A stretch of 64,000 nt of DNA, taken from contig CANNIA010000011.1 of the NCBI GenBank assembly GCA_947504705.1, positions 1 to 64,000 on the forward strand. The letters are read 5' to 3'. Shown piece after piece: positions 1 to 64,000 of the stretch; within the stretch, counting starts at the first letter, position 1, and the number at the start of each line of letters is the position of its first letter. Both the position numbers and the translations under genes were made by a program. Below the pieces are notes generated by a model. That model saw only the letters and a list, made by a program, of their open reading frames with translations. It was not told the origin of the DNA and searched no databases. This DNA is from Paracoccaceae bacterium. Its GTDB lineage: Bacteria > Pseudomonadota > Alphaproteobacteria > Rhodobacterales > Rhodobacteraceae.

Positions 1-430
1 CGATAATGGCGCGTCTTACATCGCTGGCGATCTGGCCGAATATCTTGCGGACAAGGGCATGAAACATATTCGCGGCGCGCCGATGCATCCACAAACGCAA
101 GGCAAAATCGAGAGATGGCATCAGACCCTCAAAAACCGCATCCTGCTGGAAAACTACTTCCTCGAAGGAGAGCTTGAAGCCGCCATCGCGGCCTTCATCG
201 ACCACTACAACAACCACCGCTACCACGAGAGCATCGGCAACCTAACGCCAGCAGATGTCTACTTCGGGCGCGGCGAAACCATCCTGGCTGAAAGGAGACG
301 CATCAAACACAAGACCATCCAAAACCGCCGCTTGAACCATCACCGTAAAGCAGCATAACCTGAACCCGATGAGCCAATGACCTCCGCTCCAAAATCACCG
401 CGGATGTTCCAAATCATTCGACGACGGACA
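1..430 (+). mobile_element. Right-hand part of an IS3-family insertion sequence, cut by the window start
   Basis: The stretch carries the 3' part of an IS3-type transposase and ends with a sequence (about 404-430, ending in ACGACGGACA) that looks like the outer end typical of such elements. The left end and OrfA lie outside the window, so the terminal inverted repeat cannot be matched. The exact right boundary is therefore inferred, not demonstrated. Confidence 0.5.
2..358 (+). CDS. IS3-family transposase OrfB, C-terminal part (5' end outside window)
   Basis: The reading frame is open from base 2 and gives 118 residues of an rve-type integrase core. The second Asp of the DDE triad is in DNGASYIAG at the very start, and the catalytic Glu is in QGKIERWHQTLKN. 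The tail NRRLNHHRKAA is basic. It would cut and join DNA ends during transposition of its element. The first catalytic Asp and the helix-turn-helix OrfA are missing only because the window begins here, so I cannot say whether the complete gene is intact. Confidence 0.85.
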   Translation, partial: DNGASYIAGDLAEYLADKGMKHIRGAPMHPQTQGKIERWHQTLKNRILLENYFLEGELEAAIAAFIDHYNNHRYHESIGNLTPADVYFGRGETILAERRRIKHKTIQNRRLNHHRKAA

Positions 431-583
431 GTGACCTTATGGACAAACTCCGCCGCCGCACAGCCGGCGGAGACGGATTACCCGAGAGTTAACTGCGCTT
501 TCTTTCCAACAGAACGAACTTGCGACATTGTAGGCCGTGGGCCCCCGCAACCAGTCTTTCGCTAAACGAGAACAGTACGTTAC

Positions 584-607
584 GCCGCCCCACGGGGCGG
601 CTTCGTC
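584..607 (+). terminator. GC-rich hairpin, possible terminator
   Basis: GCCGCCCC (584-591) pairs perfectly with GGGGCGGC (594-601) across a 2-base gap and is followed by TTCGTC. It lies between the two IS remnants. The short T-run makes termination plausible but not certain. The rest of 359-650 shows no gene. Confidence 0.4.
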
Positions 608-650
608 ATGTCTACATCCCGGACATTGCCACTGACCTGCCACTGGTCTT

Positions 651-1262
651 TCATCCGGCCACGACCGGAGCCCGGTGGTCATTTACGCCTGTTGGCGTGG
701 TTTGAGCAATCGCCCGGCGCGCGGAACTTTCATCGCGTGGAGCGGGTCGGGCGATTGCGGTGGTCAGGCGCAGGGCGAAGCCTGCGGGGGTCTGATAGCC
801 AAGGGCCGAATGAGGCCGCATGGTGTTATAGTCTGTCACCCAGGCCGCGATCAGATCGCGGGCATGCGCCAGGTTGCGGAACAGCGTTTCGTTCAGAAAT
901 TCGTCCCGCATCCTGCCGTTGAAACTCTCGATGAATCCGTTCTGCATGGGCTTGCCCGGGGCGATGTAGTGCCATTCGATCTTGTGCTCGGCGCACCACC
1001 TCAGGATGGCGTTCGAGGTCAGTTCCGTGCCGTTGTCCGACACGATCATTCCCGGCCTGCCGCGCCTTTCGATCAGGGTTGTCAGTTCCCGCGCCACGCG
1101 ACGGCCCGAGATCGAGGTGTCAGGGATCGCGGCCAGGCATTCCCGCGTGACGTCATCGACCACGTTCAGCACCCGAAACCGCCGCCCGCAGGCAAACTGA
1201 TCGTGGACGAAGTCCAGCGACCAGCGCGCGTTCGCGCGGGCTAGGGAAGAGTGCGCTGACAA
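651..1262 (-). pseudogene. IS3-family transposase OrfB remnant, N-terminally truncated
   Basis: About 203 codons match the integrase core of an IS3 OrfB that is different from the one at the window start. The triad is all present: Asp in RWSLDFVHD, Asp in IVSDNGTEL and Glu in [11 protein letters not shown] normal OrfB is roughly 270-290 residues. Here recognisable homology begins only around base 1240, the few codons before it look unrelated, and no OrfA is found upstream on the minus strand. This reads as a truncated, probably inactive copy. The upstream 1263-1526 interval holds no convincing gene and may be debris of another element. Confidence 0.75.
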
Positions 1263-1526
1263 GTATCAAGGTGGCGTTCATCGAAGTCCTGCTATTTGGA
1301 ACGGCAAGGAGTGATCGTGAAGGCCACTAGACCACTCTGAAGCCCCTCAAGCGGCGCGCTTTGCATCGTGGATTTAATGGTTACAGGCTCCAGATTTCTT
1401 GGCGCGCTGACGTCGGAATGATGGCGAGTCGCCTGACGCCCATCCCCTACTCCATCGAACGCCTCGCGTCGGCATAACGATGCCAAACACTCGATCTGTT
1501 ACCCCAAACGTTACCCGGAACGAAGA

Positions 1527-1557
1527 AGCCCCGCTCAAAGCGGGGCTCTTTTTCTTC
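1527..1557. terminator. Rho-independent terminator downstream of tRNA-Ala
   Basis: AGCCCCGCT (1527-1535) and AGCGGGGCT (1539-1547) form a perfect 9-bp stem with a CAA loop. On the plus strand it is followed by CTTTTTCTTCT, and on the minus strand by TTCTTCG. It lies 28 bases beyond the 3' end of the minus-strand tRNA gene and probably ends that transcript. It could work in both directions. Confidence 0.75.
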
Positions 1558-1574
1558 TAAGTCTTTGTTCTAGT

Positions 1575-1650
<76 letters not shown>

Positions 1651-1750
1651 GCCGGTTAGACCCGCGCATGGGCTGCGCGATGCCGGGTGTTTAGGGTAGC
1701 TGGCCAAGGCGTGCAAGGGGAAATATTCCCCGTTTACCCGGCCAGCTGCG

Positions 1751-2086
1751 TCAGACTTCTTCCTCGTCGCCGGGCACATCGGCCAGGTCGTCAAGCGATA
1801 CGGTGTCGTCGGCATCGTCTTCCAGAAGGTCGTCGTCCAGCTCGGTATCCGCAGTTGCGGCACCTTCCAGCATGACGTCTTCGGCTTCCATATCATCGAC
1901 CAGGACGTCGTCATCCTTCTCGGGGACAGGGCGCGAAATGACCGCGGCGGCCAGTTTGCGACGGACGGATTCGATATCCACGACCTCGCCCGTATAGGGG
2001 CTGACGATCGGGCTGCGGTTCAGGTCATAAAAGCGCTTGCCGGTGGTCGGGCAGATGCGCTTCGTGCCCCATTCTGCTTTGGGCAT
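1751..2086 (-). CDS. TIGR02300-family (FYDLN acid) protein
   Basis: The 111-residue product starts MPKAEWGTKRICPTTGKRFY and has the FYDLN motif with SPYTGE that defines this alphaproteobacterial family. After about residue 45 it turns into a long acidic tail (runs such as DDDLLEDDADD and GDEEEV). The function of the family is not established. The start at 2086 fits homologues and has AGGGATG upstream; an ATG at 2092 is possible. A much longer open frame exists upstream but is only antisense to the next genes. It lies between the tRNA and a divergent metallopeptidase gene. Confidence 0.88.
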   Translation of the reverse strand: MPKAEWGTKRICPTTGKRFYDLNRSPIVSPYTGEVVDIESVRRKLAAAVISRPVPEKDDDVLVDDMEAEDVMLEGAATADTELDDDLLEDDADDTVSLDDLADVPGDEEEV

Positions 2087-2209
2087 GGTCATCCCTATGA
2101 GTGGTGGGTAGCAAGAAAGCTGCCGCTTGCCACAGTGGCAGGCGAGTGTCAAAGCCTTTTGCTTGCTCAGGCAAATGGCTATGGTCCTGACAGGTTTCAA
2201 GGGGTTTTC

Positions 2210-2902
2210 ATGCCGGTTCTTCCAGGCCCGCCGCCGGTCGAGGTGCATCTGAAGCGTTCGGCCCGGGCTCGGCGATTCTCGCTGCGGATCTCGCGGCTGG
2301 ATGGGAAGGTCACATTGTCGATGCCACTGCGCGCACGTGAGGGCGAAGCGCTGGCTTTCCTGCGCGGGCAAGAGGGCTGGCTGCGCGAGACTTTGGCCAC
2401 GATGCCTGACTCGGCGGTGCAGCCCATCGGGATCGGTTCGCGTATCCTGGTCGAAGGGCGCGAGCTTCTGCTGGCCCCGGGAGCCGGCCGCAGTATCCGG
2501 GTCGAGGGCGAGATGCTGCTGGTCCCCGGCGATCCCGCCGCCGCCGGGGCAAGGGTCGCGGCCTGGGCGAAGGTTCTCGCCCGCGACCGGTTGGCGAAGG
2601 CCTCGACCCATTATGCCGGGCTGGTCGGGCGCAGCTATTCCAGCCTTGCCCTGCGCGATACACGGTCCCGCTGGGGCTCCTGCTCGCCCGAGGGGCGGCT
2701 GATGTATTCCTGGCGGCTGATCCTGGCCCCGCCCTTGGTGCTGGACTATGTCGCCGCCCATGAGGTCGCCCATCTGGTCGAGATGAACCATTCCCCCGCC
2801 TATTGGGCGGTGGTCAGCCGGATCTGTCCCGGCTGGCAGGCCCATCGCGCCTGGCTGCATGAACATGGCCAAGCGCTGCACCGTCTGCGGTTTCAGGATT
2901 GA
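2210..2902 (+). CDS. YgjP/SprT-like zinc metallopeptidase (M48-related, DUF45)
   Basis: A 230-residue protein with the zinc site HEVAHLVEMNHS (HExxH plus a downstream His) near residue 182 and the preceding RSRWGSCS motif typical of YgjP-like peptidases. It has no signal peptide, so it is predicted to be cytosolic; substrates of this family are unknown. I chose ATG 2210 because AAGGGG lies just upstream and conservation begins there; the open frame extends 25 codons further up. The stop is 3 bases before the GntR start, so the two genes are probably co-transcribed. Confidence 0.85.
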   Translation: MPVLPGPPPVEVHLKRSARARRFSLRISRLDGKVTLSMPLRAREGEALAFLRGQEGWLRETLATMPDSAVQPIGIGSRILVEGRELLLAPGAGRSIRVEGEMLLVPGDPAAAGARVAAWAKVLARDRLAKASTHYAGLVGRSYSSLALRDTRSRWGSCSPEGRLMYSWRLILAPPLVLDYVAAHEVAHLVEMNHSPAYWAVVSRICPGWQAHRAWLHEHGQALHRLRFQD

Positions 2903-2905
2903 CCC

Positions 2906-3583
2906 ATGGGCCTTGCGGGTGCTTCCCTGCAGCCCATGCTGACACCCCGACCCCCAGACCCCAACGCTTCGGCCCATGAACGGGTGTATCGCTCGCTCCG
3001 CCAGCAGGTCATGCACGGCGAGATGGACCCCGGCCAGTCGCTGACCCTGCGGGGCTTGGGCAAGACCTACAGCGTCTCGATGACCCCCGCGCGTGAGGCG
3101 GTGCGGCGGTTGGTCGCCGAAGGGGCGCTGACGCTGTCCTCCTCGGGCCGGATTTCGACGCCGGAGCTGACCCCGGAACGGATCGAGGAGCTGGCTGCGA
3201 TCCGGGCGCTGCTGGAGCCTGAAATGGCCGCCCGTGCCCTTCCGCGCGCCCATTTCGCGCTGGTCGAGCGGTTGTCGGCGATCAATCAGGCGAACATGGA
3301 GGCGGCCCTGAAGGGGGACGCCGTGACCTATGTTCGCACCAACCTGGAGTTTCACCGGACCCTCTACCTGCGCGCCCAGACCCCGGCGATGCTGGCGATG
3401 TGTGAGACGGTCTGGCTGCAACTGGGGCCGACCATGCGGGCGGTCTATGCAAGGCTGAAACGGCGGGAGGCACCGACGCATCACCGGGTGATTCTGGCGG
3501 CCTTGAAGGCGGGGGACGAGCCGGGGCTGCGGCTGGCCGTGCGGACCGACGTGACCCAGGGGCTGCGGCATCTGGCGGGGTGA
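2906..3583 (+). CDS. GntR-family transcriptional regulator (FadR/FCD subfamily)
   Basis: 225 residues. The N-terminal winged helix-turn-helix covers about residues 22-90 (AHERVYRSLRQQVMHGEMDPG, then MTPAREAVRRLVAEGAL). A C-terminal all-helical FCD ligand domain follows (ALLEPEMAARA ... NLEFHRTLYLRA). It would bind an operator and respond to a small carboxylate-type effector. The effector and targets cannot be read from the sequence. The ATG at 2906 has AGGA upstream and follows the peptidase stop closely; an internal ATG at 2939 is an alternative. Confidence 0.85.
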   Translation: MGLAGASLQPMLTPRPPDPNASAHERVYRSLRQQVMHGEMDPGQSLTLRGLGKTYSVSMTPAREAVRRLVAEGALTLSSSGRISTPELTPERIEELAAIRALLEPEMAARALPRAHFALVERLSAINQANMEAALKGDAVTYVRTNLEFHRTLYLRAQTPAMLAMCETVWLQLGPTMRAVYARLKRREAPTHHRVILAALKAGDEPGLRLAVRTDVTQGLRHLAG

Positions 3584-3683
3584 GTGTCCACGGCGGGCAG
3601 ATTCGGAAGCTGTAGGAAAAGCAAGGGGTTGAGTGTGGGCGTTAGGGATTTGGTAGCGATCACGCGCCAAAGCCGGAGTTGTG

Positions 3684-3899
3684 TTATTCCAGTCTGGTCA
3701 GACGAGCAGCACCCCCGCCGTGGTAGGAACTGTCTGGATAATCCCACCGCCAGCATTCTCCGGTAGCGTCGTCGACAAGAACAGAAATCCAGCCGGATGG
3801 GTCGGTCCAAACCCGCCGAAGCGTAAGGCGTTTCTGGTCGGCCTCTGGTCCATTTAACACAGTCTGCAGTTCTTTCTCCACAAAGCTGGAAGATACCAT
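3684..3899 (-). CDS. Small Imm27-like protein (orphan immunity-type)
   Basis: A 71-residue frame. Its C-terminal half, WTDPSGWISVLVDD then CWRWDYPDSSYHGGG and RLTRLE, looks like the end of Imm27-type immunity proteins (W..YP.S..HGGG..L). The first about 25 residues are not recognisable. No toxin, polymorphic-toxin cassette or secretion gene is adjacent. It is either an orphan immunity gene or a diverged relative with another role. The start is uncertain: an in-frame stop lies 27 bases upstream of ATG 3899, and there is no strong ribosome binding site. Confidence 0.5.
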   Translation of the reverse strand: MVSSSFVEKELQTVLNGPEADQKRLTLRRVWTDPSGWISVLVDDATGECWRWDYPDSSYHGGGAARLTRLE

Positions 3900-4237
3900 C
3901 CGAGCAAAATTTGTCTTTCATCTTACCAGAGAAACAGCGGTTTCTTGGCGTAATGGACTTGTGGTCGATCTTTTGCCCGGAATTATGGGCGAAGCCCGCC
4001 GGGCAGCGCCCGACCGCCTCCTCGGGCGGGCGCTTTGCAACGTCAGCCTGCAGAACTTCGGTGGGACGGGTTGCACCATAAAGGGCCTAGAACTGCGGTT
4101 GCTCGCCCACCCGGCGGTCGGGCGTTGCCCTCTGTCTTGATGTTCGGTGCATCCTTGCACAGAAGCCCCACGCATTTGCGCCTTGGCGCGGGAGCTCTAC
4201 TGCCCCATCTTCTACTCAACGCAATCAGGAGACTGCC
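3900..4237. other. Gene-free stretch upstream of the pirin gene
   Basis: No convincing coding frame is seen on either strand. The only structure noted is a weak stem, AGCGCCCG (4005-4012) with CGGGCGCT (4027-4034), followed by TTT. It may hold the pirin promoter, but I cannot place -35/-10 boxes with confidence. Confidence 0.4.
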
Positions 4238-5149
4238 ATGTCCATCCGCCCCGTCATCGAGACCCGCCGCGCCCAGCCCGCCATCGAAGGGGCAGGCGTG
4301 CATCTGCATCGGGCCTTCGGGTTCCGCGACCCCTCGGAGCTGGACCCGTTCCTGATGTTCGACGATTTCCGCGGCGACCATCCGCGCGATTACTCGGCGG
4401 GGTTCCCGTGGCATCCGCATCGGGGGATCGAGACCATTACCTACGTTTTGGCCGGGACGGTGGAGCATGGCGATTCGCTTGGCAACAAGGGGACCCTCGG
4501 GCCGGGGTCGCTGCAGCTGATGACGGCGGGGCGGGGCATTCTGCATCAGGAGATGCCGAAGGGCGATGCCAAGGGGCGGATGCATGGCTTTCAGTTGTGG
4601 GGCAATTTGCCGAAGGCACTGAAGATGACCGCGCCGCGCTATCAGGACATGTCGTCCGAGGCGCTGCCGGAGCGGCAGGAGGATGATGGCACCTCGATCC
4701 GCGTGGTAATCGGAGATTATCGCGGGGTGAGAAGCCCGGTGGATGGGATTGCGGCGGACCCGCAGTATCTGGATATCTTCGTGCCTGCGGGAAAGCGGAA
4801 GAGCTTCAAGATCGACACGCGGCGACGGGCATTTGCCTATGTATTTGAAGGTGCAGGGAATTTCCGCGATGCCGCGCGGCCCGAGGGTGTGCTGCTGGAA
4901 AAGGAAGTGAACGGCCGCGAGGTCAACATTCGTGACCTTTCCGGCAACAGGACGCTGGTCCGCTTTGGCGCGGGCGACGAGGTGACGGTGACGGCAGGGC
5001 CAGATGGGGTGCGGTTCCTGCTGATCTCTGGCGCGCCGATTGAGGAACCCGTGGCTTGGGCCGGGCCGATCGTGATGAACACGGAAGCAGAACTGCGGGA
5101 GGCTTTTGCCGAGTTGCGTAACGGGACGTTTATTCGGCCGGGGCATTGA
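4238..5149 (+). CDS. Pirin family protein (bicupin)
   Basis: 303 residues with the pirin signature: the N-terminal cupin has FPWHPHRGIETITYVLAG and MTAGRGILHQEMP, supplying the His/His/Glu metal ligands. A second cupin follows (about 180-290) with the pirin C-terminal domain (FAYVFEGAGNF). Pirins bind iron; some have quercetin dioxygenase activity and others act in redox-linked regulation, so the role here is open. The start has AGGAG 10 bases upstream. It converges on lpdA with a hairpin between. Confidence 0.9.
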   Translation: MSIRPVIETRRAQPAIEGAGVHLHRAFGFRDPSELDPFLMFDDFRGDHPRDYSAGFPWHPHRGIETITYVLAGTVEHGDSLGNKGTLGPGSLQLMTAGRGILHQEMPKGDAKGRMHGFQLWGNLPKALKMTAPRYQDMSSEALPERQEDDGTSIRVVIGDYRGVRSPVDGIAADPQYLDIFVPAGKRKSFKIDTRRRAFAYVFEGAGNFRDAARPEGVLLEKEVNGREVNIRDLSGNRTLVRFGAGDEVTVTAGPDGVRFLLISGAPIEEPVAWAGPIVMNTEAELREAFAELRNGTFIRPGH

Positions 5150-5158
5150 CGCTGGACC

Positions 5159-5212
5159 CCGGGGGCGCTGCCCCCGGACCCCCGGGATATTTGGAAACAG
5201 AAGAAAGCCGGG
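5159..5212. repeat. Intergenic hairpin plus GATATTTGG-GAAGAAAG tail (terminator-like repeat)
   Basis: CCGGGGG (5159-5165) pairs with CCCCCGG (5171-5177), followed by CCCCCGGGATATTTGGAAACAGAAGAAAG. It sits between convergent pirin and lpdA and can terminate both. Very similar tails (GGTATTTGGCGAAGAGAAAG at about 20098-20117, and GATAACTGGAGAAGAGAAAG at about 31410-31430) follow hairpins in two other gene junctions of this window. It is therefore a recurring intergenic element. Confidence 0.65.
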
Positions 5213-5227
5213 TTTCTCGCGAAACTG

Positions 5228-6616
5228 TCAGGCGTGGATCGCGCCGTCGCCGCAGGCAAGGGCGGCTTCGCGGACCGCTTCGCTATAGGTCGGGTGGGCG
5301 TGGCAGGTCAGGGCCAGATCCTGCGCTGAGGCACCGAATTCCATCGCGACGCAAACCTCATGGATCAGATCGCCTGCCGCCGGGCCGATGATGTGGCAGC
5401 CGAGGATGCGGTCGGTGTCCTTGTCGGCCAGGATCTTCACGAAACCCTCGGCCTGGAAGATCGCCTTGGCGCGGGCGTTGCCCATGAAGGGGAACTTGCC
5501 CACCTTGTAGGCGCGGCCTTCGGCTTTCAGCTGTTCCTCGGTCTGGCCGACATTGGCGACTTCGGGCGACGTATAGATCACGCCGGGGATCACACCATAG
5601 TTCACGTGGCCATGCTTGCCCGCCATGATTTCGGCCAGTGCCATGCCTTCGTCTTCGGCCTTGTGGGCCAGCATCGGGCCCGCGATGGCATCGCCGATGG
5701 CGTATAGGCCCTTGATATTGGTCATGAAGTGGTCGTCGGTCTTGACCGTGCCGCGCGGGCCCATCTCAACCCCAAGGGCCTCCAGCCCAAGGCCTTGGGT
5801 GTAGGGTTTGCGCCCCGTTGCGACAAGGACGACATCGGCGTCAAGGCTGGCTTCGGTGTCGTTCTTCTTCAGCTTCCAGGTGACCGTGGCACCGGTCTTG
5901 GTCTTGGTCACTGACTGCACCGCCGCGCCCAGAACGAACTTAAGTCCTTGTTTTGAAAGGATACGCTGGAAGCTTTTCGCGACTTCCGCGTCCATTCCAG
6001 GGGTGATCGCGTCCAGGTATTCGACCACGGTGACCTCGGTGCCAAGCCGGGCATAGACAGACCCCATTTCAAGCCCGATCACGCCCGCGCCGATGACGAC
6101 CATGGATTTCGGCGGTTTCGCAAGGGTCAGTGCGCCAGTGGAGGTGACCACGGTCTCCTCATCCACGGTAACGCCGGGGAGAGTAGAGGCCTCGGAACCC
6201 GTTGCAATCACTATGTTTTTTGCGGTGTGAACCTCGTCGCCCACTTTCACCTGACCGGCTGAGGGGATGCTGCCCCAGCCTTTCAGCCAGGTGACCTTGT
6301 TCTTCTTGAACAGGAATTCGATCCCCTTGGTGTTGCCCGAAACGACATCGTCCTTGTAGGCCTGCATCTTGGCCCAGTCGACCGTGGGGGCAGCCCCAAT
6401 CAGGCCCATTTTCTCAAAGTTTTCATGGGTTTCGTGCAGCAAGTGGGTCGCGTGAAGCATCGCCTTGGACGGGATGCAGCCGACGTTCAGGCAGGTGCCG
6501 CCCAAAGTCTCGCGCCCTTCGACCACCGCGACTTTCAGGCCCAGTTGGGCGGCGCGGATGGCGCAGACATAGCCGCCGGGGCCAGCGCCGAGGATGATGG
6601 TGTCAAAGTCTGCCAT
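5228..6616 (-). CDS. lpdA: Dihydrolipoyl dehydrogenase (E3)
   Basis: 462 residues, the usual length. It reoxidises dihydrolipoyl groups of 2-oxo acid dehydrogenase complexes, passing electrons via FAD to NAD+. Seen are the FAD-binding [19 protein letters not shown], the redox-active disulfide [13 protein letters not shown], the NAD-binding [20 protein letters not shown], and the C-terminal base motif [15 protein letters not shown]. The start is the ATG with AAGGAAATTGACC upstream; the open frame continues about 25 codons further through a repeat and is not coding there. As the E3 of the odhB/sucA complex it is the last gene of that block. Confidence 0.97.
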
Positions 6617-6649
6617 GGTCAATTTCCTTGGTTTCGGCCGGTTCCGGCG

Positions 6650-6693
6650 GTCTTCATTCCGTCTTCCATGTGTCTTCCATCCGTCTTCCACCT
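6650..6693. repeat. Four tandem 11-bp repeats upstream of lpdA
   Basis: GTCTTCATT (6650), GTCTTCCAT (6661), GTCTTCCAT (6672) and GTCTTCCAC (6683) recur at exactly 11-bp steps, each followed by two variable bases. They lie 34-77 bases upstream of the lpdA start, between lpdA and the MAPEG gene. One-helical-turn spacing suggests either a multi-copy protein site or slipped-strand duplication in the leader. Confidence 0.7.
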
Positions 6694-6718
6694 GGTCTTG
6701 CGCACGGCGTTAAGGATT

Positions 6719-7114
6719 TCAGACGAGGGCGGCGATCAGCATGATTACGGTAGCAAGCAAGCCTACGCCCCAGATCGCGGAACGCCAAGGGCGCAGGCCT
6801 GCGGCATAGGCGGGGATATAGAGGACGCGGGCCGCGAGGTAGGTCCAGGCGGCGGTTTGGGTGGTTTCGGTCGACTGGTTGCCAAGGGTCACGACCACCA
6901 CCGCGAGGGTGAAGAGGATCAGGCCTTCGAAATGGTTGTTCATTGCGCGTTGCAGGCGGCCGGTCAGGGTTGAGAGCGGCCTTGGCGGCGGCGTGTCGCG
7001 GGGGCTGGAGGTGTAGGCGACGCCAAGCTCGATATTGGCGGGGATGGCGAAGGCCGCGTATTGGGCGACCTGCAGGAGACCGGCAAGGGCGAGGGCGGTG
7101 AGTTCGGCGGTCAT
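6719..7114 (-). CDS. MAPEG family membrane protein
   Basis: 131 residues with four hydrophobic segments (about 5-25, 55-85, 90-105, 112-130) and the pattern NIELGVAYTSSPRD ... RLQRAMNNHFEGLILFTLAVVVV, which is typical of the bacterial MAPEG family (glutathione-transferase-like membrane proteins). The role in bacteria is unknown. The start overlaps the stop of the upstream gene as ATGA, indicating translational coupling; the longer upstream frame is not used. The gene sits at the corresponding place between odhB and lpdA in related genomes. Confidence 0.88.
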   Translation of the reverse strand: MTAELTALALAGLLQVAQYAAFAIPANIELGVAYTSSPRDTPPPRPLSTLTGRLQRAMNNHFEGLILFTLAVVVVTLGNQSTETTQTAAWTYLAARVLYIPAYAAGLRPWRSAIWGVGLLATVIMLIAALV

Positions 7115-7581
7115 TCGAAAGCCCCGGGAAGCTGGGCGGCAAGCTCGGTAAAGTCGCGGCGGGACCAGTGCTGGAACCACTGGTCTTGCGCGGCGCAGAA
7201 GTGCTGGATGTCGGCGAAGGGGGCGTCTTCTGGGGGCAGCAGGTTTTCGGGTGCGGCTGCGGTGGTGAAGGCGGTGATGGCCTCGGGCGGGATGTTTTGG
7301 GCGGTCAGAAGTGTGACGGCCGCAGCGATATCGGCTTGCCAGAAATCGAGGGCGGTCTGGTGGTTTTCTGCGTCCAGTGCCGTGCAGGTCAGAAAGACGC
7401 GCTGGTCAGAGATCGCCCGCGACAGCAGGATATCAGCGGCGGGGGTGCCGGTGGGGATGACTTGGGCGGGGGTGCCGGTGGGGATGACTTGGGCGAGGGT
7501 GGGGGTGGTGAGGAGGAGGGTGAGGAGAGGTGCGGCCAGCCATGGTGCGCCATGAATGCACACCCTACGGGGACGCCCCAT
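7111..7581 (-). CDS. Secreted protein of unknown function between odhB and lpdA
   Basis: About 156 residues from ATG 7581, beginning with a signal peptide (hydrophobic core LAAPLLTLLLTTPTLA, cleavage before QVIP). An alternative ATG at 7629 adds 16 residues before the same signal. The mature N-terminus carries a duplicated nonapeptide AQVIPTGTP encoded by a 27-bp perfect tandem repeat. The remainder (LSRAISDQRVFLTCTALD ... FADIQHFCAAQDQWFQHW) is not recognised; it has two Cys. The codons before the hydrophobic core come from a REP-like element. It overlaps the MAPEG start by 4 bases. Confidence 0.6.
   Translation of the reverse strand: MGRPRRVCIHGAPWLAAPLLTLLLTTPTLAQVIPTGTPAQVIPTGTPAADILLSRAISDQRVFLTCTALDAENHQTALDFWQADIAAAVTLLTAQNIPPEAITAFTTAAAPENLLPPEDAPFADIQHFCAAQDQWFQHWSRRDFTELAAQLPGAFE
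7441..7494. repeat. 27-bp perfect tandem duplication inside a secreted-protein gene
   Basis: The 27-base unit beginning GGGGGTGCCGGTGGGG is present twice without mismatch (7441-7467 and 7468-7494). It is in frame and encodes AQVIPTGTP twice at the mature N-terminus. It is long enough to expand or contract by slippage. Confidence 0.9.
7544..7568 (-). repeat. REP-like element, copy a (inside the signal-peptide codons)
   Basis: Read on the minus strand: GTAG, then GGTGTGC ... GCGCACC, a stem with one mismatch and a 7-base loop. The 5' GTAG tetranucleotide next to an imperfect hairpin is the hallmark of REP sequences mobilised by RAYT (IS200/IS605-like) transposases. This copy falls within the coding region for the n-region of the secreted protein. 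Confidence 0.6.
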
Positions 7582-7641
7582 CCCACGAGGGGAGGCGGTT
7601 GTCGCGGCGGTGGGGGTGGGGTGAGTCATGGGGTGGCTTTC

Positions 7642-7663
7642 GTAGGGTGCGCTACAGCGCACC
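7642..7663 (+). repeat. REP-like element, copy b
   Basis: GTAG followed by GGTGCGC-TACA-GCGCACC, a perfect 7-bp stem with a 4-base loop. It is in inverted orientation to copy c 14 bases away, like a BIME pair. It lies in the gap between two small genes. Confidence 0.65.
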
Positions 7664-7677
7664 GTTTGCAAGGGTGG

Positions 7678-7699
7678 GGTGCGCTGTAGCTCACCTTAC
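7678..7699 (-). repeat. REP-like element, copy c (overlaps a stop codon)
   Basis: Minus strand: GTAA, then GGTGAGC-TACA-GCGCACC, the same stem as copy b with one mismatch. The TAA of the neighbouring 157-residue protein gene is formed by the GTAA tetranucleotide itself, so the element marks the exact end of that gene. Confidence 0.6.
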
Positions 7700-8169
7700 G
7701 GGTTGCTCTCGTCGCGTAGCTGCAGGTGGGCGGGGCGGCCATTCGCGGTTTCGACGATCTTTCCGTCCTCGAAGACCATCGTGCATATCGCAGCGATCTC
7801 AACACTCTGGCCAGATTCATCTGGAACGGAATAAGTCATTTCAACCGACCGCTTTGAGTACTTCGGTCCTTTCGGCATGGAGTAGGTTAGTCTTGCTATG
7901 CCTCTGGCTTTCTCGTCCTCAATGCCTGCCCAAAGAAGGTATTCGTCGACGGTGATTTCAACGGACTTAAGATTTTCGCATCTCTGTCTGACGTATCCCT
8001 CACGTAGCTCGTAGTATTTATGCCCGCGCATCTCGCATATTTGGCAAGCCAGTTCCTCGTCAGTTTGCAAGTAGTCCGGTATGAGGTCGGTACCCCTATC
8101 TGTCAGCCAGCCATAGAGACCAAGAATTGGAATCCACAGCAGTATCGGCTTGGCAGCACCCCACCTCAT
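7696..8169 (-). CDS. Small membrane-anchored protein of unknown function
   Basis: 157 residues: an N-terminal hydrophobic segment (PILLWIPILGLYGWL, about 7-21) and a soluble domain with a CQICEMRGHKYYELREGYV motif and four or five Cys. Its topology suggests an anchored periplasmic domain. I do not recognise the family. The ATG overlaps the TGA of odhB (GTGATG), so translation is probably coupled. Codon choice is less GC-rich than in the flanking enzymes, and a REP element abuts the 3' end, so this is likely an accessory insertion in the odh-lpd block. Confidence 0.65.
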   Translation of the reverse strand: MRWGAAKPILLWIPILGLYGWLTDRGTDLIPDYLQTDEELACQICEMRGHKYYELREGYVRQRCENLKSVEITVDEYLLWAGIEDEKARGIARLTYSMPKGPKYSKRSVEMTYSVPDESGQSVEIAAICTMVFEDGKIVETANGRPAHLQLRDESNP

Positions 8170-9371
8170 CACAAATCCATCAGCAGCCGACGCGGGTCTT
8201 CCAGCGCCTCTTTGACGCGGACGAGGAAGGTCACCGCGCCTTTGCCGTCGACGATGCGGTGGTCGTAGCTGAGGGCGAGATACATCATCGGGCGGATGAC
8301 GATCTGGCCCCCTACCACGACCGGGCGGTCCTGGATCTTGTGCATGCCAAGGATGCCGCTCTGCGGGGGGTTGAGGATGGGGGAGGACATCAGGCTGCCG
8401 TAGACGCCGCCGTTCGAGATGGTGAAGGAGCCGCCCTGCATTTCGGCCATCGACAGTTTGCCGTCGCGGGCGCGCAGCCCCAGTTCGGCGATCTTTTTCT
8501 CGATCTGGGCAAAGCCCATCTGGTCGGCATCGCGGACCACGGGGACGACGAGGCCATTGGGGGTGCCGACGGCGACGCCCATGTGGACGTAGTTCTTGTA
8601 GACCACGTCCTGACCGTCAATCTCGGCGTTGACCTCGGGGACCTCTTTCAGCGCGTGGCAGCAGGCGGTGACGAAGAAGGACATGAAGCCCATCTTGACG
8701 CCGTGTTTTTTCTCAAAGGCGTCCTTGTAGGCGTTGCGCAGGTCCATGATGCCGGACATGTCGACCTCGTTATAGGTCGTCAGCATCGCGGCGGTGTTCT
8801 GCGCGTCTTTCAGGCGGCGGGCGATGGTGGCGCGGAGGCGGGTCATCTTGACGCGCTCTTCGCGCGAGGCATCTTCAGCCGGGATCGGGGCGCGGGGCAT
8901 GGCGGCGGGGGCGGGTGCTGGGGCCGCTGCGGCGGCTTGCGCGCCTGCGGCACCAGCGACGGTGCGGGCGACGTCTTCCTTCATGATCCGGTTGTCACGC
9001 CCGGTGCCTTGCACCTGATCGGGGGTAAGGTTCGCCTCGGCCATGGCTTTCTTGGCGGCGGGGGCGTCTTCGGTGGACTTGGCGGCGACGGGGGCAGGGG
9101 CCGGGGCTGCCGCCGGTTTCGGGGCGGCGGCGGTGGCACCTTCGGTCACGATGGCAAGGCGGGCATTGGCGGCCACGGTCGTGCCTTCGGGGGCAAGGAT
9201 TTCGGCAAGGACTCCGGCGACGGGGCTGGGAACCTCGACCGAGACTTTGTCGGTTTCCAGTTCGCACAGCATCTCGTCCAGCTTGACCGCATCGCCCGGT
9301 TTCTTGAACCAGGTTGATACGGTTGCCTCGGACACGGATTCGCCAAGGGCGGGGACCATTACGTCTGTCAT
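8169..9371 (-). CDS. odhB: 2-oxoglutarate dehydrogenase E2, dihydrolipoyl succinyltransferase
   Basis: 400 residues. It transfers the succinyl group from lipoamide to CoA and forms the core of the complex. There is one lipoyl domain (lysine in [14 protein letters not shown], about residue 43), an Ala/Pro linker, an E3-binding domain ([20 protein letters not shown], about 107-145) and the catalytic domain ending with the active-site [22 protein letters not shown] precedes the ATG. It follows sucA by 21 bases in one operon. Also called sucB. Confidence 0.97.
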
Positions 9372-9392
9372 TTGAATTCTCCGATTCCGGGG

Positions 9393-12362
9393 TCAGTTCA
9401 GGCCAAGAGCCTGGGCGACGAGTTGTTGCTGTTCGTATTTGTGGCGCGAGGCGAGGCCGGTGGCGGGCGAGGCGGAGGCCTTGCGCCCGGCATAGGACAT
9501 CCTTGTCGGCTTGCCGCGAACCTTGGTCAGGATCACTTCGATTTCCGGCTCGATGAAGGACCACGCGCCCTGGTTCTTGGGTTCTTCCTGGCACCAGACG
9601 AAGTCGGCCTTGGGGAAGCGGCCAAGTTCCTGGGTGAGCGAGATCGTGGGCGCGGGGTAAAGCTGTTCGACCCGCAGAAGATAGGTGTCGTCGGCCCCTT
9701 GGGCGTCGCGTTCGGCCAGAAGGTCGAAGTAGACCTTGCCCGAGCAAAGGACGACGCGCTTGATCTTGTCGTCGGCCTTCAGCTTTTGCGTCGAATGGCC
9801 CTTCTGCGCATCATCCCAAAGGACGCGGTGGAAGGTGGAGCCGTCGGTGAAATCGCTGGTGTCCGAGATGCACATCGGGTGCCTGAGCAGCGACTTTGGC
9901 GTCATCATGATCAGCGGTTTGCGGTAGGTGCGGTGCAACTGGCGGCGCAGGATGTGGAAGTAGTTGGCGGGCGTCGTGCAGTTGGCGACGATCCAGTTAT
10001 CCTCGGCGCTGTTTTGCAAAAAGCGTTCCAGGCGGGCCGATGAATGTTCGGGACCCTGGCCTTCATAGCCATGGGGAAGCAGACAAACGAGGCCCGACAT
10101 CCGCAGCCATTTGCTTTCGCCCGAGCAGATGAACTGGTCGATCATGATCTGCGCGCCGTTGGCGAAATCGCCGAACTGGGCTTCCCACAGGGTCAGGGCG
10201 TTCGGTTCGGCAAGGCTGTAGCCATACTCGAAGCCAAGGACCGCATATTCCGACAGCATCGAGTCGATGACTTCAAACCGCGATTGGCCGGAGCGGATGT
10301 GGTTCAGGGGGTAATGGCGTTCCTCGGTCGTCTGATCAACGAAAGCCGAGTGGCGCTGGGAGAAAGTACCACGGGTGCAGTCCTGACCGGACAGCCGGAC
10401 AGCAAAGCCTTCGGTTTGCAGCGAGCCGAAGGCCAAAGCCTCAGCCGTCGACCAATCAAAGCCGGTGCCCTTGGCGAACATTTCCTTCTTCGCCTCAAGC
10501 TGGCGGGCGACGGTCTTGTGCAGATCAAAGCCTTCCGGCACGCGGGTCAGTGCGGCGCCAATCTCGGCGAAGGTGTCGGCCTTGATCCATGTTTCGCCGC
10601 GCTGGTAGTTGTTCAGGTCCTTGGTCTCAAGGTTCTTCCAGCGACCATCCAGCCAGTCGGCCTTGTTCGGGAGAAAGGCCTTGCCAGCCTCAAACTCCTC
10701 ATTCAGGCGGGCCTGGAAGGCAGCCTTCATATCTTCGATCTCACCCTCGGGCATCAACCCGTCGCGGATCAGCCGTTCGGTGTAAAGCTGCAGCGTGGTC
10801 TTTTGCTTACGGATCCGGGTGTACATCGCCGGGTTGGTGAACATCGGCTCGTCGCCTTCGTTGTGACCGAAGCGGCGGTAGCAGAAAATGTCGAGCACCA
10901 CGTCTTTGTGGAACTTCTGGCGGAATTCGGTCGCCACTTTGGCGGCATGAACCACGGCTTCCGGGTCATCGCCGTTGACGTGGAAGATCGGGGCTTCGAC
11001 CATCAGCGCGATGTCGGTCGGGTAGGGCGAGGTGCGGCTGAAGGCGGGGGCGGTGGTGAACCCGATCTGGTTGTTGACGATGATGTGGATGCAGCCGCCG
11101 GTGCGGTGGCCTTTGATGCCGGAAAGCTGAAGGCATTCGGCCACCACGCCTTGCCCTGCAAAGGCCGCGTCGCCGTGCAGAAGGATCGGCAGGCTGGCGA
11201 TGCGTTCGGCGGCGTCGTTCAACTGGTCCTGCTTGGCGCGGACCTTGCCCAGGACAACCGGGTTGACCGCCTCAAGGTGGCTGGGGTTGGCGGTCAGCGA
11301 CAGGTGCACAGAGTTGCCGTCAAATTCGCGGTCGCTGGAGGCCCCAAGGTGGTATTTCACGTCGCCCGAGCCATCCACATCCTCGGGCTTGTAGGACCCG
11401 CCCTGAAATTCGTGGAAAATCGCCCGGTAAGGCTTCATCATCACGTTGGCCAGAACCGACAACCGGCCCCGGTGCGGCATGCCGATGATGATGTCTTTGA
11501 CCCCCAAAGCTCCGCCGCGCTTGATGATCGCCTCCATCGCGGGGATCAGCGCCTCGGCACCATCAAGGCCGAACCGTTTGGTGCCCATGTATTTGACATG
11601 GAGGAACTTTTCGTACCCTTCCGCCTCGACCAGCTTGTTCAGGATGGCGCGGCGGCCCTCACGGGTGAACTGGATTTCCTTGCCGTAGCCTTCGATCCGT
11701 TCCTTGAGCCACGAGGCCTGTTCGGGGTTGGAGATATGCATGTATTGCAGCGCAAAGGTGCCGCAATAGGTGCGCTTCAGGATGTCGATGATCTGCCGCA
11801 TGCTGGCATGGGTCAGGCCCAGCACGTTGTCGATGAAGATCGGCCGGTCAAGGTCGGCTTCGGTAAAGCCGTAGGAGGCGGGGTCAAGTTCTGGCTGATG
11901 CTTGGTGTCGGTCATGCCAAGCGGGTCAAGATCGGCGGCAAGGTGGCCCCGGATCCGGTAGGCGCGGATGATCATCAGGGCGCGGATGCTGTCGACCACG
12001 GCGCGCTGGATCTGCTCGGTGGTCAGGGTCACGCCAGCCTCGGCAGCCTTGGCGGCGATCTTCTGGCCTGCGGCCTTGGCCTCTTTGGCCGGGGGCGGTG
12101 CGGCCCATTCGCCGGTCAGCGCGGCGGTCAGGTCATCCGTGGGCGAGGGCGGCCAGTCGGCGCGGGCCCAGCTGGGGCCTTTGGCGGCGCGCCTTGCATC
12201 CTGTTCACTGTCGCCCATCGCGCGGAAGAACTCGGCCCATTGCGGGTCGACCGAGTTCGGGTCGGCGGCGTGGCGCGCGGCCAGTTGGTCAACATAATCG
12301 GCATTGGCCCCGTCAAGGAAGCTTGAGGCAGTGAAGGCGGCGGTGGGGGATTGTTCGGTCAT
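9393..12362 (-). CDS. sucA: 2-oxoglutarate dehydrogenase E1 component
   Basis: 989 residues, normal length. It is the thiamine-diphosphate-dependent decarboxylase that succinylates the lipoyl group of OdhB. Seen are the N-terminal OdhA helix (FLDGANADYVDQLAARH), the substrate region IIIGMPHRGRLSVLANV, the ThDP/Mg pocket LLHGDAAFAGQGVVAE with VVNNQIGFTT, the histidine RRFGHNEGDEP, and the transketolase-like C-terminal domain with LPHGYEGQGPEHSSARLERF. CTCGGAGG stands before the ATG. Upstream lies an accessory gene and then sucD. Confidence 0.98.
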   Translation of the reverse strand: MTEQSPTAAFTASSFLDGANADYVDQLAARHAADPNSVDPQWAEFFRAMGDSEQDARRAAKGPSWARADWPPSPTDDLTAALTGEWAAPPPAKEAKAAGQKIAAKAAEAGVTLTTEQIQRAVVDSIRALMIIRAYRIRGHLAADLDPLGMTDTKHQPELDPASYGFTEADLDRPIFIDNVLGLTHASMRQIIDILKRTYCGTFALQYMHISNPEQASWLKERIEGYGKEIQFTREGRRAILNKLVEAEGYEKFLHVKYMGTKRFGLDGAEALIPAMEAIIKRGGALGVKDIIIGMPHRGRLSVLANVMMKPYRAIFHEFQGGSYKPEDVDGSGDVKYHLGASSDREFDGNSVHLSLTANPSHLEAVNPVVLGKVRAKQDQLNDAAERIASLPILLHGDAAFAGQGVVAECLQLSGIKGHRTGGCIHIIVNNQIGFTTAPAFSRTSPYPTDIALMVEAPIFHVNGDDPEAVVHAAKVATEFRQKFHKDVVLDIFCYRRFGHNEGDEPMFTNPAMYTRIRKQKTTLQLYTERLIRDGLMPEGEIEDMKAAFQARLNEEFEAGKAFLPNKADWLDGRWKNLETKDLNNYQRGETWIKADTFAEIGAALTRVPEGFDLHKTVARQLEAKKEMFAKGTGFDWSTAEALAFGSLQTEGFAVRLSGQDCTRGTFSQRHSAFVDQTTEERHYPLNHIRSGQSRFEVIDSMLSEYAVLGFEYGYSLAEPNALTLWEAQFGDFANGAQIMIDQFICSGESKWLRMSGLVCLLPHGYEGQGPEHSSARLERFLQNSAEDNWIVANCTTPANYFHILRRQLHRTYRKPLIMMTPKSLLRHPMCISDTSDFTDGSTFHRVLWDDAQKGHSTQKLKADDKIKRVVLCSGKVYFDLLAERDAQGADDTYLLRVEQLYPAPTISLTQELGRFPKADFVWCQEEPKNQGAWSFIEPEIEVILTKVRGKPTRMSYAGRKASASPATGLASRHKYEQQQLVAQALGLN

Positions 12363-12438
12363 TGTGGGCCTCCGAGAGGGTGGGGCAGACAGTCAGCTAG
12401 GGAGCCGTCAGAGATATGAAGTAGTTTTCGGGCGTCCT

Positions 12439-13116
12439 TCATGGCTCAAGCGCCCAGACTGGGTGTGAAACCTGGCTGTAAAAAGCCGCGCCGATGTCGG
12501 TTGAGATGCCCAGCGCTGTGCTGATTCCCTTTGGGTCAAGCGAGGCTGATGTGACGCTGAGACCTGAACGGGCACTGTCGGAGCCGAACATATCGATTTT
12601 TGTCAGGCTGAGTGCGGGTGCCGTGGGTGCGCGGAGTTTCGGAAAGTAGGAGCTGCCTGTCAGCGCGGGAGAAGGAACTGCCAGAAGGCAGGAGAAGAAT
12701 GTGGACAGATCGGTGCCCCCAGTGACAGTCAAGAGCAAGGCTCCGGTCTCTGTTTCCTTCAAGAGCTTGGCACTTTCATGCGCCAGAGAGCGGCCGATAT
12801 ACTTCTGGACCTTCGGCCATTTCCCTTGCCAGAAGTCGGCACCTTCTTCCTTGCCGCCAAGCTGTGTTGCCCAAACCTCAGATGTCGCAAGATGGGCAAC
12901 GGCAAGCTGGTCGAGGTAGGTTTTTTCTTCCTCTTCGGGAACCACCGCCCAATCGTTTGCTTCAAGAACCCGGATGGCTGTTTCCGGCTGGTGCGCAACC
13001 GCGATGCAGATGGACATCGTGTCCTGGGCCGAGAAGGCACGGTCGAGGGTTTCGGCCCCCGCAGGTCCCGCGATGGTAATGAGAAAACTCGCGATTGCAC
13101 CCGGAATGCGCATCAT
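12439..13116 (-). CDS. Secreted protein of unknown function between sucD and sucA
   Basis: 225 residues with a clear signal peptide (IPGAIASFLITIAGPAGA, then ETLDRAF). The mature part is not recognised; AHQPETAIRVLEANDWAVVPE resembles the short repeat-like start seen in other Rhodobacteraceae periplasmic proteins, but no family can be named. The start at 13116 was chosen because AAGGGG sits 5 bases upstream; GTG 13122 is possible. It begins 3 bases after the sucD stop, so it is co-transcribed with the TCA genes while probably not being a TCA enzyme. Confidence 0.65.
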   Translation of the reverse strand: MMRIPGAIASFLITIAGPAGAETLDRAFSAQDTMSICIAVAHQPETAIRVLEANDWAVVPEEEEKTYLDQLAVAHLATSEVWATQLGGKEEGADFWQGKWPKVQKYIGRSLAHESAKLLKETETGALLLTVTGGTDLSTFFSCLLAVPSPALTGSSYFPKLRAPTAPALSLTKIDMFGSDSARSGLSVTSASLDPKGISTALGISTDIGAAFYSQVSHPVWALEP

Positions 13117-13118
13117 AT

Positions 13119-14003
13119 TCACCCCTTGATCGCCTTCAGCACTGCCTCACCCAACCCAGCCGGGCTATCCGCCACCACAATCCCGGCGCGGAGCATGGCT
13201 TCGATCTTCGACTGGGCGTCGCCTTTGCCTCCGGCCACGATGGCTCCGGCATGGCCCATGCGGCGGCCGGGGGGGGCGGTGCGGCCGGCGATGAAGCCGG
13301 CGGTGGGCTTCCAGCGGCCTTTTTTCCGCTCATCGGCAAGGAACTGGGCGGCGTCTTCTTCGGCGGCCCCGCCAATCTCGCCGATCATGATGATCGAATG
13401 GGTCTCGGGGTCGGCAAGGAACATCTCCAATATGTCGATATGCTCGCTGCCTTTGATCGGGTCGCCGCCGATGCCGACGGCGGTGGATTGGCCAAGGCCG
13501 ACGTCGGTGGTCTGCTTGACCGCCTCATAGGTCAGGGTCCCCGAGCGCGACACCACCCCGACCGTGCCCTTGGAGAAGATCGAGCCCGGCATGATCCCAA
13601 TCTTGCATTCGCCGGGGGTCAGGACGCCGGGGCAGTTCGGGCCGATCAGGCGGGACTTCGAATTGATCAGCGCGCGCTTGACCCGCATCATGTCAAGGAC
13701 CGGGATGCCTTCGGTGATGCAGATGATCAGCGGGATTTCGGCGTCGATCGCCTCAAGGATTGAATCGGCGGCAAAGGGCGGAGGAACATAGATCGCGGTG
13801 GCGTCGGCACCGGTTCTTTCCACCGCCTCATGCACCGAGTTGAAGACCGGCAGGCCAAGGTGGGTTTCGCCCCCTTTGCCGGGGGTCACGCCGCCGACCA
13901 TTTGCGTGCCATAGGCGATGGCCTGTTCGGAATGGAAGGTGCCCTGCGAGCCGGTAAAGCCCTGGCAGATGACTTTCGTTGCCTTGTTGACGAGTACGGC
14001 CAT
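13119..14003 (-). CDS. sucD: Succinyl-CoA synthetase alpha subunit
   Basis: 294 residues. With SucC it converts succinyl-CoA, phosphate and NDP to succinate, CoA and NTP. Seen are the CoA-binding Rossmann part ([18 protein letters not shown]), the loop [18 protein letters not shown] and the phosphohistidine [17 protein letters not shown]. The start is the ATG after GAAGGAGG; five upstream codons in frame are not used. It is separated from sucC by a 3-kb insert of accessory genes, unlike the usual adjacent sucCD arrangement. Confidence 0.97.
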
Positions 14004-14081
14004 CGGGGCCTCCTTCACGCTGTCGGTTGGGGGGCGGATAGCCCGCCCCCGGGGTTCAGTGCCCCCTTGCGGGGGATCGGG

Positions 14082-14567
14082 TTATTCGCCGGTGCCGAAG
14101 TTGAAGCGCCAGGCCGAGGTGGTTTCACCTTCGCAGGTCGGGTCCTGCCCGCCCGAGGTCAGGATTGCGATGGCCCCGTTCGAAAGCGTCTTGGTCATGC
14201 AGCCATCGGCATCGGTGCCGTCAGCCGTCACCTCGACCCCAGAATTGCCGCCCATCATGAAAAGATCGAAGGCCATTTCCGCATCGCCCGTTCCGATGGC
14301 GCTGCTTTCCACTTGGCAAAAGCCAACGTCGTTCGAGACCATGCCCGAGGTCGACCCGCTGGCGGGGATAAGGTTTGTCACCCCCGCTTCGGCATCAGCC
14401 TCCGCGGTCCAGTCATACATTTCCATCTGCGCGACGGTGGTGTCTGCCTTGCCTTCGCCTAGCATGCAAAAGCCGATCCCGTCGATCATCTGGTAGACCG
14501 GGTCCTGGTCTTGAGCAAAGGCCGGGGCGGTGGCAGTCAAGATAATAAGGCATGCAATCTTCTTCAT
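14082..14567 (-). CDS. Secreted four-cysteine protein, paralogue A
   Basis: 161 residues; signal peptide KKIACLIILTATAPAFA then QDQDPV. Four cysteines occur in contexts shared with the two proteins at 15510 and 15998: GFCMLGEG, GFCQVES, DGCMTKTLSN and DPTCEGE. A hydrophobic ILTSGG stretch precedes the last Cys. The pattern suggests two disulfides in a periplasmic fold. The function is unknown. The ATG at 14567 has AAGGA 9 bases upstream. It lies between sucD and a sulfotransferase gene. Confidence 0.7.
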   Translation of the reverse strand: MKKIACLIILTATAPAFAQDQDPVYQMIDGIGFCMLGEGKADTTVAQMEMYDWTAEADAEAGVTNLIPASGSTSGMVSNDVGFCQVESSAIGTGDAEMAFDLFMMGGNSGVEVTADGTDADGCMTKTLSNGAIAILTSGGQDPTCEGETTSAWRFNFGTGE

Positions 14568-14634
14568 GGTTGTCATCCTTTTCACGCTTGTGGGTCTTGT
14601 GGTGTTGAATCTGAGAGGAAAGTGAAATCGTCGT

Positions 14635-15384
14635 CTAGCCGGCCACCCGTCCATGCGCGAAGCCTGCGCTATTTCCGGAAAGCCAGTTTTCGCAGGCCCG
14701 AAGAAACTCATAGTCTTGTGTGTACCAGCGGCGGAGATTGTCTTTTGCCAGATCTGATAGGGGAGGTACGCCGTCATAGGATTGCTTGCGCGCGTAGCGA
14801 TCTTCGCCCGTCGCCTTGACCGGGGCGTCATGGCCGATGCGGCGCAGAAACTCGGCCAGATCTTCTTCGATATGCTCAAGCCGGATGATCCAGACCGGAG
14901 GGCGCAAGACAAGGTCGAAACCATGAAGAGTGAAGTTGTCCACCAGATTGCGGCTGGTGTGGTAGATCGACTTCATTGCAAGCGCAGCATCAATGCCCCG
15001 CTGATCAGGGCGGAAAAGGGCCTCTGCCAGATCGTTTGCCGATTCGAACAGTCCGAAAGCACGCATTTCGTTCGGGCTTCGGGGTTTGCCCGGCTTCATT
15101 TCCCCCTTTGCCTGACGCCAGTGAAAGGCAGATCGGAACCGAGTCAGCGGATCGCGCGTCGAAAAGAAATAGCGCTGGTCGCTCGGCAGGTCGATCAGGC
15201 GGACGTCGTGTTCATGCGCGCGGATCCGGTTTTGGATGCGCCCCGCGTTTACCTGCCGGACAACCAGCTTGATCTGGGATCCAGCGGTTTTTGGCACATG
15301 CAGGAAATGGATGGAATCCTTCGGGTAACCGAAAACGCGGTCAGTCGCATTCACCAGCCGGTCGCGCAGCGTTTCAGGTCTCAT
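14635..15384 (-). CDS. Sulfotransferase family 2-type protein
   Basis: 249 residues, soluble. IHFLHVPKTAGSQIK (about residues 25-40) matches the 5'-phosphosulfate loop of PAPS-dependent sulfotransferases, and FSTRDPLTRFRSAF (about 75-90) the 3'-phosphate site. The catalytic acceptor side is not clear, and the substrate (a glycan or a small metabolite) is unknown. The ATG follows AAGGAGGGCACCAA. It interrupts the row of four-cysteine paralogues, so it is probably part of the same accessory insert. Confidence 0.8.
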   Translation of the reverse strand: MRPETLRDRLVNATDRVFGYPKDSIHFLHVPKTAGSQIKLVVRQVNAGRIQNRIRAHEHDVRLIDLPSDQRYFFSTRDPLTRFRSAFHWRQAKGEMKPGKPRSPNEMRAFGLFESANDLAEALFRPDQRGIDAALAMKSIYHTSRNLVDNFTLHGFDLVLRPPVWIIRLEHIEEDLAEFLRRIGHDAPVKATGEDRYARKQSYDGVPPLSDLAKDNLRRWYTQDYEFLRACENWLSGNSAGFAHGRVAG

Positions 15385-15509
15385 TTGGTGCCCTCCTTGC
15401 ACCAAGGCAGCACGATCCAACGCCGGCGGCGGGATGGGCGCGGTCTGCCTTGTTGATGTGAAGAAGCATCGGCGTTTCCTTTAATGCCAGTCTTGGAAGG
15501 TTGGCAGCG

Positions 15510-15998
15510 TCATTCGGATAGCATGAAGCGCAGTGCGGCCCCGGTTTGTGACATGCAGACCGGGTCATTGCCCGAACTGGTCAGTGTGCCGATGACCGGG
15601 CCAAGGTCATAGGTGGTGCAGCCGTCTTCGTCCTTGCCCATGGTCGGTGGCGTGTCGGTCAGGCCAAGGAGTGTGGCCTCCATTTCGGCGGTGCTGATGG
15701 CTTCATCGGCGATCATGCAGAAACCGGGTTCGGTCCAGTAAAGGACCCACATGTCGCCCATTTCCCACGCGGCGGTGCCGTCACCTTCCCCCTCGGCCGC
15801 GGTCCAGCCCGCCTCGCCGAAGGCTGTGTCGATGATTGCGGGGTCACTGGCCCCTTCGGCGCAGGCAATGATCGCCCCGCCAAGGGCGGTTTCGGGGGCG
15901 GAAAGGAGGTCACTGGCCGTGAAGGACATTTCGGCATGGGCGGGAAGGGCGGCCAGACCAAGTGCCGCGATCAGGGTAAGCGGTTTCAACGTCACCAT
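15510..15998 (-). CDS. Secreted four-cysteine protein, paralogue B
   Basis: 162 residues; signal peptide LKPLTLIAALGLAALPAHA, then EMSF. The four conserved cysteines are in IIACAEGA, PGFCMIADEA, DGCTTYDLG and DPVCMSQT, and the C-terminus AALRFMLSE parallels AIRFFFGEGE of paralogue C. The role is unknown. Its ATG overlaps the TGA of paralogue C (GTGATGG), so the two are translationally coupled. It is the most diverged of the three. Confidence 0.7.
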   Translation of the reverse strand: MVTLKPLTLIAALGLAALPAHAEMSFTASDLLSAPETALGGAIIACAEGASDPAIIDTAFGEAGWTAAEGEGDGTAAWEMGDMWVLYWTEPGFCMIADEAISTAEMEATLLGLTDTPPTMGKDEDGCTTYDLGPVIGTLTSSGNDPVCMSQTGAALRFMLSE

Positions 15999-16492
15999 CA
16001 CTCGCCCTCGCCAAAGAAGAAGCGGATGGCGGAGTTCTGGTCGGACGTGCAGACCGGAACCGTGCCGCCGGACGTGATGACCGCAACCACATCGTTGGAA
16101 AGGGTCAGAGTCGTGCAGCCGTCGTCGTTGGTTTCGCTTTTTGTAACGGACGGCCCGCCAAAGGCCAGATAGCCCGTCAGCTCCAGCGCGCGGTCGGTGC
16201 CGAGAACGGTGCTTTCGATCTGGCAATATCCCGGTGTGGGCGACATCACGCCCAGCGTGTCAGTGCCAACGCCGGGCCGGAAGTTGACCACGGTGTTGAC
16301 GGTGTCTTCCTCATGCGTCCAGCCATATAGGCCGAGTGCGGTGACCGTCTTGTCGGGATGCCCCTCGCCCATGGCGCATGCGACATAGCCCTCAAGCAGC
16401 TGGTTCGACGGGTCAGCATCCTGCGCCAGCGCCGGAAGGGGGGCGAGGAGAAGGGCGAGGAGGATGAGGCGGGATACGGGCAATGCGGTCAC
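15998..16492 (-). CDS. Secreted four-cysteine protein, paralogue C
   Basis: 164 residues from a GTG start; signal peptide SRLILLALLLAPLPALA, then QDADPSNQ. Cysteines lie in VACAMGEGHPDKTV, PGYCQIESTVLGT, DGCTTLTLSN and VPVCTSDQ, in the same order and spacing as in paralogue A, which it resembles most (for example FCQVES versus YCQIES). The function is unknown. It heads a two-gene unit with paralogue B. No upstream ATG is available in frame, which supports GTG 16492. Confidence 0.7.
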   Translation of the reverse strand: MTALPVSRLILLALLLAPLPALAQDADPSNQLLEGYVACAMGEGHPDKTVTALGLYGWTHEEDTVNTVVNFRPGVGTDTLGVMSPTPGYCQIESTVLGTDRALELTGYLAFGGPSVTKSETNDDGCTTLTLSNDVVAVITSGGTVPVCTSDQNSAIRFFFGEGE

Positions 16493-16568
16493 TTCGAGGT
16501 TGAGGAGAGGGGTGGTGGGTTTGCAATCGCCCTACCGGCTTGCTGAACATAAAGGTTGAGGTTCCGTA

Positions 16569-17144
16569 TCATCCAACCACTCCCGTCGCTGTTACAGTGG
16601 GATCGCCCGTCATTGTCCGGTCCGAACCATGAGCTTTCCAATAGGCAAGCACGAGGTCCCGAAGCCTTTCAAAGTTCAGGTCAAGATCGGTCGATGCAAG
16701 CCAGAAGTCGCTCTTGTAAAACCTTTTGTTGAGAGTGATCCAAAATCTCATAAATTGAGAGGTTTCCAGTTTCAGGCCTTTATCGATTACCAAGCAGAGC
16801 ATCGAGGTTCGCGCGATGGTCAATGTCTGGATGTCGCTTATCGAAGGCCAAGGAACCAACGTCCGCGACAGTCTCAAATCCATCATTCCATCGGGAGAGA
16901 GCGTGACCGGATACCTAGGGCCGAGTGTCAATCTTTGAAACCCAATGATGGCACACAGCCCAAAGAATACGATGCACAACCAGCCGGTTGGCTCTGCAAG
17001 AGCGCCCCGTCGCGTGTCGCTGAAATCGCCGGTGATCAGCCACATCCCGCCTAGGACGGCCAATAGTGCGCCACCAACCAAAGCGATCAGTTTGGTCACA
17101 GAGCGACCAATCCGAACAGTGCTTGATGTGCTTGCATATGCCAT
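16569..17144 (-). CDS. STM3941-like membrane protein
   Basis: 191 residues: two membrane segments near the N-terminus ([19 protein letters not shown] and [15 protein letters not shown]), then a cytosolic domain of beta-strand character ([22 protein letters not shown]). This is the layout of the STM3941 family. Their function is unknown. No strong ribosome binding site precedes the ATG. It ends 77 bases before paralogue C and starts 33 bases after sucC. Confidence 0.65.
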
Positions 17145-17176
17145 TTTGTTTTTCGCTTGCTCGGGCTTCGACAGAC

Positions 17177-18370
<1,194 letters not shown>

Positions 18371-18434
18371 TGGCTGGGTTCCCTTGGATCAGGTAAAGGC
18401 CGAAATGGTTGCCTATCTTGTCGCACCTTTGACG

Positions 18435-18463
18435 CTATGATCCAAACGACAAATCCGTGTTAA
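18435..18463 (-). promoter_or_regulatory. Candidate sucC promoter
   Basis: On the minus strand TTAACA (18463-18458) and TCATAG (18440-18435) are separated by 17 bases, about 65 bases upstream of the sucC ATG. The -35 box is a good match and the -10 moderate. The GTGATCAC array lies immediately upstream, the position expected for an activator. Confidence 0.45.
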
Positions 18464-18492
18464 TGCCCGCAAATGTGCAGAAAATGCGGTTT

Positions 18493-18542
18493 GTGATCAC
18501 GATTTGGAAATTTGTGATCACTGGACTTAAAAGTGTGATCAC
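18493..18542. promoter_or_regulatory. Three GTGATCAC palindromes at exact 21-bp spacing (operator array)
   Basis: GTGATCAC occurs at 18493-18500, 18514-18521 and 18535-18542, each within TNTGTGATCAC-like context. The start-to-start distance is 21 bp both times, two helical turns, so bound dimers would line up on one DNA face. The array lies between divergent sucC and an aminotransferase gene. The same motif with the same spacing precedes sdhC. Confidence 0.8.
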
Positions 18543-18648
18543 ATGGCAATGATATCACCGCGTCCGGTGCCGATTCGCGGCTTGGGCGGGTTGTTGACTT
18601 CCCGCCGCCGCGCTGCGAAGCCTTCCGGATAGCATATAGGAGGCCCCC

Positions 18649-19980
18649 ATGCCGCGTCCCAGCGCCAATGATATTGCCACTGCAGCCTTGCCCCGGATCA
18701 GCCACGGGCGCGGGGTCTATCTGTGGGACACGGATGGCAAGCAATACATCGACGGCTCGGGCGGGCCAGCGGTGTTTTCGGTGGGTCATGGCGACGTTAG
18801 GGTCAACAAGGCCGTGGCCGAGCAGATGGGAAAGGTGGCTTACGGCTACCGTTATCTCTTCACGGCCGACCCCTTGGAGGAGATGAGCGAGCGCATCTGC
18901 AAGGCCACGGGGCTGGCGGACATGGTCTATACGACGAGCGGTTCGGAGGCGGTGGAAAGTGCGGTCAAGATCGCGCTGCAGTATCATTTCGACAAGGGCG
19001 ATCCGGCGCGGGTGAAGTTCATTGCGCGGAAACGGTCGTGGCACGGCAACACGATGATGGCGACGGCGCTGTCGGGGTTCGAGGACCGCCAGCGCGCCTT
19101 TGCCGGGGCTTTGCCTGTGGTGGGCCGGGTGAGTGCGGCGAATGCCTATCGCCTGCCTGCGGGCGTTAGCCGCGAGGGGTTGGTTGCGCATCTGGCGGCA
19201 GAGCTGGAAGCGGAAATCCAGCGGCTTGGGTCGGAGACGGTGGCGGCTTTCATCTTCGAGCCGGTTGTGGGCGCTGCCGGGGGCGCGCTGCCTGCACCGG
19301 AGGGTTACGCCAAGGCGACGGCCGAGGTTTGCCGCCGCCATGGCGTGCTGGTCATCTGCGACGAGGTGATGTGCGGGTCCGGGCGCACCGGGGTCTGGCG
19401 GGCGTCGGAAGAAGACGGGATCACGGCGGATATCATCACGGTGGCGAAATCGCTGTCGGGCGGCTATCTGCCGCTTGGCGCTGCGGTCTATACCCAAGAG
19501 ATCGCCGATGTGATGGCGGCAGGCCATGGCGGGCCGCTGACCGGGCATACCTATACCGGCCACACCGCCTGTCTGGCGGCGGGCGTTGCGGTGCAACGGA
19601 TCATCGAGGAAGAAGGGCTTTTGGCCCGCATCCGCGACAAGGGCCCGCGCTGGCAGGCGGACCTGCGCGCCCGGCTGGCGCATCTGCCGCAAGTGGGCGA
19701 TGTGCGGGGCCGGGGGTTCTTTATCGGCGTCGAAGTGGTGGCGGACCCTGAAACGAAAATCCCGTTCGACGCTTCGCTGGGCGTCAATGGACGTATCCGG
19801 GCAGAGGCGCTGAAGCGCGGGCTGATCTGCTATCCATCCGGTGGCCATGTCGACGGCGCGGCGGGGGATACGCTGATCCTTGCGCCGCCGTTCAACGCCT
19901 CCGATGCCGAGTTGGACGAGATCGCCGACAAGCTGGTCGAGACGCTGGAGACGGTGATCGCGGGGGTGGCGGGGCAGTAG
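18649..19980 (+). CDS. Class III PLP-dependent aminotransferase
   Basis: 443 residues, aspartate aminotransferase superfamily fold I, class III. Seen are the PLP phosphate site TTSGSEAVESAVKIALQYH, aromatic stacking RKRSWHGNTMMATALSG, the Asp of VLVICDEVMCGSGRTG and the Schiff-base lysine in ITVAKSLSGGYLPLGA. Members use omega-amino acids or amines with pyruvate or 2-oxoglutarate; the exact substrate cannot be deduced. AGGAGG lies just upstream. It is divergent from sucC and shares the GTGATCAC intergenic region. Confidence 0.87.
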   Translation: MPRPSANDIATAALPRISHGRGVYLWDTDGKQYIDGSGGPAVFSVGHGDVRVNKAVAEQMGKVAYGYRYLFTADPLEEMSERICKATGLADMVYTTSGSEAVESAVKIALQYHFDKGDPARVKFIARKRSWHGNTMMATALSGFEDRQRAFAGALPVVGRVSAANAYRLPAGVSREGLVAHLAAELEAEIQRLGSETVAAFIFEPVVGAAGGALPAPEGYAKATAEVCRRHGVLVICDEVMCGSGRTGVWRASEEDGITADIITVAKSLSGGYLPLGAAVYTQEIADVMAAGHGGPLTGHTYTGHTACLAAGVAVQRIIEEEGLLARIRDKGPRWQADLRARLAHLPQVGDVRGRGFFIGVEVVADPETKIPFDASLGVNGRIRAEALKRGLICYPSGGHVDGAAGDTLILAPPFNASDAELDEIADKLVETLETVIAGVAGQ

Positions 19981-20048
19981 TCCGCTGGCCCCCTCGTGGG
20001 TTCGGGCGCTTATTGAATTGAGCGCCTCCGGCGCGTTCCTTTTGTCTC

Positions 20049-20119
20049 GCCTCTGCGTGTGAAGAGCACGCAGAGGCTCGGATTTTGCCTCCGGCGGGGG
20101 TATTTGGCGAAGAGAAAGC
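20049..20119. terminator. Strong hairpin and repeat tail between convergent genes
   Basis: GCCTCTGCGTG (20049-20059) pairs perfectly with CACGCAGAGGC (20067-20077) over a 7-base loop, followed by TCGGATTTT. Then CCTCCGGCGGGGGTATTTGGCGAAGAGAAAG follows, which matches the tails after pirin and NnrU. It probably terminates both the aminotransferase gene and the convergent periplasmic-protein gene. Confidence 0.7.
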
Positions 20120-20131
20120 TGTGGTGCAGTT

Positions 20132-21316
20132 TTAGTTCAGGAATACGGCGAAAAGCATGGAATCGCCCTGCACCAGGCTTTCAAAGTCGCGCCAGGCAGC
20201 GGCGCTCATCTGGGGGCCTTTCTCGGCATAGGGCAGAAGCCCTTCGCCCTGAACCCAGGTGATCAGGTCCACGGCGGGCGGGTTTTCGAACATCTTCTTC
20301 ACGTTGATCCCGGCCTCGGCCCCGAAGCGCCAATGCGGGATCAAGGCTTCGCCCGTCAGGAGTTTTTCGGCATCGGCCAGAACCGCCTGCCAACGCTCGG
20401 CCGTGCCGGGGGGCATATAGATGCCAAGGCCGGAAACCTGCGCCTCATTCGGGATCCATTCGCCGGTGTTGTCCGTCTCCAGCGCGACCATCGACCAGAA
20501 GCGGCGGTTTTCTGTGATCATCGCCAGAAGATGGTCGTAAGACTCTTGAGCCAGCGCCTTGTCTGGGGTCTTGGACAAGGCGAAAAGCACCATGGCGGCC
20601 CGGTCGACCTGGCGGCCGAACATCATGTCCATCGCGTTGTTGGGGGGCGTGTCGCCCCAAAGCGCGTAGATCGCCTTGGAGCTGTCCAGCACCCGCTGGA
20701 TCGCGGGTTCAGGGTCATAGGCTTGCGCCAGTTTGCTGAAAGCCGACAGAAAATGCGTGTAGGCGGCAAGCCAAGCAGCATCAGCGGTGTCGAAGGTGAT
20801 CGCGGGGTCTTGCACATCGACAGTGACCATTCTGCCGCCGCCAAGGGTCAGGCCGGTGACGGTGCCGAGATTTTCGCCTTCGTCGCGGGTGCCGTTCGCG
20901 TTGATGTCGAACCACAGGTCGGACATGCGGATTTCCAGCGCAAAAGGTTTATCACCCAGTTGCTCCAAGGCGGCGCGGGAGGCATCCATGTCGGCGTCAA
21001 GGCCGGTGATCAGCGTGCTGAAGTCGGCCGGGGCAAAGGGGCGGGCATTGGGATTTTCCGGGATCGGCAGGCGCAGGATCGGCAGTTCCGACCAGTCGGC
21101 TTGAACCCCCGTTTGCCACCGCAGCTGCAGTGCGGATTCAACGCCGCCTAGGAACCGCAGGCCGGCCAGCGCGAACAGTTCTTCATTCGTGGGTGAGGGC
21201 AGAGCGGCCAGTCGCGCCTCGGTCGGGCCGATGCCCGCGCGGCCGACTTCCTCGGACAGGGTCTCGGCAGCGACGGGGCTGGCGATAAGCAGGGCGGCAA
21301 GGGCAAAGCGTCGCAT
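20132..21316 (-). CDS. Periplasmic EF-hand-like protein, paralogue 1
   Basis: 394 residues with a signal peptide (FALAALLIASPVAA, then ETLSEEVG). DINANGTRDEGE at about 137-148 matches a 12-residue calcium loop (D-x-N-x-N-G-...-E). The C-terminal half shares NRRFW.MV...D....EWIPN and WVQG....PY.EKGP with the protein at 24497, so they are paralogues. No family name is certain; tandem Rhodobacteraceae copies of this kind are uncharacterised. A possible calcium-binding structural or enzymatic role is inference only. Confidence 0.72.
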   Translation of the reverse strand: MRRFALAALLIASPVAAETLSEEVGRAGIGPTEARLAALPSPTNEELFALAGLRFLGGVESALQLRWQTGVQADWSELPILRLPIPENPNARPFAPADFSTLITGLDADMDASRAALEQLGDKPFALEIRMSDLWFDINANGTRDEGENLGTVTGLTLGGGRMVTVDVQDPAITFDTADAAWLAAYTHFLSAFSKLAQAYDPEPAIQRVLDSSKAIYALWGDTPPNNAMDMMFGRQVDRAAMVLFALSKTPDKALAQESYDHLLAMITENRRFWSMVALETDNTGEWIPNEAQVSGLGIYMPPGTAERWQAVLADAEKLLTGEALIPHWRFGAEAGINVKKMFENPPAVDLITWVQGEGLLPYAEKGPQMSAAAWRDFESLVQGDSMLFAVFLN

Positions 21317-21433
21317 CGGGGCCTCCTTCTGGTTGGCAGGACAAATCTGGGGTCTGATCGGGTCCGGCGCAAGTCAGGAAGGCCGGACCTCGAGGGGGTT
21401 TCGCCAGTGCCCGGAAGCCGCTAAAACGCCGTT

Positions 21434-22298
21434 GTGCGGCACGTCATCACCCTTTCGACCATCCCGCCCAGGTTCAGCAAGCTGGGCCCGGCTCTGAAAT
21501 CATTGATCGGCCAGACCTCGCGGCCTGAAGCGATCGAGCTTTACATCCCGCAGAGACATCGCCGCATTCCGCAATGGGGCGGTGGGCTGCCAGAGGTTCC
21601 GGTTGGGGTCAAGATTGTCCGTCTCGAGGAAGATTTCGGGCCGACCACCAAGGTCCTTCCTGCGGCCAGGGCATGGCGGCGGCAGGCGGTCGAGCGGATC
21701 TACGTCGATGATGACCGCGTCCTTGACCAAAACTGGGTCAGACTGGCCCTTGGCTTGCGCAAGCAGCATGCACGGGCGGTGATTTGTGGTGAAGGTTTCT
21801 GCATTGCGGACCGGTTTGGTGACCGTTTTGCAGGAACACCTGTTCCCAAGGCGGTTCCCGCGATAGACCCCCCGCGCGCAGTTTGGGCGACAGATACGCA
21901 GAATTTCCCGCGCGATTTTTGGCTCAGTGACTGGAAAGCGAGGTCTGGACCCGCATTGGCAACGGTTCGATCTGTCGGGCCATGTCGACATTGCCGAGGG
22001 CTATGGCGGCGTTCTTGTGAGGCCCGAGTATCTTGATGAGGCGGCTTTCCACATTCCGCCAGTGATCTGGGCTGTCGATGACATCTGGTTGTCAGGCACC
22101 TACGCCCGGCTGGGCGTTCCGATCTGGGCAGACAAGTCCCTGCACAAGGTCGAAGAAGTGCTAGAGACTTCGCGGCTTTTGCCGCTGTACAAGGCCGTGA
22201 TCGAGGGGGCGGATCGTGACGGGGCGAACTTGGCCTGTATCGACTTCATGCGCAGGACCCATGGAATCTGTGGCGGCTTAGCTACCCCCATTTTCTGA
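21434..22298 (+). pseudogene. Glycosyltransferase-like gene broken by a frameshift
   Basis: Two overlapping frames together align end to end with the intact gene at 22596: frame one (from GTG 21434) gives RHVITLSTIPPRF ... YVDDDRVLDQNWV, and frame two (to 22298) gives YGGVLVRPEYLDEAAFHIPPVIWAVDDIWLSG. The switch lies around 21880-21960 and corresponds to a one-base change of phase. The DDD motif is of the GT-A glycosyltransferase type. Either the copy is dead or a sequencing error is present. No slippery sequence suggesting programmed shifting was recognised. Confidence 0.75.
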
Positions 22299-22595
22299 CA
22301 CCGGTCAAAGCGCGGGGGCCTAGGCTTACTGGATCGGCAGCGCTGATCAGTTGGTCTGAACCCGGTAAGTGACCTCTGGTGAAGCGCGACTTTGACAGGT
22401 CCCGCGAAGCGCAGGCTTGCAAGCGCGACAAGACCCTTTTTGGTCGGGGCTGGTGGCTAAGGGCGAGGTGGCGCATCTGGGCCTGCTTACGGCCGGTCTT
22501 GCGCCTGTGGGCACCGAAGAAGTCAGGTCCTTGTCAGGAAGCTCGGGTTTGGCACGGGGGTTTACTGCAACAAGAGCGCTGGTTAGAAGGCACGG

Positions 22596-23459
22596 ATGCG
22601 CCACATCATCACCCTTTCTACAATCCCGCCGCGATTTGCCGAAATCGGTTTGGCCCTAACATCGCTGCTTCGGCAGAAGTCGCGGCCCGAAGCGGTGGAG
22701 CTTTACATTCCCCAAAGCTATCGCCGATTTCCGCAATGGGGAGGTGGTCTGCCCGCAGTGCCGGATGGGGTGCGGATCATCCGAACTGAAGCCGATTTTG
22801 GCCCGGCCACCAAGATCCTGCCGGCCGCACGGGCCTATCGCGGTCAGGACGTCGAGCTTCTCTTTTGCGACGATGATCACGTGTATCTTCCAGACTGGGC
22901 CCAGCGGATTCTTGCTGTGCGCAAGGAACACCCCAAGGCAGCCGTCTGTGCGGCAATGACGACGGTAGAGCGCATGGGCGTGGCATGGCGGGCCTCGGGA
23001 CCGCTGCCGCGCGCGGTCATTGCCCCAGAACCGGCCCATCAGCTTGGCTTTCAATGTCGCATGCTGGCGCGGGCTTTCAAGCCTCGAACGGCCCTGTCGA
23101 GGCGGCTGTTTCCGTTTCACAATCTGGTCAGGAGATCAGGCTATACGGACATTCTTGAAGGCTATGCCGGTGCCGCCCTGCGGCCTGAGTTTCTTGATGC
23201 TTGCGCCTACGATATCCCGCCGGTCATCTGGGCGGTGGATGATGTCTGGGTTTCGGGGCACCTGACCCGGAACGGGATTGCGATCTGGGCGGACAAGCGG
23301 CTGAACCGGAACCAATTGGTCACCGCTGTGGGAAGTACGACGCCACTTTGGCGTGCGGTGATCGAAGGAGCGGGCCGCGACCAGGCGAACCGGGCTTGCG
23401 TCGACTATATGCGCCAGACCTACGGGATTTGGGGCGGCGAGGCGGTCCAGAGCACCTGA
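22596..23459 (+). CDS. GT-A-type glycosyltransferase-like protein
   Basis: 287 residues, soluble. RHIITLSTIPPRFAEIG begins a GT-A-like fold, and FCDDDHVYLPDW carries a DXD-type nucleotide-sugar/metal site about residue 92. Conserved later elements are ILEGYAGAALRPEFL and IPPVIWAVDDVWVSGHL. The donor and acceptor are unknown. It lies 297 bases after a broken copy; the spacer 22299-22595 holds no gene. Its 3' end overlaps the convergent methyltransferase gene by 40 bases. Confidence 0.75.
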   Translation: MRHIITLSTIPPRFAEIGLALTSLLRQKSRPEAVELYIPQSYRRFPQWGGGLPAVPDGVRIIRTEADFGPATKILPAARAYRGQDVELLFCDDDHVYLPDWAQRILAVRKEHPKAAVCAAMTTVERMGVAWRASGPLPRAVIAPEPAHQLGFQCRMLARAFKPRTALSRRLFPFHNLVRRSGYTDILEGYAGAALRPEFLDACAYDIPPVIWAVDDVWVSGHLTRNGIAIWADKRLNRNQLVTAVGSTTPLWRAVIEGAGRDQANRACVDYMRQTYGIWGGEAVQST

Positions 23460-24088
23460 CCGCGTGGCAAAAGCGTCGGCTTGCGGGCCGGGACGAAGCC
23501 GGCGGCGTGGATCGTGGCTGCGGCGAAGCTTTCGGTGACATGATAGGGCGGCCGGTCGGGGTGGGTAACCACGCCGTCGGGCTGGCGCGTGGCTGCGGCG
23601 GCTTCGGGGGCGAGGAATACGGTGAAAAGGCAGGCCCGCAGGTTCGGGAGGCGGCGGAGGTTGGTGAGCGCCGTTTCCAGCATCGGGGCGGGCAGGTGAG
23701 TGAAGACGCCGAAAGCGATGGCAAGGGTGATGCGGTCGGGGACGCCGGGGTAGGCGAAATCGGGGTCCTCGATCAGCCGGTCTTCGGGCAGGCGGGTCGG
23801 GTCAGAGAGTTCGTGGAGCCTGCCGTGCCGCATCAGGGCGAGCGAGGCGTCGGTGCCCCAATAGTTGCCGGGCTTCAGGAAGGGCACCGCGAGGTGGCCC
23901 AGACGGAGCGAGCCGCAGCCGATGTCAAGAAGGTGGTCGTCGGGGGTCATCCCCTCGGCCGTAAGGGCGGCCATCTGGACGCGGGCGGTTTCCCCCCAGC
24001 GGCCGCCGACGATGTCGCGGTGGCGGCCCCTAGCGATGGCGTCCTCATAGAAGCCGGGGGCGAGGTAGGGGGAATTCAGCCGTGTCAG
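23420..24088 (-). CDS. Class I SAM-dependent methyltransferase with apparent CTG start
   Basis: 222 residues if started at CTG 24088. The N-terminal region LNSPYLAPGFYEDAIARGRH and DIVGGRW is in frame and family-like, and precedes the SAM motif LLDIGCGSLRLG and the second motif FGVFTHLPAPMLETALTNLR. No ATG, GTG or TTG is available until ATG 23974, which would remove about 38 conserved residues. The CTG overlaps the TGA of the upstream small gene (CCTGAC), where related genes would have ATGA. The substrate is unknown. Confidence 0.7.
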   Translation of the reverse strand: MTRLNSPYLAPGFYEDAIARGRHRDIVGGRWGETARVQMAALTAEGMTPDDHLLDIGCGSLRLGHLAVPFLKPGNYWGTDASLALMRHGRLHELSDPTRLPEDRLIEDPDFAYPGVPDRITLAIAFGVFTHLPAPMLETALTNLRRLPNLRACLFTVFLAPEAAAATRQPDGVVTHPDRPPYHVTESFAAATIHAAGFVPARKPTLLPRGQVLWTASPPQIP

Positions 24089-24255
24089 GCCTTGGGGTCC
24101 TTCTGGGCGGCAGCGGCGGCTTTCATCCGGGCCAGAAGCTGTTCCTTCGTCTCACGCGGTGGGGTCACGGATTTCGGCGCGCCCTTCTGGGCGTGATCAG
24201 GGCCGCGCGGGTTGTGGTGGGCCCCCTTGGGGTTGCCGGATTTCGAGTAGTCCAT
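24085..24255 (-). CDS. Small basic protein, 56 residues
   Basis: Sequence begins MDYSKSGNPKGAHHNPRG and ends in an Ala-rich helix with Lys (RMKAAAAAQKDPKA). It is hydrophilic with no signal peptide or membrane segment. AAGGGAGAG precedes the ATG, and the stop overlaps the start of the methyltransferase, so the two form a coupled pair. The function is unknown; a small accessory or nucleic-acid-binding role is only a guess from the charge. Confidence 0.7.
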   Translation of the reverse strand: MDYSKSGNPKGAHHNPRGPDHAQKGAPKSVTPPRETKEQLLARMKAAAAAQKDPKA

Positions 24256-24496
24256 GGGTCTCTCCCTTGGGTCTTGGTGGGGTGGGGATGCCGGATTTGA
24301 GGGCCGGGGGCAAGGGGGTGTGGCTGTCCACGCAGGACGGGGAGGGGAGGGCGTGGGATTTCAATAGGTTGGCCGTGGGCGTTAGGGTGGCGTTAAAGAG
24401 TTGACGAAGTGGCGTTTGGGTAATGGCTGGATGCCAATCCCCCTTTGACGACGGGATGGTGGGTTGGCAGCCGCGCCGATGCAGTGGGCCGACGAG

Positions 24497-25705
24497 TCAG
24501 TTCAAGAAGATCATCATCAGATCTGAATTTTCTGTCATCAAATTGTTGAAAGCACGCAGATGTGCGTTCGAGATCAAAGGACCCTTTTCGAGATAGGGCA
24601 CGGCGGAATCGCCTTGAACCCAGCCGATCAGGCTTCCGGGCTGAGGATTGTCAAAGAGTTTGCCAAGATTGACGCCGCGATCCCAAGCTCCACGCCAGAA
24701 GGGGACAAGAAGCCGACCCTCAAGCAGCGCTTCGGCATCCGTTAGAACGGAAAGCCAAATATCGGCGGTTCCATAGGGGAGCGTTAGGCCGAGGGCCGAA
24801 CTTTGATGATCATTCGGAATCCACTCGTGATCATTGTCGCTTTCTTCCTTGACCATTGTCCAGAAGCGGCGGTTTTGTGCAATCATTTGCAGAAAATGCG
24901 CCTTCGCAACCCGCGAGCGGTCGGCATTTGGCGTCTGGCGCAGTGCTTCGCCTATGGTAACGGCTGCATCAAGAAGTGCGACAATATCGTAGTAGGGCTC
25001 TTCAGTACCGACGGAGCGGTCTACGACGCCAAGGGCGGCCTTGGTTGCAATGACATCGTCAATCGCGGCGGCTGGATCGTAGGTCAGGATACTGTTTGAG
25101 ATGCCCGAGAGAAGATGGGTATAGGCCAAAAGCCAAGCTGCATCAGAGCCATCGAAACGGACCACGGGCAGGGGGGTGCTGGCTTTGCGCTTTGACCATT
25201 CGCGGCCCATGATCTGGGGACCAAGAATTGTGCCTGCGCCTTCGCGCGTGTCGCGCGTGCCGTTCATGTTGATATCGAACCAAAGGTCGTCAAGGGCAAT
25301 GATCAGCGCGAAATCGGCGTCATCGGGCAAGGTTTCCAGCGTGGCGCGTGCCTCGTTCATCCCAGCGTCGACATCGGCGAAAAGCTGGCTGATCATTTCG
25401 CCCTTGAACGGCTCGGGCGCGGGGTTTGGCGGCACGGGAAGCCTGAGGATCGGGATATCCAACATATTGCCCATGTCGCCGATTCCGGTACGCCATTGCA
25501 GTTGCAGAGCGGCCTCGATGGTGGCCAGGAAGCGGAGTCCGCCGATGGCGAAAATCTCGTCCTCGGTCCTGGTTCGTGACAGGCCTTCCAGCGTTTCAAG
25601 CGTGGCGGAGATGCCGGTCTTGCCGATTTCGGCCGAGATATCGATGTCGGCTAGGGCGGGTGTTGCGAGGACGAAGGCCAAAAGAGACGTAGCAATGCTG
25701 CGCAT
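24497..25705 (-). CDS. Periplasmic EF-hand-like protein, paralogue 2
   Basis: 402 residues; signal peptide SIATSLLAFVLATPALA, then DIDISAEIG. It contains DINMNGTRDTRE, the same calcium-loop position as in paralogue 1, plus NRRFWTMVKEESDNDHEWIP and IGWVQGDSAVPYLEKGP. Between the motifs it has diverged strongly and has a somewhat less GC-rich codon pattern. CCGGAGG precedes the ATG. The role is unknown. It lies 85 bases downstream of mdh on the same strand and may be read from the mdh promoter. Confidence 0.72.
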   Translation of the reverse strand: MRSIATSLLAFVLATPALADIDISAEIGKTGISATLETLEGLSRTRTEDEIFAIGGLRFLATIEAALQLQWRTGIGDMGNMLDIPILRLPVPPNPAPEPFKGEMISQLFADVDAGMNEARATLETLPDDADFALIIALDDLWFDINMNGTRDTREGAGTILGPQIMGREWSKRKASTPLPVVRFDGSDAAWLLAYTHLLSGISNSILTYDPAAAIDDVIATKAALGVVDRSVGTEEPYYDIVALLDAAVTIGEALRQTPNADRSRVAKAHFLQMIAQNRRFWTMVKEESDNDHEWIPNDHQSSALGLTLPYGTADIWLSVLTDAEALLEGRLLVPFWRGAWDRGVNLGKLFDNPQPGSLIGWVQGDSAVPYLEKGPLISNAHLRAFNNLMTENSDLMMIFLN

Positions 25706-25789
25706 GAATAACCTCCGGTCAAGGCAAGACCGAAGATGCGCGCCCGAGGGCGCGCATGCAAATGTGTTGGAGGTAGGGTATTCCAGACC

Positions 25790-26761
<972 letters not shown>

Positions 26762-26832
26762 CTATGGGGATTTTACGGGGGCAGGCGTAGCCCCTTATTC
26801 GGGTTCTGTCCAGACGGGGAATCGGGCTCGGT

Positions 26833-26844
26833 ATACAATTGTAT
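26833..26844. promoter_or_regulatory. 12-bp palindrome in the mdh / TSUP divergent region
   Basis: ATACAATTGTAT is perfectly self-complementary and sits about 80 bases upstream of mdh and 66 bases upstream of the transporter gene. It is AT-rich in a GC-rich setting. It may be an operator for either gene; no regulator can be named. Confidence 0.5.
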
Positions 26845-26909
26845 GCGAAAAATTGTCGCTTTCGGGCCGGGAGGTTTGAGGTTAGCGGTAACTGGAAGCG
26901 GGGGGCGAA

Positions 26910-27674
26910 ATGGACGAGGTTTGGTTCTGGGGGTTGGCGGTTCTGGCGGCATCGGTCGTGGGCATGGGCAAGGGCGGTGTGCCGATCGTGGGGATGCTGG
27001 CGGTCCCGCTGATGGCGCTGGTGATGAACCCTGTGATGGCGGCGGGGATGCTGCTGCCGGTCTATGTCGTGTCGGACATGTTCGGGCTTTACGCCTATCG
27101 TCACGCGTTTAACCCCCGGGTGCTGGCGGTGTTTCTGCCCGGCGCGGTGGCGGGGATCGGGATCGGCTGGGCGACGGCGTCTTTGGTGCCAGAGGCGGCG
27201 GTGACGCTGATGGTGGGGGTGATCGGGCTGGCCTTTGGGCTGAACCTGCTGCTGCGGAAGCCGGTGGTGATGGAGGCGAAGCGGGCGGAGGTCGCTCCGG
27301 GGCTGTTCTGGGGCACGGTGACGGGGTTCACGAGTTTCGTCAGCCATGCGGGCGCGCCGCCCTATCAGGTTTACACCCTGCCCTTGGGGATGACGAAGGC
27401 CGTGTTTGCCGGAACCTCGACTATCGCTTTTGCGGTGATCAATGCGGTGAAGCTGGTGCCCTATTATGCGCTGGGGCAGCTCAGTCTGGCGAACCTGAAG
27501 GTGGCGGCGGTGTTGGCGGTTCCGGCGGCGCTGGCGGTGTTTGCAGGGGTAAGGTTGGTCAAGGTGATGCCGGAGAAGGTGTTTTTCCGGCTGGTGACCT
27601 GGGCGCTGTTGCTGATTTCAGTCAAGCTGATCTGGGACGGGGTGCGGGGTTTAGGGTCGGGGGGGCTGGTCTGA
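26910..27674 (+). CDS. Sulfite exporter TauE/SafE (TSUP) family membrane protein
   Basis: 254 residues, almost entirely hydrophobic with about seven to eight membrane segments. The family repeat appears twice: GMGKGGVPIVGMLAVPLMAL near the start and SFVSHAGAPPYQVYTLPLG in the middle. TSUP proteins move sulfite, sulfonates or organic anions across the inner membrane; the substrate is not deducible. The start has GGGGGGC upstream only. It is divergent from mdh. Confidence 0.85.
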   Translation: MDEVWFWGLAVLAASVVGMGKGGVPIVGMLAVPLMALVMNPVMAAGMLLPVYVVSDMFGLYAYRHAFNPRVLAVFLPGAVAGIGIGWATASLVPEAAVTLMVGVIGLAFGLNLLLRKPVVMEAKRAEVAPGLFWGTVTGFTSFVSHAGAPPYQVYTLPLGMTKAVFAGTSTIAFAVINAVKLVPYYALGQLSLANLKVAAVLAVPAALAVFAGVRLVKVMPEKVFFRLVTWALLLISVKLIWDGVRGLGSGGLV

Positions 27675-27760
27675 CCCGGAAGCTGCGGAAAAGGGTGGGG
27701 GTGGGCTGTGCTTGCGGGGTGGGGCTGTTAGGCTTGGGTTCAGGACTGCCCGAGGGGTCA

Positions 27761-27979
27761 ATGATGTTCCCCGATACTGACACGCTCTATGCCGCCCTTC
27801 TGGTCGGCGACCCTGCCTATGAGGGGCAGGTCTGGGTTTGTGTCCGCACGACGGGGATCTTTTGCCGCCTGACCTGCCCGGCGCGGAAGCCTTTGGCGAA
27901 GAATTGCGCATTTCGGGCTTCGGTTCAGGACTGCCTCGCTGCGGGGTTCCGGGCCTGCAAACGAAGCAAGCCCGGTTGA
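27761..27979 (+). CDS. Isolated Ada-type metal-binding domain, truncated and degenerate
   Basis: 72 residues matching only the N-terminal zinc domain of Ada (methylphosphotriester repair and AraC-type activator). VRTTGIFCRLTCPARKP supplies the first two Cys, and AGFRACKRSKPG ends it. The second pair is normally C-x-x-C, but here the last Cys is Ser, so one zinc ligand is missing. The AraC helix-turn-helix and methyltransferase domains are absent. GAGGGG precedes the ATG. It is probably a decaying remnant, although the frame is intact. Confidence 0.72.
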   Translation: MMFPDTDTLYAALLVGDPAYEGQVWVCVRTTGIFCRLTCPARKPLAKNCAFRASVQDCLAAGFRACKRSKPG

Positions 27980-28291
27980 TCAGGCCGGGGTGCCAGTGAC
28001 GGGAGAGTCTTCGGTCAGTGTCTCAAAAGCTGAACCGGAGGCGACAAGGCACATCTGGCCGTCGGGCAGGGTGACGGTGATGGTCCAGGTGCCGGTGTCG
28101 TCAGCTGCGAAAAGTTCCATCACTGCGGCGTCGCCCGCGATGCCGAGCGCGCGGCGGGTTTCGCCGTAGCGGTCGGCGAGAAAGGCCACCACACGGTCGC
28201 GGGCGTCGCATTGGGTTTCGCCACGGGCGATGTCGGCGGCAAGGGCCATGAGGCCGATGCCTAGGGAGAGGGCGAACATGGTCTGGGTCAT
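27980..28291 (-). CDS. Small secreted protein of unknown function
   Basis: 103 residues with a signal peptide (MFALSLGIGLMALAADIARG), then ETQCDARDRVVAFLADRYGE. The mature part has two Cys (QCDA and QMCLV) that could form one disulfide, and predicted alternating strands (TGTWTITVTLPDGQMCLV). Similar small proteins are common in Rhodobacteraceae. GGAAAGG precedes the ATG. Its stop abuts the stop of the Ada fragment with no bases between. Confidence 0.7.
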   Translation of the reverse strand: MTQTMFALSLGIGLMALAADIARGETQCDARDRVVAFLADRYGETRRALGIAGDAAVMELFAADDTGTWTITVTLPDGQMCLVASGSAFETLTEDSPVTGTPA

Positions 28292-28366
28292 TGGGGGGCC
28301 TTTCCAAGCGGTTATCGGGGAAAGGCTGCGCGGCGGGGGCTGCGATGTGGTTAATCAAGCGGTCGG

Positions 28367-29065
28367 TTACAAGTCACCCGCCCACAGGCTAGGACGAAGG
28401 CCGGCGGGGTCGGTCAGGATTGTCGTTGTTTTGCCAACACCCGGCAGGTGCTTGATGAGGTGCAGGCGCGAGCGGGTTTCGCCTTTGGTGTCCTGCCAGA
28501 CAGCGCGGTAAAAGCTGGTGGCGCAGAAGTTGCTCCAGAAGCTTGCCAGCCGGGTGACGGTGACCTCGCGCGCGACGCCGTTCTGCACCATCCAGCGGGC
28601 GGCAGAGGCCCAGCGCCAGCCGAGGGTGGCGAAGATCAGGGTCAGGACTGCGGCGACACCGGCGACGACTTCGCCGATCAGGGCCTCGTTCGCGCGGTGG
28701 CCGGGTTCGATTTCGGTCAGGCTGGGGTCGTGTGTCCAATAGCGGACCGGGATAATGTCGCGGGTCTTGAGGCTGCGGTAGAAGGCTTCGGAGACGGTCT
28801 GTGCGCCCTCATGGCTGATCCCGTCGACGGTGAAGCTGACGGTGACCTCGAAATGACGCTGGGTGCGGTTGTTCGAGCGAGTGCTGGTCATGTTGAGGCC
28901 GGTGACCGTGGCCTGGGCATCGGCCCCCTCCTCGGCCAGGTGGCTGGCTTTGGCGGCGTCGATCCGGGCCAGCGTCAGGGCGAAGGCGCAGACGGCAAGC
29001 GTCATCAGCGCCCAGAGGCCCCAATGGGTGAAAAACTGCCGCAGGAAGGATTTGGGTTTGGTCAT
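28367..29065 (-). CDS. DUF3592 domain membrane protein, paralogue 1
   Basis: 232 residues. A membrane segment at about 16-34 (GLWALMTLAVCAFALTLA) is followed by a domain with ADAQATVTGLNMTS and YRSLKTRDIIPVRYWTHDPS (the DUF3592 pattern), then a second membrane segment about 133-150 and a cytosolic tail ending PAGLRPSLWAGDL. The function is unknown. The gene at 29088, 22 bases upstream, is its duplicate, so they are probably co-transcribed. Confidence 0.75.
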   Translation of the reverse strand: MTKPKSFLRQFFTHWGLWALMTLAVCAFALTLARIDAAKASHLAEEGADAQATVTGLNMTSTRSNNRTQRHFEVTVSFTVDGISHEGAQTVSEAFYRSLKTRDIIPVRYWTHDPSLTEIEPGHRANEALIGEVVAGVAAVLTLIFATLGWRWASAARWMVQNGVAREVTVTRLASFWSNFCATSFYRAVWQDTKGETRSRLHLIKHLPGVGKTTTILTDPAGLRPSLWAGDL

Positions 29066-29087
29066 CGGGCGGCCTGTTGGTGGTGGG

Positions 29088-29789
29088 TTAGAGATCGCCT
29101 TCCCAGATGATGGCGCGGCGACCGGCGGGGTCGGTCAATACGGTGATCGTCTCGCCTACGTCCGGAAGATCGGCAGGCGGGTGAAGTCGGGACGCAGCCA
29201 AGGTGCCGGAGGGTTCGCGCCACGCAAGTTGGTAGCGTTTGTTCTTGCCATAGCTGAACAAACCGTCGACCTGGGCGGTGACTATTACTTGCCTTTCCAC
29301 CCCGTTCCGCACCATCCAGCGTGCGCAATAGGCCCAGTGACCCCCAAGGCCTGCGAAAAGTAGGGTAAGCGCGGCTGCAAATAGCGCGAGGAAGAATTCC
29401 ACCTCTGTAGCCTCTGCAAATGAGCCGCGACGGGTTTCCAGGAGCGTCGGGTCCTTGGTCCAGTACCAGATCGGGATGACCTTGCCGGTTCGCAAGGTGT
29501 TGTAGAATTCTTCCGAAACAGACTTTTCGGTCAGAACGTTCCTGAAGCCTGCCCAAAAACTAAGGCCGACATGGTAGTGGTAATTGGTACTGTGCCGACG
29601 GTGCGATGTCGTCACGTAGAGGGACGTGACAGTCGCCTGAGCCTCGGCACCTTCTTCGGCAAGGCGCTTTGCGGAAAGGCTGTCAGAGTAATCCATGGCA
29701 ATCGCCAAAATGCAGAAACCGAGCGAATAGAGGGTGGCGGTTCCCCAACTGCCTAAAAATTGTCTGAAGAAGGATTTGCGCTCTGGCAT
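29088..29789 (-). CDS. DUF3592 domain membrane protein, paralogue 2
   Basis: 233 residues with the same architecture as its neighbour: KSFFRQFLGSWGTATLYS, the first membrane segment, ADAQAT-like GAEAQATVTSLYVTT, then RTGKVIPIWYWTKDPTLLE, a second segment, and the tail DPAGRRAIIWEGDL. The middle regions are clearly diverged, so the duplication is not recent. The role is unknown. It is divergent from the malyl-CoA thioesterase gene. Confidence 0.75.
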   Translation of the reverse strand: MPERKSFFRQFLGSWGTATLYSLGFCILAIAMDYSDSLSAKRLAEEGAEAQATVTSLYVTTSHRRHSTNYHYHVGLSFWAGFRNVLTEKSVSEEFYNTLRTGKVIPIWYWTKDPTLLETRRGSFAEATEVEFFLALFAAALTLLFAGLGGHWAYCARWMVRNGVERQVIVTAQVDGLFSYGKNKRYQLAWREPSGTLAASRLHPPADLPDVGETITVLTDPAGRRAIIWEGDL

Positions 29790-29914
29790 GGCGATACGGT
29801 CAGTTGAAAAATCACCCGTAGGCTAACCACAGGCTGTTTCGCGCGCCAAGCGGTCATTTATGCTGCGATGCAGCAGATTTCCCCTTGCTGTTTGTGTCCG
29901 ATCTGTGCTTTCAA

Positions 29915-29931
29915 GCGCAAGAATGTTGCGC
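29915..29931. promoter_or_regulatory. GCGCAA-N5-TTGCGC dyad in the mcl2 leader
   Basis: GCGCAA (29915-29920) and TTGCGC (29926-29931) form a perfect dyad directly before the ribosome binding site GGAGGTGA. The half-sites, and the string GCGCAAGAAT, also occur in the paired palindromes upstream of ccr. It may be an operator shared by EMC genes or a small leader hairpin. Confidence 0.4.
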
Positions 29932-29942
29932 GGAGGTGAGTG

Positions 29943-30785
29943 GTGACGCGTCCCTATCGGTCAGTCCTTTACATCCCGGCCGCGCGGGAGCGGGCGATGG
30001 AGAAGGCGCGGGATCTGGCGGCGGATGCGATCATCTTTGACCTTGAGGATGCCGTCTCGCCCGAGGAAAAGCCGCGTGCCCGGGTGCTTTTGGCCGAAGT
30101 TCTGAAGGGTTGGGATTTCGGGGCGCGGGCGCGGATCGTGCGGGTGAATGGGCTGGAGACCTCTTGGGGGGCCGAGGATCTGGCCGCTTTTGCCGGGCAT
30201 CCGGGGGTGGATGCGGTGCTGGTGCCGAAGGTGAATGCGGCGGCGGATCTGGATGCAGTTGCAGCGCAGGCGACAGCCCCACTTTGGGCGATGATCGAGA
30301 CGGCCAAGGGCTGTCTGAACGCGGGTGCGATTGCGGCGCATCCCCGGCTGGAGGGGATGGTGATGGGGACGAATGACCTAGCCCGCGAATTGGGCGCGCG
30401 GTTCCGGCCGGACCGGTTGCCGCTGATGGCGGGGCTTGGGGCGGCGGTGCTGGCGGCCAAGGCCGAGGGCAAGGTCATCATGGACGGGGTCTATAACGCG
30501 TTCAGGGACGAAGAGGGCCTGCGGGCCGAATGCGAACAGGGCCGCGACATGGGGCTTGATGGCAAGACGTTGATCCATCCGGCGCAGCTTTTGATAGCGA
30601 ATGAGGTCTTCGCTCCATCTGACGAGGATCTGGACTTGGCGCGGCGGCAGATCGACGCCTTTGCCGAAGCGCAGCTGCGCGGTGAGGGGGTTGCCGTTGT
30701 GGATGGCAAGATCGTCGAGAACCTGCATATTGTCACCGCAAAGGCGATGCTAACGAAAGCCGCGCAAATCGCTGCCATGACATGA
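29943..30785 (+). CDS. mcl2: (3S)-malyl-CoA thioesterase (CoA-ester lyase superfamily)
   Basis: 280 residues of the HpcH/HpaI - CitE superfamily. It starts TRPYRSVLYIPAARERAM, with the metal and CoA site elements AIIFDLEDAVSPEEKPRAR, IVRVNGLETSWG, LWAMIETAKG and IMDGVYNAF. In Rhodobacter the homologue at this locus hydrolyses malyl-CoA to malate in the ethylmalonyl-CoA pathway. A citrate/citramalyl-CoA lyase role cannot be excluded from sequence alone. I prefer the second GTG (29943) because of its spacing from GGAGG and fit to homologues. Confidence 0.75.
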   Translation: MTRPYRSVLYIPAARERAMEKARDLAADAIIFDLEDAVSPEEKPRARVLLAEVLKGWDFGARARIVRVNGLETSWGAEDLAAFAGHPGVDAVLVPKVNAAADLDAVAAQATAPLWAMIETAKGCLNAGAIAAHPRLEGMVMGTNDLARELGARFRPDRLPLMAGLGAAVLAAKAEGKVIMDGVYNAFRDEEGLRAECEQGRDMGLDGKTLIHPAQLLIANEVFAPSDEDLDLARRQIDAFAEAQLRGEGVAVVDGKIVENLHIVTAKAMLTKAAQIAAMT

Positions 30786-30789
30786 GGGG

Positions 30790-31344
30790 ATGAAAATGTA
30801 TCTGTTGATCGCCGGGGTCTTGATCTGGGCCTATTCGCATTTGATGAAACGGTTCACGCCGAAGTTCCGCTCCAGTCTTGGTGACAAGGGCGGCAAGATG
30901 GTGGTGACGGTCCTGTCGTTTCTGTCGATCTGGCTGATGGTTAGGGGTTATGGCTCGGCTGGTGTGGTGGAGGTGTGGAGCCCGCCGGCATCGATGGTGC
31001 ATGTGAACAACGGTCTGATGCTGATTGCGGTGTATCTGTTCAACCTTGGTTTTTCTCGCGGGGTGATGCGCACGAAGTTGCGGCATCCGATGCTCGCCTC
31101 GGTCATGCTTTGGGCGATGGCGCATTTGCTGGTGAATGGCGATCTGGCCTCGGTCGTGCTGTTCGGGGGGATTTTGGTTTGGGCGGTGGTTGAAGTGGTG
31201 ATGATCAACCGGATGCAGCGGGAATGGGTGCCGCCGGCGTCGGGGCCGGTGGTCAATGACCTGATCTATGCCGGGGTATCGGTGGTGGTCTTTGCGGTGA
31301 TTGCCTTTGCGCATAACTGGTTGGGGTATTGGCCCTTTGGCTGA
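30790..31344 (+). CDS. NnrU family membrane protein
   Basis: 184 residues with about five to six membrane segments. The family pattern is seen in YLLIAGVLIWAYSHLMKRFTP, SIWLMVRGYGSAGVVEVW and HPMLASVMLWAMAHLLVNGD. NnrU-like proteins were first linked to nitric-oxide/nitrite reduction clusters and resemble the HemN/MAPEG-like quinone-reactive membrane fold; no denitrification genes are near, so the role here is unclear. It starts 4 bases after mcl2, so it is co-transcribed. Confidence 0.85.
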   Translation: MKMYLLIAGVLIWAYSHLMKRFTPKFRSSLGDKGGKMVVTVLSFLSIWLMVRGYGSAGVVEVWSPPASMVHVNNGLMLIAVYLFNLGFSRGVMRTKLRHPMLASVMLWAMAHLLVNGDLASVVLFGGILVWAVVEVVMINRMQREWVPPASGPVVNDLIYAGVSVVVFAVIAFAHNWLGYWPFG

Positions 31345-31351
31345 GCGTAAA

Positions 31352-31430
31352 GGGGGGTTGCACACCCCCCAAGGTCACGGGTTCGGGGAACCCGCGACCT
31401 TTCCCCCGTGGATAACTGGAGAAGAGAAAG
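31352..31430. terminator. Two consecutive hairpins with repeat tail after NnrU
   Basis: GGGGGGT (31352-31358) pairs with ACCCCCC (31364-31370). Next comes a longer imperfect stem, AAGGTC-CGGGTT with AACCCG-GACCTT, ending about 31401. GATAACTGGAGAAGAGAAAG follows, resembling the tails after the pirin and aminotransferase genes. It likely ends the mcl2-NnrU transcript. Confidence 0.6.
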
Positions 31431-31473
31431 ACAATTTTAGTCGAATTGTCTGTAGCTTGCGGGTCTGGATGGG

Positions 31474-31677
31474 ATGAAGCTCTATCGGTTTCTAAGCGCG
31501 GATGACACTTCGGTCTTCTGCCACAAGGTGACGGCGGCCTTGAACACGGGGTGGGAGCTGCATGGCTCTCCGACCTATGCCTTTGATGCGGTCCACGGGG
31601 TCATGCGGTGCGGGCAGTCGATGGTGAAGGAAGTTCCGGGTGACTACCACCCGGATGTAAAATTGAGCGAGCAATGA
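31474..31677 (+). CDS. DUF1737 domain protein
   Basis: 67 residues, soluble. MKLYRFLSADDTSVFCHKVT, then ALNTGWELHGSPTYAFD, is the DUF1737 signature, a small domain of unknown function common in Alphaproteobacteria. The ATG of mch overlaps its TGA as ATGA, so it is coupled to mesaconyl-CoA hydratase. It may therefore assist or merely accompany that enzyme. Confidence 0.85.
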   Translation: MKLYRFLSADDTSVFCHKVTAALNTGWELHGSPTYAFDAVHGVMRCGQSMVKEVPGDYHPDVKLSEQ

Positions 31678-32696
31678 AGACGAATCCAGGTCGGTTTTTC
31701 GAGGATTACAGTCTGGGCGAAGTGATCCGGCATGCGGTTCCTCGCACGGTCGGGGCTGGAGAGCGGGCGCTTTATCATGCGCTGTATCCGGCACGGGGGG
31801 CGGTCTACTCCTCGGACGAGTTTGCGCGGTCGGTGGGGCTGGCGGCTTCACCGTTGGATGACTTGATCGCGTTCCATACGGTCTTTGGGAAGACGGTTCC
31901 GGATATCAGCCTGAACGCAGCGGCGAACCTCGGCTATGCCGAGGGGCGATGGCTGCAGCCCGTCTGGCCGGGGGATACCCTGCGGTCGGAAAGCGAAGTG
32001 ATCGGGTTGAAGGAAACCTCATCCGGCGCGACGGGGGTGGTCTGGGTGCGGACGCGGGGGCTGAACCAGCGCGGGGAGGCGGTGCTGGAATATGTCCGCT
32101 GGGCGATGGTCCGCAAGCGCCGGCGCGAGGTCGTGGTGCCGGTTTTGGTGCCGTCGCTGGCAGCGGTGGTGGTACCGGGCGCGCTGGTGGTGCCGGAGGG
32201 GCTGGACTTCAGCGGCTATGATTTTGCGCTGGCCGGGGAGCCGCATCGCTGGGACGATTATGCAGTTGGCGAGGTGATCGACCATGTCGATGGGGTCACG
32301 GTCGAAGAGGCCGAGCACATGCTGGCGACGCGGTTGTGGCAGAACACGGCCAAGGTGCATTTTGACGTCACGCAGCGCGAGGATGGCAAGCGGCTGATCT
32401 ATGGCGGGCATGTGATTTCATTGGCGCGGGCGCTGTCGTTCAATGGGCTGGCAAATGCGCAGATGATCGTGGCCTTGAATGGTGGGGCGCATGCCAACCC
32501 CTGTTTTGCAGGCGATACGGTCCGGGCTTGGTCTGAGGTGCTGGACAAGGCAGAGACGGCGGCTCCGGGAGTAGGGGCGTTGCGGCTGCGGCTGGTGGCG
32601 ACGCGCGGGGCAGCGGGGCAGTTGCGCGGGGCGGACGGCAAGTATCTGCCCGAGGTGCTGCTTGACTTGGATTATTGGGCGCTGGTGCCGGTCTGA
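31674..32696 (+). CDS. mch: Mesaconyl-CoA hydratase (beta-methylmalyl-CoA dehydratase)
   Basis: 340 residues, a double hot-dog MaoC-like protein of the length of known Mch. It interconverts mesaconyl-CoA and beta-methylmalyl-CoA in the ethylmalonyl-CoA pathway. The N-terminal module has SLGEVIRHAVPRTVGAGERA and YSSDEFARSVGL. The C-terminal hydratase module has HRWDDYAVGEVIDHVDGVTV and RLIYGGHVISLARALSFNGL. Position next to mcl2 and before sdhC matches Rhodobacter. It overlaps the DUF1737 stop by 4 bases. Confidence 0.92.
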   Translation: MKTNPGRFFEDYSLGEVIRHAVPRTVGAGERALYHALYPARGAVYSSDEFARSVGLAASPLDDLIAFHTVFGKTVPDISLNAAANLGYAEGRWLQPVWPGDTLRSESEVIGLKETSSGATGVVWVRTRGLNQRGEAVLEYVRWAMVRKRRREVVVPVLVPSLAAVVVPGALVVPEGLDFSGYDFALAGEPHRWDDYAVGEVIDHVDGVTVEEAEHMLATRLWQNTAKVHFDVTQREDGKRLIYGGHVISLARALSFNGLANAQMIVALNGGAHANPCFAGDTVRAWSEVLDKAETAAPGVGALRLRLVATRGAAGQLRGADGKYLPEVLLDLDYWALVPV

Positions 32697-32794
32697 GCCG
32701 CGTTATCCGGCCCGGATTTGGTAAATGCGCAGAGGGGATTCATTTCCGGACCGAGCTGTGCGATGATGATTGCCGAGGCAGTGGAGGCAATCAC

Positions 32795-33439
32795 ATGAAG
32801 AAAATCGCAGCGGTGGTCGGAATGATTTTTCTGGCGGGTCCAGGACTGGCGCAGGGCTTGACCGTTTATGACGGGGCCAAGCTCAAGTTCACTCAGGACG
32901 AAGATGGGCCGAGTACCGGTTTCAAAAGCTATCTCTCTGGCTATGTCGAGCTGGACTTCAGCGGCATTTACGGCGGGATCTGGGGGCGGGCGGCCAGTGA
33001 CGATCTATTGGACGAATACGACCTGTATCTGGGCTATCGCAACGAGACGGCCTCCGGGCTGAGTTATGATTTCTCGTATACCCGGTATTACTATCCCAAT
33101 GACGGCGGCAATTGCTGCGGGGAATATCTTCTGAGCCTTGGCATGCCCTTTGGCGACAAGGTTTCGGGGTCGCTTGATGTCTATCACGACCCGGAATTCG
33201 ATCTGAGCAGCGCCTATGTCGGGGGGACTTTTGCCGCCACCGATGCGCTGGAGCTTTCGGCCAATTGGGGCACCTATGAGGTGGACGGCGCCGGGAATGA
33301 ACAGGAATGGGATCTGGGTGCGACCTATTACCTGGGCGAGGAAACTGCGGCGGACCTGCGCTATTATGACGGATCGGAATATGCGGGCAGCTATTGGGGC
33401 CTCAGTCTGTCCTGGGATTCGACGCTGTTCGGCGGGTGA
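32795..33439 (+). CDS. TIGR02001-like outer-membrane beta-barrel protein
   Basis: 214 residues; signal peptide KKIAAVVGMIFLAGPGLA, then QGLTVYDG. The mature part is rich in aromatic, alternating strands (LSGYVELDFSGIYGGIWG, DEYDLYLGYRNETASGLSY, WDLGATYYLGEETAADLRYY) and ends with an aromatic strand GLSLSWDSTLFG, as beta-barrels do. It resembles the TIGR02001 family of unknown function. GGAGG precedes ATG 32795; the frame upstream is not coding. It lies just before the sdh regulatory region. Confidence 0.75.
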   Translation: MKKIAAVVGMIFLAGPGLAQGLTVYDGAKLKFTQDEDGPSTGFKSYLSGYVELDFSGIYGGIWGRAASDDLLDEYDLYLGYRNETASGLSYDFSYTRYYYPNDGGNCCGEYLLSLGMPFGDKVSGSLDVYHDPEFDLSSAYVGGTFAATDALELSANWGTYEVDGAGNEQEWDLGATYYLGEETAADLRYYDGSEYAGSYWGLSLSWDSTLFGG

Positions 33440-33458
33440 CCCCGACGCAGCACTTCTT

Positions 33459-33487
33459 GTGATCACAGTTTTTCGAATTGTGATCAC
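33459..33487. promoter_or_regulatory. Two GTGATCAC palindromes 21 bp apart upstream of sdhC
   Basis: GTGATCAC at 33459-33466 and 33480-33487, both in TTGTGATCACA context, start-to-start 21 bp. They lie 150-180 bases upstream of sdhC. Motif and spacing equal the three-copy array upstream of sucC. A loose promoter GTGACA-N16-TATTGA follows around 33544-33571. This is probably the binding array of a TCA-cycle regulator. Confidence 0.8.
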
Positions 33488-33636
33488 ATCTCGATTTTTC
33501 GTGCACCGATAGCGGCAACATTCTGCGCTTGCAGCATTCCGTGCGTGACATGGGCGAATTCCGCGCTATTGAAGATAAGGAACGACAGCCAGGCGCGGGG
33601 TTTAGGACCGCGCGCCGCAAGACGTGAGGACCGACC

Positions 33637-34032
33637 ATGGCAGATGCAAAGCGGGCCGCGCCGAACCAGCGCCCCCTCTCGCCGCACTTGCAGATTTACC
33701 GGCCGCAGCTGACCGCGATCACCTCGATCCTGACGCGGATCACGGGGAACGGGGTGATTGTGGGGGTGATGCTGGCGGTGTGGTGGCTGCTGGCGGCGGC
33801 GACATCTGACGAATATTTCGCGGTGGCGAATGGGGTTGCGACCTCGTGGTTCGGGGATCTGGTCTTTACCGGGTCGCTTTGGGCGATCTGGTATCATCTT
33901 TTCGCCGGGATCCGGCATTTCATCTTTGACGCCGGGCGCGGGATGGACATTCCGACGGCGGAAAAGCTGGGCTGGGCCTGTATCATCGGGTCGGTCGTCA
34001 TGACTGTGATCACAATTCTTCTGGTTCAGTGA
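33637..34032 (+). CDS. sdhC: Succinate dehydrogenase cytochrome b556 subunit
   Basis: 131 residues, three membrane helices (about 33-53, 68-90, 108-130). It anchors the complex and binds haem b and quinone. NQRPLSPHLQIYRPQLTAI and ITRITG are the family start, and the haem-ligand motif is YHLFAGIRHFIFDAG. GTGAGGACC precedes the ATG. It is the first gene of the sdhCDA-x-y-sdhB operon, 4-10 base gaps inside. Confidence 0.95.
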   Translation: MADAKRAAPNQRPLSPHLQIYRPQLTAITSILTRITGNGVIVGVMLAVWWLLAAATSDEYFAVANGVATSWFGDLVFTGSLWAIWYHLFAGIRHFIFDAGRGMDIPTAEKLGWACIIGSVVMTVITILLVQ

Positions 34033-34039
34033 GGCCGCG

Positions 34040-34411
34040 ATGCAATATCTGACCCCCCGCAAAAGCGCTGAAGGCAATGGCTCCGCGCATACGGGCACCG
34101 AACACCACTGGGCGATGACCGTTACGGCGGCTGGATTGTGCTTTCTGGTGCCGATCTGGTTGTACATCTTTGGCCACGCGTTGGGCCAATCGCGTGAGGT
34201 GGTGCTGACGACCTTCGCGCAGCCGTTTGCTGCCATTGTCACCGCGCTGATCCTGATCGTCGGCATGCGGCATTTTGCGATGGGGGCCACGATGATGATC
34301 GAGGATTATGCCAGGGGCACGACCCGCAAGGTTCTGGTGATCGGGGCCATTTCGCTTTCCTGGGTGATCGCCGCGACGGGGTTGTTCGCGCTGATCCGCA
34401 TCGCGCTTTGA
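34040..34411 (+). CDS. sdhD: Succinate dehydrogenase membrane anchor subunit
   Basis: 123 residues, three membrane helices. It starts [20 protein letters not shown], as in alphaproteobacterial SdhD; the second haem histidine and conserved region are in [19 protein letters not shown]. It forms the quinone site with SdhC. The gene follows sdhC by 7 bases. Confidence 0.93.
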
Positions 34412-34421
34412 AGGGCTGACC

Positions 34422-36224
34422 ATGACCGCCTATCCGTATGAGACGCATGAATATGACGTGGTTGTCGTGGGGGCTGGCGGGGCCGGTCTGCGGGCAACTC
34501 TGGGCATGGCCGAGCAGGGTCTGCGCACGGCCTGCGTGACGAAGGTCTTCCCCACGCGGTCGCACACAGTGGCGGCGCAGGGCGGGATTGCGGCCAGCCT
34601 TGGGAACATGGGGCCGGACCATTGGCAGTGGCACATGTATGACACTGTGAAGGGGTCGGACTGGCTGGGCGATACGGATGCCATGGAATATCTGGCGCGG
34701 GAGGCTCCGAAGGCGGTTTACGAGCTGGAGCACTATGGCGTGCCGTTTTCGCGCACTGAAGAGGGCAAGATCTATCAGCGGCCCTTTGGTGGGCACACGA
34801 CCGAGTTCGGCAACGGGCCTCCCGTCCAGCGGACCTGTGCCGCCGCCGACCGCACGGGGCATGCGATCCTGCATACGCTGTATGGGCAGAGCCTGAAGAA
34901 CAATGCGGAGTTCTACATCGAATATTTCGCGCTGGACCTGATCATCACCGACGGGGCCTGCACCGGGGTTGTCGCTTGGAAGCTTGACGACGGCACGATC
35001 CATGTCTTCAACGCCAAGATGGTGGTCTTGGCGACGGGCGGTTACGGGCGGGCCTATTTCAGCGCGACCTCGGCGCACACCTGCACCGGGGACGGCGGCG
35101 GGATGGTGGCGCGTGCGGGATTACCGCTGCAGGATATGGAGTTTGTGCAGTTCCACCCGACCGGCATCTATGGCTCCGGTTGTCTGATCACCGAAGGCGC
35201 GCGGGGCGAGGGCGGGTATCTGACCAACTCGGCCGGTGAGCGGTTCATGGAACGCTATGCCCCGCATTACAAGGATTTGGCGCCGCGCGACTATGTCAGC
35301 CGCTGCATGACGCTGGAAATCCGCGAGGGGCGCGGCGTGGGGGCGCAGGGTGACCATATCCACCTGAACCTTTCGCACCTGCCGAAGGAGACGCTGGACC
35401 TGCGTTTGCCGGGGATCAGTGAATCGGCGCGGATCTTTGCGGGGGTGGACCTGACGAAGGAACCGATCCCGGTGCTGCCGACAGTGCATTACAACATGGG
35501 CGGGGTGCCGACGAACTATTGGGGCGAAGTCTTGAACCCGACGGCGAAGAACCCGGATGCGGTGTTCCCTGGCCTGATGGCGGTGGGCGAGGCGGGCTGT
35601 GCGTCGGTGCATGGCGCGAACCGGCTGGGGTCGAATTCGCTGATCGACCTGGTGGTCTTTGGTCGTGCCGCCGCGATCCGGGCGGGGGAGATTGTTGATG
35701 CGAAGGCACGGAATGCTCCGGTGAACGTGGCCGAGGTTGACAAGGCGCTGGCCCGGTTTGATGGCCTCCGGCATGCCAATGGCGCGGTGCCGACGGCTGA
35801 GCTGCGGCTGGAGATGCAAAAGACCATGCAAGCCGATGCGGCGGTGTTCCGGGCTGAAGAGACGCTGGCGGCGGGTGAGAAGAAGATGACGGCGATTGCG
35901 GGCAAGATGAGTGACCTTCACGTCACCGACCGCTCGCTTGTGTGGAACAGCGACCTGATGGAGACGCTGGAGCTGACCAACCTGATGCCGAACGCGCTGG
36001 CCACGATCTATGGCGCGCATGCCCGCACCGAAAGCCGGGGCGCCCATGCGCATGAGGATCACCCGACCCGTGACGACAAGAATTGGCGCAAGCATTCGCT
36101 TGCCTATGTCGATGGAGCGAAGGTCAACCTGGCCTACCGCGCGGTTCACACCGACCCCCTGACCACGGAAGCGCAGGGCGGAATCAGCCTGGCCAAGATT
36201 GCGCCGGCGGAAAGGAAATTCTGA
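34422..36224 (+). CDS. sdhA: Succinate dehydrogenase flavoprotein subunit
   Basis: 600 residues, usual length. It oxidises succinate to fumarate on covalent FAD. Seen are [20 protein letters not shown] (dinucleotide site), the FAD-linked histidine in [15 protein letters not shown], the substrate regions [11 protein letters not shown] and [13 protein letters not shown], and [20 protein letters not shown]. The stop overlaps the start of the following lipoprotein gene as ATGA. Confidence 0.98.
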
Positions 36225-36538
36225 TGCGTGTGAGCCTTCCCCTGCTTGCCTGCCTGATGGTCGCCGCCTGCGACCCTGCCCAAGTCATGGACAGCGCGGT
36301 CAGGCGGGCGGCCTCGTCAGTGGTCTTCCCGGTGGTGAATGTCGACATGCCCGCCGGACCCGCCCAGTCTGCGACCGACTGTATCCTGAATGCGGCCAGC
36401 CCCGATGAGCTGGAGCTGCTGGCGCGGGATGTTGGGGTTGAGGCCGGAACCTCGACCAAGGCCACGATCCGCACAATTGCGCTGCGCCCGGTTGCGCAAA
36501 GCTGTTTCGCCGCCAATGGCGTGCCCCTGGTGAGGTAG
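36224..36538 (+). CDS. Small lipoprotein inside the sdh operon (first)
   Basis: 104 residues: signal LPLLACLMVAAC with a lipobox VAAC, then DPAQVMDSAVRRAASSVVFP. The mature part contains two more Cys (ATDCILNAA and AQSCFAANGV) and looks helical. The function is unknown. The ATGA overlap with sdhA implies coupled translation. Two small genes at the same place between sdhA and sdhB occur in Rhodobacter, so the arrangement is conserved in the group. Confidence 0.8.
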   Translation: MRVSLPLLACLMVAACDPAQVMDSAVRRAASSVVFPVVNVDMPAGPAQSATDCILNAASPDELELLARDVGVEAGTSTKATIRTIALRPVAQSCFAANGVPLVR

Positions 36539-36541
36539 ATG

Positions 36542-36826
36542 ATGAAACGTCTTTTTCCCCTGATCCTGCTGGCTGGTTGTGGCCCGATGACCTTGGCCGA
36601 CGCCGAGCGCGACTGTTTTGAGCGCGCCCGTCTGGCCCAGCAGCCGAGGGGCTCGGTGATGGTCGGGGGCACCAATCATGGGGCGGTTGCGGGCTTGGAT
36701 ATCACGATCAGTTCCGATTATCTGAGCGGCCGCGACCCTTCGCAGGTTTACGACTCTTGCGTGATGTCTAAGGCGGGCCAGCCGCCGTCACGCCCGCTTT
36801 ACGACATGCCCGGCTGGAAAGGCTGA
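36542..36826 (+). CDS. Small lipoprotein inside the sdh operon (second)
   Basis: 94 residues: KRLFPLILLAGC with lipobox LAGC at the extreme N-terminus, then GPMTLADAERDCFERARLAQ. A Gly/Ser-rich middle (GAVAGLDITISSDYLSGRDPSQVY) is followed by DSCVMSKAGQPPSRPLYDMPGW. The function is unknown. The start is the second of two ATG codons, better spaced from GAGG. It lies 3 bases after the first lipoprotein and 3 bases before sdhB. Confidence 0.8.
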   Translation: MKRLFPLILLAGCGPMTLADAERDCFERARLAQQPRGSVMVGGTNHGAVAGLDITISSDYLSGRDPSQVYDSCVMSKAGQPPSRPLYDMPGWKG

Positions 36827-36829
36827 GAA

Positions 36830-37606
36830 ATGGTCCAGTTCACGCTGCCGAAGAATTCGAAGATCCGCACTGGCAAAACCTGGCCGAAGCCGGAGGGCAA
36901 GGCTATCCGCAAGTTCCAGATATATCGCTGGAACCCGGATGATGGCGAAAACCCACGGGTCGACACCTATTTCATCGATATGGACCTCTGCGGCCCGATG
37001 GTTCTGGACGCGCTGATCAAGATCAAGACCGAGATTGATCCGACGCTGACCTTTCGGCGGTCTTGCCGAGAAGGCATCTGCGGGTCCTGTGCGATGAACA
37101 TCGACGGGATTAATACGCTGGCCTGCATCTATGGGCTGGATGAAATCAAGGGTGACGTGAAGATCTATCCCTTGCCGCATATGTCGGTGGTCAAGGACCT
37201 TATCCCGGACCTGACGCATTTCTACGCCCAGCATGCCAGCATCATGCCTTGGCTGGAGACGAAGACGAACCGCCCGGCCAAGGAATGGCGGCAATCGATT
37301 GACGACCGGTCCAAGCTGGATGGGCTTTATGAATGCGTGATGTGCGCATGTTGTTCGACGTCCTGCCCCAGCTACTGGTGGAACTCCGACCGCTATCTTG
37401 GGCCGGCGGCGCTGTTGCATGCCTATCGCTGGATCATCGACAGCCGGGACGAGGCGACGGGGGAGCGTTTGGACGAGTTGGAAGACCCGTTCAAGTTGTA
37501 CCGTTGCCATACAATCATGAATTGTGCAAAGACTTGCCCCAAGGGGTTGAACCCGGCCAAGGCGATTGCCGAAATCAAGAAAATGATGGTTGAGCGGGTG
37601 GTCTGA
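36830..37606 (+). CDS. sdhB: Succinate dehydrogenase iron-sulfur subunit
   Basis: 258 residues. It carries electrons from SdhA to quinone through [2Fe-2S], [4Fe-4S] and [3Fe-4S] clusters. Ligands are visible in [18 protein letters not shown] (2Fe-2S), [16 protein letters not shown] and [25 protein letters not shown]-like [16 protein letters not shown] is near the start. It is the last gene of the operon; the next gene is of different composition. Confidence 0.98.
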
Positions 37607-37642
37607 AACAAAAAGCGACAGATTCAAAACCGGAGCGAACAG

Positions 37643-39877
37643 TTGTACACGATCGTCTTTGCTCCACCGGTAGAGGCCACCGACAATGGCCCTGGCTTCT
37701 GCCCGATCTGCAAGGGCAAGACCTCACGACCTGTTTTGACAGTCGGAGCCGCTGATCACCTGCCGGCCGATCTTGATCTGGTCGAGTGCGGGTCTTGCGG
37801 AACAATGTATTTTCTCGGGGCCGATCCTGTTCTTGGCTATGACTTTGAGGGTTTTGCACAGGACTATTGGTACCGCTATGTTCAGAACGGAGCGGGAATA
37901 ACCGCCATGCTGGAACCGTTGCTGGCCATTGGCGGGCCGCGCGGAGGTGATCTTCTGGATATCGGTTGCGGATTTGGATTCGTTCCTGATTTCTGGCAGC
38001 GATCTGGTCTTGGTCAGGCCGTCGGACTGGAAACAAGCCTTTATGGCAAGATTGGGCGTGAGAAGCTGGGTGTTGAGATCATTGCTTCATACTACAACGA
38101 TGCCAAGGAAATCGCCGGGCGGAAATTCGATTATGTTTACAGCAGTGAGGTACTTGAGCATGTCCAAGACCCTTTTAGCTTTTTAACGGAAATAAGTGGG
38201 GCCCTGAAGCCGAATGGCATTCTTGTCCTTACTACGCCTTGTGCCGAAGGCGTTTCCCCGACGACCGACATTCCGACAATAAGTGCGATCCTTTCGCCTG
38301 GCTTTCATTACTTTGTAACGCGTCCGGCTGCACTTGAGACACTGCTTCGCTCGTGCGGATTCGCGCATGTTCTGGTACGAAATGTCAGGAATCGTCTGCT
38401 TTGCTGGGCTTCTCATTCTCCCCTTCCGGAGATCACGGAAGGTTTCTTGGATTGGGATCTATATTTTCCGTATCTCGAGAACCTGGCTAGCAATTCTGAT
38501 CCGCATGTCTCGGGTGGCGCACTTTATCGTTTGCTGAAGGACGCGATCAATCTGGGAAAATACGACATTGCGCGGCGCGCTTACCCGCTCTTTGCAGAAA
38601 TTGCAAAGTCCGCCTATGGAATTGACTTCCGTTCTCCCAAAGAATCATCCGAACGGGCCAAAGCAAGGCAGTCCAGTGGTTCCGCGGAATTGCCGGCGTG
38701 GATGGGATGCGGCTACCTTTTTGCCGGAAGATACCTAGAGCTTGAAAATGCGCCGGCCCAACAACTGGTGACGCTTTATTCTGCCGCAGTGGACACTATG
38801 CAGCAAGAGATGGATGTGTTCTCCCAGTTTGCCCAAGAAGCACACCATTTCTTGCCAATGGCGCACGCGCATCTCTCAAAGACGCAGGCTGCTGTCTCAG
38901 CCCCGGTGAAAGGCCTTGGGTCAGTCGACTATCCTGTTGAGTTCGTACGAAAATCAGCGATGAATTTTCGGGGCAAGGAGGTCTGCCTCTTTGCCACCTA
39001 TGTTCCAGAGGATCGGCTCTTGCCGGGTGCCCGCGCAATGGTTGAGGCATTGACGGCATCGGGCCTTACGGTTGTGGTCTGTTGCGCCGTCAAGGACATG
39101 AGCTTGAGGATCGATCTTGCTGGCCTTGACGGGGCGGCCCTGATCGTGAAACGCAAGAATGGCGGATACGATTTTGCTGTATGGGCTGCCATCCTTGCCG
39201 AGATGCCAGAGCTCTGGTCCGCTGAGAGGCTGTTCTTTGTAAATGACAGCATTCTGGGGCCATTGGATGGCTTTGATAAGGTTCTGGGCAGAATTCGCAA
39301 CTCCGATGCTGCTTTCCTGGCTTTGACTGAGTCATTTGAAATCCGACATCACAGCCAGAGCTACTTCTTCGTGCTGCAGAAGGAAGCAATGCGGTCCCCT
39401 GAAGTTCGGAGCTTTTGGCGCGGGGTGCAGGTAGAGAAGACAAAAATGGAAGTGATCGAAAAGTATGAGATCAATCTTCTTCACTATGTCAGTGATGTTG
39501 CAGGTCTAAAAACGGAAGTCCTGTTCTCTTACGATCTTCTATTTCCGGGTGTTGACTGGAGCAAGATCAGGTTCCTGAATCCAACGCACTCTCTTTGGGA
39601 GCACCTGTTACGTTTTGGCTTTCCGTTCGTAAAGGCGGAGTTGCTTCACGCAAACCCCCTTGGGCTAAATATTGTTCATTGGCAGCCAGTCATTGCGCTG
39701 TGCGGCGGGAATGTTGACTTATTCAACCTGCATCTGGCCAGGATGACGGAAACCCGAGGGTCGCCAGCCAGGCGAAATCGCTATGGAAAATGGAAGTTGA
39801 TGCGAAGAATCGTCGGAGATGAAGTTTTTTTTGAGATTTGTGAAGCATGGTCCAAGAACAGAAGGCCACGGCGATGA
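37643..39877 (+). CDS. Methyltransferase - RgpF-like glycosyltransferase fusion
   Basis: 744 residues from TTG 37643 (CGGAG upstream). The N-terminal part has a zinc-ribbon-like pair FCPICKG and VECGSCGTMYF, then a SAM methyltransferase (LLDIGCGFGFVPDFW; VYSSEVLEHVQDPFSFLTEI). The C-terminal part, about 430-700, resembles rhamnan-synthesis protein F: CLFATYVPEDRLLPGARAMV, KRKNGGYDFAVWAAIL and LFFVNDSILGPLDGF. It probably modifies a surface polysaccharide. Base composition is visibly more AT-rich than that of the flanking genes, suggesting horizontal acquisition. Confidence 0.75.
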   Translation: MYTIVFAPPVEATDNGPGFCPICKGKTSRPVLTVGAADHLPADLDLVECGSCGTMYFLGADPVLGYDFEGFAQDYWYRYVQNGAGITAMLEPLLAIGGPRGGDLLDIGCGFGFVPDFWQRSGLGQAVGLETSLYGKIGREKLGVEIIASYYNDAKEIAGRKFDYVYSSEVLEHVQDPFSFLTEISGALKPNGILVLTTPCAEGVSPTTDIPTISAILSPGFHYFVTRPAALETLLRSCGFAHVLVRNVRNRLLCWASHSPLPEITEGFLDWDLYFPYLENLASNSDPHVSGGALYRLLKDAINLGKYDIARRAYPLFAEIAKSAYGIDFRSPKESSERAKARQSSGSAELPAWMGCGYLFAGRYLELENAPAQQLVTLYSAAVDTMQQEMDVFSQFAQEAHHFLPMAHAHLSKTQAAVSAPVKGLGSVDYPVEFVRKSAMNFRGKEVCLFATYVPEDRLLPGARAMVEALTASGLTVVVCCAVKDMSLRIDLAGLDGAALIVKRKNGGYDFAVWAAILAEMPELWSAERLFFVNDSILGPLDGFDKVLGRIRNSDAAFLALTESFEIRHHSQSYFFVLQKEAMRSPEVRSFWRGVQVEKTKMEVIEKYEINLLHYVSDVAGLKTEVLFSYDLLFPGVDWSKIRFLNPTHSLWEHLLRFGFPFVKAELLHANPLGLNIVHWQPVIALCGGNVDLFNLHLARMTETRGSPARRNRYGKWKLMRRIVGDEVFFEICEAWSKNRRPRR

Positions 39878-40098
39878 AGCAGGCAGACTTTGTGTCGGAC
39901 GCATTGTTGCAGTTGACCGCAAGATCAACGACGGCACCGGTCGGGCGAACAGAGGTTGGTTGGAGCCAACAGGGGAAATGATCAAGCCTTGCCATTGCCA
40001 CTCGATCATGACTTGCGACCGGACCAGTCCAGTGGGTTTGGGCCAGGCGAAGCCCGTTGCCCAGCTTGATATGATTGTGAGCAGGGAGGTGGTCTGAT

Positions 40099-40914
40099 TT
40101 GCGACGCTCAAGACCGGAGCCGAATCCACAACCAATCACCGGCCAGCCGTTCTTGGCCGGCGACCCGCTGTTCACGGTGATCGTGACCGACTACGAGGCC
40201 TCGGTCTCGCGCGATTTTTTCCGGCGCAAGATGGCATGCTTGGCGGCGCAAACCTGCAAGGATTTCGAGGTTCTGGTCTATCACGATGGACCAAAGTCGC
40301 AAAGTTATGATGACGATCTCGCCGGTGGCCCGGTTCATCCGGCGACGCAATTCATCGTGACCCCCGATCATGTTGGGGACTGGGGCCATGCTGCGCGGGA
40401 CTTGGGGATTCGTGCAGCGCGCGGGCGATGGATCATTCATACGAATGCCGACAATGTGTTCTACCCCAACCTGATTGCCGTGCTGAAAGATACGGCAACC
40501 GATCCAAAGCCCTGGACTTTTGCACGGGCGCCGCGAGCCTATCCATTGGGGTTGAGAACGTTTGCCAATTGGTTGGACCGGCGTTGGAAGACGAGACTGA
40601 CAGCCTCACAAATATCTGAAAGCTCCGATCCACAGATTCTTGTCTATGGCATCATCATGCAGGGTATGATCGCGATGAGCGTCGCCTACGCCCGAGTTCA
40701 AGAAGTGGCCGGGCGTCAGGGGATCATCTTTGGCGGCGTTCCGGTCAGGTATGGCGCAAACGATGCGATGCAGCTGGTGATGCGGCGCGAGCTGTGGCTT
40801 GCGGAAGGGGGTTGGCACAACCGCGCCGTTGATGCCGATGGGCTGATGTATCCGGAATTCGCCCGGAAATACCGTGTTCTGGCGGTTCCGCAGGTGCTGG
40901 GAGAGCATTGGTAA
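40099..40914 (+). CDS. Glycosyltransferase family 2 protein
   Basis: 271 residues from TTG 40099 (GGGAGGTGG upstream). GT-A features are FTVIVTDYEASVSRDFFRRK, VLVYHDGPKS (nucleotide site), LGIRAARGRWIIHTNADNVF (DXD-like NAD) and an acceptor part YGANDAMQLVMRRELW. The substrate is unknown; with the fusion gene upstream it may act in cell-surface glycan assembly. The 220-base gap before it holds only short doubtful frames. Confidence 0.82.
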   Translation: MRRSRPEPNPQPITGQPFLAGDPLFTVIVTDYEASVSRDFFRRKMACLAAQTCKDFEVLVYHDGPKSQSYDDDLAGGPVHPATQFIVTPDHVGDWGHAARDLGIRAARGRWIIHTNADNVFYPNLIAVLKDTATDPKPWTFARAPRAYPLGLRTFANWLDRRWKTRLTASQISESSDPQILVYGIIMQGMIAMSVAYARVQEVAGRQGIIFGGVPVRYGANDAMQLVMRRELWLAEGGWHNRAVDADGLMYPEFARKYRVLAVPQVLGEHW

Positions 40915-40993
40915 GTTCCGGCCTGGCTTGGTATGGCGCGCTTGACTTTGCCCATGCGGCACGGGTTCATGCCTCTAAAAAAGGAGACCCGCC

Positions 40994-41788
40994 ATGCCGA
41001 AACCCGTGCTTTACCATATCCCGGTTTGCCCGTTTTCGCAGCGGCTGGAGATCATGCTGGAGCTTAAGGGGATGCGCGATGCGGTCGAGTTTCGGGTGGT
41101 CGACATTACCATTCCGCGCGACCCTGAGCTTTTGGTCAAGACGAAGGGAACTACGGCGCTGCCGGTGCTGGAGCTGGAGGACGGCCGCATCCTGAAGGAA
41201 AGCCTGGTCCTGTTGCGCTATTTCGATGAACGTTATCCGGAAAAGACAGTCGCCCGCAGCGACCCCTATGAGCGTGCGGTCGAGCGGCTGTTCATCTCTC
41301 ACGAAGGGCCGTTCGGCAACAACGGGTATCGCTTTGTGATGAACGGCGACCGGGCGAAAACGGATGGGCTACGGGATGCGCTTTTGGCCGATTATCGCTG
41401 GCTGAACGGCAAGCTGATACAGCACAATCCGGAGGGCACATTCCTGTTCGACCGGATCGGGCTGGCGGAATGCGTCTTTACCTCGCTGATGATGAGGTTC
41501 TGGTTTCTGGACTATTATGAAGGCTTCGCGTTGCCCGAGACAGCGGAATACGCCCGCGTTGCCCGCTGGGGTGCGGCTTGCCTGACCCATCCGGCGACGC
41601 AGCAGGTGAGCTTTGAGGAAATCGTCAAGCTTTACTATGACTACGCTTTGGGTGCGGGCAACGGGGCCCTATTGGCCGGGCGGGTGCGGTCGAGTTTCGT
41701 GCTCCAGCCCGACTGGCCCGGCCGCCCGATGCCGCCGAAGGACAAGTATGAGCGCATCGCTTCGGATGCCGAACTGGGGTTGCTTTAG
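40994..41788 (+). CDS. Glutathione S-transferase family protein
   Basis: 264 residues. The thioredoxin-like N-domain has YHIPVCPFSQRLEIMLELKG, with CPFS as the putative glutathione-reactive Cys (omega/beta-like), the cis-Pro in TTALPVLELEDGRIL and ESLVLLRYFDERYP. A helical C-domain follows. It may reduce or conjugate electrophiles or act as a dehalogenase-type GST; the substrate is unknown. AAAGGAGA precedes the ATG. It is 5 bases before a small membrane protein gene. Confidence 0.85.
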   Translation: MPKPVLYHIPVCPFSQRLEIMLELKGMRDAVEFRVVDITIPRDPELLVKTKGTTALPVLELEDGRILKESLVLLRYFDERYPEKTVARSDPYERAVERLFISHEGPFGNNGYRFVMNGDRAKTDGLRDALLADYRWLNGKLIQHNPEGTFLFDRIGLAECVFTSLMMRFWFLDYYEGFALPETAEYARVARWGAACLTHPATQQVSFEEIVKLYYDYALGAGNGALLAGRVRSSFVLQPDWPGRPMPPKDKYERIASDAELGLL

Positions 41789-41792
41789 CGCC

Positions 41793-41981
41793 GTGCCGAT
41801 CCTTGTCTTGATCCTTGGGCTGTCGGTGTTCCTGTACCTCTGGATCACCCGGAGGAATTCGACGCTGACCCGGGCCTGCCGCTGGCGGCTGGATCGTCGC
41901 GTCGCCCCGGATGCCTGGCGCTGTGCGGCCTGCGGTGCGGTGGCGCGGGGCGCAGAGCCAAGGGATTGCCTGCGGGCTTAA
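41793..41981 (+). CDS. Small membrane protein with zinc-ribbon-like Cys motif
   Basis: 62 residues from GTG 41793: one membrane helix (PILVLILGLSVFLYLWITRR), then TRACRWRLDRRVAPDAWRCA, AACGA and a last Cys near the end (PRDCLRA). CAACGA with flanking Cys suggests a small metal-binding tail in the cytosol. Similar small proteins are common in Rhodobacteraceae, with unknown role. It starts 4 bases after the GST stop, which supports co-transcription and the non-ATG start. Confidence 0.65.
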   Translation: MPILVLILGLSVFLYLWITRRNSTLTRACRWRLDRRVAPDAWRCAACGAVARGAEPRDCLRA

Positions 41982-41994
41982 CAATGTTGCCGAC

Positions 41995-42348
41995 CTAGAC
42001 CGGTTCCGGCTGCTTTGAATAAGTGTCCCCAAACGCTTTCATCTGCGCGAAAAGGCCCTTCAATTCGGCCCCCTTGGGCGAGAGGGAATAGCTGACCTCG
42101 GGTGGGGTCACCCGCTGGACATGGCGCAGGATCAGACCATCCGCCTCAAGTTCCCGCAGCGACTGGGCCAGCATCTTGTGACTGACCGTCACCAGCGACC
42201 GTTTCAGTGCCGAGTAGCGCATCGCGTCATGCAACACGAGATGCCACAGGATCATCGGTTTCCAGCGCCCGGCAAGGGTATCGACGGTCAGTTGCACTGG
42301 GCAGTAATAGGCGCGGCCATTGATGTGAAAGGGGGGCTCGGTCAGCAT
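41995..42348 (-). CDS. HxlR-family winged-helix transcriptional regulator
   Basis: 117 residues. AYYCPVQLTVDTLAGRWKP with the conserved N-terminal Cys, then RYSALKRSLVTVSHKMLAQS and LREL-EADGLI define the HxlR/YodB MarR-like family. These sense thiol-reactive or quinone-type stress through that Cys. It is divergent from the SnoaL-like gene at 42427, which it may regulate; the shared region is only about 78 bases. Start ATG 42348 or GTG 42357. Confidence 0.87.
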   Translation of the reverse strand: MLTEPPFHINGRAYYCPVQLTVDTLAGRWKPMILWHLVLHDAMRYSALKRSLVTVSHKMLAQSLRELEADGLILRHVQRVTPPEVSYSLSPKGAELKGLFAQMKAFGDTYSKQPEPV

Positions 42349-42426
42349 GGCACTCACTTTCTTGTGCGTTCTATCCGGAAAGGTAGTGTCGTGCTACGCC
42401 GAAGTCATTCGGAAAAACATGAGGCG

Positions 42427-42903
42427 ATGATGACCCCTGACGAAAAGACCAAGGCCGATGCGCTGGCCGTGTCGCTGGCGATCCAGAATGATGACTGGGC
42501 GGCGCTTGATGGGCTTTTGGCCCCTGGCTTCACCTATTCCGGCGACGGGATGGAGTTCAGCCGCGACGAATACATTGGCTTCATGCAGGGCATGAAGGAC
42601 GCGTTCAAAGGCATGAAGATGGAGTTTCGCCATGTGCAGGTCGACGGCGAATTCGTGACCATCGACTTCATCTCGCGGGCAAAGAACACCGGCAAGTTCA
42701 TGGGGGCTCCGGCTTCGCGCAAGGATATCGAGGTCCGTGGGATGCTGATCCGCCAGATGCGGGATGGTCGCGCGGTGCAGGAATGGCAGACCACTGACCT
42801 GATGGGGATGATGACCCAGATGGGGTTCAAGGCCCTGTTCGGCTATGCGATTGCGGTCGGGCTGTTCGGGATCAAACCGAAGAAACCCGTACGACGGATG
42901 TAG
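42427..42903 (+). CDS. SnoaL/NTF2-like protein
   Basis: 158 residues. The cone-shaped NTF2 fold is suggested by LAVSLAIQNDDWAALDGLLA, FTYSGDGMEFSRDEYIGFMQ and MEFRHVQVDGEFVTIDFISR, followed by MLIRQMRDGRAVQEWQTTD. A C-terminal hydrophobic tail (ALFGYAIAVGLFGI) is unusual. It may be an ester cyclase, isomerase or binding protein; this cannot be specified. GAGGCG precedes the ATG. It is divergent from the HxlR gene. Confidence 0.7.
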   Translation: MMTPDEKTKADALAVSLAIQNDDWAALDGLLAPGFTYSGDGMEFSRDEYIGFMQGMKDAFKGMKMEFRHVQVDGEFVTIDFISRAKNTGKFMGAPASRKDIEVRGMLIRQMRDGRAVQEWQTTDLMGMMTQMGFKALFGYAIAVGLFGIKPKKPVRRM

Positions 42904-42945
42904 CACCGGACTTGTCGGGGCGGGAAATCCGGGCAAAGTGGCGGG

Positions 42946-43818
42946 ATGAAGCTTGATCATCCCGAACACCCCGCTCCCCCAGACGCCCTTGCCCGCAAGG
43001 CTGTGCGACCCGTGATTTGTTATCCGGTCGGAGGCTTGCCTCGTCCGGATCTTGCCGCCTACCGCGCGGCGCGGGACGGTTGGAGTCTTGCGGCGGAGGT
43101 CCTGGTGCCCCCGCGTGAGGCGAAGGTGTTCGAGGTACCTGCGGGATGGTTCTTCCGGATTGTCAGTGTTCAGGGACCTCAGGTCGGCGATCTGAACCTT
43201 TTCGCAGCGGGGAACCTGGGCGAGCGGTTCTTTTCGGGAAAGACCCGGGCGCTGCATGGAACTCATCTCTCCAGCGGGGACAGGATGTGGTCCTGCCTCC
43301 CCTATATGCGCCCAATGGCGACGATCACCGAAGACACGCTGGACTGGTACGGGTTCGACGCCTTTGGCGGATCAGTGCATGACGTGATCGGCACGCGCTG
43401 CGATCCCTATACCCACGCGTTGCTGTCGGGTGGGGACCAGTATCACCACTGTTGCCATTCGAACCTGACTAGGGCGGTGTCGGCGCATTCGGGCCTACCG
43501 CTGAATGCGGCGGAACTGCATGTGCATGATGTGCTGAACGTTTTCATGTGCACCGGGTTCACGCGGGATACGGGGCAGTATTTCATGAAGGCTTCGCCCG
43601 TGCGACCCGGGGATTACATCGAGTTCATGGCCGAGATTGACCTGCTGGGTGCCCTGTCAGCCTGTCCGGGTGGGGATTGTTCGGACGAGCATTCCTCGGA
43701 CGCGGCGGCCTGTCATCCGCTTTTGGTGCAGGTGTTCAGGCCCAAGGCCCCGCCTGCGGGATGGAAACCCGCTGCGGCGAATGCCTATGATCGCAGCCAT
43801 GGGGTCGGTCAGGAATAA
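42946..43818 (+). CDS. DUF1989 (urea carboxylase-associated) family protein
   Basis: 290 residues. The family pattern is seen in EVLVPPREAKVFEVPAGWFF, VGDLNLFAAGNLGERFF, SGDRMWSCLPYMRPMATI, HHCCHSNLTRAV and HDVLNVFMCTGF. Members accompany urea carboxylase or ring-cleavage aminomethyl pathways and probably bind metal through the Cys/His sites. No urea carboxylase gene is adjacent. The 3' end overlaps the convergent aldo/keto reductase by 10 bases. Confidence 0.87.
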   Translation: MKLDHPEHPAPPDALARKAVRPVICYPVGGLPRPDLAAYRAARDGWSLAAEVLVPPREAKVFEVPAGWFFRIVSVQGPQVGDLNLFAAGNLGERFFSGKTRALHGTHLSSGDRMWSCLPYMRPMATITEDTLDWYGFDAFGGSVHDVIGTRCDPYTHALLSGGDQYHHCCHSNLTRAVSAHSGLPLNAAELHVHDVLNVFMCTGFTRDTGQYFMKASPVRPGDYIEFMAEIDLLGALSACPGGDCSDEHSSDAAACHPLLVQVFRPKAPPAGWKPAAANAYDRSHGVGQE

Positions 43819-44792
43819 CGCTCGGCCAGCGCTGTCTGTGCGTCGTCGTAGCGGTCGCCCCAGGCCCAGCCGATGGGGAGAAGACGGTCGATTTCGGCGC
43901 GGTCTGTGTCGGTGAGTGTGATATGGGGCGCAGTGATCCAGCCTGCCAGATGCCCAGCACTCCGGGTGCCGGGGATAGGAATCGCATGCGGCCAGCGGTC
44001 AAGCATCCAGGCCACGGACAGGGCGGCGGGGCTGTGGCCAAGCGCACGGGCGAAGTCGTGGAAGGCTTGCAGTTTGGCACGGTTGTGCAGCCAGTTTTCG
44101 TCGCGATAGCGGGGGACGCGGCGGCGGAAATCTGGTGGTTCGAAGGTCGATGGGTCGGGCATCGGCGTCCCGAATGCTCCGCGTGCAAGGGGCGAGAAGG
44201 GGATGAAGGCGACGCCAAGGCTTTGGCACCGTTGGATCAAGCCAAGCTCGGGCTGTCGGGTCCAGAGCGAGTATTCGTTCTGGACGGCGCTGACCGGATG
44301 GACAGCATGGGCGCGTTCCAGCGTATAGGGCGCGATTTCGGAAAGGCCATAGCCAAGGATTTTGCCTTCCTCCTGAAGCCGTTGCAAGGTTCCGGCTAGG
44401 TCTTCGGCAGGAATGTCAGGATCGTGGCGGTGGGCGTAGAAAAGCGTCACATGATCCACGCCAAGGCGCTTTAGCGAGGCTTCAAGGCCGGTTCGCAGGA
44501 ACGCAAGACTGTTGTCTACGCGCTTTGCCGGGTCGTCGGTGAAGCCCGCTTTGGTGGCGATCATCGGGCGGTGTTTGCGGGTCTTGAGCCAGCTGCCGAT
44601 CACGGTTTCGGCGGTGCCCTTGCCGTAGATGTTTGCCGTATCGAGGAAGGTGATCCCCTGTTCCCACGCAGCATCAAGGGTGGCGTGGCTTTCGGCCTCA
44701 TTCGTCGGGCCGTAAGCGCCGCCGAATGAAAAGGTGCCAAGGCCGATGGCCGAGACCATGGGGCCGGACGTGCCAAGGCGTCTGGTCTTCAT
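43809..44792 (-). CDS. Aldo/keto reductase
   Basis: 327 residues, (beta/alpha)8 NADPH-dependent oxidoreductase. The catalytic tetrad is visible: Asp and Tyr in FLDTANIYGKG, Lys in IATKAGFTDDP and His in FYAHRHDPDIP. NADP contacts at IPIPGTRSAGHL. The substrate is unknown. The ATG overlaps the stop of the SHMT-like gene upstream (ATGA), placing it third in the deoD operon. Confidence 0.9.
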   Translation of the reverse strand: MKTRRLGTSGPMVSAIGLGTFSFGGAYGPTNEAESHATLDAAWEQGITFLDTANIYGKGTAETVIGSWLKTRKHRPMIATKAGFTDDPAKRVDNSLAFLRTGLEASLKRLGVDHVTLFYAHRHDPDIPAEDLAGTLQRLQEEGKILGYGLSEIAPYTLERAHAVHPVSAVQNEYSLWTRQPELGLIQRCQSLGVAFIPFSPLARGAFGTPMPDPSTFEPPDFRRRVPRYRDENWLHNRAKLQAFHDFARALGHSPAALSVAWMLDRWPHAIPIPGTRSAGHLAGWITAPHITLTDTDRAEIDRLLPIGWAWGDRYDDAQTALAERYS

Positions 44793-46108
44793 TGGGTCAC
44801 GTAGTGGAGGCCCTGGAACCTTGCTCGTAGGGCGCGGGTCTTCCGGGCGACGGTTTCGGGGGCGTTGGAGCGCAGGCCCTCGGCGATCAGGGCGGCCAGT
44901 TCCGGGGCATCGGCGGGGGTGACGCCCCGGCGGACCAGCTCGGGCGTGCCGATGCGCAGGCCGTTGAGGTCACCCGCCACTTCGGGGATCGGCAGGCCGA
45001 TGCCGCAGGCGAGGAAGCCTGCTTTGCGGAGCGTCTTGGAGGCCGCTTGACCGCCGCCGAAAGCCGCCGCCTCAAGCGCGAACTGGTGCGAGGTCGTGGC
45101 CCCACGGTCGGCGGCGAAGATGGGGAGGCCAAGCTTGGCAAGTTCGCCCGCGAGGGCGCGCGAGAGGTCGACCATGGCGCGGGCATAGGCCTTGCCGTGG
45201 TCGCGCCAGTCCAGGAGCGTCAGGCCAAGGGCAGCCGATTTGGCGGCGTCGAAATTGGCGGTGAGGCCGGGGAAGGCGATGGCATCCAGCCTTTGGGCGA
45301 TTTCGGCGTCATTGGTGACAATCAACCCGCCAGCAGGGCCGCCAAGCGATTTGTAGGTGCTCATCGTCATCAGATGCGCGCCCTCAGCCAGGGGATTGGC
45401 CCAGACCCCACCTGCGATGATGCCGCATTGGTGGGCGGCGTCGAACAGGACCTTGGCGCCGACCTGATCGGCGATCTTGCGGACCTCGGCCACCGGATGG
45501 GGGAAAAGGTTGAGACTGCCACCCACGGTGATGATCTTGGGGCGAACGGCATGGGAAAGGTCGTGGAGGCCTTTAAGATCAATCGTATAGCCGTCCGCGT
45601 CGATAGGGGCCGGGTGGGTGGTCAGGCCGTAAAGCCCGGCGCAACCGTCGGCATGGTGGGTGACATGGCCGCCAATGCTGCCGGGCGGCGCGATGATGGT
45701 GTCGCCGGGTTTGGCCAACGCCATGAAGCCGTAAAGGTTCGCCAAGGCCCCGGAGCCGACGCGGATTTCGGCATATTTGGCGTTGAAGAGCTCGGCGGCG
45801 AGTTCGGCGGTCAGGACCTCGATTTCCTCGATCGCCTCAAGCCCCATTTCGTACTTGTCGCCCGGATAGCCCAGCGAGGGGCGAGAGCCGAGGCCGCGCG
45901 ACAGGGCCGCTTCGGCGCGGGGGCTCATCACGTTGGCCGCGGGGTTCAGGTTGAAGCAGTCGCGGTCGTGGATTTCAAGGTTGCGGTCGATCAGGCCCAA
46001 GATCCGGGCCGCGACATCAGCCGAAGGGGCGGCCGCCCGGGTGGCGAGGTCCTGGATCAGGACCTCACAGCCAGCGGGAACCCATGGGCGCGGGGCGAGC
46101 CGGGGCAT
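44789..46108 (-). CDS. Serine hydroxymethyltransferase-like PLP enzyme
   Basis: 439 residues, fold-type I. NLNPAANVMSPRAEAALSRG, SRPSLGYPGDKYEMG and IRVGSGALANLYGFMAL follow the SHMT plan; the PLP-lysine is in MTMSTYKSLGGPAGGLIV, and VLFDAAHQCGIIAGG gives the cofactor Asp and His. It is too diverged from housekeeping GlyA to assign serine/glycine conversion; an aldolase or alpha-methylserine-type activity is possible. The ATG lies 1 base after the deoD stop; its stop overlaps the aldo/keto reductase. Confidence 0.78.
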   Translation of the reverse strand: MPRLAPRPWVPAGCEVLIQDLATRAAAPSADVAARILGLIDRNLEIHDRDCFNLNPAANVMSPRAEAALSRGLGSRPSLGYPGDKYEMGLEAIEEIEVLTAELAAELFNAKYAEIRVGSGALANLYGFMALAKPGDTIIAPPGSIGGHVTHHADGCAGLYGLTTHPAPIDADGYTIDLKGLHDLSHAVRPKIITVGGSLNLFPHPVAEVRKIADQVGAKVLFDAAHQCGIIAGGVWANPLAEGAHLMTMSTYKSLGGPAGGLIVTNDAEIAQRLDAIAFPGLTANFDAAKSAALGLTLLDWRDHGKAYARAMVDLSRALAGELAKLGLPIFAADRGATTSHQFALEAAAFGGGQAASKTLRKAGFLACGIGLPIPEVAGDLNGLRIGTPELVRRGVTPADAPELAALIAEGLRSNAPETVARKTRALRARFQGLHYVTQ

Positions 46109-46109
46109 C

Positions 46110-46814
46110 TTAGGCAAAGGCCGCCTGAAGCGCGATCTCGATCATCGCGCCAAAGCTGCGTTCGCGCTGGTCGGCGGGCAGCGCCTCACCCGTGGTGATG
46201 TGGTCCGACACGGTCAGCACGGCCAAAGCACGCGCGCCGTGGCGGGCGGCGAGCATGTAAAGCTCGGCTGCCTCCATTTCCACGCCAAGGCAGCCGTGAC
46301 GCTTCAACTCGGCGGTCAGGTCGGGGCGTTCGTCGTAGAAGGTGTCGGAGGAGAAAATGCTACCGACATGGACCGGGGTGCCTTTGGCCACGGCTGCGGC
46401 ATGGGCCTTGGAGAGAAGGCCGAAATCGGCGGAAGGCGCGAAGTTCAGCTCGCGGAAGATGCTGCGCGAGGGGGTGCCGATGGTGGAGCAGGTCTGGGCA
46501 AGGATCACGTCACGGACCTTGACATGTTCCGGCAGAGCGCCCGCAGACCCGACGCGGATCAGGGTCTTGGCGCCATAGTCACGGATCAGTTCATTGGCAT
46601 AGATCGACAGCGACGGCATCCCCATGCCGGTGCCATGGATGGTAACGCGGTGACCGTTCCAAGTGCCGGTAAAGCCGAGCATGCCCCGGACTTCGTTCAC
46701 CAGCACGACATCTTTCAGGAAGGTCTGGGCAGCCCAGCGGGCGCGGTAGGGGTCGCCGGGAAGAAGGACGGTTTCGGCAATGTCGCCGGGCTTTGCGCCG
46801 ATATGGAAGGTCAT
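46110..46814 (-). CDS. deoD: Purine nucleoside phosphorylase, DeoD type
   Basis: 234 residues, standard length. It cleaves purine nucleosides with phosphate to the base and (deoxy)ribose-1-phosphate. [74 protein letters not shown] and [16 protein letters not shown] match hexameric DeoD; the catalytic Asp follows SDH. AGAGGATCAC precedes the ATG. It is first in a three-gene overlapping operon with the SHMT-like and aldo/keto reductase genes. Confidence 0.94.
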
Positions 46815-46910
46815 GTGATCCTCTTGCCGCCCTGCGGTCATGCTGCCAAAATGATCAGGCCATTAAGACGGCGGGACGGGGGCTTGGCAAGAGGAGGAAC
46901 GCGCGCCCTG

Positions 46911-47198
46911 TCAGAGCCGGTGGTCGGCTTCGGTTGCCAGATCCTCAATCGCCATGCTGCAGGTCGCGCCGATGTCGACGGTGCAATCAGCCTTTGCCAA
47001 AGTGACTTCGGCCTCAAGGTCTTCGATGTCGAAGTATTCGGCCTTGCCGTCGCCATCAAGATCACTGCTCATCGCGGTGACGGTGGGTTGGGGGCAACTG
47101 CCTGCGCAGGTGGGAAGCCCGTCAAGGATCGGGGCCGCGTCTTCAGCGAAGGCCGGGGTCAAGCCGAGGGCGAAGCAGAAGGCGAGGGTGCGATACAT
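46911..47198 (-). CDS. Small secreted protein with EF-hand-like loop
   Basis: 95 residues; signal peptide YRTLAFCFALGLTPAFA, then EDAAPILDG. SSDLDGDGKAEYFDIEDLE resembles a calcium-binding D-x-D-x-D-G loop. There are four Cys (LPTCAGSCPQP, KADCTVD, ATCSMA). The function is unknown. GGAAAGG precedes the ATG. It lies between ecm and deoD on the same strand. Confidence 0.68.
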   Translation of the reverse strand: MYRTLAFCFALGLTPAFAEDAAPILDGLPTCAGSCPQPTVTAMSSDLDGDGKAEYFDIEDLEAEVTLAKADCTVDIGATCSMAIEDLATEADHRL

Positions 47199-47272
47199 GG
47201 CGAAACCTTTCCGTTGGTCTGGATCGGTTTTACGCCTTTCGCAGGCAGGGGCGTAGGCTGGTATTCCTGACC

Positions 47273-49246
47273 CTATTCGGCGGCGACCGGGGCCGGGACG
47301 GCCAAAGCGACAAGGTCCAGCATGATCTGGTTCAGCTGGAAATCCTTGGGCGTATAGACCCTTGCGACCCCCATGGCGATCAGGGCCTTGGCATCCTCAT
47401 CCGGGATGATGCCGCCGACGACCAGCGGGGTCTGGGTCAGGCCAGCTTTGGCCAGAAGGCCCAGGGTTTCACGAATCAGTGGCAGGTGGCTGCCGGACAG
47501 GATCGACAGTCCGATGACATCGGGGCGTTGCTCTTCCGCCTTGGCGACGATCTCGGCAGGGGTCAGGCGGATGCCATCATAGGTGATTTCCATGCCGCAA
47601 TCTCGGGCGCGGGCGGCGATCTGTTCAGCTCCGTTGGAGTGGCCGTCAAGGCCGGGCTTGCCCAGAAGAAGGCGCAAGGGGTGACCAAGCTGGGCCGCGG
47701 CTTTGGCGACGGCATCGCGGACGGGTTCAAGGCCTTCGGTGCGGTTCGAGGGGTTCTGGCTCACGCCGGTCGGGGCGCGGTATTCGCCGAAAAGGGCGCG
47801 CATGGCTAACGCCCATTCGCCGGTCGTGACGCCTGCTTTGGCGCAAGCGATGGAGGCGGGCATGATGTTCTGATCCTTCTGCGCCGCCTGCCGCAGCGCG
47901 GCGAGGGCTTTGGTCACGGCGTCGGAGTTGCGGGCCGCGCGCCACGCGGTCAGGCGGGTGCATTGATCGGCCTCGGCCTGGGGGTCGGACTGCATGATCA
48001 GGCTGTCGCCGGTGGTCAGGGGCGAGGGTTCCGAGGTGGTGAAACGGTTCACGCCGACCACGGTGGTCGCGCCGGATTCGATGCGGGCAAGGCGATCCGC
48101 GTTTGATTCAACCAGACGGGATTTCATGTAACCGATGGCCGCGACCGCTCCGCCCATCGCGTCGATATCGGCCAGTTCCTGCAAAGCCTCGGCCTTCAAC
48201 GCGGCAACCTTGCGGTCCACGGCGGGGTTGCCTTCGAAAAGGTCGTCATATTCCAGAAGATCGGTTTCATAGGCTAGGATCTGCTGCATCCGAAGCGACC
48301 ATTGCTGGTCGAAGGGGCGGGGCAGACCCAAAGCCTCGTTCCAGGCAGGAAGCTGGACGGCGCGGGCGCGGGCGTTTTTCGACAGGGTGACGGCGAGCAT
48401 TTCCAGTAGAATGCGTGTCACGTTGTTTTCCGGTTGCTGTTCGGTCAGGCCCAAGGAGTTCACCTGCACCCCATAGCGGAAGCGGCGGTGCTTGGCGTCG
48501 GTCACGCCATAGCGGGATTCCAGAAGCTCATCCCACAGTTCCGTGAAGGCACGCATTTTGCAAAGCTCGGTTACGAAGCGGATGCCGGCATTGACAAAAA
48601 ACGACATTCTTCCCGCCATTCCGGGGAAATCTTCTGCCGAAACCTTAACTTTCAGATCATCCAGCACAGCGCAGGCCGTGGCCAAAGCAAAGGCAAGTTC
48701 CTGTTCCGGCGTGGCCCCGGCTTCCTGCAAGTGATAGCTGCAGACGTTCATCGGATTCCATTTTGGCAGATGCTGGCCGGTATAGGCGGCCACATCGGTG
48801 ATCAGCCGAAGCGAAGGCTGCGGCGGCAGGATGTAGGTGCCGCGTGACAGGTATTCCTTGATGATGTCGTTCTGGACCGTTCCCTGAAGCTTAGAGACAT
48901 CGGCACCCTGTTCCACGGCGACGGCGATGTACAAGGCCAGGAGCCATGGGGCAGTGGCGTTGATCGTCATCGAGGTGTTCATCTGCTCCAAGGGGATGTC
49001 CCGAAACAGGGCGCGCATGTCTCCCAAGTGCGCAACTGGGACGCCAACCTTGCCGACCTCGCCCTTGGCGCGGGGGTGGTCGCTGTCATAGCCGGTCTGG
49101 GTGGGCAGATCGAAGGCCACCGACAGGCCGGTCTGGCCCTTGGCAAGGTTGCCGCGGTAAAGCGCATTGGACGCCGCAGCGGTCGAATGACCGGCATAGG
49201 TGCGGAAGAGCCAGGGATTTTCGCGGGTCCGGGATTCGCTGGTCAT
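47273..49246 (-). CDS. ecm: Ethylmalonyl-CoA mutase (B12-dependent)
   Basis: 657 residues. It isomerises ethylmalonyl-CoA to methylsuccinyl-CoA in acetyl-CoA assimilation. The N-terminal TIM barrel has RENPWLFRTYAGHSTAAASN, VAFDLPTQTGYDSDHP and MNTSMTINATAPWLLALYI. The C-terminal cobalamin domain has LGKPGLDGHSNGAEQIA (the DxHxxG base-off ligand) and IIPDEDAKALIAMGV. It closely follows the MeaA/Ecm pattern rather than methylmalonyl-CoA mutase. The start is the second of two ATGs, better spaced from AGAGG. A promoter with an internal palindrome lies upstream. Confidence 0.93.
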   Translation of the reverse strand: MTSESRTRENPWLFRTYAGHSTAAASNALYRGNLAKGQTGLSVAFDLPTQTGYDSDHPRAKGEVGKVGVPVAHLGDMRALFRDIPLEQMNTSMTINATAPWLLALYIAVAVEQGADVSKLQGTVQNDIIKEYLSRGTYILPPQPSLRLITDVAAYTGQHLPKWNPMNVCSYHLQEAGATPEQELAFALATACAVLDDLKVKVSAEDFPGMAGRMSFFVNAGIRFVTELCKMRAFTELWDELLESRYGVTDAKHRRFRYGVQVNSLGLTEQQPENNVTRILLEMLAVTLSKNARARAVQLPAWNEALGLPRPFDQQWSLRMQQILAYETDLLEYDDLFEGNPAVDRKVAALKAEALQELADIDAMGGAVAAIGYMKSRLVESNADRLARIESGATTVVGVNRFTTSEPSPLTTGDSLIMQSDPQAEADQCTRLTAWRAARNSDAVTKALAALRQAAQKDQNIMPASIACAKAGVTTGEWALAMRALFGEYRAPTGVSQNPSNRTEGLEPVRDAVAKAAAQLGHPLRLLLGKPGLDGHSNGAEQIAARARDCGMEITYDGIRLTPAEIVAKAEEQRPDVIGLSILSGSHLPLIRETLGLLAKAGLTQTPLVVGGIIPDEDAKALIAMGVARVYTPKDFQLNQIMLDLVALAVPAPVAAE

Positions 49247-49289
49247 CATGGCCTCTGAGTCGCGCGGGTAATTTTATTTCGTCAAGATG

Positions 49290-49319
49290 GAGATAGGCGA
49301 AATTTTCGCACCATGTCAA
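49290..49319 (-). promoter_or_regulatory. Candidate ecm promoter with palindromic operator in the spacer
   Basis: On the minus strand TTGACA (49319-49314, consensus) is followed by GCGAAAATTTCGC (49309-49297, a perfect dyad with one central base) and then TATCTC as a weak -10. A protein bound at the dyad would block polymerase, so repression is the likely mode. It lies about 45-75 bases upstream of the ecm start. Confidence 0.5.
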
Positions 49320-49434
49320 TCGCTGCGCTGCGGCATTTCCGTCGATAGGGTCTGGAGATCATGCCGTGACAGGTGAAAGGGAAGCTGCAAAACTTGGGAA
49401 GAGATGGCTGTTGGATCAGGCGCAGGAGGAAGTA

Positions 49435-49875
49435 ATGCAGATACTAGCTGTTGCGATCGGGTTTGTCATGGCGACAGCCGAGGTCGCGGGGGCGACGGGT
49501 GGGTTTGACTGCCAGGTCGATGACGAAAACCTGAGTCTCTTCGTTTCTGGCACTATTTCGCACGGGCTTGGCGGCATGATCCTTGGCTATGAGGCGATTG
49601 CCGAGTTGAAGGCGAAAGCGGTGCCCGAGGCATTGCGCAAACCCGACCTTTCGGCCGGGCTTGTACACCACTGGCTCGACTACCCCGATCTCTGGCTGCA
49701 CTTCTACGCTGAGACAACAGGCGACGCACCTTACTCCAGCCTTGACCTGATCCTGAAGACCGAAGCGACCATGGACGAGCTGACTTATGAAGGGGAATAC
49801 CGCCTTTCGGTCTTCGACGGTGACACCGGGGAAGTGATCTTGCTGACCGGCAAGGCCACCTGCGGGGGCGAATAG
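49435..49875 (+). CDS. Secreted protein of unknown function
   Basis: 146 residues; signal peptide MQILAVAIGFVMATAEVAGA, then TGGFDCQVDDENLSLFVSGT. The mature part has two Cys (FDCQV and KATCGGE) near each end and predicted beta-strands (DLILKTEATMDELTYEGEYR). No family is recognised. GCAGGAGGAAGTA precedes the chosen ATG; the open frame begins 23 codons earlier without support. It is divergent from ecm. Confidence 0.68.
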   Translation: MQILAVAIGFVMATAEVAGATGGFDCQVDDENLSLFVSGTISHGLGGMILGYEAIAELKAKAVPEALRKPDLSAGLVHHWLDYPDLWLHFYAETTGDAPYSSLDLILKTEATMDELTYEGEYRLSVFDGDTGEVILLTGKATCGGE

Positions 49876-49943
49876 AATCCCTGCGGCAAGCGATTGACAG
49901 GCGGCCCTTCGGCGGGTTTGTTGGCGCGAAAAGGGAGGGACTA

Positions 49944-50372
49944 ATGGAAATCGTGAACACGCTGGCCTTTTGGCTGCATTTTGTCGGTCTGGCGCTGGGC
50001 GGCGTTGCCGCTTTCGGGATTCCGCTGACAGCGGCGCGGATTCATGGGGCCGAGCCTGCAGGTCGGCCTGCACTTGCCCAAGTGATCCAGGTGTTTTCAA
50101 AGGCCGGCAGCGCCGGGATTGGTACGCTGATCCTGACCGGGCTGATAATGACCTTCACAAAGTTGGACGGCTTCGCCGGTCAAAGCCCTTGGTTCCATGC
50201 CAAACTTGCGCTTGTCGTGGTTCTGGTGGGCGTCATCGTCGTCAACAAGAAGCTGGGCGCAAAGGCAATGCAGGGCGATGCCAAGGCTGCAGTAGTGGCG
50301 CGCAAGATGTCGATGGTTGGGATCCTACTTCTTGCCGGGATTATCTTCTCGGCGGTCAAAGCGTTTGGCTGA
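49944..50372 (+). CDS. Four-helix membrane protein of unknown function
   Basis: 142 residues with four membrane segments: NTLAFWLHFVGLALGGVAAF, a second at about 52-70, WFHAKLALVVVLVGVIVVN, and VGILLLAGIIFSAVKAF. The conserved-looking histidines (WLHFVG and WFHAKL) resemble haem- or copper-linked CopD/DUF2214-type membrane proteins, but the assignment is not firm. GGGAGGGACTA precedes the ATG. The gene-free stretch after it (50373-50545) shows nothing else. Confidence 0.68.
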   Translation: MEIVNTLAFWLHFVGLALGGVAAFGIPLTAARIHGAEPAGRPALAQVIQVFSKAGSAGIGTLILTGLIMTFTKLDGFAGQSPWFHAKLALVVVLVGVIVVNKKLGAKAMQGDAKAAVVARKMSMVGILLLAGIIFSAVKAFG

Positions 50373-50545
50373 GACTAGGCCGCAACCGCACGTCAGCCGG
50401 GGGGACTTTGTTTCCACCGGTTGGACGGTCGATTTGGCAACTAATCCGCCAGCCTGTCGTAGGAGCGAAAAAATCAATCTGCGAGGACGCAGAACATCGT
50501 CCGCGACATAGCGGCGACGGGCGCGGCGCGCTGCGTTTTCCGGGG

Positions 50546-50608
50546 CTAAATGATGCCGCAGGACGACAGGGCAAAAAGAAGCAGAAGGCCGGTAACAAGT
50601 CTGGTCAT
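50546..50608 (-). CDS. Very small lipoprotein, 20 residues
   Basis: The frame reads MTRLVTGLLLLFALSSCGII and stops. It has one or two basic residues, a hydrophobic core and a lipobox (LSSC) with only three residues after the Cys, resembling entericidin-like or cell-wall-lipid-type tiny lipoproteins. CGGAG stands 7 bases before the ATG. It is convergent with the DUF-like membrane protein gene and divergent from the acyltransferase gene. Too short for standard gene callers. Confidence 0.55.
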   Translation of the reverse strand: MTRLVTGLLLLFALSSCGII

Positions 50609-50683
50609 GGCGATCTCCGTTCCTGAAACATAGACGAGGCCTTGAGGCTACTCCTGAAGGGCGATTCGCGTAAGCTGGATAGT

Positions 50684-52075
50684 ATGATCGGGGCTACGGG
50701 ATTTACGGCGACAGCCAAGCCTGACAGTCTGGCTGGTATGTTCCGCGCAATCGAAGTTCCGCTCTGGCTTTTGGTGCTGATCCTTGGCTTTGCCACGGTC
50801 AGCTTTGCCACGCATTTCCTGTTCCCCTCGGTCCGCTGGTATTTCCGAAGGCGTGCCGAAGCGGGGCTGGCGCGCCTGAACGCCCGGCGGGACCGCAAGA
50901 TCGACCTGTTCAAACTGGCACGACGGTCCGACATGGTGGCGCGGCTGTCCTATGATCCCAAGGTGGTCGAGGCGGCGATGGCCCATGCGACCGCGACCGG
51001 GGTTCCAGGAGATGTCGCGTTTCAAGAGGCCCGCTGCTATGCCCGCGAGATCGTGCCGGGATTTTCGGCAACGGTCTATTTCGGCTTTGGTACCCGGGCG
51101 GCCAAGTGGCTGAGCCTGCTTTTGTTCAAGGTTCGCGTCGGACAGGTGAATGCCGGCCTGAGCCAGATCGACCCCAAGGCTGCGGTGGTTTTCGTTATGA
51201 ATCATCGTTCGAACGTGGACTATGTGCTTGTGACATGGCTGGTCGCTGAGCGTTCGGCCGTCAGCTATGCGGTAGGCGAATGGGCGCGGGTCTGGCCGCT
51301 TTCGGCGCTGATCCGGTCGATGGGGGCCTATTTCATCCGGCGCGGCAGCCGGAATGCTTTGTACCGCCGCGTGCTGGCACGTTATGTGCAGATGGCGACC
51401 GAAGAGGGCACGACCCAGGCGATCTTTCCCGAGGGTGGCTTGTCGCTGGACGGGCGGATCGGGGCGGCAAAGCTGGGGCTGCTGAGCTATATTGTCGAAG
51501 GCTGGACACCCGAAGCACGCGACGTAGTCTTCGTGCCAGTGGGTCTGGCCTATGATCGGGTGCTGGAAGATCGGGTTTTGGTCGAGGCAGCAAAAAGCGA
51601 AAAGCGGCAGTTCCGCAATCGGCCCTTCTGGGTGGCGGGCCACGCATTGCGCTTTCTGTGGCGGAGGATGTGGGGCAAGACCAAGGGCTTCGGCACGGCA
51701 GCAGCGAGCTTTGGCGGACCGATTTCGCTGCGAGAGCATCTTGGCGCTGGCGGCACCGTAACTTCGCTGGGCGACCGGCTGATGGCGGCGATCGGGGCTG
51801 TGGTTCCGGTGCTGCCTGTGCCGCTGGTCGCCGAGGCGCTGGGCATGGGTGTTGCGTCGCGTGAGGAGCTGGCCGAGCGGATTCAGGCCCTGATCCAGCG
51901 GCTGACTGCTGCCGGAGCGGTCCTGAAGCTGCCAGCGAGCATCGAGGCCGTGCTGGACGAGGGGTTAGAGCCGCTGATGAAACGCGGGCTGGTCAGCAAG
52001 GATTTGCAACCCGTTGCCGAAGAGGTCGAGCTTTTGGCCTTTTACGCCGCTTCACTGCGACAAAATCTTACATGA
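50684..52075 (+). CDS. Glycerol-3-phosphate / lysophosphatidate acyltransferase-like protein
   Basis: 463 residues. An N-terminal membrane helix (PLWLLVLILGFATVSFATHF) precedes a PlsB/PlsC acyltransferase domain with the catalytic VMNHRSNVDYVLVTWLV (HX4D), substrate motif AIFPEGGLSLDGRIG, and GAYFIRRGSRNALYRRVLAR. It would acylate a glycerophosphate backbone for phospholipid synthesis at the inner membrane. The length and N-terminal insert suggest a PlsB-like form. The start is uncertain: TTG 50642, ATG 50684 or ATG 50738. Confidence 0.82.
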   Translation: MIGATGFTATAKPDSLAGMFRAIEVPLWLLVLILGFATVSFATHFLFPSVRWYFRRRAEAGLARLNARRDRKIDLFKLARRSDMVARLSYDPKVVEAAMAHATATGVPGDVAFQEARCYAREIVPGFSATVYFGFGTRAAKWLSLLLFKVRVGQVNAGLSQIDPKAAVVFVMNHRSNVDYVLVTWLVAERSAVSYAVGEWARVWPLSALIRSMGAYFIRRGSRNALYRRVLARYVQMATEEGTTQAIFPEGGLSLDGRIGAAKLGLLSYIVEGWTPEARDVVFVPVGLAYDRVLEDRVLVEAAKSEKRQFRNRPFWVAGHALRFLWRRMWGKTKGFGTAAASFGGPISLREHLGAGGTVTSLGDRLMAAIGAVVPVLPVPLVAEALGMGVASREELAERIQALIQRLTAAGAVLKLPASIEAVLDEGLEPLMKRGLVSKDLQPVAEEVELLAFYAASLRQNLT

Positions 52076-52154
52076 CAACTTATTTCATTTGTGCCCCATG
52101 GGTCCGGGACCTAGGGTCAACCCGACAATAAGTCGCTGAATCATGGAGATTATC

Positions 52155-52505
52155 TTGCACAAAGCCCTGACTGCCGCCCTGGCCCTTTCTGTCGCCGCCC
52201 TGGCGGGCTGCGTTGACACCGGCACCACCTATACCACGACCGGCGGGACAAACCGGCATGTCACGGTCTATAACGCCTCCTACCTGACGATCACGAACTT
52301 CTACGGATCGAGTGTCGGGTCCAGTTCCTGGGAAGAGGATATCCTGGGCAGCTCGATCCTTCCGTCAGGCGGAGCGGTCGACATCAACTTTGACGATGGC
52401 ACCGGAGCCTGCTTGTTCGACTTCAAGGCGGTGTTTGCTGATGGCAGCTCAGCCATCGAGCAGGGGATTGATGTCTGCAGCACCAGCTCGGTCACGGTTC
52501 ACTAA
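52155..52505 (+). CDS. Lipoprotein with a conserved beta domain of unknown function
   Basis: 116 residues from TTG 52155, chosen because GGAG lies 6 bases upstream; ATG 52143 would add four residues and has no site. Signal KALTAALALSVAALAGC with lipobox LAGC. The rest, VTVYNASYLTITNFYGSSVG, SWEEDILGSSILPSGGAVDI and FDDGTGACLFDFKAVFADGS, matches a widespread but unnamed secreted domain of Proteobacteria. The role is unknown. A single gene, followed by the ccr promoter region. Confidence 0.72.
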   Translation: MHKALTAALALSVAALAGCVDTGTTYTTTGGTNRHVTVYNASYLTITNFYGSSVGSSSWEEDILGSSILPSGGAVDINFDDGTGACLFDFKAVFADGSSAIEQGIDVCSTSSVTVH

Positions 52506-52564
52506 GGTCTCTGCAACGCGGCGGACATAAAGTTTCAAAAGCATCGGGTCAGCCTATTGCAAAG

Positions 52565-52594
52565 TTGCGCGCAAGAATATTACCTTGCGCGCAA
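52565..52594. promoter_or_regulatory. Paired TTGCGCGCAA palindromes upstream of ccr
   Basis: TTGCGCGCAA occurs at 52565-52574 and 52585-52594, start-to-start 20 bp, both perfectly self-complementary. A TTGCAAAG half-like sequence precedes them. They lie 43-72 bases upstream of the ccr start, overlapping the probable promoter. They may be the site of an acyl-CoA-responsive regulator (RamB/ScfR-type motifs contain TTGC/GCAA), which is inference. Confidence 0.65.
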
Positions 52595-52636
52595 CAGCGC
52601 TGTGATTCTGCGGCGCGGCATTGACTGGAGGCTCTG

Positions 52637-53926
52637 TTGGCATTGGACACGCACCCCGCACTCGCGACCTATGACGCGCCGATGAAGGACCTGTACGAGC
52701 TGGGCGAGATGCCGCCCCTGGGCCATGTTCCGGCAAAGATGTACACTTGGGCAATCCGGCGCGATCGCCATGGCGCACCCGATCAGGCCATGCAGCAAGA
52801 GGTGGTCGACACCTGGAAGATCGACAGCCAGGAAGTGCTGGTCATGGTGATGGCTGCGGGCGTCAACTACAACGGCGTCTGGGCCGGTCTTGGCCAGCCT
52901 GTCAGCCCGTTTGACGGCCACAAGTCGGATTATCACATCGCCGGATCGGATGCTGCCGGGATCGTTTGGGCGGTGGGTGACAAAGTCAAACGCTGGAAAG
53001 TGGGGGACGAGGTCGTCGTCCACTGCAATCAGGATGACGGCGATGACGAGGAATGCAACGGCGGCGACCCGATGTTTTCCCCCAGCCAGCGGATTTGGGG
53101 GTATGAGACGCCGGACGGATCCTTCGCGCAGTTCACGCGGGTGCAGGCGCAGCAGTTGATGCCGCGGCCTAAGCATCTGACCTGGGAGGAATCAGCTTGC
53201 TACACGCTGACGCTGGCGACGGCTTACCGGATGCTGTTCGGCCATGCGCCGCATGACCTACAGCCCGGGCAGAATGTACTGGTCTGGGGGGCGTCAGGCG
53301 GACTTGGGTCCTATGCGGTCCAACTGGCGAACACGGCGGGGGCGAATGCGATTGGCGTGATCTCGGACGAATCAAAGCGCGATTTCGTCATGGGGCTGGG
53401 CGCCAAGGGCGTGATCAACCGCAACGATTTCAAATGCTGGGGGCAGCTCCCTACGGTCAACAGCGAAGAATACAACACTTGGCTGAAAGAGGCCCGCAAG
53501 TTCGGCAAGGCGATCTGGGACATCACCGGCAAGGGCGTGAACGTCGACATCGTTTTTGAGCATCCAGGTGAGGCGACGTTCCCGGTGTCCTCGCTGGTCT
53601 GCAAAAAGGGCGGCATGGTGGTCATCTGTGCCGGGACCAGCGGGTTCAACTGCACCTTTGACGTGCGCTATATGTGGATGCACCAAAAGCGCCTGCAGGG
53701 GTCGCATTTTGCCCACCTGAAGCAGGCGGCCGCGGCGAACAAGCTGATGGTCGAGCGCCGCCTTGACCCCTGCATGTCCGAGGTCTTCCCTTGGGCGGAA
53801 ATCCCGAAAGCGCACATGCTGATGTGGAAGAACCAGCACAAGCCGGGGAACATGGCGGTTCTCGTTCAAGCGCCGCGCACCGGCCTGAGGACCTTTGAAG
53901 ATACTCTGGAGGCAAGCCTCTCTTGA
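52637..53926 (+). CDS. ccr: Crotonyl-CoA carboxylase/reductase
   Basis: 429 residues, MDR-type. It reduces and carboxylates crotonyl-CoA to (2S)-ethylmalonyl-CoA with NADPH and CO2, the key step of the ethylmalonyl-CoA pathway. Seen are LYELGEMPPLGHVPAKMYTW, AGVNYNGVWAGLGQPVSPFD, the cofactor loop VLVWGASGGLGSYAVQLAN and CAGTSGFNCTFDVRYMWMHQ. The start is TTG, with GGAGG 5 bases upstream and no usable ATG before the conserved region. Ecm, Mch and Mcl2 of the same pathway are in the window. Confidence 0.97.
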   Translation: MALDTHPALATYDAPMKDLYELGEMPPLGHVPAKMYTWAIRRDRHGAPDQAMQQEVVDTWKIDSQEVLVMVMAAGVNYNGVWAGLGQPVSPFDGHKSDYHIAGSDAAGIVWAVGDKVKRWKVGDEVVVHCNQDDGDDEECNGGDPMFSPSQRIWGYETPDGSFAQFTRVQAQQLMPRPKHLTWEESACYTLTLATAYRMLFGHAPHDLQPGQNVLVWGASGGLGSYAVQLANTAGANAIGVISDESKRDFVMGLGAKGVINRNDFKCWGQLPTVNSEEYNTWLKEARKFGKAIWDITGKGVNVDIVFEHPGEATFPVSSLVCKKGGMVVICAGTSGFNCTFDVRYMWMHQKRLQGSHFAHLKQAAAANKLMVERRLDPCMSEVFPWAEIPKAHMLMWKNQHKPGNMAVLVQAPRTGLRTFEDTLEASLS

Positions 53927-53937
53927 TAGCGACAGCC

Positions 53938-53952
53938 TTAATCGCGAATTAA
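53938..53952. promoter_or_regulatory. CtrA-type site TTAA-N7-TTAA
   Basis: TTAATCGCGAATTAA fits the full CtrA consensus TTAA-N7-TTAA exactly. It lies 12 bases after the ccr stop and about 100 bases upstream of the 61-residue protein gene at 54054. In Rhodobacterales CtrA controls motility, gene-transfer agent and stress genes, so the downstream gene may belong to that regulon. Confidence 0.45.
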
Positions 53953-54053
53953 CCCTCGTCGTGGATATCTGTGCTTAGGTTTGGGGGGCTGCCAGTTGGT
54001 GGCCTTCCGCAATGGGCCAGACCGGCCCGGCACGATTTCGGTCCGAGGGGTAG

Positions 54054-54239
54054 ATGCGTCACGATTGGATCCTGGATGTCCTGACGGATCTTCATGCTTA
54101 TGCCTGCCGGAACGAATTGCCGGGCCTTGCCGACAAGGTTGAGGCAGCGCTTGATGCGGCCCTGCGTGAGATCTCGGGGCAGGAGGACGCAGAAACGGGT
54201 GCCGTGCTTCGTCTTTTCAAGCGGGGTCGGGCGCATTAG
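54054..54239 (+). CDS. Small conserved protein, 61 residues
   Basis: MRHDWILDVLTDLHAYACRN starts a mostly helical soluble protein, followed by LPGLADKVEAALDAALREIS and a basic tail LFKRGRAH. No signal or membrane segment. CGAGGGG precedes the ATG. Similar short proteins occur in Rhodobacteraceae; the function is unknown. A CtrA-like site lies upstream, and the helicase gene follows after 41 bases. Confidence 0.7.
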   Translation: MRHDWILDVLTDLHAYACRNELPGLADKVEAALDAALREISGQEDAETGAVLRLFKRGRAH

Positions 54240-54280
54240 CTGGCCTACCGCTTTCCGGCGGGGCGGGCTATGGTCCGCCG

Positions 54281-55828
54281 ATGCAGGCCCCCGCGCTGAC
54301 CTTTTCCGATGACCAGGCAGATGCCTATGACCGGCTGACCGCCGCTTTTGTTGGTGCGGGCGTCGATATGGTCGAGGGCGCGCTATCTCCGATGGCCGAA
54401 GGACAGAACACTGTCTTGGCTGTGGTCGGTAAGGCTGGATCGGGCAAGACCATGCTTTTGGCCGAGCTCTACCGGGGCATGAAGGCTGCCGGGGTCGAGG
54501 TCATCTCGGGCGACTACGAAGGCCGCAAGCGCAAGGACCGCCGGACGCTCGCGATTCTGGCCCCGACGAACAAGGCGGCAAGTGTCTTGCGGCTGCGTGG
54601 GGTGCCCGCCACCACGATCCACCGCATCCTCTACACCCCGGTCTATCACCCGGAATACGAAAAGGTTGCCGAATGGCTCGCGGGAACTGGCACGCGGCCG
54701 GTTATCGAGGGGATGACCGATGTGGCGCTTGACCGGGCCTTTGCCTTTTACCAGCAAGTGGCCTCGATCCCCGGTGCCTTGGCCGCAGCTGGGCTGAAGG
54801 GCAGCGATTTCATCACCGGCTGGAAGCGGAGGGAAGAGCCGCTGGATATCGGCTTTGTCGACGAAAGCTCGATGCTGGACGACCGCGCGCTGGGGGATCT
54901 GCGCGAAATCTTCCCGACATTGGTGCTGTTTGGCGATCCCGCACAGCTGGCACCCGTGGGGTCTTCGGGCGAGATGGTGTTCGACAAGTTGGGCGAGAGC
55001 CGCAGGCTGGTGCTGAGCCGAATCCACCGGCAGGCCGAGGATAACCCGATCCTCGATCTCGCGCATGCCTTGGGCGATGACCGGCTGGGGTTCGAAGAGT
55101 TCGAGGCGATGGTTCAAGCCAAAGCGCGGGAGGATGACCGCGTGGTCTGGGCCGAGCGGGTCGAGGCGGGGCTGATGGCGCGATCGCCGGTCCTTGTCTG
55201 GCGCAATGCGACGCGGGTGCGGTTGATCCAGGCCTTCCGCAATGCGTTCGGCGCGCCTGAGGATGAACTCTTGCCGGGGGAACCGCTGATCTGCGATGGG
55301 ATCGAACTGCCCTTGAAGCATCGCAAGAAACGGATCGATCTTGAGGCTCGGGGACTGATCAAGGGCGCTCAGGTGATCTATCTCGGCCCCGGCAACCGCC
55401 CCGGCTTTGCCCGGCTGCATGTGGTGGGGGCGGAAGAGCCACAGGTTTCGGCGGCCAGCATCATCAAGATCGAAAAGCCGGATGAGGAGGAACCCTTCAT
55501 CCCCTCGGCCGCCACGATGGGTGCGGCCTTTCTGCATGGCGCAGCGGTGACGATCCACAAGGCTCAAGGCAGCCAGTGGGAGGAAGTGCAGGTCTTCGCC
55601 CCCGACCTTTACGCCGCCGCCCAATCCGGGCGCAGCGAGGCCGGGGTTCCCCTGTGGAAGCGCCTCGCTTATGTCGCGATCACAAGGGCGCAGCATCGGC
55701 TGTATTGGGTGGTGCGGAACCGGCTGGCGCGACCGGCCTCGCCCCTGTCGGTCGAGGATCTGAAGCGCGAACCCGCACCCTTTGCCTTGGGTGAGGCTTC
55801 CCCTTCCGCTGCGGGCGATCTAGGATAG
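54281..55828 (+). CDS. RecD-like AAA ATPase / DNA helicase (SF1)
   Basis: 515 residues. Walker A in VVGKAGSGKTMLLAELY, Walker B-like DIGFVDESSMLDDRAL, motif III LVLFGDPAQLAPVGSSGEM, motif IV LSRIHRQAEDNPILDLA and the C-terminal UvrD-like AAVTIHKAQGSQW with YVAITRAQHRLYWVV. This is the RecD2-like stand-alone helicase of Rhodobacteraceae; it would unwind DNA 5'-3' in repair or replication restart. It lacks RecBC partners here. It precedes a small Lrp-domain gene. Confidence 0.88.
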   Translation: MQAPALTFSDDQADAYDRLTAAFVGAGVDMVEGALSPMAEGQNTVLAVVGKAGSGKTMLLAELYRGMKAAGVEVISGDYEGRKRKDRRTLAILAPTNKAASVLRLRGVPATTIHRILYTPVYHPEYEKVAEWLAGTGTRPVIEGMTDVALDRAFAFYQQVASIPGALAAAGLKGSDFITGWKRREEPLDIGFVDESSMLDDRALGDLREIFPTLVLFGDPAQLAPVGSSGEMVFDKLGESRRLVLSRIHRQAEDNPILDLAHALGDDRLGFEEFEAMVQAKAREDDRVVWAERVEAGLMARSPVLVWRNATRVRLIQAFRNAFGAPEDELLPGEPLICDGIELPLKHRKKRIDLEARGLIKGAQVIYLGPGNRPGFARLHVVGAEEPQVSAASIIKIEKPDEEEPFIPSAATMGAAFLHGAAVTIHKAQGSQWEEVQVFAPDLYAAAQSGRSEAGVPLWKRLAYVAITRAQHRLYWVVRNRLARPASPLSVEDLKREPAPFALGEASPSAAGDLG

Positions 55829-55850
55829 CGCGAAGATAAGGGAGGGTCAG

Positions 55851-56087
55851 ATGGCCTTGGTATTCGTCCAGTTTCGCTGCACCCCCGGTCAGACCTATGA
55901 CGTCGCCAATGCGATCTGGGACCGGGAAGTGGTAAGCGAACTTTATTCCACCAGCGGTGACTATGACCTGATTGCCAAGGTCTATATCCCGGATGGCGAG
56001 GATACCGGGCATTATCTGTCGTCGAAGCTCTTCGACATTCCAGGTATCCAGCGCACGCTGACCACGATGACGTTCAAAGCGTTCTGA
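55851..56087 (+). CDS. Stand-alone Lrp/AsnC ligand-binding (RAM) domain protein
   Basis: 78 residues: LVFVQFRCTPGQTYDVANAI, STSGDYDLIAKVYIP and DTGHYLSSKLFDIPGIQRTL are the RAM (regulation of amino-acid metabolism) fold of Lrp/AsnC proteins, without the helix-turn-helix. It probably forms dimers or octamers that bind amino acids and may modulate a full Lrp protein. GGGAGGGTCAG precedes the ATG. Confidence 0.87.
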   Translation: MALVFVQFRCTPGQTYDVANAIWDREVVSELYSTSGDYDLIAKVYIPDGEDTGHYLSSKLFDIPGIQRTLTTMTFKAF

Positions 56088-56171
56088 TCGCCTTCGCGAT
56101 CGGGCAAGGCGTTCCAAGGGCCAAATTTCTTAAGGAAGAAATATGTCAAAATCCTTGCTTAAGGATTTTGG

Positions 56172-57227
56172 TCAGAGCCAGGCGTCGCGACCAGTGCCTG
56201 TGGCGTCGGCGACATTGGTAAAGCCGTCGCGGACAAGAAGCGCATCAAGTCCGTTGGCAATCTGCGGGATTAGCGAGATCCCTTGATAAATCATGGCCGA
56301 ATAGACCTGCACCGCCGAAGCCCCGGCGCGGATTTTTTCATAAGCCTGCTCGGGGTTCGAGATGCCGCCGACACCGATCAGGGGCAGCCTGCCTTCGGTC
56401 AGCTTGGACAACTGCGCCAGTACGCGGGTAGACTTTTCGAACAATGGTGCTCCGGAAAGGCCACCCGTTTCGCCTTTGCTTGAAGAAATCAAACCTTCAC
56501 GCGAAAGCGTGGTGTTGGTGGCGATGATGCCGGAAAGGCCCGAGGCGAGGGCGACTTCGGCAATCTGGGTAAGCTCATCGGGGGTCAGATCGGGGGCGAT
56601 CTTCAGGAAAATCGGGATCTTTCGATCAAGGGTGGCGCGGGTCTCCATCACTCCGGCAAGGAGGGCTGCAAGAGCTGCGGGACCCTGCAGGTCGCGCAGT
56701 TTCTCGGTGTTGGGCGAGCTGACATTGACGGTGGCGAAATCGACATGCGGGCCGCAGATGGCAAGCACCCTGGCGAAATCTGCGGCGCGGGTCTCACTGG
56801 TCTTGTTCGCGCCGAGGTTCAGGCCGACGGGCACCGGGCCGGGTTTGCGCGCGGCAAGGCGGGCGGCGATGGCCTCGGCCCCTTCGTTATTGAAGCCGAA
56901 GCGGTTGATCACGGCACGGTCGTCGGTCAGCCGGAACAGGCGCGGTTTCGGGTTGCCGGGCTGTGGCAGAGGCGTGGCTGCGCCGACTTCGATAAAGCCG
57001 AAACCTGCACGTGAAAGCGGCGCGATGGCGGTGGCGTTCTTGTCACAGCCTGCCGCCAACCCGATTGGGTTTTGCAGGGAAAGCCCAGCGACTGCCGTCG
57101 CAAGGCGCGGCGAGGTCACGACGCCCGGCAAAGGAACCAGCCCGGCACGCAGGGCGAGAAGGGATAGCCGGTGGGCACGCTCGGGGTCAAAGCGGTGTAG
57201 AAGGGCAAGGCCCGCGCGTTCGATCAT
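56172..57227 (-). CDS. pyrD: Quinone-dependent dihydroorotate dehydrogenase (class 2)
   Basis: 351 residues. It oxidises dihydroorotate to orotate with FMN and passes electrons to ubiquinone (pyrimidine synthesis). Membrane-associating N-terminal helices [60 protein letters not shown], the catalytic-Ser motif [14 protein letters not shown] and the FMN part [20 protein letters not shown] are visible. It follows the DUF952 gene by two bases, so they form one operon. Confidence 0.95.
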
Positions 57228-57229
57228 GG

Positions 57230-57568
57230 TCAAAAGAGGCCTTCAGGGAAGATGTGGCCGGTGGCGCCAAGGGGCAGCGACTTGTCCCAGACGACCTCGT
57301 CCAGCGTCAGCGCGCGGTAAAGATGGGGGAAAAACTGTCCGCCACGTGAAGTTTCCCATTTCAAGGCAGCGCCAAGCCGGTCGGGGTCGAAGGCGACCAG
57401 CACAAGGTCGCTTTCCGTGGCAAACCATTTCGCCGCAGTCTCGGCCACCTGGGCGGGGGTCGAGAAATGGATGAAGCCGTCCGCCAGATCGATGGGCGCG
57501 CCAAGCGTTTCACCGGCGGCACGGAAGGCATCCCATTCAGGGCGGCGAAGGATCTTCAGGATCAACAT
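57230..57568 (-). CDS. DUF952 domain protein
   Basis: 112 residues. [40 protein letters not shown] and [20 protein letters not shown] are the DUF952 pattern, a family whose fold is related to ADP-ribosyltransferase/glutathione-like domains but with unknown role. The start at 57568 follows homologues; no clear ribosome binding site is seen. It is adjacent to pyrD (stop, then ATG 2 bases later), as in many Rhodobacteraceae. Confidence 0.87.
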
Positions 57569-57721
57569 GGGCGCGGGAATAGCGGCGATTGGCCAAGCTG
57601 GCAATGCTTTGCCACTTGTCATGCCCCTGAGACCCGAAGGCGGGATCAAGCTTTGACAGCCATGGCACCCCGGGCGCAGACTTCCGGCATTGCAGAAAGC
57701 CAATCACGAAGGAGAACCGCG

Positions 57722-59221
57722 ATGAGAGGAATTTCAAGACTTGCTGTTCTGGCGGCGCTGGCCGCAGGCCCGGTCGGGGCGGAGACGGTCAAGTTGACAC
57801 TTCTGGGCGTGGGCGACATCTACAACTTCGAGGAAGAAGATGGACGCGGCGGGTTTGCCCGGCTGAACGCGGTTGCGAAGGCCGAACGCGCGGCGAATCC
57901 GAACACGCTTTACCTGTTCAACGGGGACATGCTGTCGCCCTCACTCGCCTCGGGGTTCGACAAGGGGCGGAACACCGTGGATTTCACCAACCTCGTGCCC
58001 TTCGATCTTGCTGTGCCGGGCAACCATGAATTCGACTTTGGCCCCGAGAATTTCGCCGAAAAACTGGCCGCGTCGAAATACCCCTGGGCCGCGATCAACA
58101 TCACCAATGGCGACGGCTCGCCCGTGGCGGGTCTGGGTGGTGTGACGGTCAAAGAGGTTGGCGGCTTGAAAGTTGCGCTGATCCCGGTTGCGCAGGATAC
58201 CTCGCCCGAAGTGTCTTCCACGGGCAGCCTGAAGTTCGGGCCGACGGTGGATATGGGCATCGCAGCGGCGGAACAGGCGCGGTCGGACGGGGCGGATATC
58301 GTCGTCGGTGTCGTCCAGACCAGTATGGAGAACGACAGGGTGCTGATCGCCTCTCATGCCTTTGACGTGATCCTTTCGGGCGACGACCATTCCTATGCCA
58401 CCGCCTATGACGGCGTTACGGCCTATGTCGAGACGAGCATCGACGGGCAGTTCCTGACGCCCATCGATCTGATGGTCGAGGTCGAGGTGGATGACGAAGG
58501 CAAGCGCCAGATCAGCTGGACACCAGGCTTTCGTTTCATCGACACCGCGACGGTTACACCGGACCCGGAGTCGGTCGCCATGGCCGATGCCCTGCGCGCC
58601 GGAATGGACCAGACGCTGGATGTCGAGATCGGTACCGTGGAGGCCACGCTGGACAGCCGCCGCAACGTGGTGCGCAGCGAGGAAGCCACGATGGGCAACC
58701 TCATCACCGATGCGATGCGCGATGCGACGGGTGCGGACATCGCGATGATGAACGGGGGCGGCATTCGCGGCGACACGACCTATGATGCAGGCCGCAAGTT
58801 GACGCGGCGGAATATCCTGACAGAGCTGCCATTTGGCAACGTGACGGTGGTGACCGAACTCCCCGGCAGCCAGATTCTGTTGGCGCTGGAGAATGGGGTC
58901 AGCGCGGTGGAAAAAGGTGCGGGGCGCTTCCCGCAAGTGTCGGGTCTGACCTATGCCTTTGATGGGACGGCCCCGGCTGGGTCGCGGGTCAGCGAAGTGA
59001 TGGTCGGCGGCGCGCCCTTGGAGGCGGGCAAGCTCTATAGGGTCGCGGTCAACGATTACATTCTGGGCGGCGGCGATGGCTATGACGCGCTGGGCGGCGG
59101 GCGGATCGTGACGGATGGGCCAACCGGTAGCCTCGTGGCCAATGATGTCATGGCCTATGTCGAGAAGCTGGGAATCGTGAACCTTGGTGTCGAGGGCCGT
59201 ATCAAGAAGCTGGGGCAGTAA
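57722..59221 (+). CDS. 5'-nucleotidase / UshA-like periplasmic metallophosphatase
   Basis: 499 residues; signal peptide RLAVLAALAAGPVGA, then ETVKLTLLGVGD. Calcineurin-type metal sites: VPGNHEFDFGPENFA and LSGDDHSYATA; the usual first ligand pair D-x-H is D-I-Y here (GVGDIYNFEE), so a histidine is missing or replaced. The C-terminal 5'-nucleotidase domain has NGGGIRGDTTYDAG and VAVNDYILGGGDGYDALG. It would dephosphorylate nucleotides in the periplasm. GAAGGAGAACC precedes the ATG. Confidence 0.85.
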   Translation: MRGISRLAVLAALAAGPVGAETVKLTLLGVGDIYNFEEEDGRGGFARLNAVAKAERAANPNTLYLFNGDMLSPSLASGFDKGRNTVDFTNLVPFDLAVPGNHEFDFGPENFAEKLAASKYPWAAINITNGDGSPVAGLGGVTVKEVGGLKVALIPVAQDTSPEVSSTGSLKFGPTVDMGIAAAEQARSDGADIVVGVVQTSMENDRVLIASHAFDVILSGDDHSYATAYDGVTAYVETSIDGQFLTPIDLMVEVEVDDEGKRQISWTPGFRFIDTATVTPDPESVAMADALRAGMDQTLDVEIGTVEATLDSRRNVVRSEEATMGNLITDAMRDATGADIAMMNGGGIRGDTTYDAGRKLTRRNILTELPFGNVTVVTELPGSQILLALENGVSAVEKGAGRFPQVSGLTYAFDGTAPAGSRVSEVMVGGAPLEAGKLYRVAVNDYILGGGDGYDALGGGRIVTDGPTGSLVANDVMAYVEKLGIVNLGVEGRIKKLGQ

Positions 59222-59286
59222 GCTTGCGACAACCGGGCAGGCGCCTGCCAGGTTGCATTGCTTGGGGTCGCGGATAGTCTGGCGGC

Positions 59287-59943
59287 ATGTGCGGGCGTTT
59301 CACCATCACCCATCCCAATGATGCGCTGGCCGCGCTGTTCGGGGCTGTGCCGGGGAATGACCTGCCAGTGGTACCCAATTTCAACGTCTGCCCGACGAAC
59401 CCGGTCGTGGTGGTGACCTCCGACGGCGGGCAGCGCAGGCTGCGGGCGATGCGCTGGGGGTTTCTGCCCAGCTGGTACAAGACCCCGAACGATGGGCCGC
59501 TGATCATCAACGCGCGGTCCGACACGGTGGCCACGAAACCCGCCTTCCGCGAGGCGATCCGAAGCCGCCGGTGCATCGTTCCTGCCAGCGGGTTTTATGA
59601 ATGGAACGAGGGCGAGGGCGGCACGCGCCTGCCATGGTATTTCACCCGCGCCGATGGCGAACCGATGGCGCTGGCCGGGGTCTGGCAGCGTTGGGGCGAG
59701 ATCGACACGATGGCAATCGTGTCGACTGAGGCGGGGCCTGGAATGACCAAAATCCACCACCGTGAGCCGGTGCTGATGGAGCGCAAGGACTGGCCCTTGT
59801 GGCTTGGCGAAGCGGGGCACGGGGCGGCGGTCTTGATGAAAGCCTCGGCCGAAGGGGTGATCGGTGCGCCCTATCGGGTGGGGATTACGGTGAATTCAAA
59901 CCGGGCCGCGGGGCCGGATCTTATTGCGCCGATTGCGGCCTGA
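59287..59943 (+). CDS. SOS response-associated peptidase (SRAP, YedK/HMCES-type)
   Basis: 218 residues. The catalytic and cross-linking Cys2 is in MCGRFTIT; further conserved residues are NARSDTVATKPAFREAI, VPASGFYEWNE (Glu) and MTKIHHREPVLM (His). It forms a thiazolidine cross-link with abasic sites in single-stranded DNA, protecting them during replication. It stands alone, 65 bases after the phosphatase gene. Confidence 0.93.
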   Translation: MCGRFTITHPNDALAALFGAVPGNDLPVVPNFNVCPTNPVVVVTSDGGQRRLRAMRWGFLPSWYKTPNDGPLIINARSDTVATKPAFREAIRSRRCIVPASGFYEWNEGEGGTRLPWYFTRADGEPMALAGVWQRWGEIDTMAIVSTEAGPGMTKIHHREPVLMERKDWPLWLGEAGHGAAVLMKASAEGVIGAPYRVGITVNSNRAAGPDLIAPIAA

Positions 59944-59990
59944 CTTCGTGCCTGAAGTTCAGGCTCGCCTTTTGCCTTGGGGTGGCGCGA

Positions 59991-60761
59991 TCAGGCCGGA
60001 TCAGCGATGACAAGCCGCGCACCTTCGCCAGCGAGATGTGCCGCAAATCCTGCCGCGGGCTCGGTATCGGTGATCAGCGTCACCCCTTCGCGCCATTCGC
60101 CGTAGACAGTCAGGGATGACCGGCCGATCTTGCTGTGGTCGGCAACGATCAGCGTCTCGGCTGACCTGCGCATCATCGCGCCGTAGATCAGACCGGGGCC
60201 GATGGCGGCGTCGCTAGGCCCTTCTTCGGTCAAGCCGCTGGCCCCAAGGATTGCCTTGCTGGCCCGATACTTCTGCAAGGCGTCGATGGTGTCGGGGCCG
60301 CTGATCAGCCCCTCTCGCCCGTCATACTGGCCGGGCAGCATCAGGACCCGGTGCAAGGGATTGGTAGCAAGTGCTGCGGCGATGGAAAAGGCGTGGGTGA
60401 TCACGGTCAGGTGGCTGTGGTCCGCCGCAAGCCGCCGCGCGACATGCAGCGTTGTCGCCCCGCCGCCGATCATCAGGATGTCGCCTGGTTCAACTAGGGC
60501 GCTGGTGCGGGCGGCAATGGCTTCGCGTTCGGCCACCATCAACTGTTCACGTTCGGCTAGCGCGGGTTCCAGCGTCATCGGGCGCACGGCACCGCCGTAG
60601 GTGCGGTTGATCAGGCCTCGTTCCTCAAGTTCCGTAAAGTCGCGGCGGATGGTTTCGGTGGAAACCGCCAGGCGGTAGGCAATCTCGTGCACGCGCAGCG
60701 AGGGGGCCGCGCGCAGCTCGGCCACGATCCGGGCCTGACGTTCGGATTTGCTTTGTCGCAT
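59991..60761 (-). CDS. DeoR/GlpR-family transcriptional repressor
   Basis: 256 residues. The N-terminal helix-turn-helix RIVAELRAAPSLRVHEIAYR then VSTETIRRDFTELEERGLIN is of DeoR type, followed by the sugar-phosphate-isomerase-like effector domain (GDILMIGGGATTLHVARRLA, KAILGASGLTEEGPSDAAIG). The family usually responds to a phosphorylated metabolite. It is divergent from the PLP enzyme / aldehyde dehydrogenase / shell-protein operon and probably represses it through the dyads between. An amino-alcohol phosphate effector would fit, by inference. Confidence 0.9.
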   Translation of the reverse strand: MRQSKSERQARIVAELRAAPSLRVHEIAYRLAVSTETIRRDFTELEERGLINRTYGGAVRPMTLEPALAEREQLMVAEREAIAARTSALVEPGDILMIGGGATTLHVARRLAADHSHLTVITHAFSIAAALATNPLHRVLMLPGQYDGREGLISGPDTIDALQKYRASKAILGASGLTEEGPSDAAIGPGLIYGAMMRRSAETLIVADHSKIGRSSLTVYGEWREGVTLITDTEPAAGFAAHLAGEGARLVIADPA

Positions 60762-60853
60762 CCTGCCGATTCCCTGTTTCGTATTGGGATCATTGCCGAT
60801 TGTGGGCTTTCCCACAACTGATGCACTGCTACCCCAAGTATATCGGGAAGAAT

Positions 60854-60891
60854 GGGCAAAAATTGCCCGATTGACAACAAATAGCTGTTGT
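60854..60891. promoter_or_regulatory. Two dyads in the DeoR / microcompartment-operon divergent region
   Basis: GGGCAA-AAA-TTGCCC (60854-60868) and ACAACA-AATAGC-TGTTGT (60874-60891) are both perfect inverted repeats. The second overlaps TTGACA (60871-60876), a consensus -35 box for the rightward operon. Occupancy would block that promoter, which fits repression by the adjacent DeoR-type protein. Confidence 0.6.
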
Positions 60892-60933
60892 GATGCCATC
60901 AGAAGATGCTACGATTCGCAAGAAATCTGTGGG

Positions 60934-62226
60934 ATGTCAAACATGTTCGACTACGGCCACTTCCAGTTCGAGAGCAAGCAGGACCTGTTCGACAAGGCGA
61001 TCAAGTTCTGGAATCCGGACAAGACCAAGTTCTGGCAGTCGGTCGGGGTCGATCTGGTGATCGACCGGCGTGAGGGCTATTTCCTCTATGACATGTCAGG
61101 TCGACGGCTGATCGACCTGCATTTGAACGGCGGAACTTACAACTTTGGCCATCGCCACCCCGAACTGGTCGAGACGCTGAAAGGCGCGCTCGACTACTTC
61201 GACATGGGCAACCATTGGTTTCCCTCGGTCGCGCGGTCGGCGCTCTCCGAGGCGTTGATCAGGGTCTCGCCCGGCATGGCCTATGCGGTCTTTGGTGCCG
61301 GCGGGGCCGAGGCTGTGGATATCGCGCTGAAGTCTGCCCGATATGCCACAAAACGCCGCAAGATCGTGTCGATCATCAAGGGCTATCACGGCCACGGTGG
61401 GTTGTCGGTGGCAACGGGAGACGAGCGGTTCTCGAAGATATTCTTGTCCGACCAGCCCGCTGACTTTATCCAAGTGCCGTTCAACGACATTGGCGCAATG
61501 GAGCAGGCGCTGAGCGGCAATGACATAGCGGCGCTGATCATGGAGACGATCCCCGCGACCTATGGTTTCCCAATGCCCAATCCGGGCTATCTGCAGGCCT
61601 GTCGTGACCTCTGCACCCGCTATGGCGCGATGTATATCGCCGACGAAGTGCAGACCGGCCTGATGCGCACGGGCGAGATGTGGGGTTGGCAGGCCTATGG
61701 CATCCAGCCCGACATCATGGTCACGGCCAAGGGCCTGACGGGCGGGATCTATCCGATTTCGGCGGCACTTCTGAACGAAAAGGCGGGCGGCTGGCTGCAC
61801 GAGGATGGGGCGGCGCATATCTCGACTTCTGGTGGGGCGGAACTGGGCTGCGTCGTCGCCCACAAGGTGATCGAGATGCTGCAGCGCCCCCAAGTGCGGG
61901 CGAATGTGTTGACGGTGGCCGAGTTCATGCGCGACGGCATGGCCGAGATGATCGCGCGCCACGGCGATGTGTTCACCGGCGTGCGGCAAAAGGGCGTGAT
62001 CCTTGGGCTGGAGTTTGGAAATTCCGGCGAAAACGCGGTGGCCGTGTCGCGGGCACTTTATGAAAACGGGGTCTGGGCGATCTTTTCCTCGCTCGACAAG
62101 CGGGTGTTGCAGTGGAAGCCGGGGGCCCTGCTGACGGCTGACCTGTGCCAGGAAATCCTTGACCGGTTTGATGCCGCGATGCCACGGGCGCGCGAATTGG
62201 TACATGCTGCGAAGAAGGGGAACTGA
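60934..62226 (+). CDS. Class III PLP enzyme (aminotransferase or amino-alcohol-phosphate phospholyase)
   Basis: 430 residues. PLP-lysine about residue 266 in TAKGLTGGIYPISAALL; cofactor site AVFGAGGAEAVDIALKSARY, IKGYHGHGGLSVATGDERF and MYIADEVQTGLMRTGEMWGW. In aminoacetone-type (AAU/RMM) microcompartment loci a class III enzyme of this kind is thought to act as a phospholyase on 1-amino-2-propanol phosphate giving propionaldehyde. A true transaminase remains possible. It is the first gene after the DeoR repressor; the next gene starts 1 base after its stop. Start ATG 60934 or 60943. Confidence 0.82.
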   Translation: MSNMFDYGHFQFESKQDLFDKAIKFWNPDKTKFWQSVGVDLVIDRREGYFLYDMSGRRLIDLHLNGGTYNFGHRHPELVETLKGALDYFDMGNHWFPSVARSALSEALIRVSPGMAYAVFGAGGAEAVDIALKSARYATKRRKIVSIIKGYHGHGGLSVATGDERFSKIFLSDQPADFIQVPFNDIGAMEQALSGNDIAALIMETIPATYGFPMPNPGYLQACRDLCTRYGAMYIADEVQTGLMRTGEMWGWQAYGIQPDIMVTAKGLTGGIYPISAALLNEKAGGWLHEDGAAHISTSGGAELGCVVAHKVIEMLQRPQVRANVLTVAEFMRDGMAEMIARHGDVFTGVRQKGVILGLEFGNSGENAVAVSRALYENGVWAIFSSLDKRVLQWKPGALLTADLCQEILDRFDAAMPRARELVHAAKKGN

Positions 62227-62227
62227 G

Positions 62228-63745
62228 ATGGTTGATCGTTCCGAACCCCTGTTGAAGATGCCCGATGTCGCGCTGGAACAGGCGCGGATGATGCTGGACC
62301 GTGCCCGGTGGGCTGCGGCGCGGATGCAGAAGTTGGACCGTACGGCAGTGCTGCGGATTTGCGAGGCGGTGGCGAAGGCGGGCCACGCCCGCGCGCAGGA
62401 CTTTGCCGAAATGGCGGTGCGTGAGACCGGCATGGGGGTCGTGGCGCACAAGGTGCAGAAGAACCAGGCCTGCTCGCAGGGGATTCTGGACCTGTATCGG
62501 AACGAAGATTTCATCTCGCCCCGCATTCAAGCGGATCGAAAGATCGTGGAACTGCCACGCCCCGCCGGGGTGATCTTTGCGCTGGTGCCGGTGACGAACC
62601 CGGTGGCCACGGTCTATTTCAAGGCCATGCTGGCGCTGATGACGCGCAACGCGATCATCCTGTCGCCGCATCCGCAGGCGAAAGGCGTCTGCGCAGAGGC
62701 CGCGCGGGTCATGGCCGAGGCAGCAAAAGCTGCGGGTGCGCCGGATGGGTCGATCCAGGTGATCGATGCCCCGACGATCCCGCTGATCGAGGCGCTGATG
62801 GGTGACGAGCGGATCGACTTGATCGTGGCAACCGGTGGCCCTGCGGTGGTCAAGGCGGCCTATCGCTCAGGCAATCCGGCGATTGGGGTTGGCCCCGGCA
62901 ATGCGCCGGTTGTCGTCGATGACAGCGCCGATCTGAAAGCGGCGGCCAAGCGGATCGTCGCGTCGAAAAGCTTCGACAATTCGATCCTGTGCACCAATGA
63001 ATCGACGGTTCTGGCCTTTGCCAGCATCGCCGACCGGCTGCTGGAGGCGATGAAGGCCGAAGGAGCGCATCTTTGCACGTCGGATCAGGTTGCCAAGTTG
63101 CGTGCGCTTCTGTTCACTGACACCGGGTTCAACACAGCGATGATCGGCAAGGATGCCGAGGTCATCGCCCGCGCGGCTGGCTTCAGCGCGCCGGGGGCGA
63201 AGATTCTAGTGACGCCGGTTGATATGGTTCAGCCGGAAGAAAAGCTGGTGCGCGAAAAGCTGGCGCCGGTTCTGGCCTTCGCCCGGGTGCCCGGGATCGA
63301 TCAGGCGATTTCCGCTGCGCGGTCGATGATGCGCAAGGCGGGGCAGGGCCATTCAGCGGTGATCCATTCCCGGAACGAAGGCCATATCCTTGCCTTTGCC
63401 GCAGGAGTGCCGGCTCTGCGGGTGGCGGTCAACGTCGGGGCCTCGCTGGGGGCTTCCGGGTTTGAAACCCACCTTGGGCCGTCGATGACCATCGGCACCG
63501 GCTTTGCGGGCGGCTCGTCCTTGGGCGAGAACCTGACGCCGCAGCACCTGCTGCATTTCACCCGCATTGCGTATAACAAGGACTCGGGCGAGGCCTTCGG
63601 CAACTTCGCGGGGTTGGACCCGTTGAACTTGCCCAAGCGGGTGGCGGCCCCCATGTCGCTGGCTGTCAACAACTCCGAAGCTGATCTCCGCGCCGAATTG
63701 CGCAAGATCATCTTGGAAGAGCTGAAGTCGGTGCTGGCGGCATAA
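62228..63745 (+). CDS. CoA-acylating aldehyde dehydrogenase with C-terminal encapsulation-like tail
   Basis: 505 residues of the EutE/PduP-AdhE acylating class. NVPV-like VIFALVPVTNPVATVYFKAM, IDLIVATGGPAVVKAAYRSG, GVGPGNAPVVVDD and the catalytic Cys255 in SKSFDNSILCTNES. It would oxidise an aldehyde with NAD+ and CoA to the acyl-CoA (propionaldehyde to propionyl-CoA, or sulfoacetaldehyde in related enzymes). After a short linker the last about 20 residues (ELRKIILEELKSVL) form an amphipathic helix, as in cargo peptides of microcompartments. Its stop overlaps the shell-gene start (TAATG). Confidence 0.88.
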   Translation: MVDRSEPLLKMPDVALEQARMMLDRARWAAARMQKLDRTAVLRICEAVAKAGHARAQDFAEMAVRETGMGVVAHKVQKNQACSQGILDLYRNEDFISPRIQADRKIVELPRPAGVIFALVPVTNPVATVYFKAMLALMTRNAIILSPHPQAKGVCAEAARVMAEAAKAAGAPDGSIQVIDAPTIPLIEALMGDERIDLIVATGGPAVVKAAYRSGNPAIGVGPGNAPVVVDDSADLKAAAKRIVASKSFDNSILCTNESTVLAFASIADRLLEAMKAEGAHLCTSDQVAKLRALLFTDTGFNTAMIGKDAEVIARAAGFSAPGAKILVTPVDMVQPEEKLVREKLAPVLAFARVPGIDQAISAARSMMRKAGQGHSAVIHSRNEGHILAFAAGVPALRVAVNVGASLGASGFETHLGPSMTIGTGFAGGSSLGENLTPQHLLHFTRIAYNKDSGEAFGNFAGLDPLNLPKRVAAPMSLAVNNSEADLRAELRKIILEELKSVLAA

Positions 63746-64000
63746 TGGCAACGCTTCGCTCCCACATCTTCATCGACCAGCTGCAACCGCAGACCATGTG
63801 CTATCTTGGCACCTGGATCCGTGGTTCGCTACCCCGCACCGGCATGGCCGCACAGGTTATCGAGGTCGCCCCCGGTCTGGACATAGAGGCGCTGACCGAC
63901 GTTGCCCTTAAATCGGCCGAAGTGCAGGGCGGCATTCTGGTCGTCGAACGGCAGTTTGGCTATCTGGAGTTCCACTCCCGCGACATTTCCGCCGTGAAAG
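63745..64000 (+). CDS. Probable bacterial-microcompartment shell protein, 5' part (cut by window end)
   Basis: 85 residues are visible: ATLRSHIFIDQLQPQTMCYL, GTWIRGSLPRTGMAAQVIEV, then LTDVALKSAEVQGGILVVER and QFGYLEFHSRD. The second half has the helix-strand order of BMC domains (ALKSA.V..G.LVVERQFG.LEFH). The first half resembles the leading part of tandem/permuted shell proteins of AAU/RMM-type loci. It starts in the TAA of the aldehyde dehydrogenase, so translation is coupled. The remainder and other shell genes should lie just beyond the window. Confidence 0.62.
   Translation, partial: MATLRSHIFIDQLQPQTMCYLGTWIRGSLPRTGMAAQVIEVAPGLDIEALTDVALKSAEVQGGILVVERQFGYLEFHSRDISAVK

Follow-up and report, generated by a model that had tools for sequence, protein, structure and literature searches.

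The right edge of the 64,000-nucleotide stretch of DNA analyzed here (the window) falls inside a complete metabolosome locus of the RMM/AAUM type, which we followed on contig C11 (97,939 bases, ~97.9 kb). The gene set at the window end probably encodes a protein-shelled bacterial compartment that degrades 1-amino-2-propanol to propionyl-CoA. Because a diol dehydratase, a hydrolase, and a permease lie beyond the window, the locus is RMM2-like and not plain RMM1. Taken as a whole, we consider it likely that this is a complete RMM2-type (AAUM) locus with an aminopropanol route, repression by a DeoR-family protein, and a second gene run that acts as supplier.

An earlier note, made from the window alone, had described genes for a DeoR regulator, a class III PLP enzyme, an aldehyde dehydrogenase, and a probable BMC shell protein, and all four lie where it placed them. 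The tight packing to which it drew attention is also present: the gap between the PLP enzyme and aldehyde dehydrogenase genes is 1 base, and the next ATG, at 63745, overlaps the TAA stop by one base (TAATG). Its predictions of a BMC profile match for the gene at 63745, of more shell genes within the next 10 kb, and of an amino-alcohol kinase and a short-chain dehydrogenase were borne out by the extended locus.

Shell proteins and putative encapsulation peptides

The gene at 63745 (63745..64000, plus strand) is cut by the window end at 64000 and continues to position 64350 of the contig, giving a protein of 201 amino acids. The completed protein matches PF00936 with 43.7 bits (Pfam cut-off 24.5), and its best PDB match is MSM0275 (5l39, 294 bits); we annotate it as a BMC-T shell protein of the MSM0275 type. 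Downstream of it are genes for a 126-amino-acid protein, a BMC-P, a BMC-H, a second BMC-T, and the amino-alcohol kinase, with the three further shell genes within 2.3 kb. The genome holds two PF00936 matches, at 64165-64338 (the first BMC-T) and 65019-65246 (BMC-H), and the second BMC-T escapes the profile and was detected by sequence. The best PDB matches of three shell proteins are MSM0275, MSM0273, and MSM0271, while MSM0272 is the second-best match of its shell protein, behind only a tandem BMC-H fusion construct. By these matches to M. smegmatis RMM proteins, the RMM-type shell set of BMC-H, BMC-P, and two BMC-T proteins is all present. The kinase and the dehydrogenase, too, match M. smegmatis RMM proteins in the PDB.

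The 126-amino-acid protein has an encapsulation-peptide-like N-terminus and probably helps to collect cargo via this peptide. With a pTM of 0.39 and no PDB match at E ≤ 0.001, its predicted fold (mean pLDDT 81) points to no function. A regular expression for the C-terminal peptide motif of the aldehyde dehydrogenase matched in 70/86 loci, and the encapsulation-peptide expressions failed on 16/86 aldehyde dehydrogenases and on 23/75 N-termini. Most of the missed peptides are alike by eye, or belong to proteins with a doubtful start or a cut end; they were left out of the counts.

The DeoR regulator and a candidate operator

The DeoR-family repressor (59991..60770, minus strand; Pfam HTH_DeoR and DeoRC) shares 63-79% identity with its counterparts from the 16 further loci of the spacer comparison. 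Its reading frame is open to 60899, and relatives begin at the equivalent of MRQSKSERQ (60770), which gives a protein of 259 amino acids and a divergent spacer of 163 bp. The spacer holds a perfect palindrome, ACAACA-N6-TGTTGT (60874..60891, assigned to no strand), a concrete candidate operator for DeoR. This pattern, picked after viewing the sequences, recurs with 0-1 mismatch in 13/17 spacers compared and is missing from 3/17 relatives; with up to two mismatches allowed, the 97,939-base contig has no second site. The palindrome overlaps TTGACA (60871..60876, plus strand), which we propose as the −35 box of the promoter that drives the operon. Among the 13 loci with an operator, this box reads TTGACA in 11 and TTTACA in the other 2. 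The DeoR protein would bind over the −35 box and repress the operon, and a pathway intermediate, perhaps phosphorylated, may lift the repression. A scan of the contig found no such palindrome near the second gene run, so that the two gene runs may not be co-regulated.

A GntR regulator, which is described for RMM1 and which we do not take as defining, is not in the locus, and DeoR stands in its place. GntR-type regulators occur in 16/19 actinobacterial-type loci.

Enzymes and the proposed pathway

The class III PLP enzyme (60934..62226, plus strand; PF00202, 240.8 bits) is a putative aminopropanol-phosphate phospho-lyase, an activity that its sequence does not distinguish from transamination. 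It is followed by an acylating-type aldehyde dehydrogenase (62228..63745, plus strand; PF00171) that ends in an encapsulation-peptide-like helix, LRAELRKIILEELKSVLAA, and whose closest NCBIfam models are acetylating acetaldehyde dehydrogenases, with scores under their cut-offs. The locus also contains a phosphotransferase (APH) kinase and a short-chain dehydrogenase of the RMM/AAUM type; the best PDB match of the former is 6ef6, and those of the latter are 3pk0, 3rih, 6ci8, and 6ci9. Of these, 6ef6 and 6ci8/6ci9 are presumably the studied aminopropanol enzymes.

From these relationships we infer a substrate and an order of reactions. The substrate would be an amino alcohol taken up by the cell, with 1-amino-2-propanol as the likeliest candidate, and the short-chain dehydrogenase would interconvert it with aminoacetone. 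The kinase would phosphorylate the amino alcohol, the PLP enzyme would remove phosphate and ammonia to yield propionaldehyde, and the aldehyde dehydrogenase, anchored to the shell by its C-terminal peptide, would convert propionaldehyde to propionyl-CoA, which would exit to the methylmalonyl-CoA route. The second, opposite gene run (dehydrogenase, permease, hydrolase, and fused diol dehydratase) may provide substrate or a second source of aldehyde. The genome contains a crotonyl-CoA reductase-family gene (above cut-off) and methylmalonyl-CoA-mutase-family genes, in agreement with the earlier suggestion that propionyl-CoA could enter central metabolism. Two absences weigh against the scheme: the genome has no match to the PTAC family (PduL, PF06130), and we recognized no enzyme for recycling CoA or NAD in the locus, a lack that Axen et al. 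also remark on for RMM loci (PMC4207490, excerpt).

A different route was proposed by Axen et al. in 2014, in which a class III transaminase converts aminoacetone to methylglyoxal and the aldehyde dehydrogenase forms pyruvyl-CoA (PMC4207490, excerpt). The closest named families of the PLP enzyme are indeed transaminases, but the transaminase route gives the kinase no clear role, yet the PLP enzyme adjoins the kinase even in the shell-less sibling locus of genome G673. As a later published proposal also leads from aminoacetone to propionyl-CoA (PMC8156839, excerpt), we regard the transaminase route as quite unlikely. Recent acquisition of the locus as a passenger that is now decaying in this genome is similarly improbable. 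The amino-acid permease gene does carry an in-frame TAA, absent from the 21 other loci with matches, that reflects either decay or an assembly error, and G191, the sole same-genus genome searched, has no matching BMC-T; however, the remaining locus genes are open, the DeoR operator is perfect, the G+C content of the locus equals that of its surroundings (0.61-0.64), and another transporter may substitute for the permease.

Relatives, known systems, and the diol dehydratase

All six core genes are present in 76/89 loci compared, far beyond chance, and several of the other 13 are cut by contig ends. The locus sits, with good support, in an alphaproteobacterial, mostly Hyphomicrobiales clade with DeoR regulators; the taxon labels of the loci are coarse, and L097, from an uncultured bacterium, clusters with Actinobacteria. 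An organelle for amino alcohols whose name comes from Rhodococcus and Mycobacterium is thereby placed in an alphaproteobacterial clade. The earlier label of a little-described alphaproteobacterial variant holds in part: the type occurs in numerous records from Hyphomicrobiales, Rhodospirillales, and Rhodobacteraceae, and an RMM2 locus is listed for Paracoccus yeei TT13 (PMC8156839, excerpt), so that this kind of locus is already known. Our literature searches found no published account of the palindrome over the −35 box on the DeoR side, of the placement in the mostly Hyphomicrobiales clade, of the absent DDR reactivase together with Asp for Ser301 in the proteobacterial-type dehydratase, or of the shell-less sibling locus. 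P. yeei TT13 was isolated on propylene glycol, and its pyruvate route was inferred partly from a missing pdu operon (PMC5773746); the listed RMM2 locus (PMC8156839, excerpt) gives a second reading of this growth.

In G673, which has no PF00936 match, genes for the PLP enzyme, kinase, dehydrogenase, permease, hydrolase, and dehydratase lie together. That these six genes stay together without a shell argues for one pathway, and the locus is a natural control for the contribution of shell and aldehyde dehydrogenase. Plasmid-borne relatives were found in 5/72,556 records, with >60% identity in one, Rhodococcus jostii RHA1. Insertion at tRNA-Gly was rejected, as the contig has no second copy of any piece of at least 14 bases of the downstream tRNA, and 55001-61000 shares no direct repeat of at least 15 bases with 74001-78000; a compositional island was rejected because G+C is flat.

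In RMM2 (Axen 2014; Sutter 2021; reported in P. yeei TT13), as in this locus, a diol dehydratase on the opposite strand accompanies the shell genes, the PLP enzyme, the kinase, the aldehyde and short-chain dehydrogenases, and a permease, whose gene is interrupted here. The locus differs from the published descriptions in its DeoR regulator, where GntR is described for RMM1, and in having no reactivase. RMM2 is also said to be without the RMM1 hydrolases; an isochorismatase-like hydrolase, which may or may not be one of these, is present here and in 0/19 actinobacterial-type loci. RMM1/AAUM of Mycobacterium smegmatis supplies the PDB proteins most closely related to the shell proteins, and from the PLP enzyme gene through the kinase gene the order is identical to that of Mycolicibacterium agri (L085), as the earlier note had anticipated for an actinobacterial-type gene order. 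The Pdu microcompartment likewise pairs BMC shell genes with a diol dehydratase and an aldehyde dehydrogenase of the acylating type, but here the large and medium subunits are fused, DDR reactivase and PduL-type PTAC are absent, the shell set is another, and an amino-alcohol kinase and PLP enzyme are added.

The dehydratase beyond the window, a fused large and medium subunit with a small subunit, is B12-dependent and a mark of RMM2. All seven large-subunit catalytic residues are conserved: Q141, H143, E170, E221, Q296, D335, and S362 (diol dehydratase numbering). Ser301 is replaced by Asp in 24/24 copies covering the residue, and Gln336 by Ala also in two other-branch paralogues (L120 and L121), so that the latter change is not peculiar to the branch. 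The genome has no match to the DDR reactivase (PF08841). With this profile, which leaves room for an unrelated protein in the same role, the reactivase was found in 0/20 genomes with the proteobacterial-type dehydratase versus 5/6 with the actinobacterial type. Fused B12 glycerol dehydratases with the medium-subunit sequence within the large subunit, as here, are known from Mesorhizobium loti and M. smegmatis (Liu 2010, cited in PMC7674605); the excerpt of PMC7674605 on them makes no mention of an absent reactivase or of Ser301/Gln336 changes.

The dehydratase could be a mere neighbor, a cytosolic enzyme for propanediol or glycerol with no role in the compartment, a reading that we consider possible though somewhat improbable. 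It belongs to a separate transcription unit without DeoR operator, shows by eye no encapsulation-peptide-like motif in the large-medium linker or at its chain ends, and is present in G500, G673, and G726, where BMC genes are lacking; in shell-less G673, however, it remains with the amino-alcohol genes, and in G419 it is co-directional with the genes for hydrolase, transporter, kinase, and shell, a single AraC gene of opposite orientation lying in between. A dehydratase was also found in 8/19 actinobacterial-type and 13/70 other loci, many stretches being too short to tell.

Rather doubtfully, the compartment may be bifunctional, with a naturally fused B12 dehydratase that does without a reactivase through fusion and Ser301/Gln336 replacement. 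In this reading, the Asp at the Ser301 position would further point to a substrate that is polar or cationic, an amino-diol for example, and both organelle branches would use amino alcohols. Against such resistance to inactivation, kcat/kinact of S301A/Q336A with glycerol is worse than that of the wild type (0.006 vs 0.009), and each single mutant's kinact with 1,2-propanediol exceeds that of the wild type (PMC7674605, excerpt). The combination was rejected as a sufficient rule for a missing reactivase, as actinobacterial-type copies share fusion and Asp in genomes that mostly encode the DDR domain. A reactivase-free B12 dehydratase touches the engineering problem of glycerol/diol dehydratase inactivation (PMC7674605, excerpt). 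Large-medium fusion and replacement of Ser301/Gln336 are each known as a kind of change that makes the Klebsiella enzymes inactivate more slowly, and in the bifunctional reading nature would have combined the two.

Gene content and family of the compartment locus

The locus lies on contig C11 (97,939 bases) of a 3.72 Mb genome that is 99.9% complete, and the contig extends past the window, which takes up its bases 1-64000; higher coordinates are in contig C11 numbering, equal to the position in the query stretch L003 plus 59000. We found a compact plus-strand operon, with intergenic gaps of -4 to +25 bases, encoding a class III PLP enzyme (60934-62226), an acylating-type aldehyde dehydrogenase (62228-63745), a BMC-T (63745-64350), a 126-aa protein (64347-64727), a BMC-P (64727-64981), a BMC-H (65007-65288), a second BMC-T (65292-65957) and an APH-family kinase (65977-66990), with the DeoR regulator gene upstream of the PLP enzyme gene and divergent from it. 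Downstream, the minus strand carries a short-chain dehydrogenase (67067-67837), an amino-acid permease (67901-69436), an isochorismatase-like hydrolase (69507-70214), a TPR protein (70219-71880; cluster found in 3 of 91 loci), the diol dehydratase small subunit (71893-72312) and a 771-aa fused large and medium subunit (72299-74614). The further shell genes, amino-alcohol kinase and short-chain dehydrogenase that the earlier note had suggested looking for to the right are present. An SMP-30/gluconolactonase-like gene (74632-75528) diverges from the dehydratase, and a tRNA-Gly (75638-75711) stands at the end of the stretch; loci L063 and L130 have similar genes near their dehydratase. The permease has an in-frame TAA (69122-69124; L003:10122-10124) that is absent from the aligned stretches of 21 other loci, and is either a pseudogene or affected by a sequence error.

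The best PDB matches for three shell proteins were MSM0275, MSM0273 and MSM0271 of the M. smegmatis RMM; for BMC-H, the tandem fusion construct 6ner ranked first and MSM0272 second. The kinase matches 6ef6 and the short-chain dehydrogenase 3pk0, 3rih, 6ci8 and 6ci9, of which we take 6ef6 and 6ci8/6ci9 to be aminopropanol enzymes already studied. The six core genes are complete in 76 of 89 loci, drawn from the best 80 of 305 relatives found by scanning a species-genome collection with the BMC-T alignment, 10 loci of the query's family and the query (91 in all), less L056 (by its length, from the L021 contig) and L079 (near-identical to L078). One locus, L029 (G215), has RMM-type shell genes and a 40% identical aldehyde dehydrogenase with no PLP enzyme or kinase match in its stretch; its compartment perhaps serves another substrate. 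In the portions consulted of Axen et al. (PMC4207490), RMM2 differs from RMM1 in having diol dehydratase genes, on the opposite strand. The kind is therefore known, since excerpts of PMC8156839 report an RMM2 in the alphaproteobacterium Paracoccus yeei.

The C-terminus of the aldehyde dehydrogenase reads LRAELRKIILEELKSVLAA and the N-terminus of the 126-aa protein M-TQNDLRQMVRDVLREVV; amphipathic helices of such kind are the usual encapsulation peptides. With a regex, equivalent segments were recovered from 70 of the 86 aldehyde dehydrogenases and from 52 of 75 N-termini; most of those missed resemble the others on visual inspection, are truncated or have an uncertain start. Visual inspection of 22 dehydratase chains showed no such helix in their linkers.

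The window also holds a crotonyl-CoA reductase-family gene (52724-53896) and a methylmalonyl-CoA-mutase-family gene (47786-49237), which together (47786-53896) are some 6-12 kb away from the compartment operon and perhaps belong to the ethylmalonyl-CoA pathway; another mutase-family gene is on contig C3. Given these gene families, propionyl-CoA could enter central metabolism, as the earlier note had proposed. A search for PduL-type PTAC, which matches two control genomes, gave no match in the query genome.

Proposed operator, regulators and transport

We compared the spacer between the DeoR and PLP enzyme genes across 17 loci. The palindrome ACAACA-N6-TGTTGT, a proposed DeoR site, occurs without mismatch in five and with one mismatch in eight; the hexamer that it overlaps in these loci is TTGACA in 11 and TTTACA in two. 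L021 has a two-mismatch site at a different place in the spacer, and the palindrome was not found in the spacers of L020, L054 and L067 (best 4-5 mismatches). The query's copy is perfect and the sole site with at most two mismatches on contig C11. For the 14 loci with a site, the share of first-order Markov resamples doing as well as the real spacer was 0 to 0.0055, figures that are descriptive because the pattern was picked after inspecting the sequences.

Regulators vary with lineage across the 89 loci. A GntR-type (UTRA) match is present in 16 of the 19 actinobacterial-type loci, a group that takes in Spirochaetaceae L065 and uncultured L097. The other 70 loci divide into 29 with a DeoR match (one also GntR) and 26 with an AraC match, five of them with both, and 20 with none. 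An APC permease match occurs in 17/19 actinobacterial-type versus 4/70 other loci, a PotD-like binding-protein match in 0/19 versus 33/70. Many of the proteobacterial RMM loci have a PotABCD-like ABC transporter in place of the amino-acid permease (e.g. L062, 12823-16787).

The fused dehydratase and the search for a reactivase

In the copies read whole, the large and medium subunits form a single chain. The query retains all seven positions that we take to be catalytic in the large subunit. The equivalent of diol dehydratase Ser301 is Asp in all 24 copies of this branch covering the site (16 proteobacterial-type and 8 actinobacterial-type genomes, duplicate fetches counted once; the first stretches of L043 and L062 miss the site, and their genomes are covered via L130 and L131). 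Gln336 is replaced by Ala in 20 of the 24, with Asn in L085, Ser in L077, Thr in L134 and Cys in L136; the query has Asp318 and Ala353 in the 771-aa frame. The unfused protein of G763 and the chain from Klebsiella retain both Ser and Gln, and two fused paralogues of another branch (L120, L121) keep Ser301 with Ala at 336. These paralogues are a second fused diol dehydratase elsewhere in genomes G411 and G395, 43-44% identical to the query's. In L021 (G322), dehydratase fragments in different frames (242-1104) lie beside an open shell operon near the contig end.

The reactivase profile PF08841 had no match in any of the 20 genomes with a proteobacterial-type dehydratase (13 + 7 searched), among them G322 with its fragmented gene; of the ten with completeness figures, nine are at least 99% complete and G322 71%. 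It matched five of six actinobacterial-type genomes with a dehydratase (exception G406; the L109 genome was left out of this count), the unfused-dehydratase genome G763, and two of 14 control genomes, none of which matched the dehydratase profile PF02286. Inside the locus, a DdrA-like match occurs in 7/19 actinobacterial-type loci versus 0/70 others.

For the Klebsiella enzymes, the sections seen of PMC7674605 report that fused subunits were inactivated more slowly in a lysate assay and that Ser301Ala and Gln336Ala each reduced kinact with glycerol. Taken with the lack of a PF08841 match, these data led us to consider that the compartment is bifunctional and its fused dehydratase works reactivase-free, a reading we hold to be rather improbable. 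The main counter-evidence, from the same sections, is that kcat/kinact with glycerol was worse in the double mutant and kinact with 1,2-propanediol was raised in both single mutants; to this are added the actinobacterial copies. A natural large-medium fusion was known before, according to parts of two papers that both cite Liu 2010 for it (section 12 of PMC7674605, and PMC6542942). Among the listings and excerpts examined on RMM, on aminopropanol or aminoacetone compartments, on BMCs of alphaproteobacteria and on dehydratases that are fused or lack a reactivase, none mentions the proposed operator, the Ser301Asp signature or the absence of a reactivase.

Shell-less relatives and origin of the loci

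Genome G673 has a cluster (L138, 2463-10749) of PLP enzyme, kinase, dehydrogenase, permease, hydrolase, small subunit and fused dehydratase, matching the query's in order and orientation at 64-81% identity. Its 19-kb stretch showed no aldehyde dehydrogenase, DeoR or shell match, and its genome no BMC-T or PF00936 match. Through this shell-less cluster the hydrolase, like the dehydratase, is linked to the genes for amino-alcohol use. Genomes G500 and G726 also have the fused dehydratase without shells, and the stretches read gave no kinase or PLP enzyme match (G500 has a dehydrogenase match at 60% and a binding-protein match at 82%), a gene content that speaks for an independent role of the dehydratase as well. 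The hydrolase is present in all 13 non-actinobacterial loci with a dehydratase and in 10 more without one, and in none of the 19 actinobacterial-type loci; its nearest named models, biuret amidohydrolase and RutB, both score far below cut-off.

Among the 394 genomes of the query's family, a BMC-T match occurs in 20, the query's counted. Nine (G056, G108, G109, G134, G213, G245, G328, G379, G390) have a single BMC-T at 38-41% identity, probably of another BMC type; G191, the one genome of the same genus, has no BMC-T match. A midpoint-rooted FastTree of six proteins from 79 loci joins the query to L050, L051 and Hyphomicrobiales L064 and nests this group in a clade of 21 that is mostly Hyphomicrobiales, each with support 1.0; the remaining Rhodobacteraceae fall at three further positions, one of them inside the clade of 21. 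The query BMC-T is 80-91% identical to the mostly Hyphomicrobiales clade, 58-66% to eight of the ten family loci and 83% to those of G386 and G322. Because of these identities and the tree placement, we favor the reading that RMM loci were acquired separately within the family. Sutter et al., in the text seen of PMC8217296, termed two RMM2 loci, one from an epsilonproteobacterium and the other from Marinimicrobia, 'phylum outliers'.
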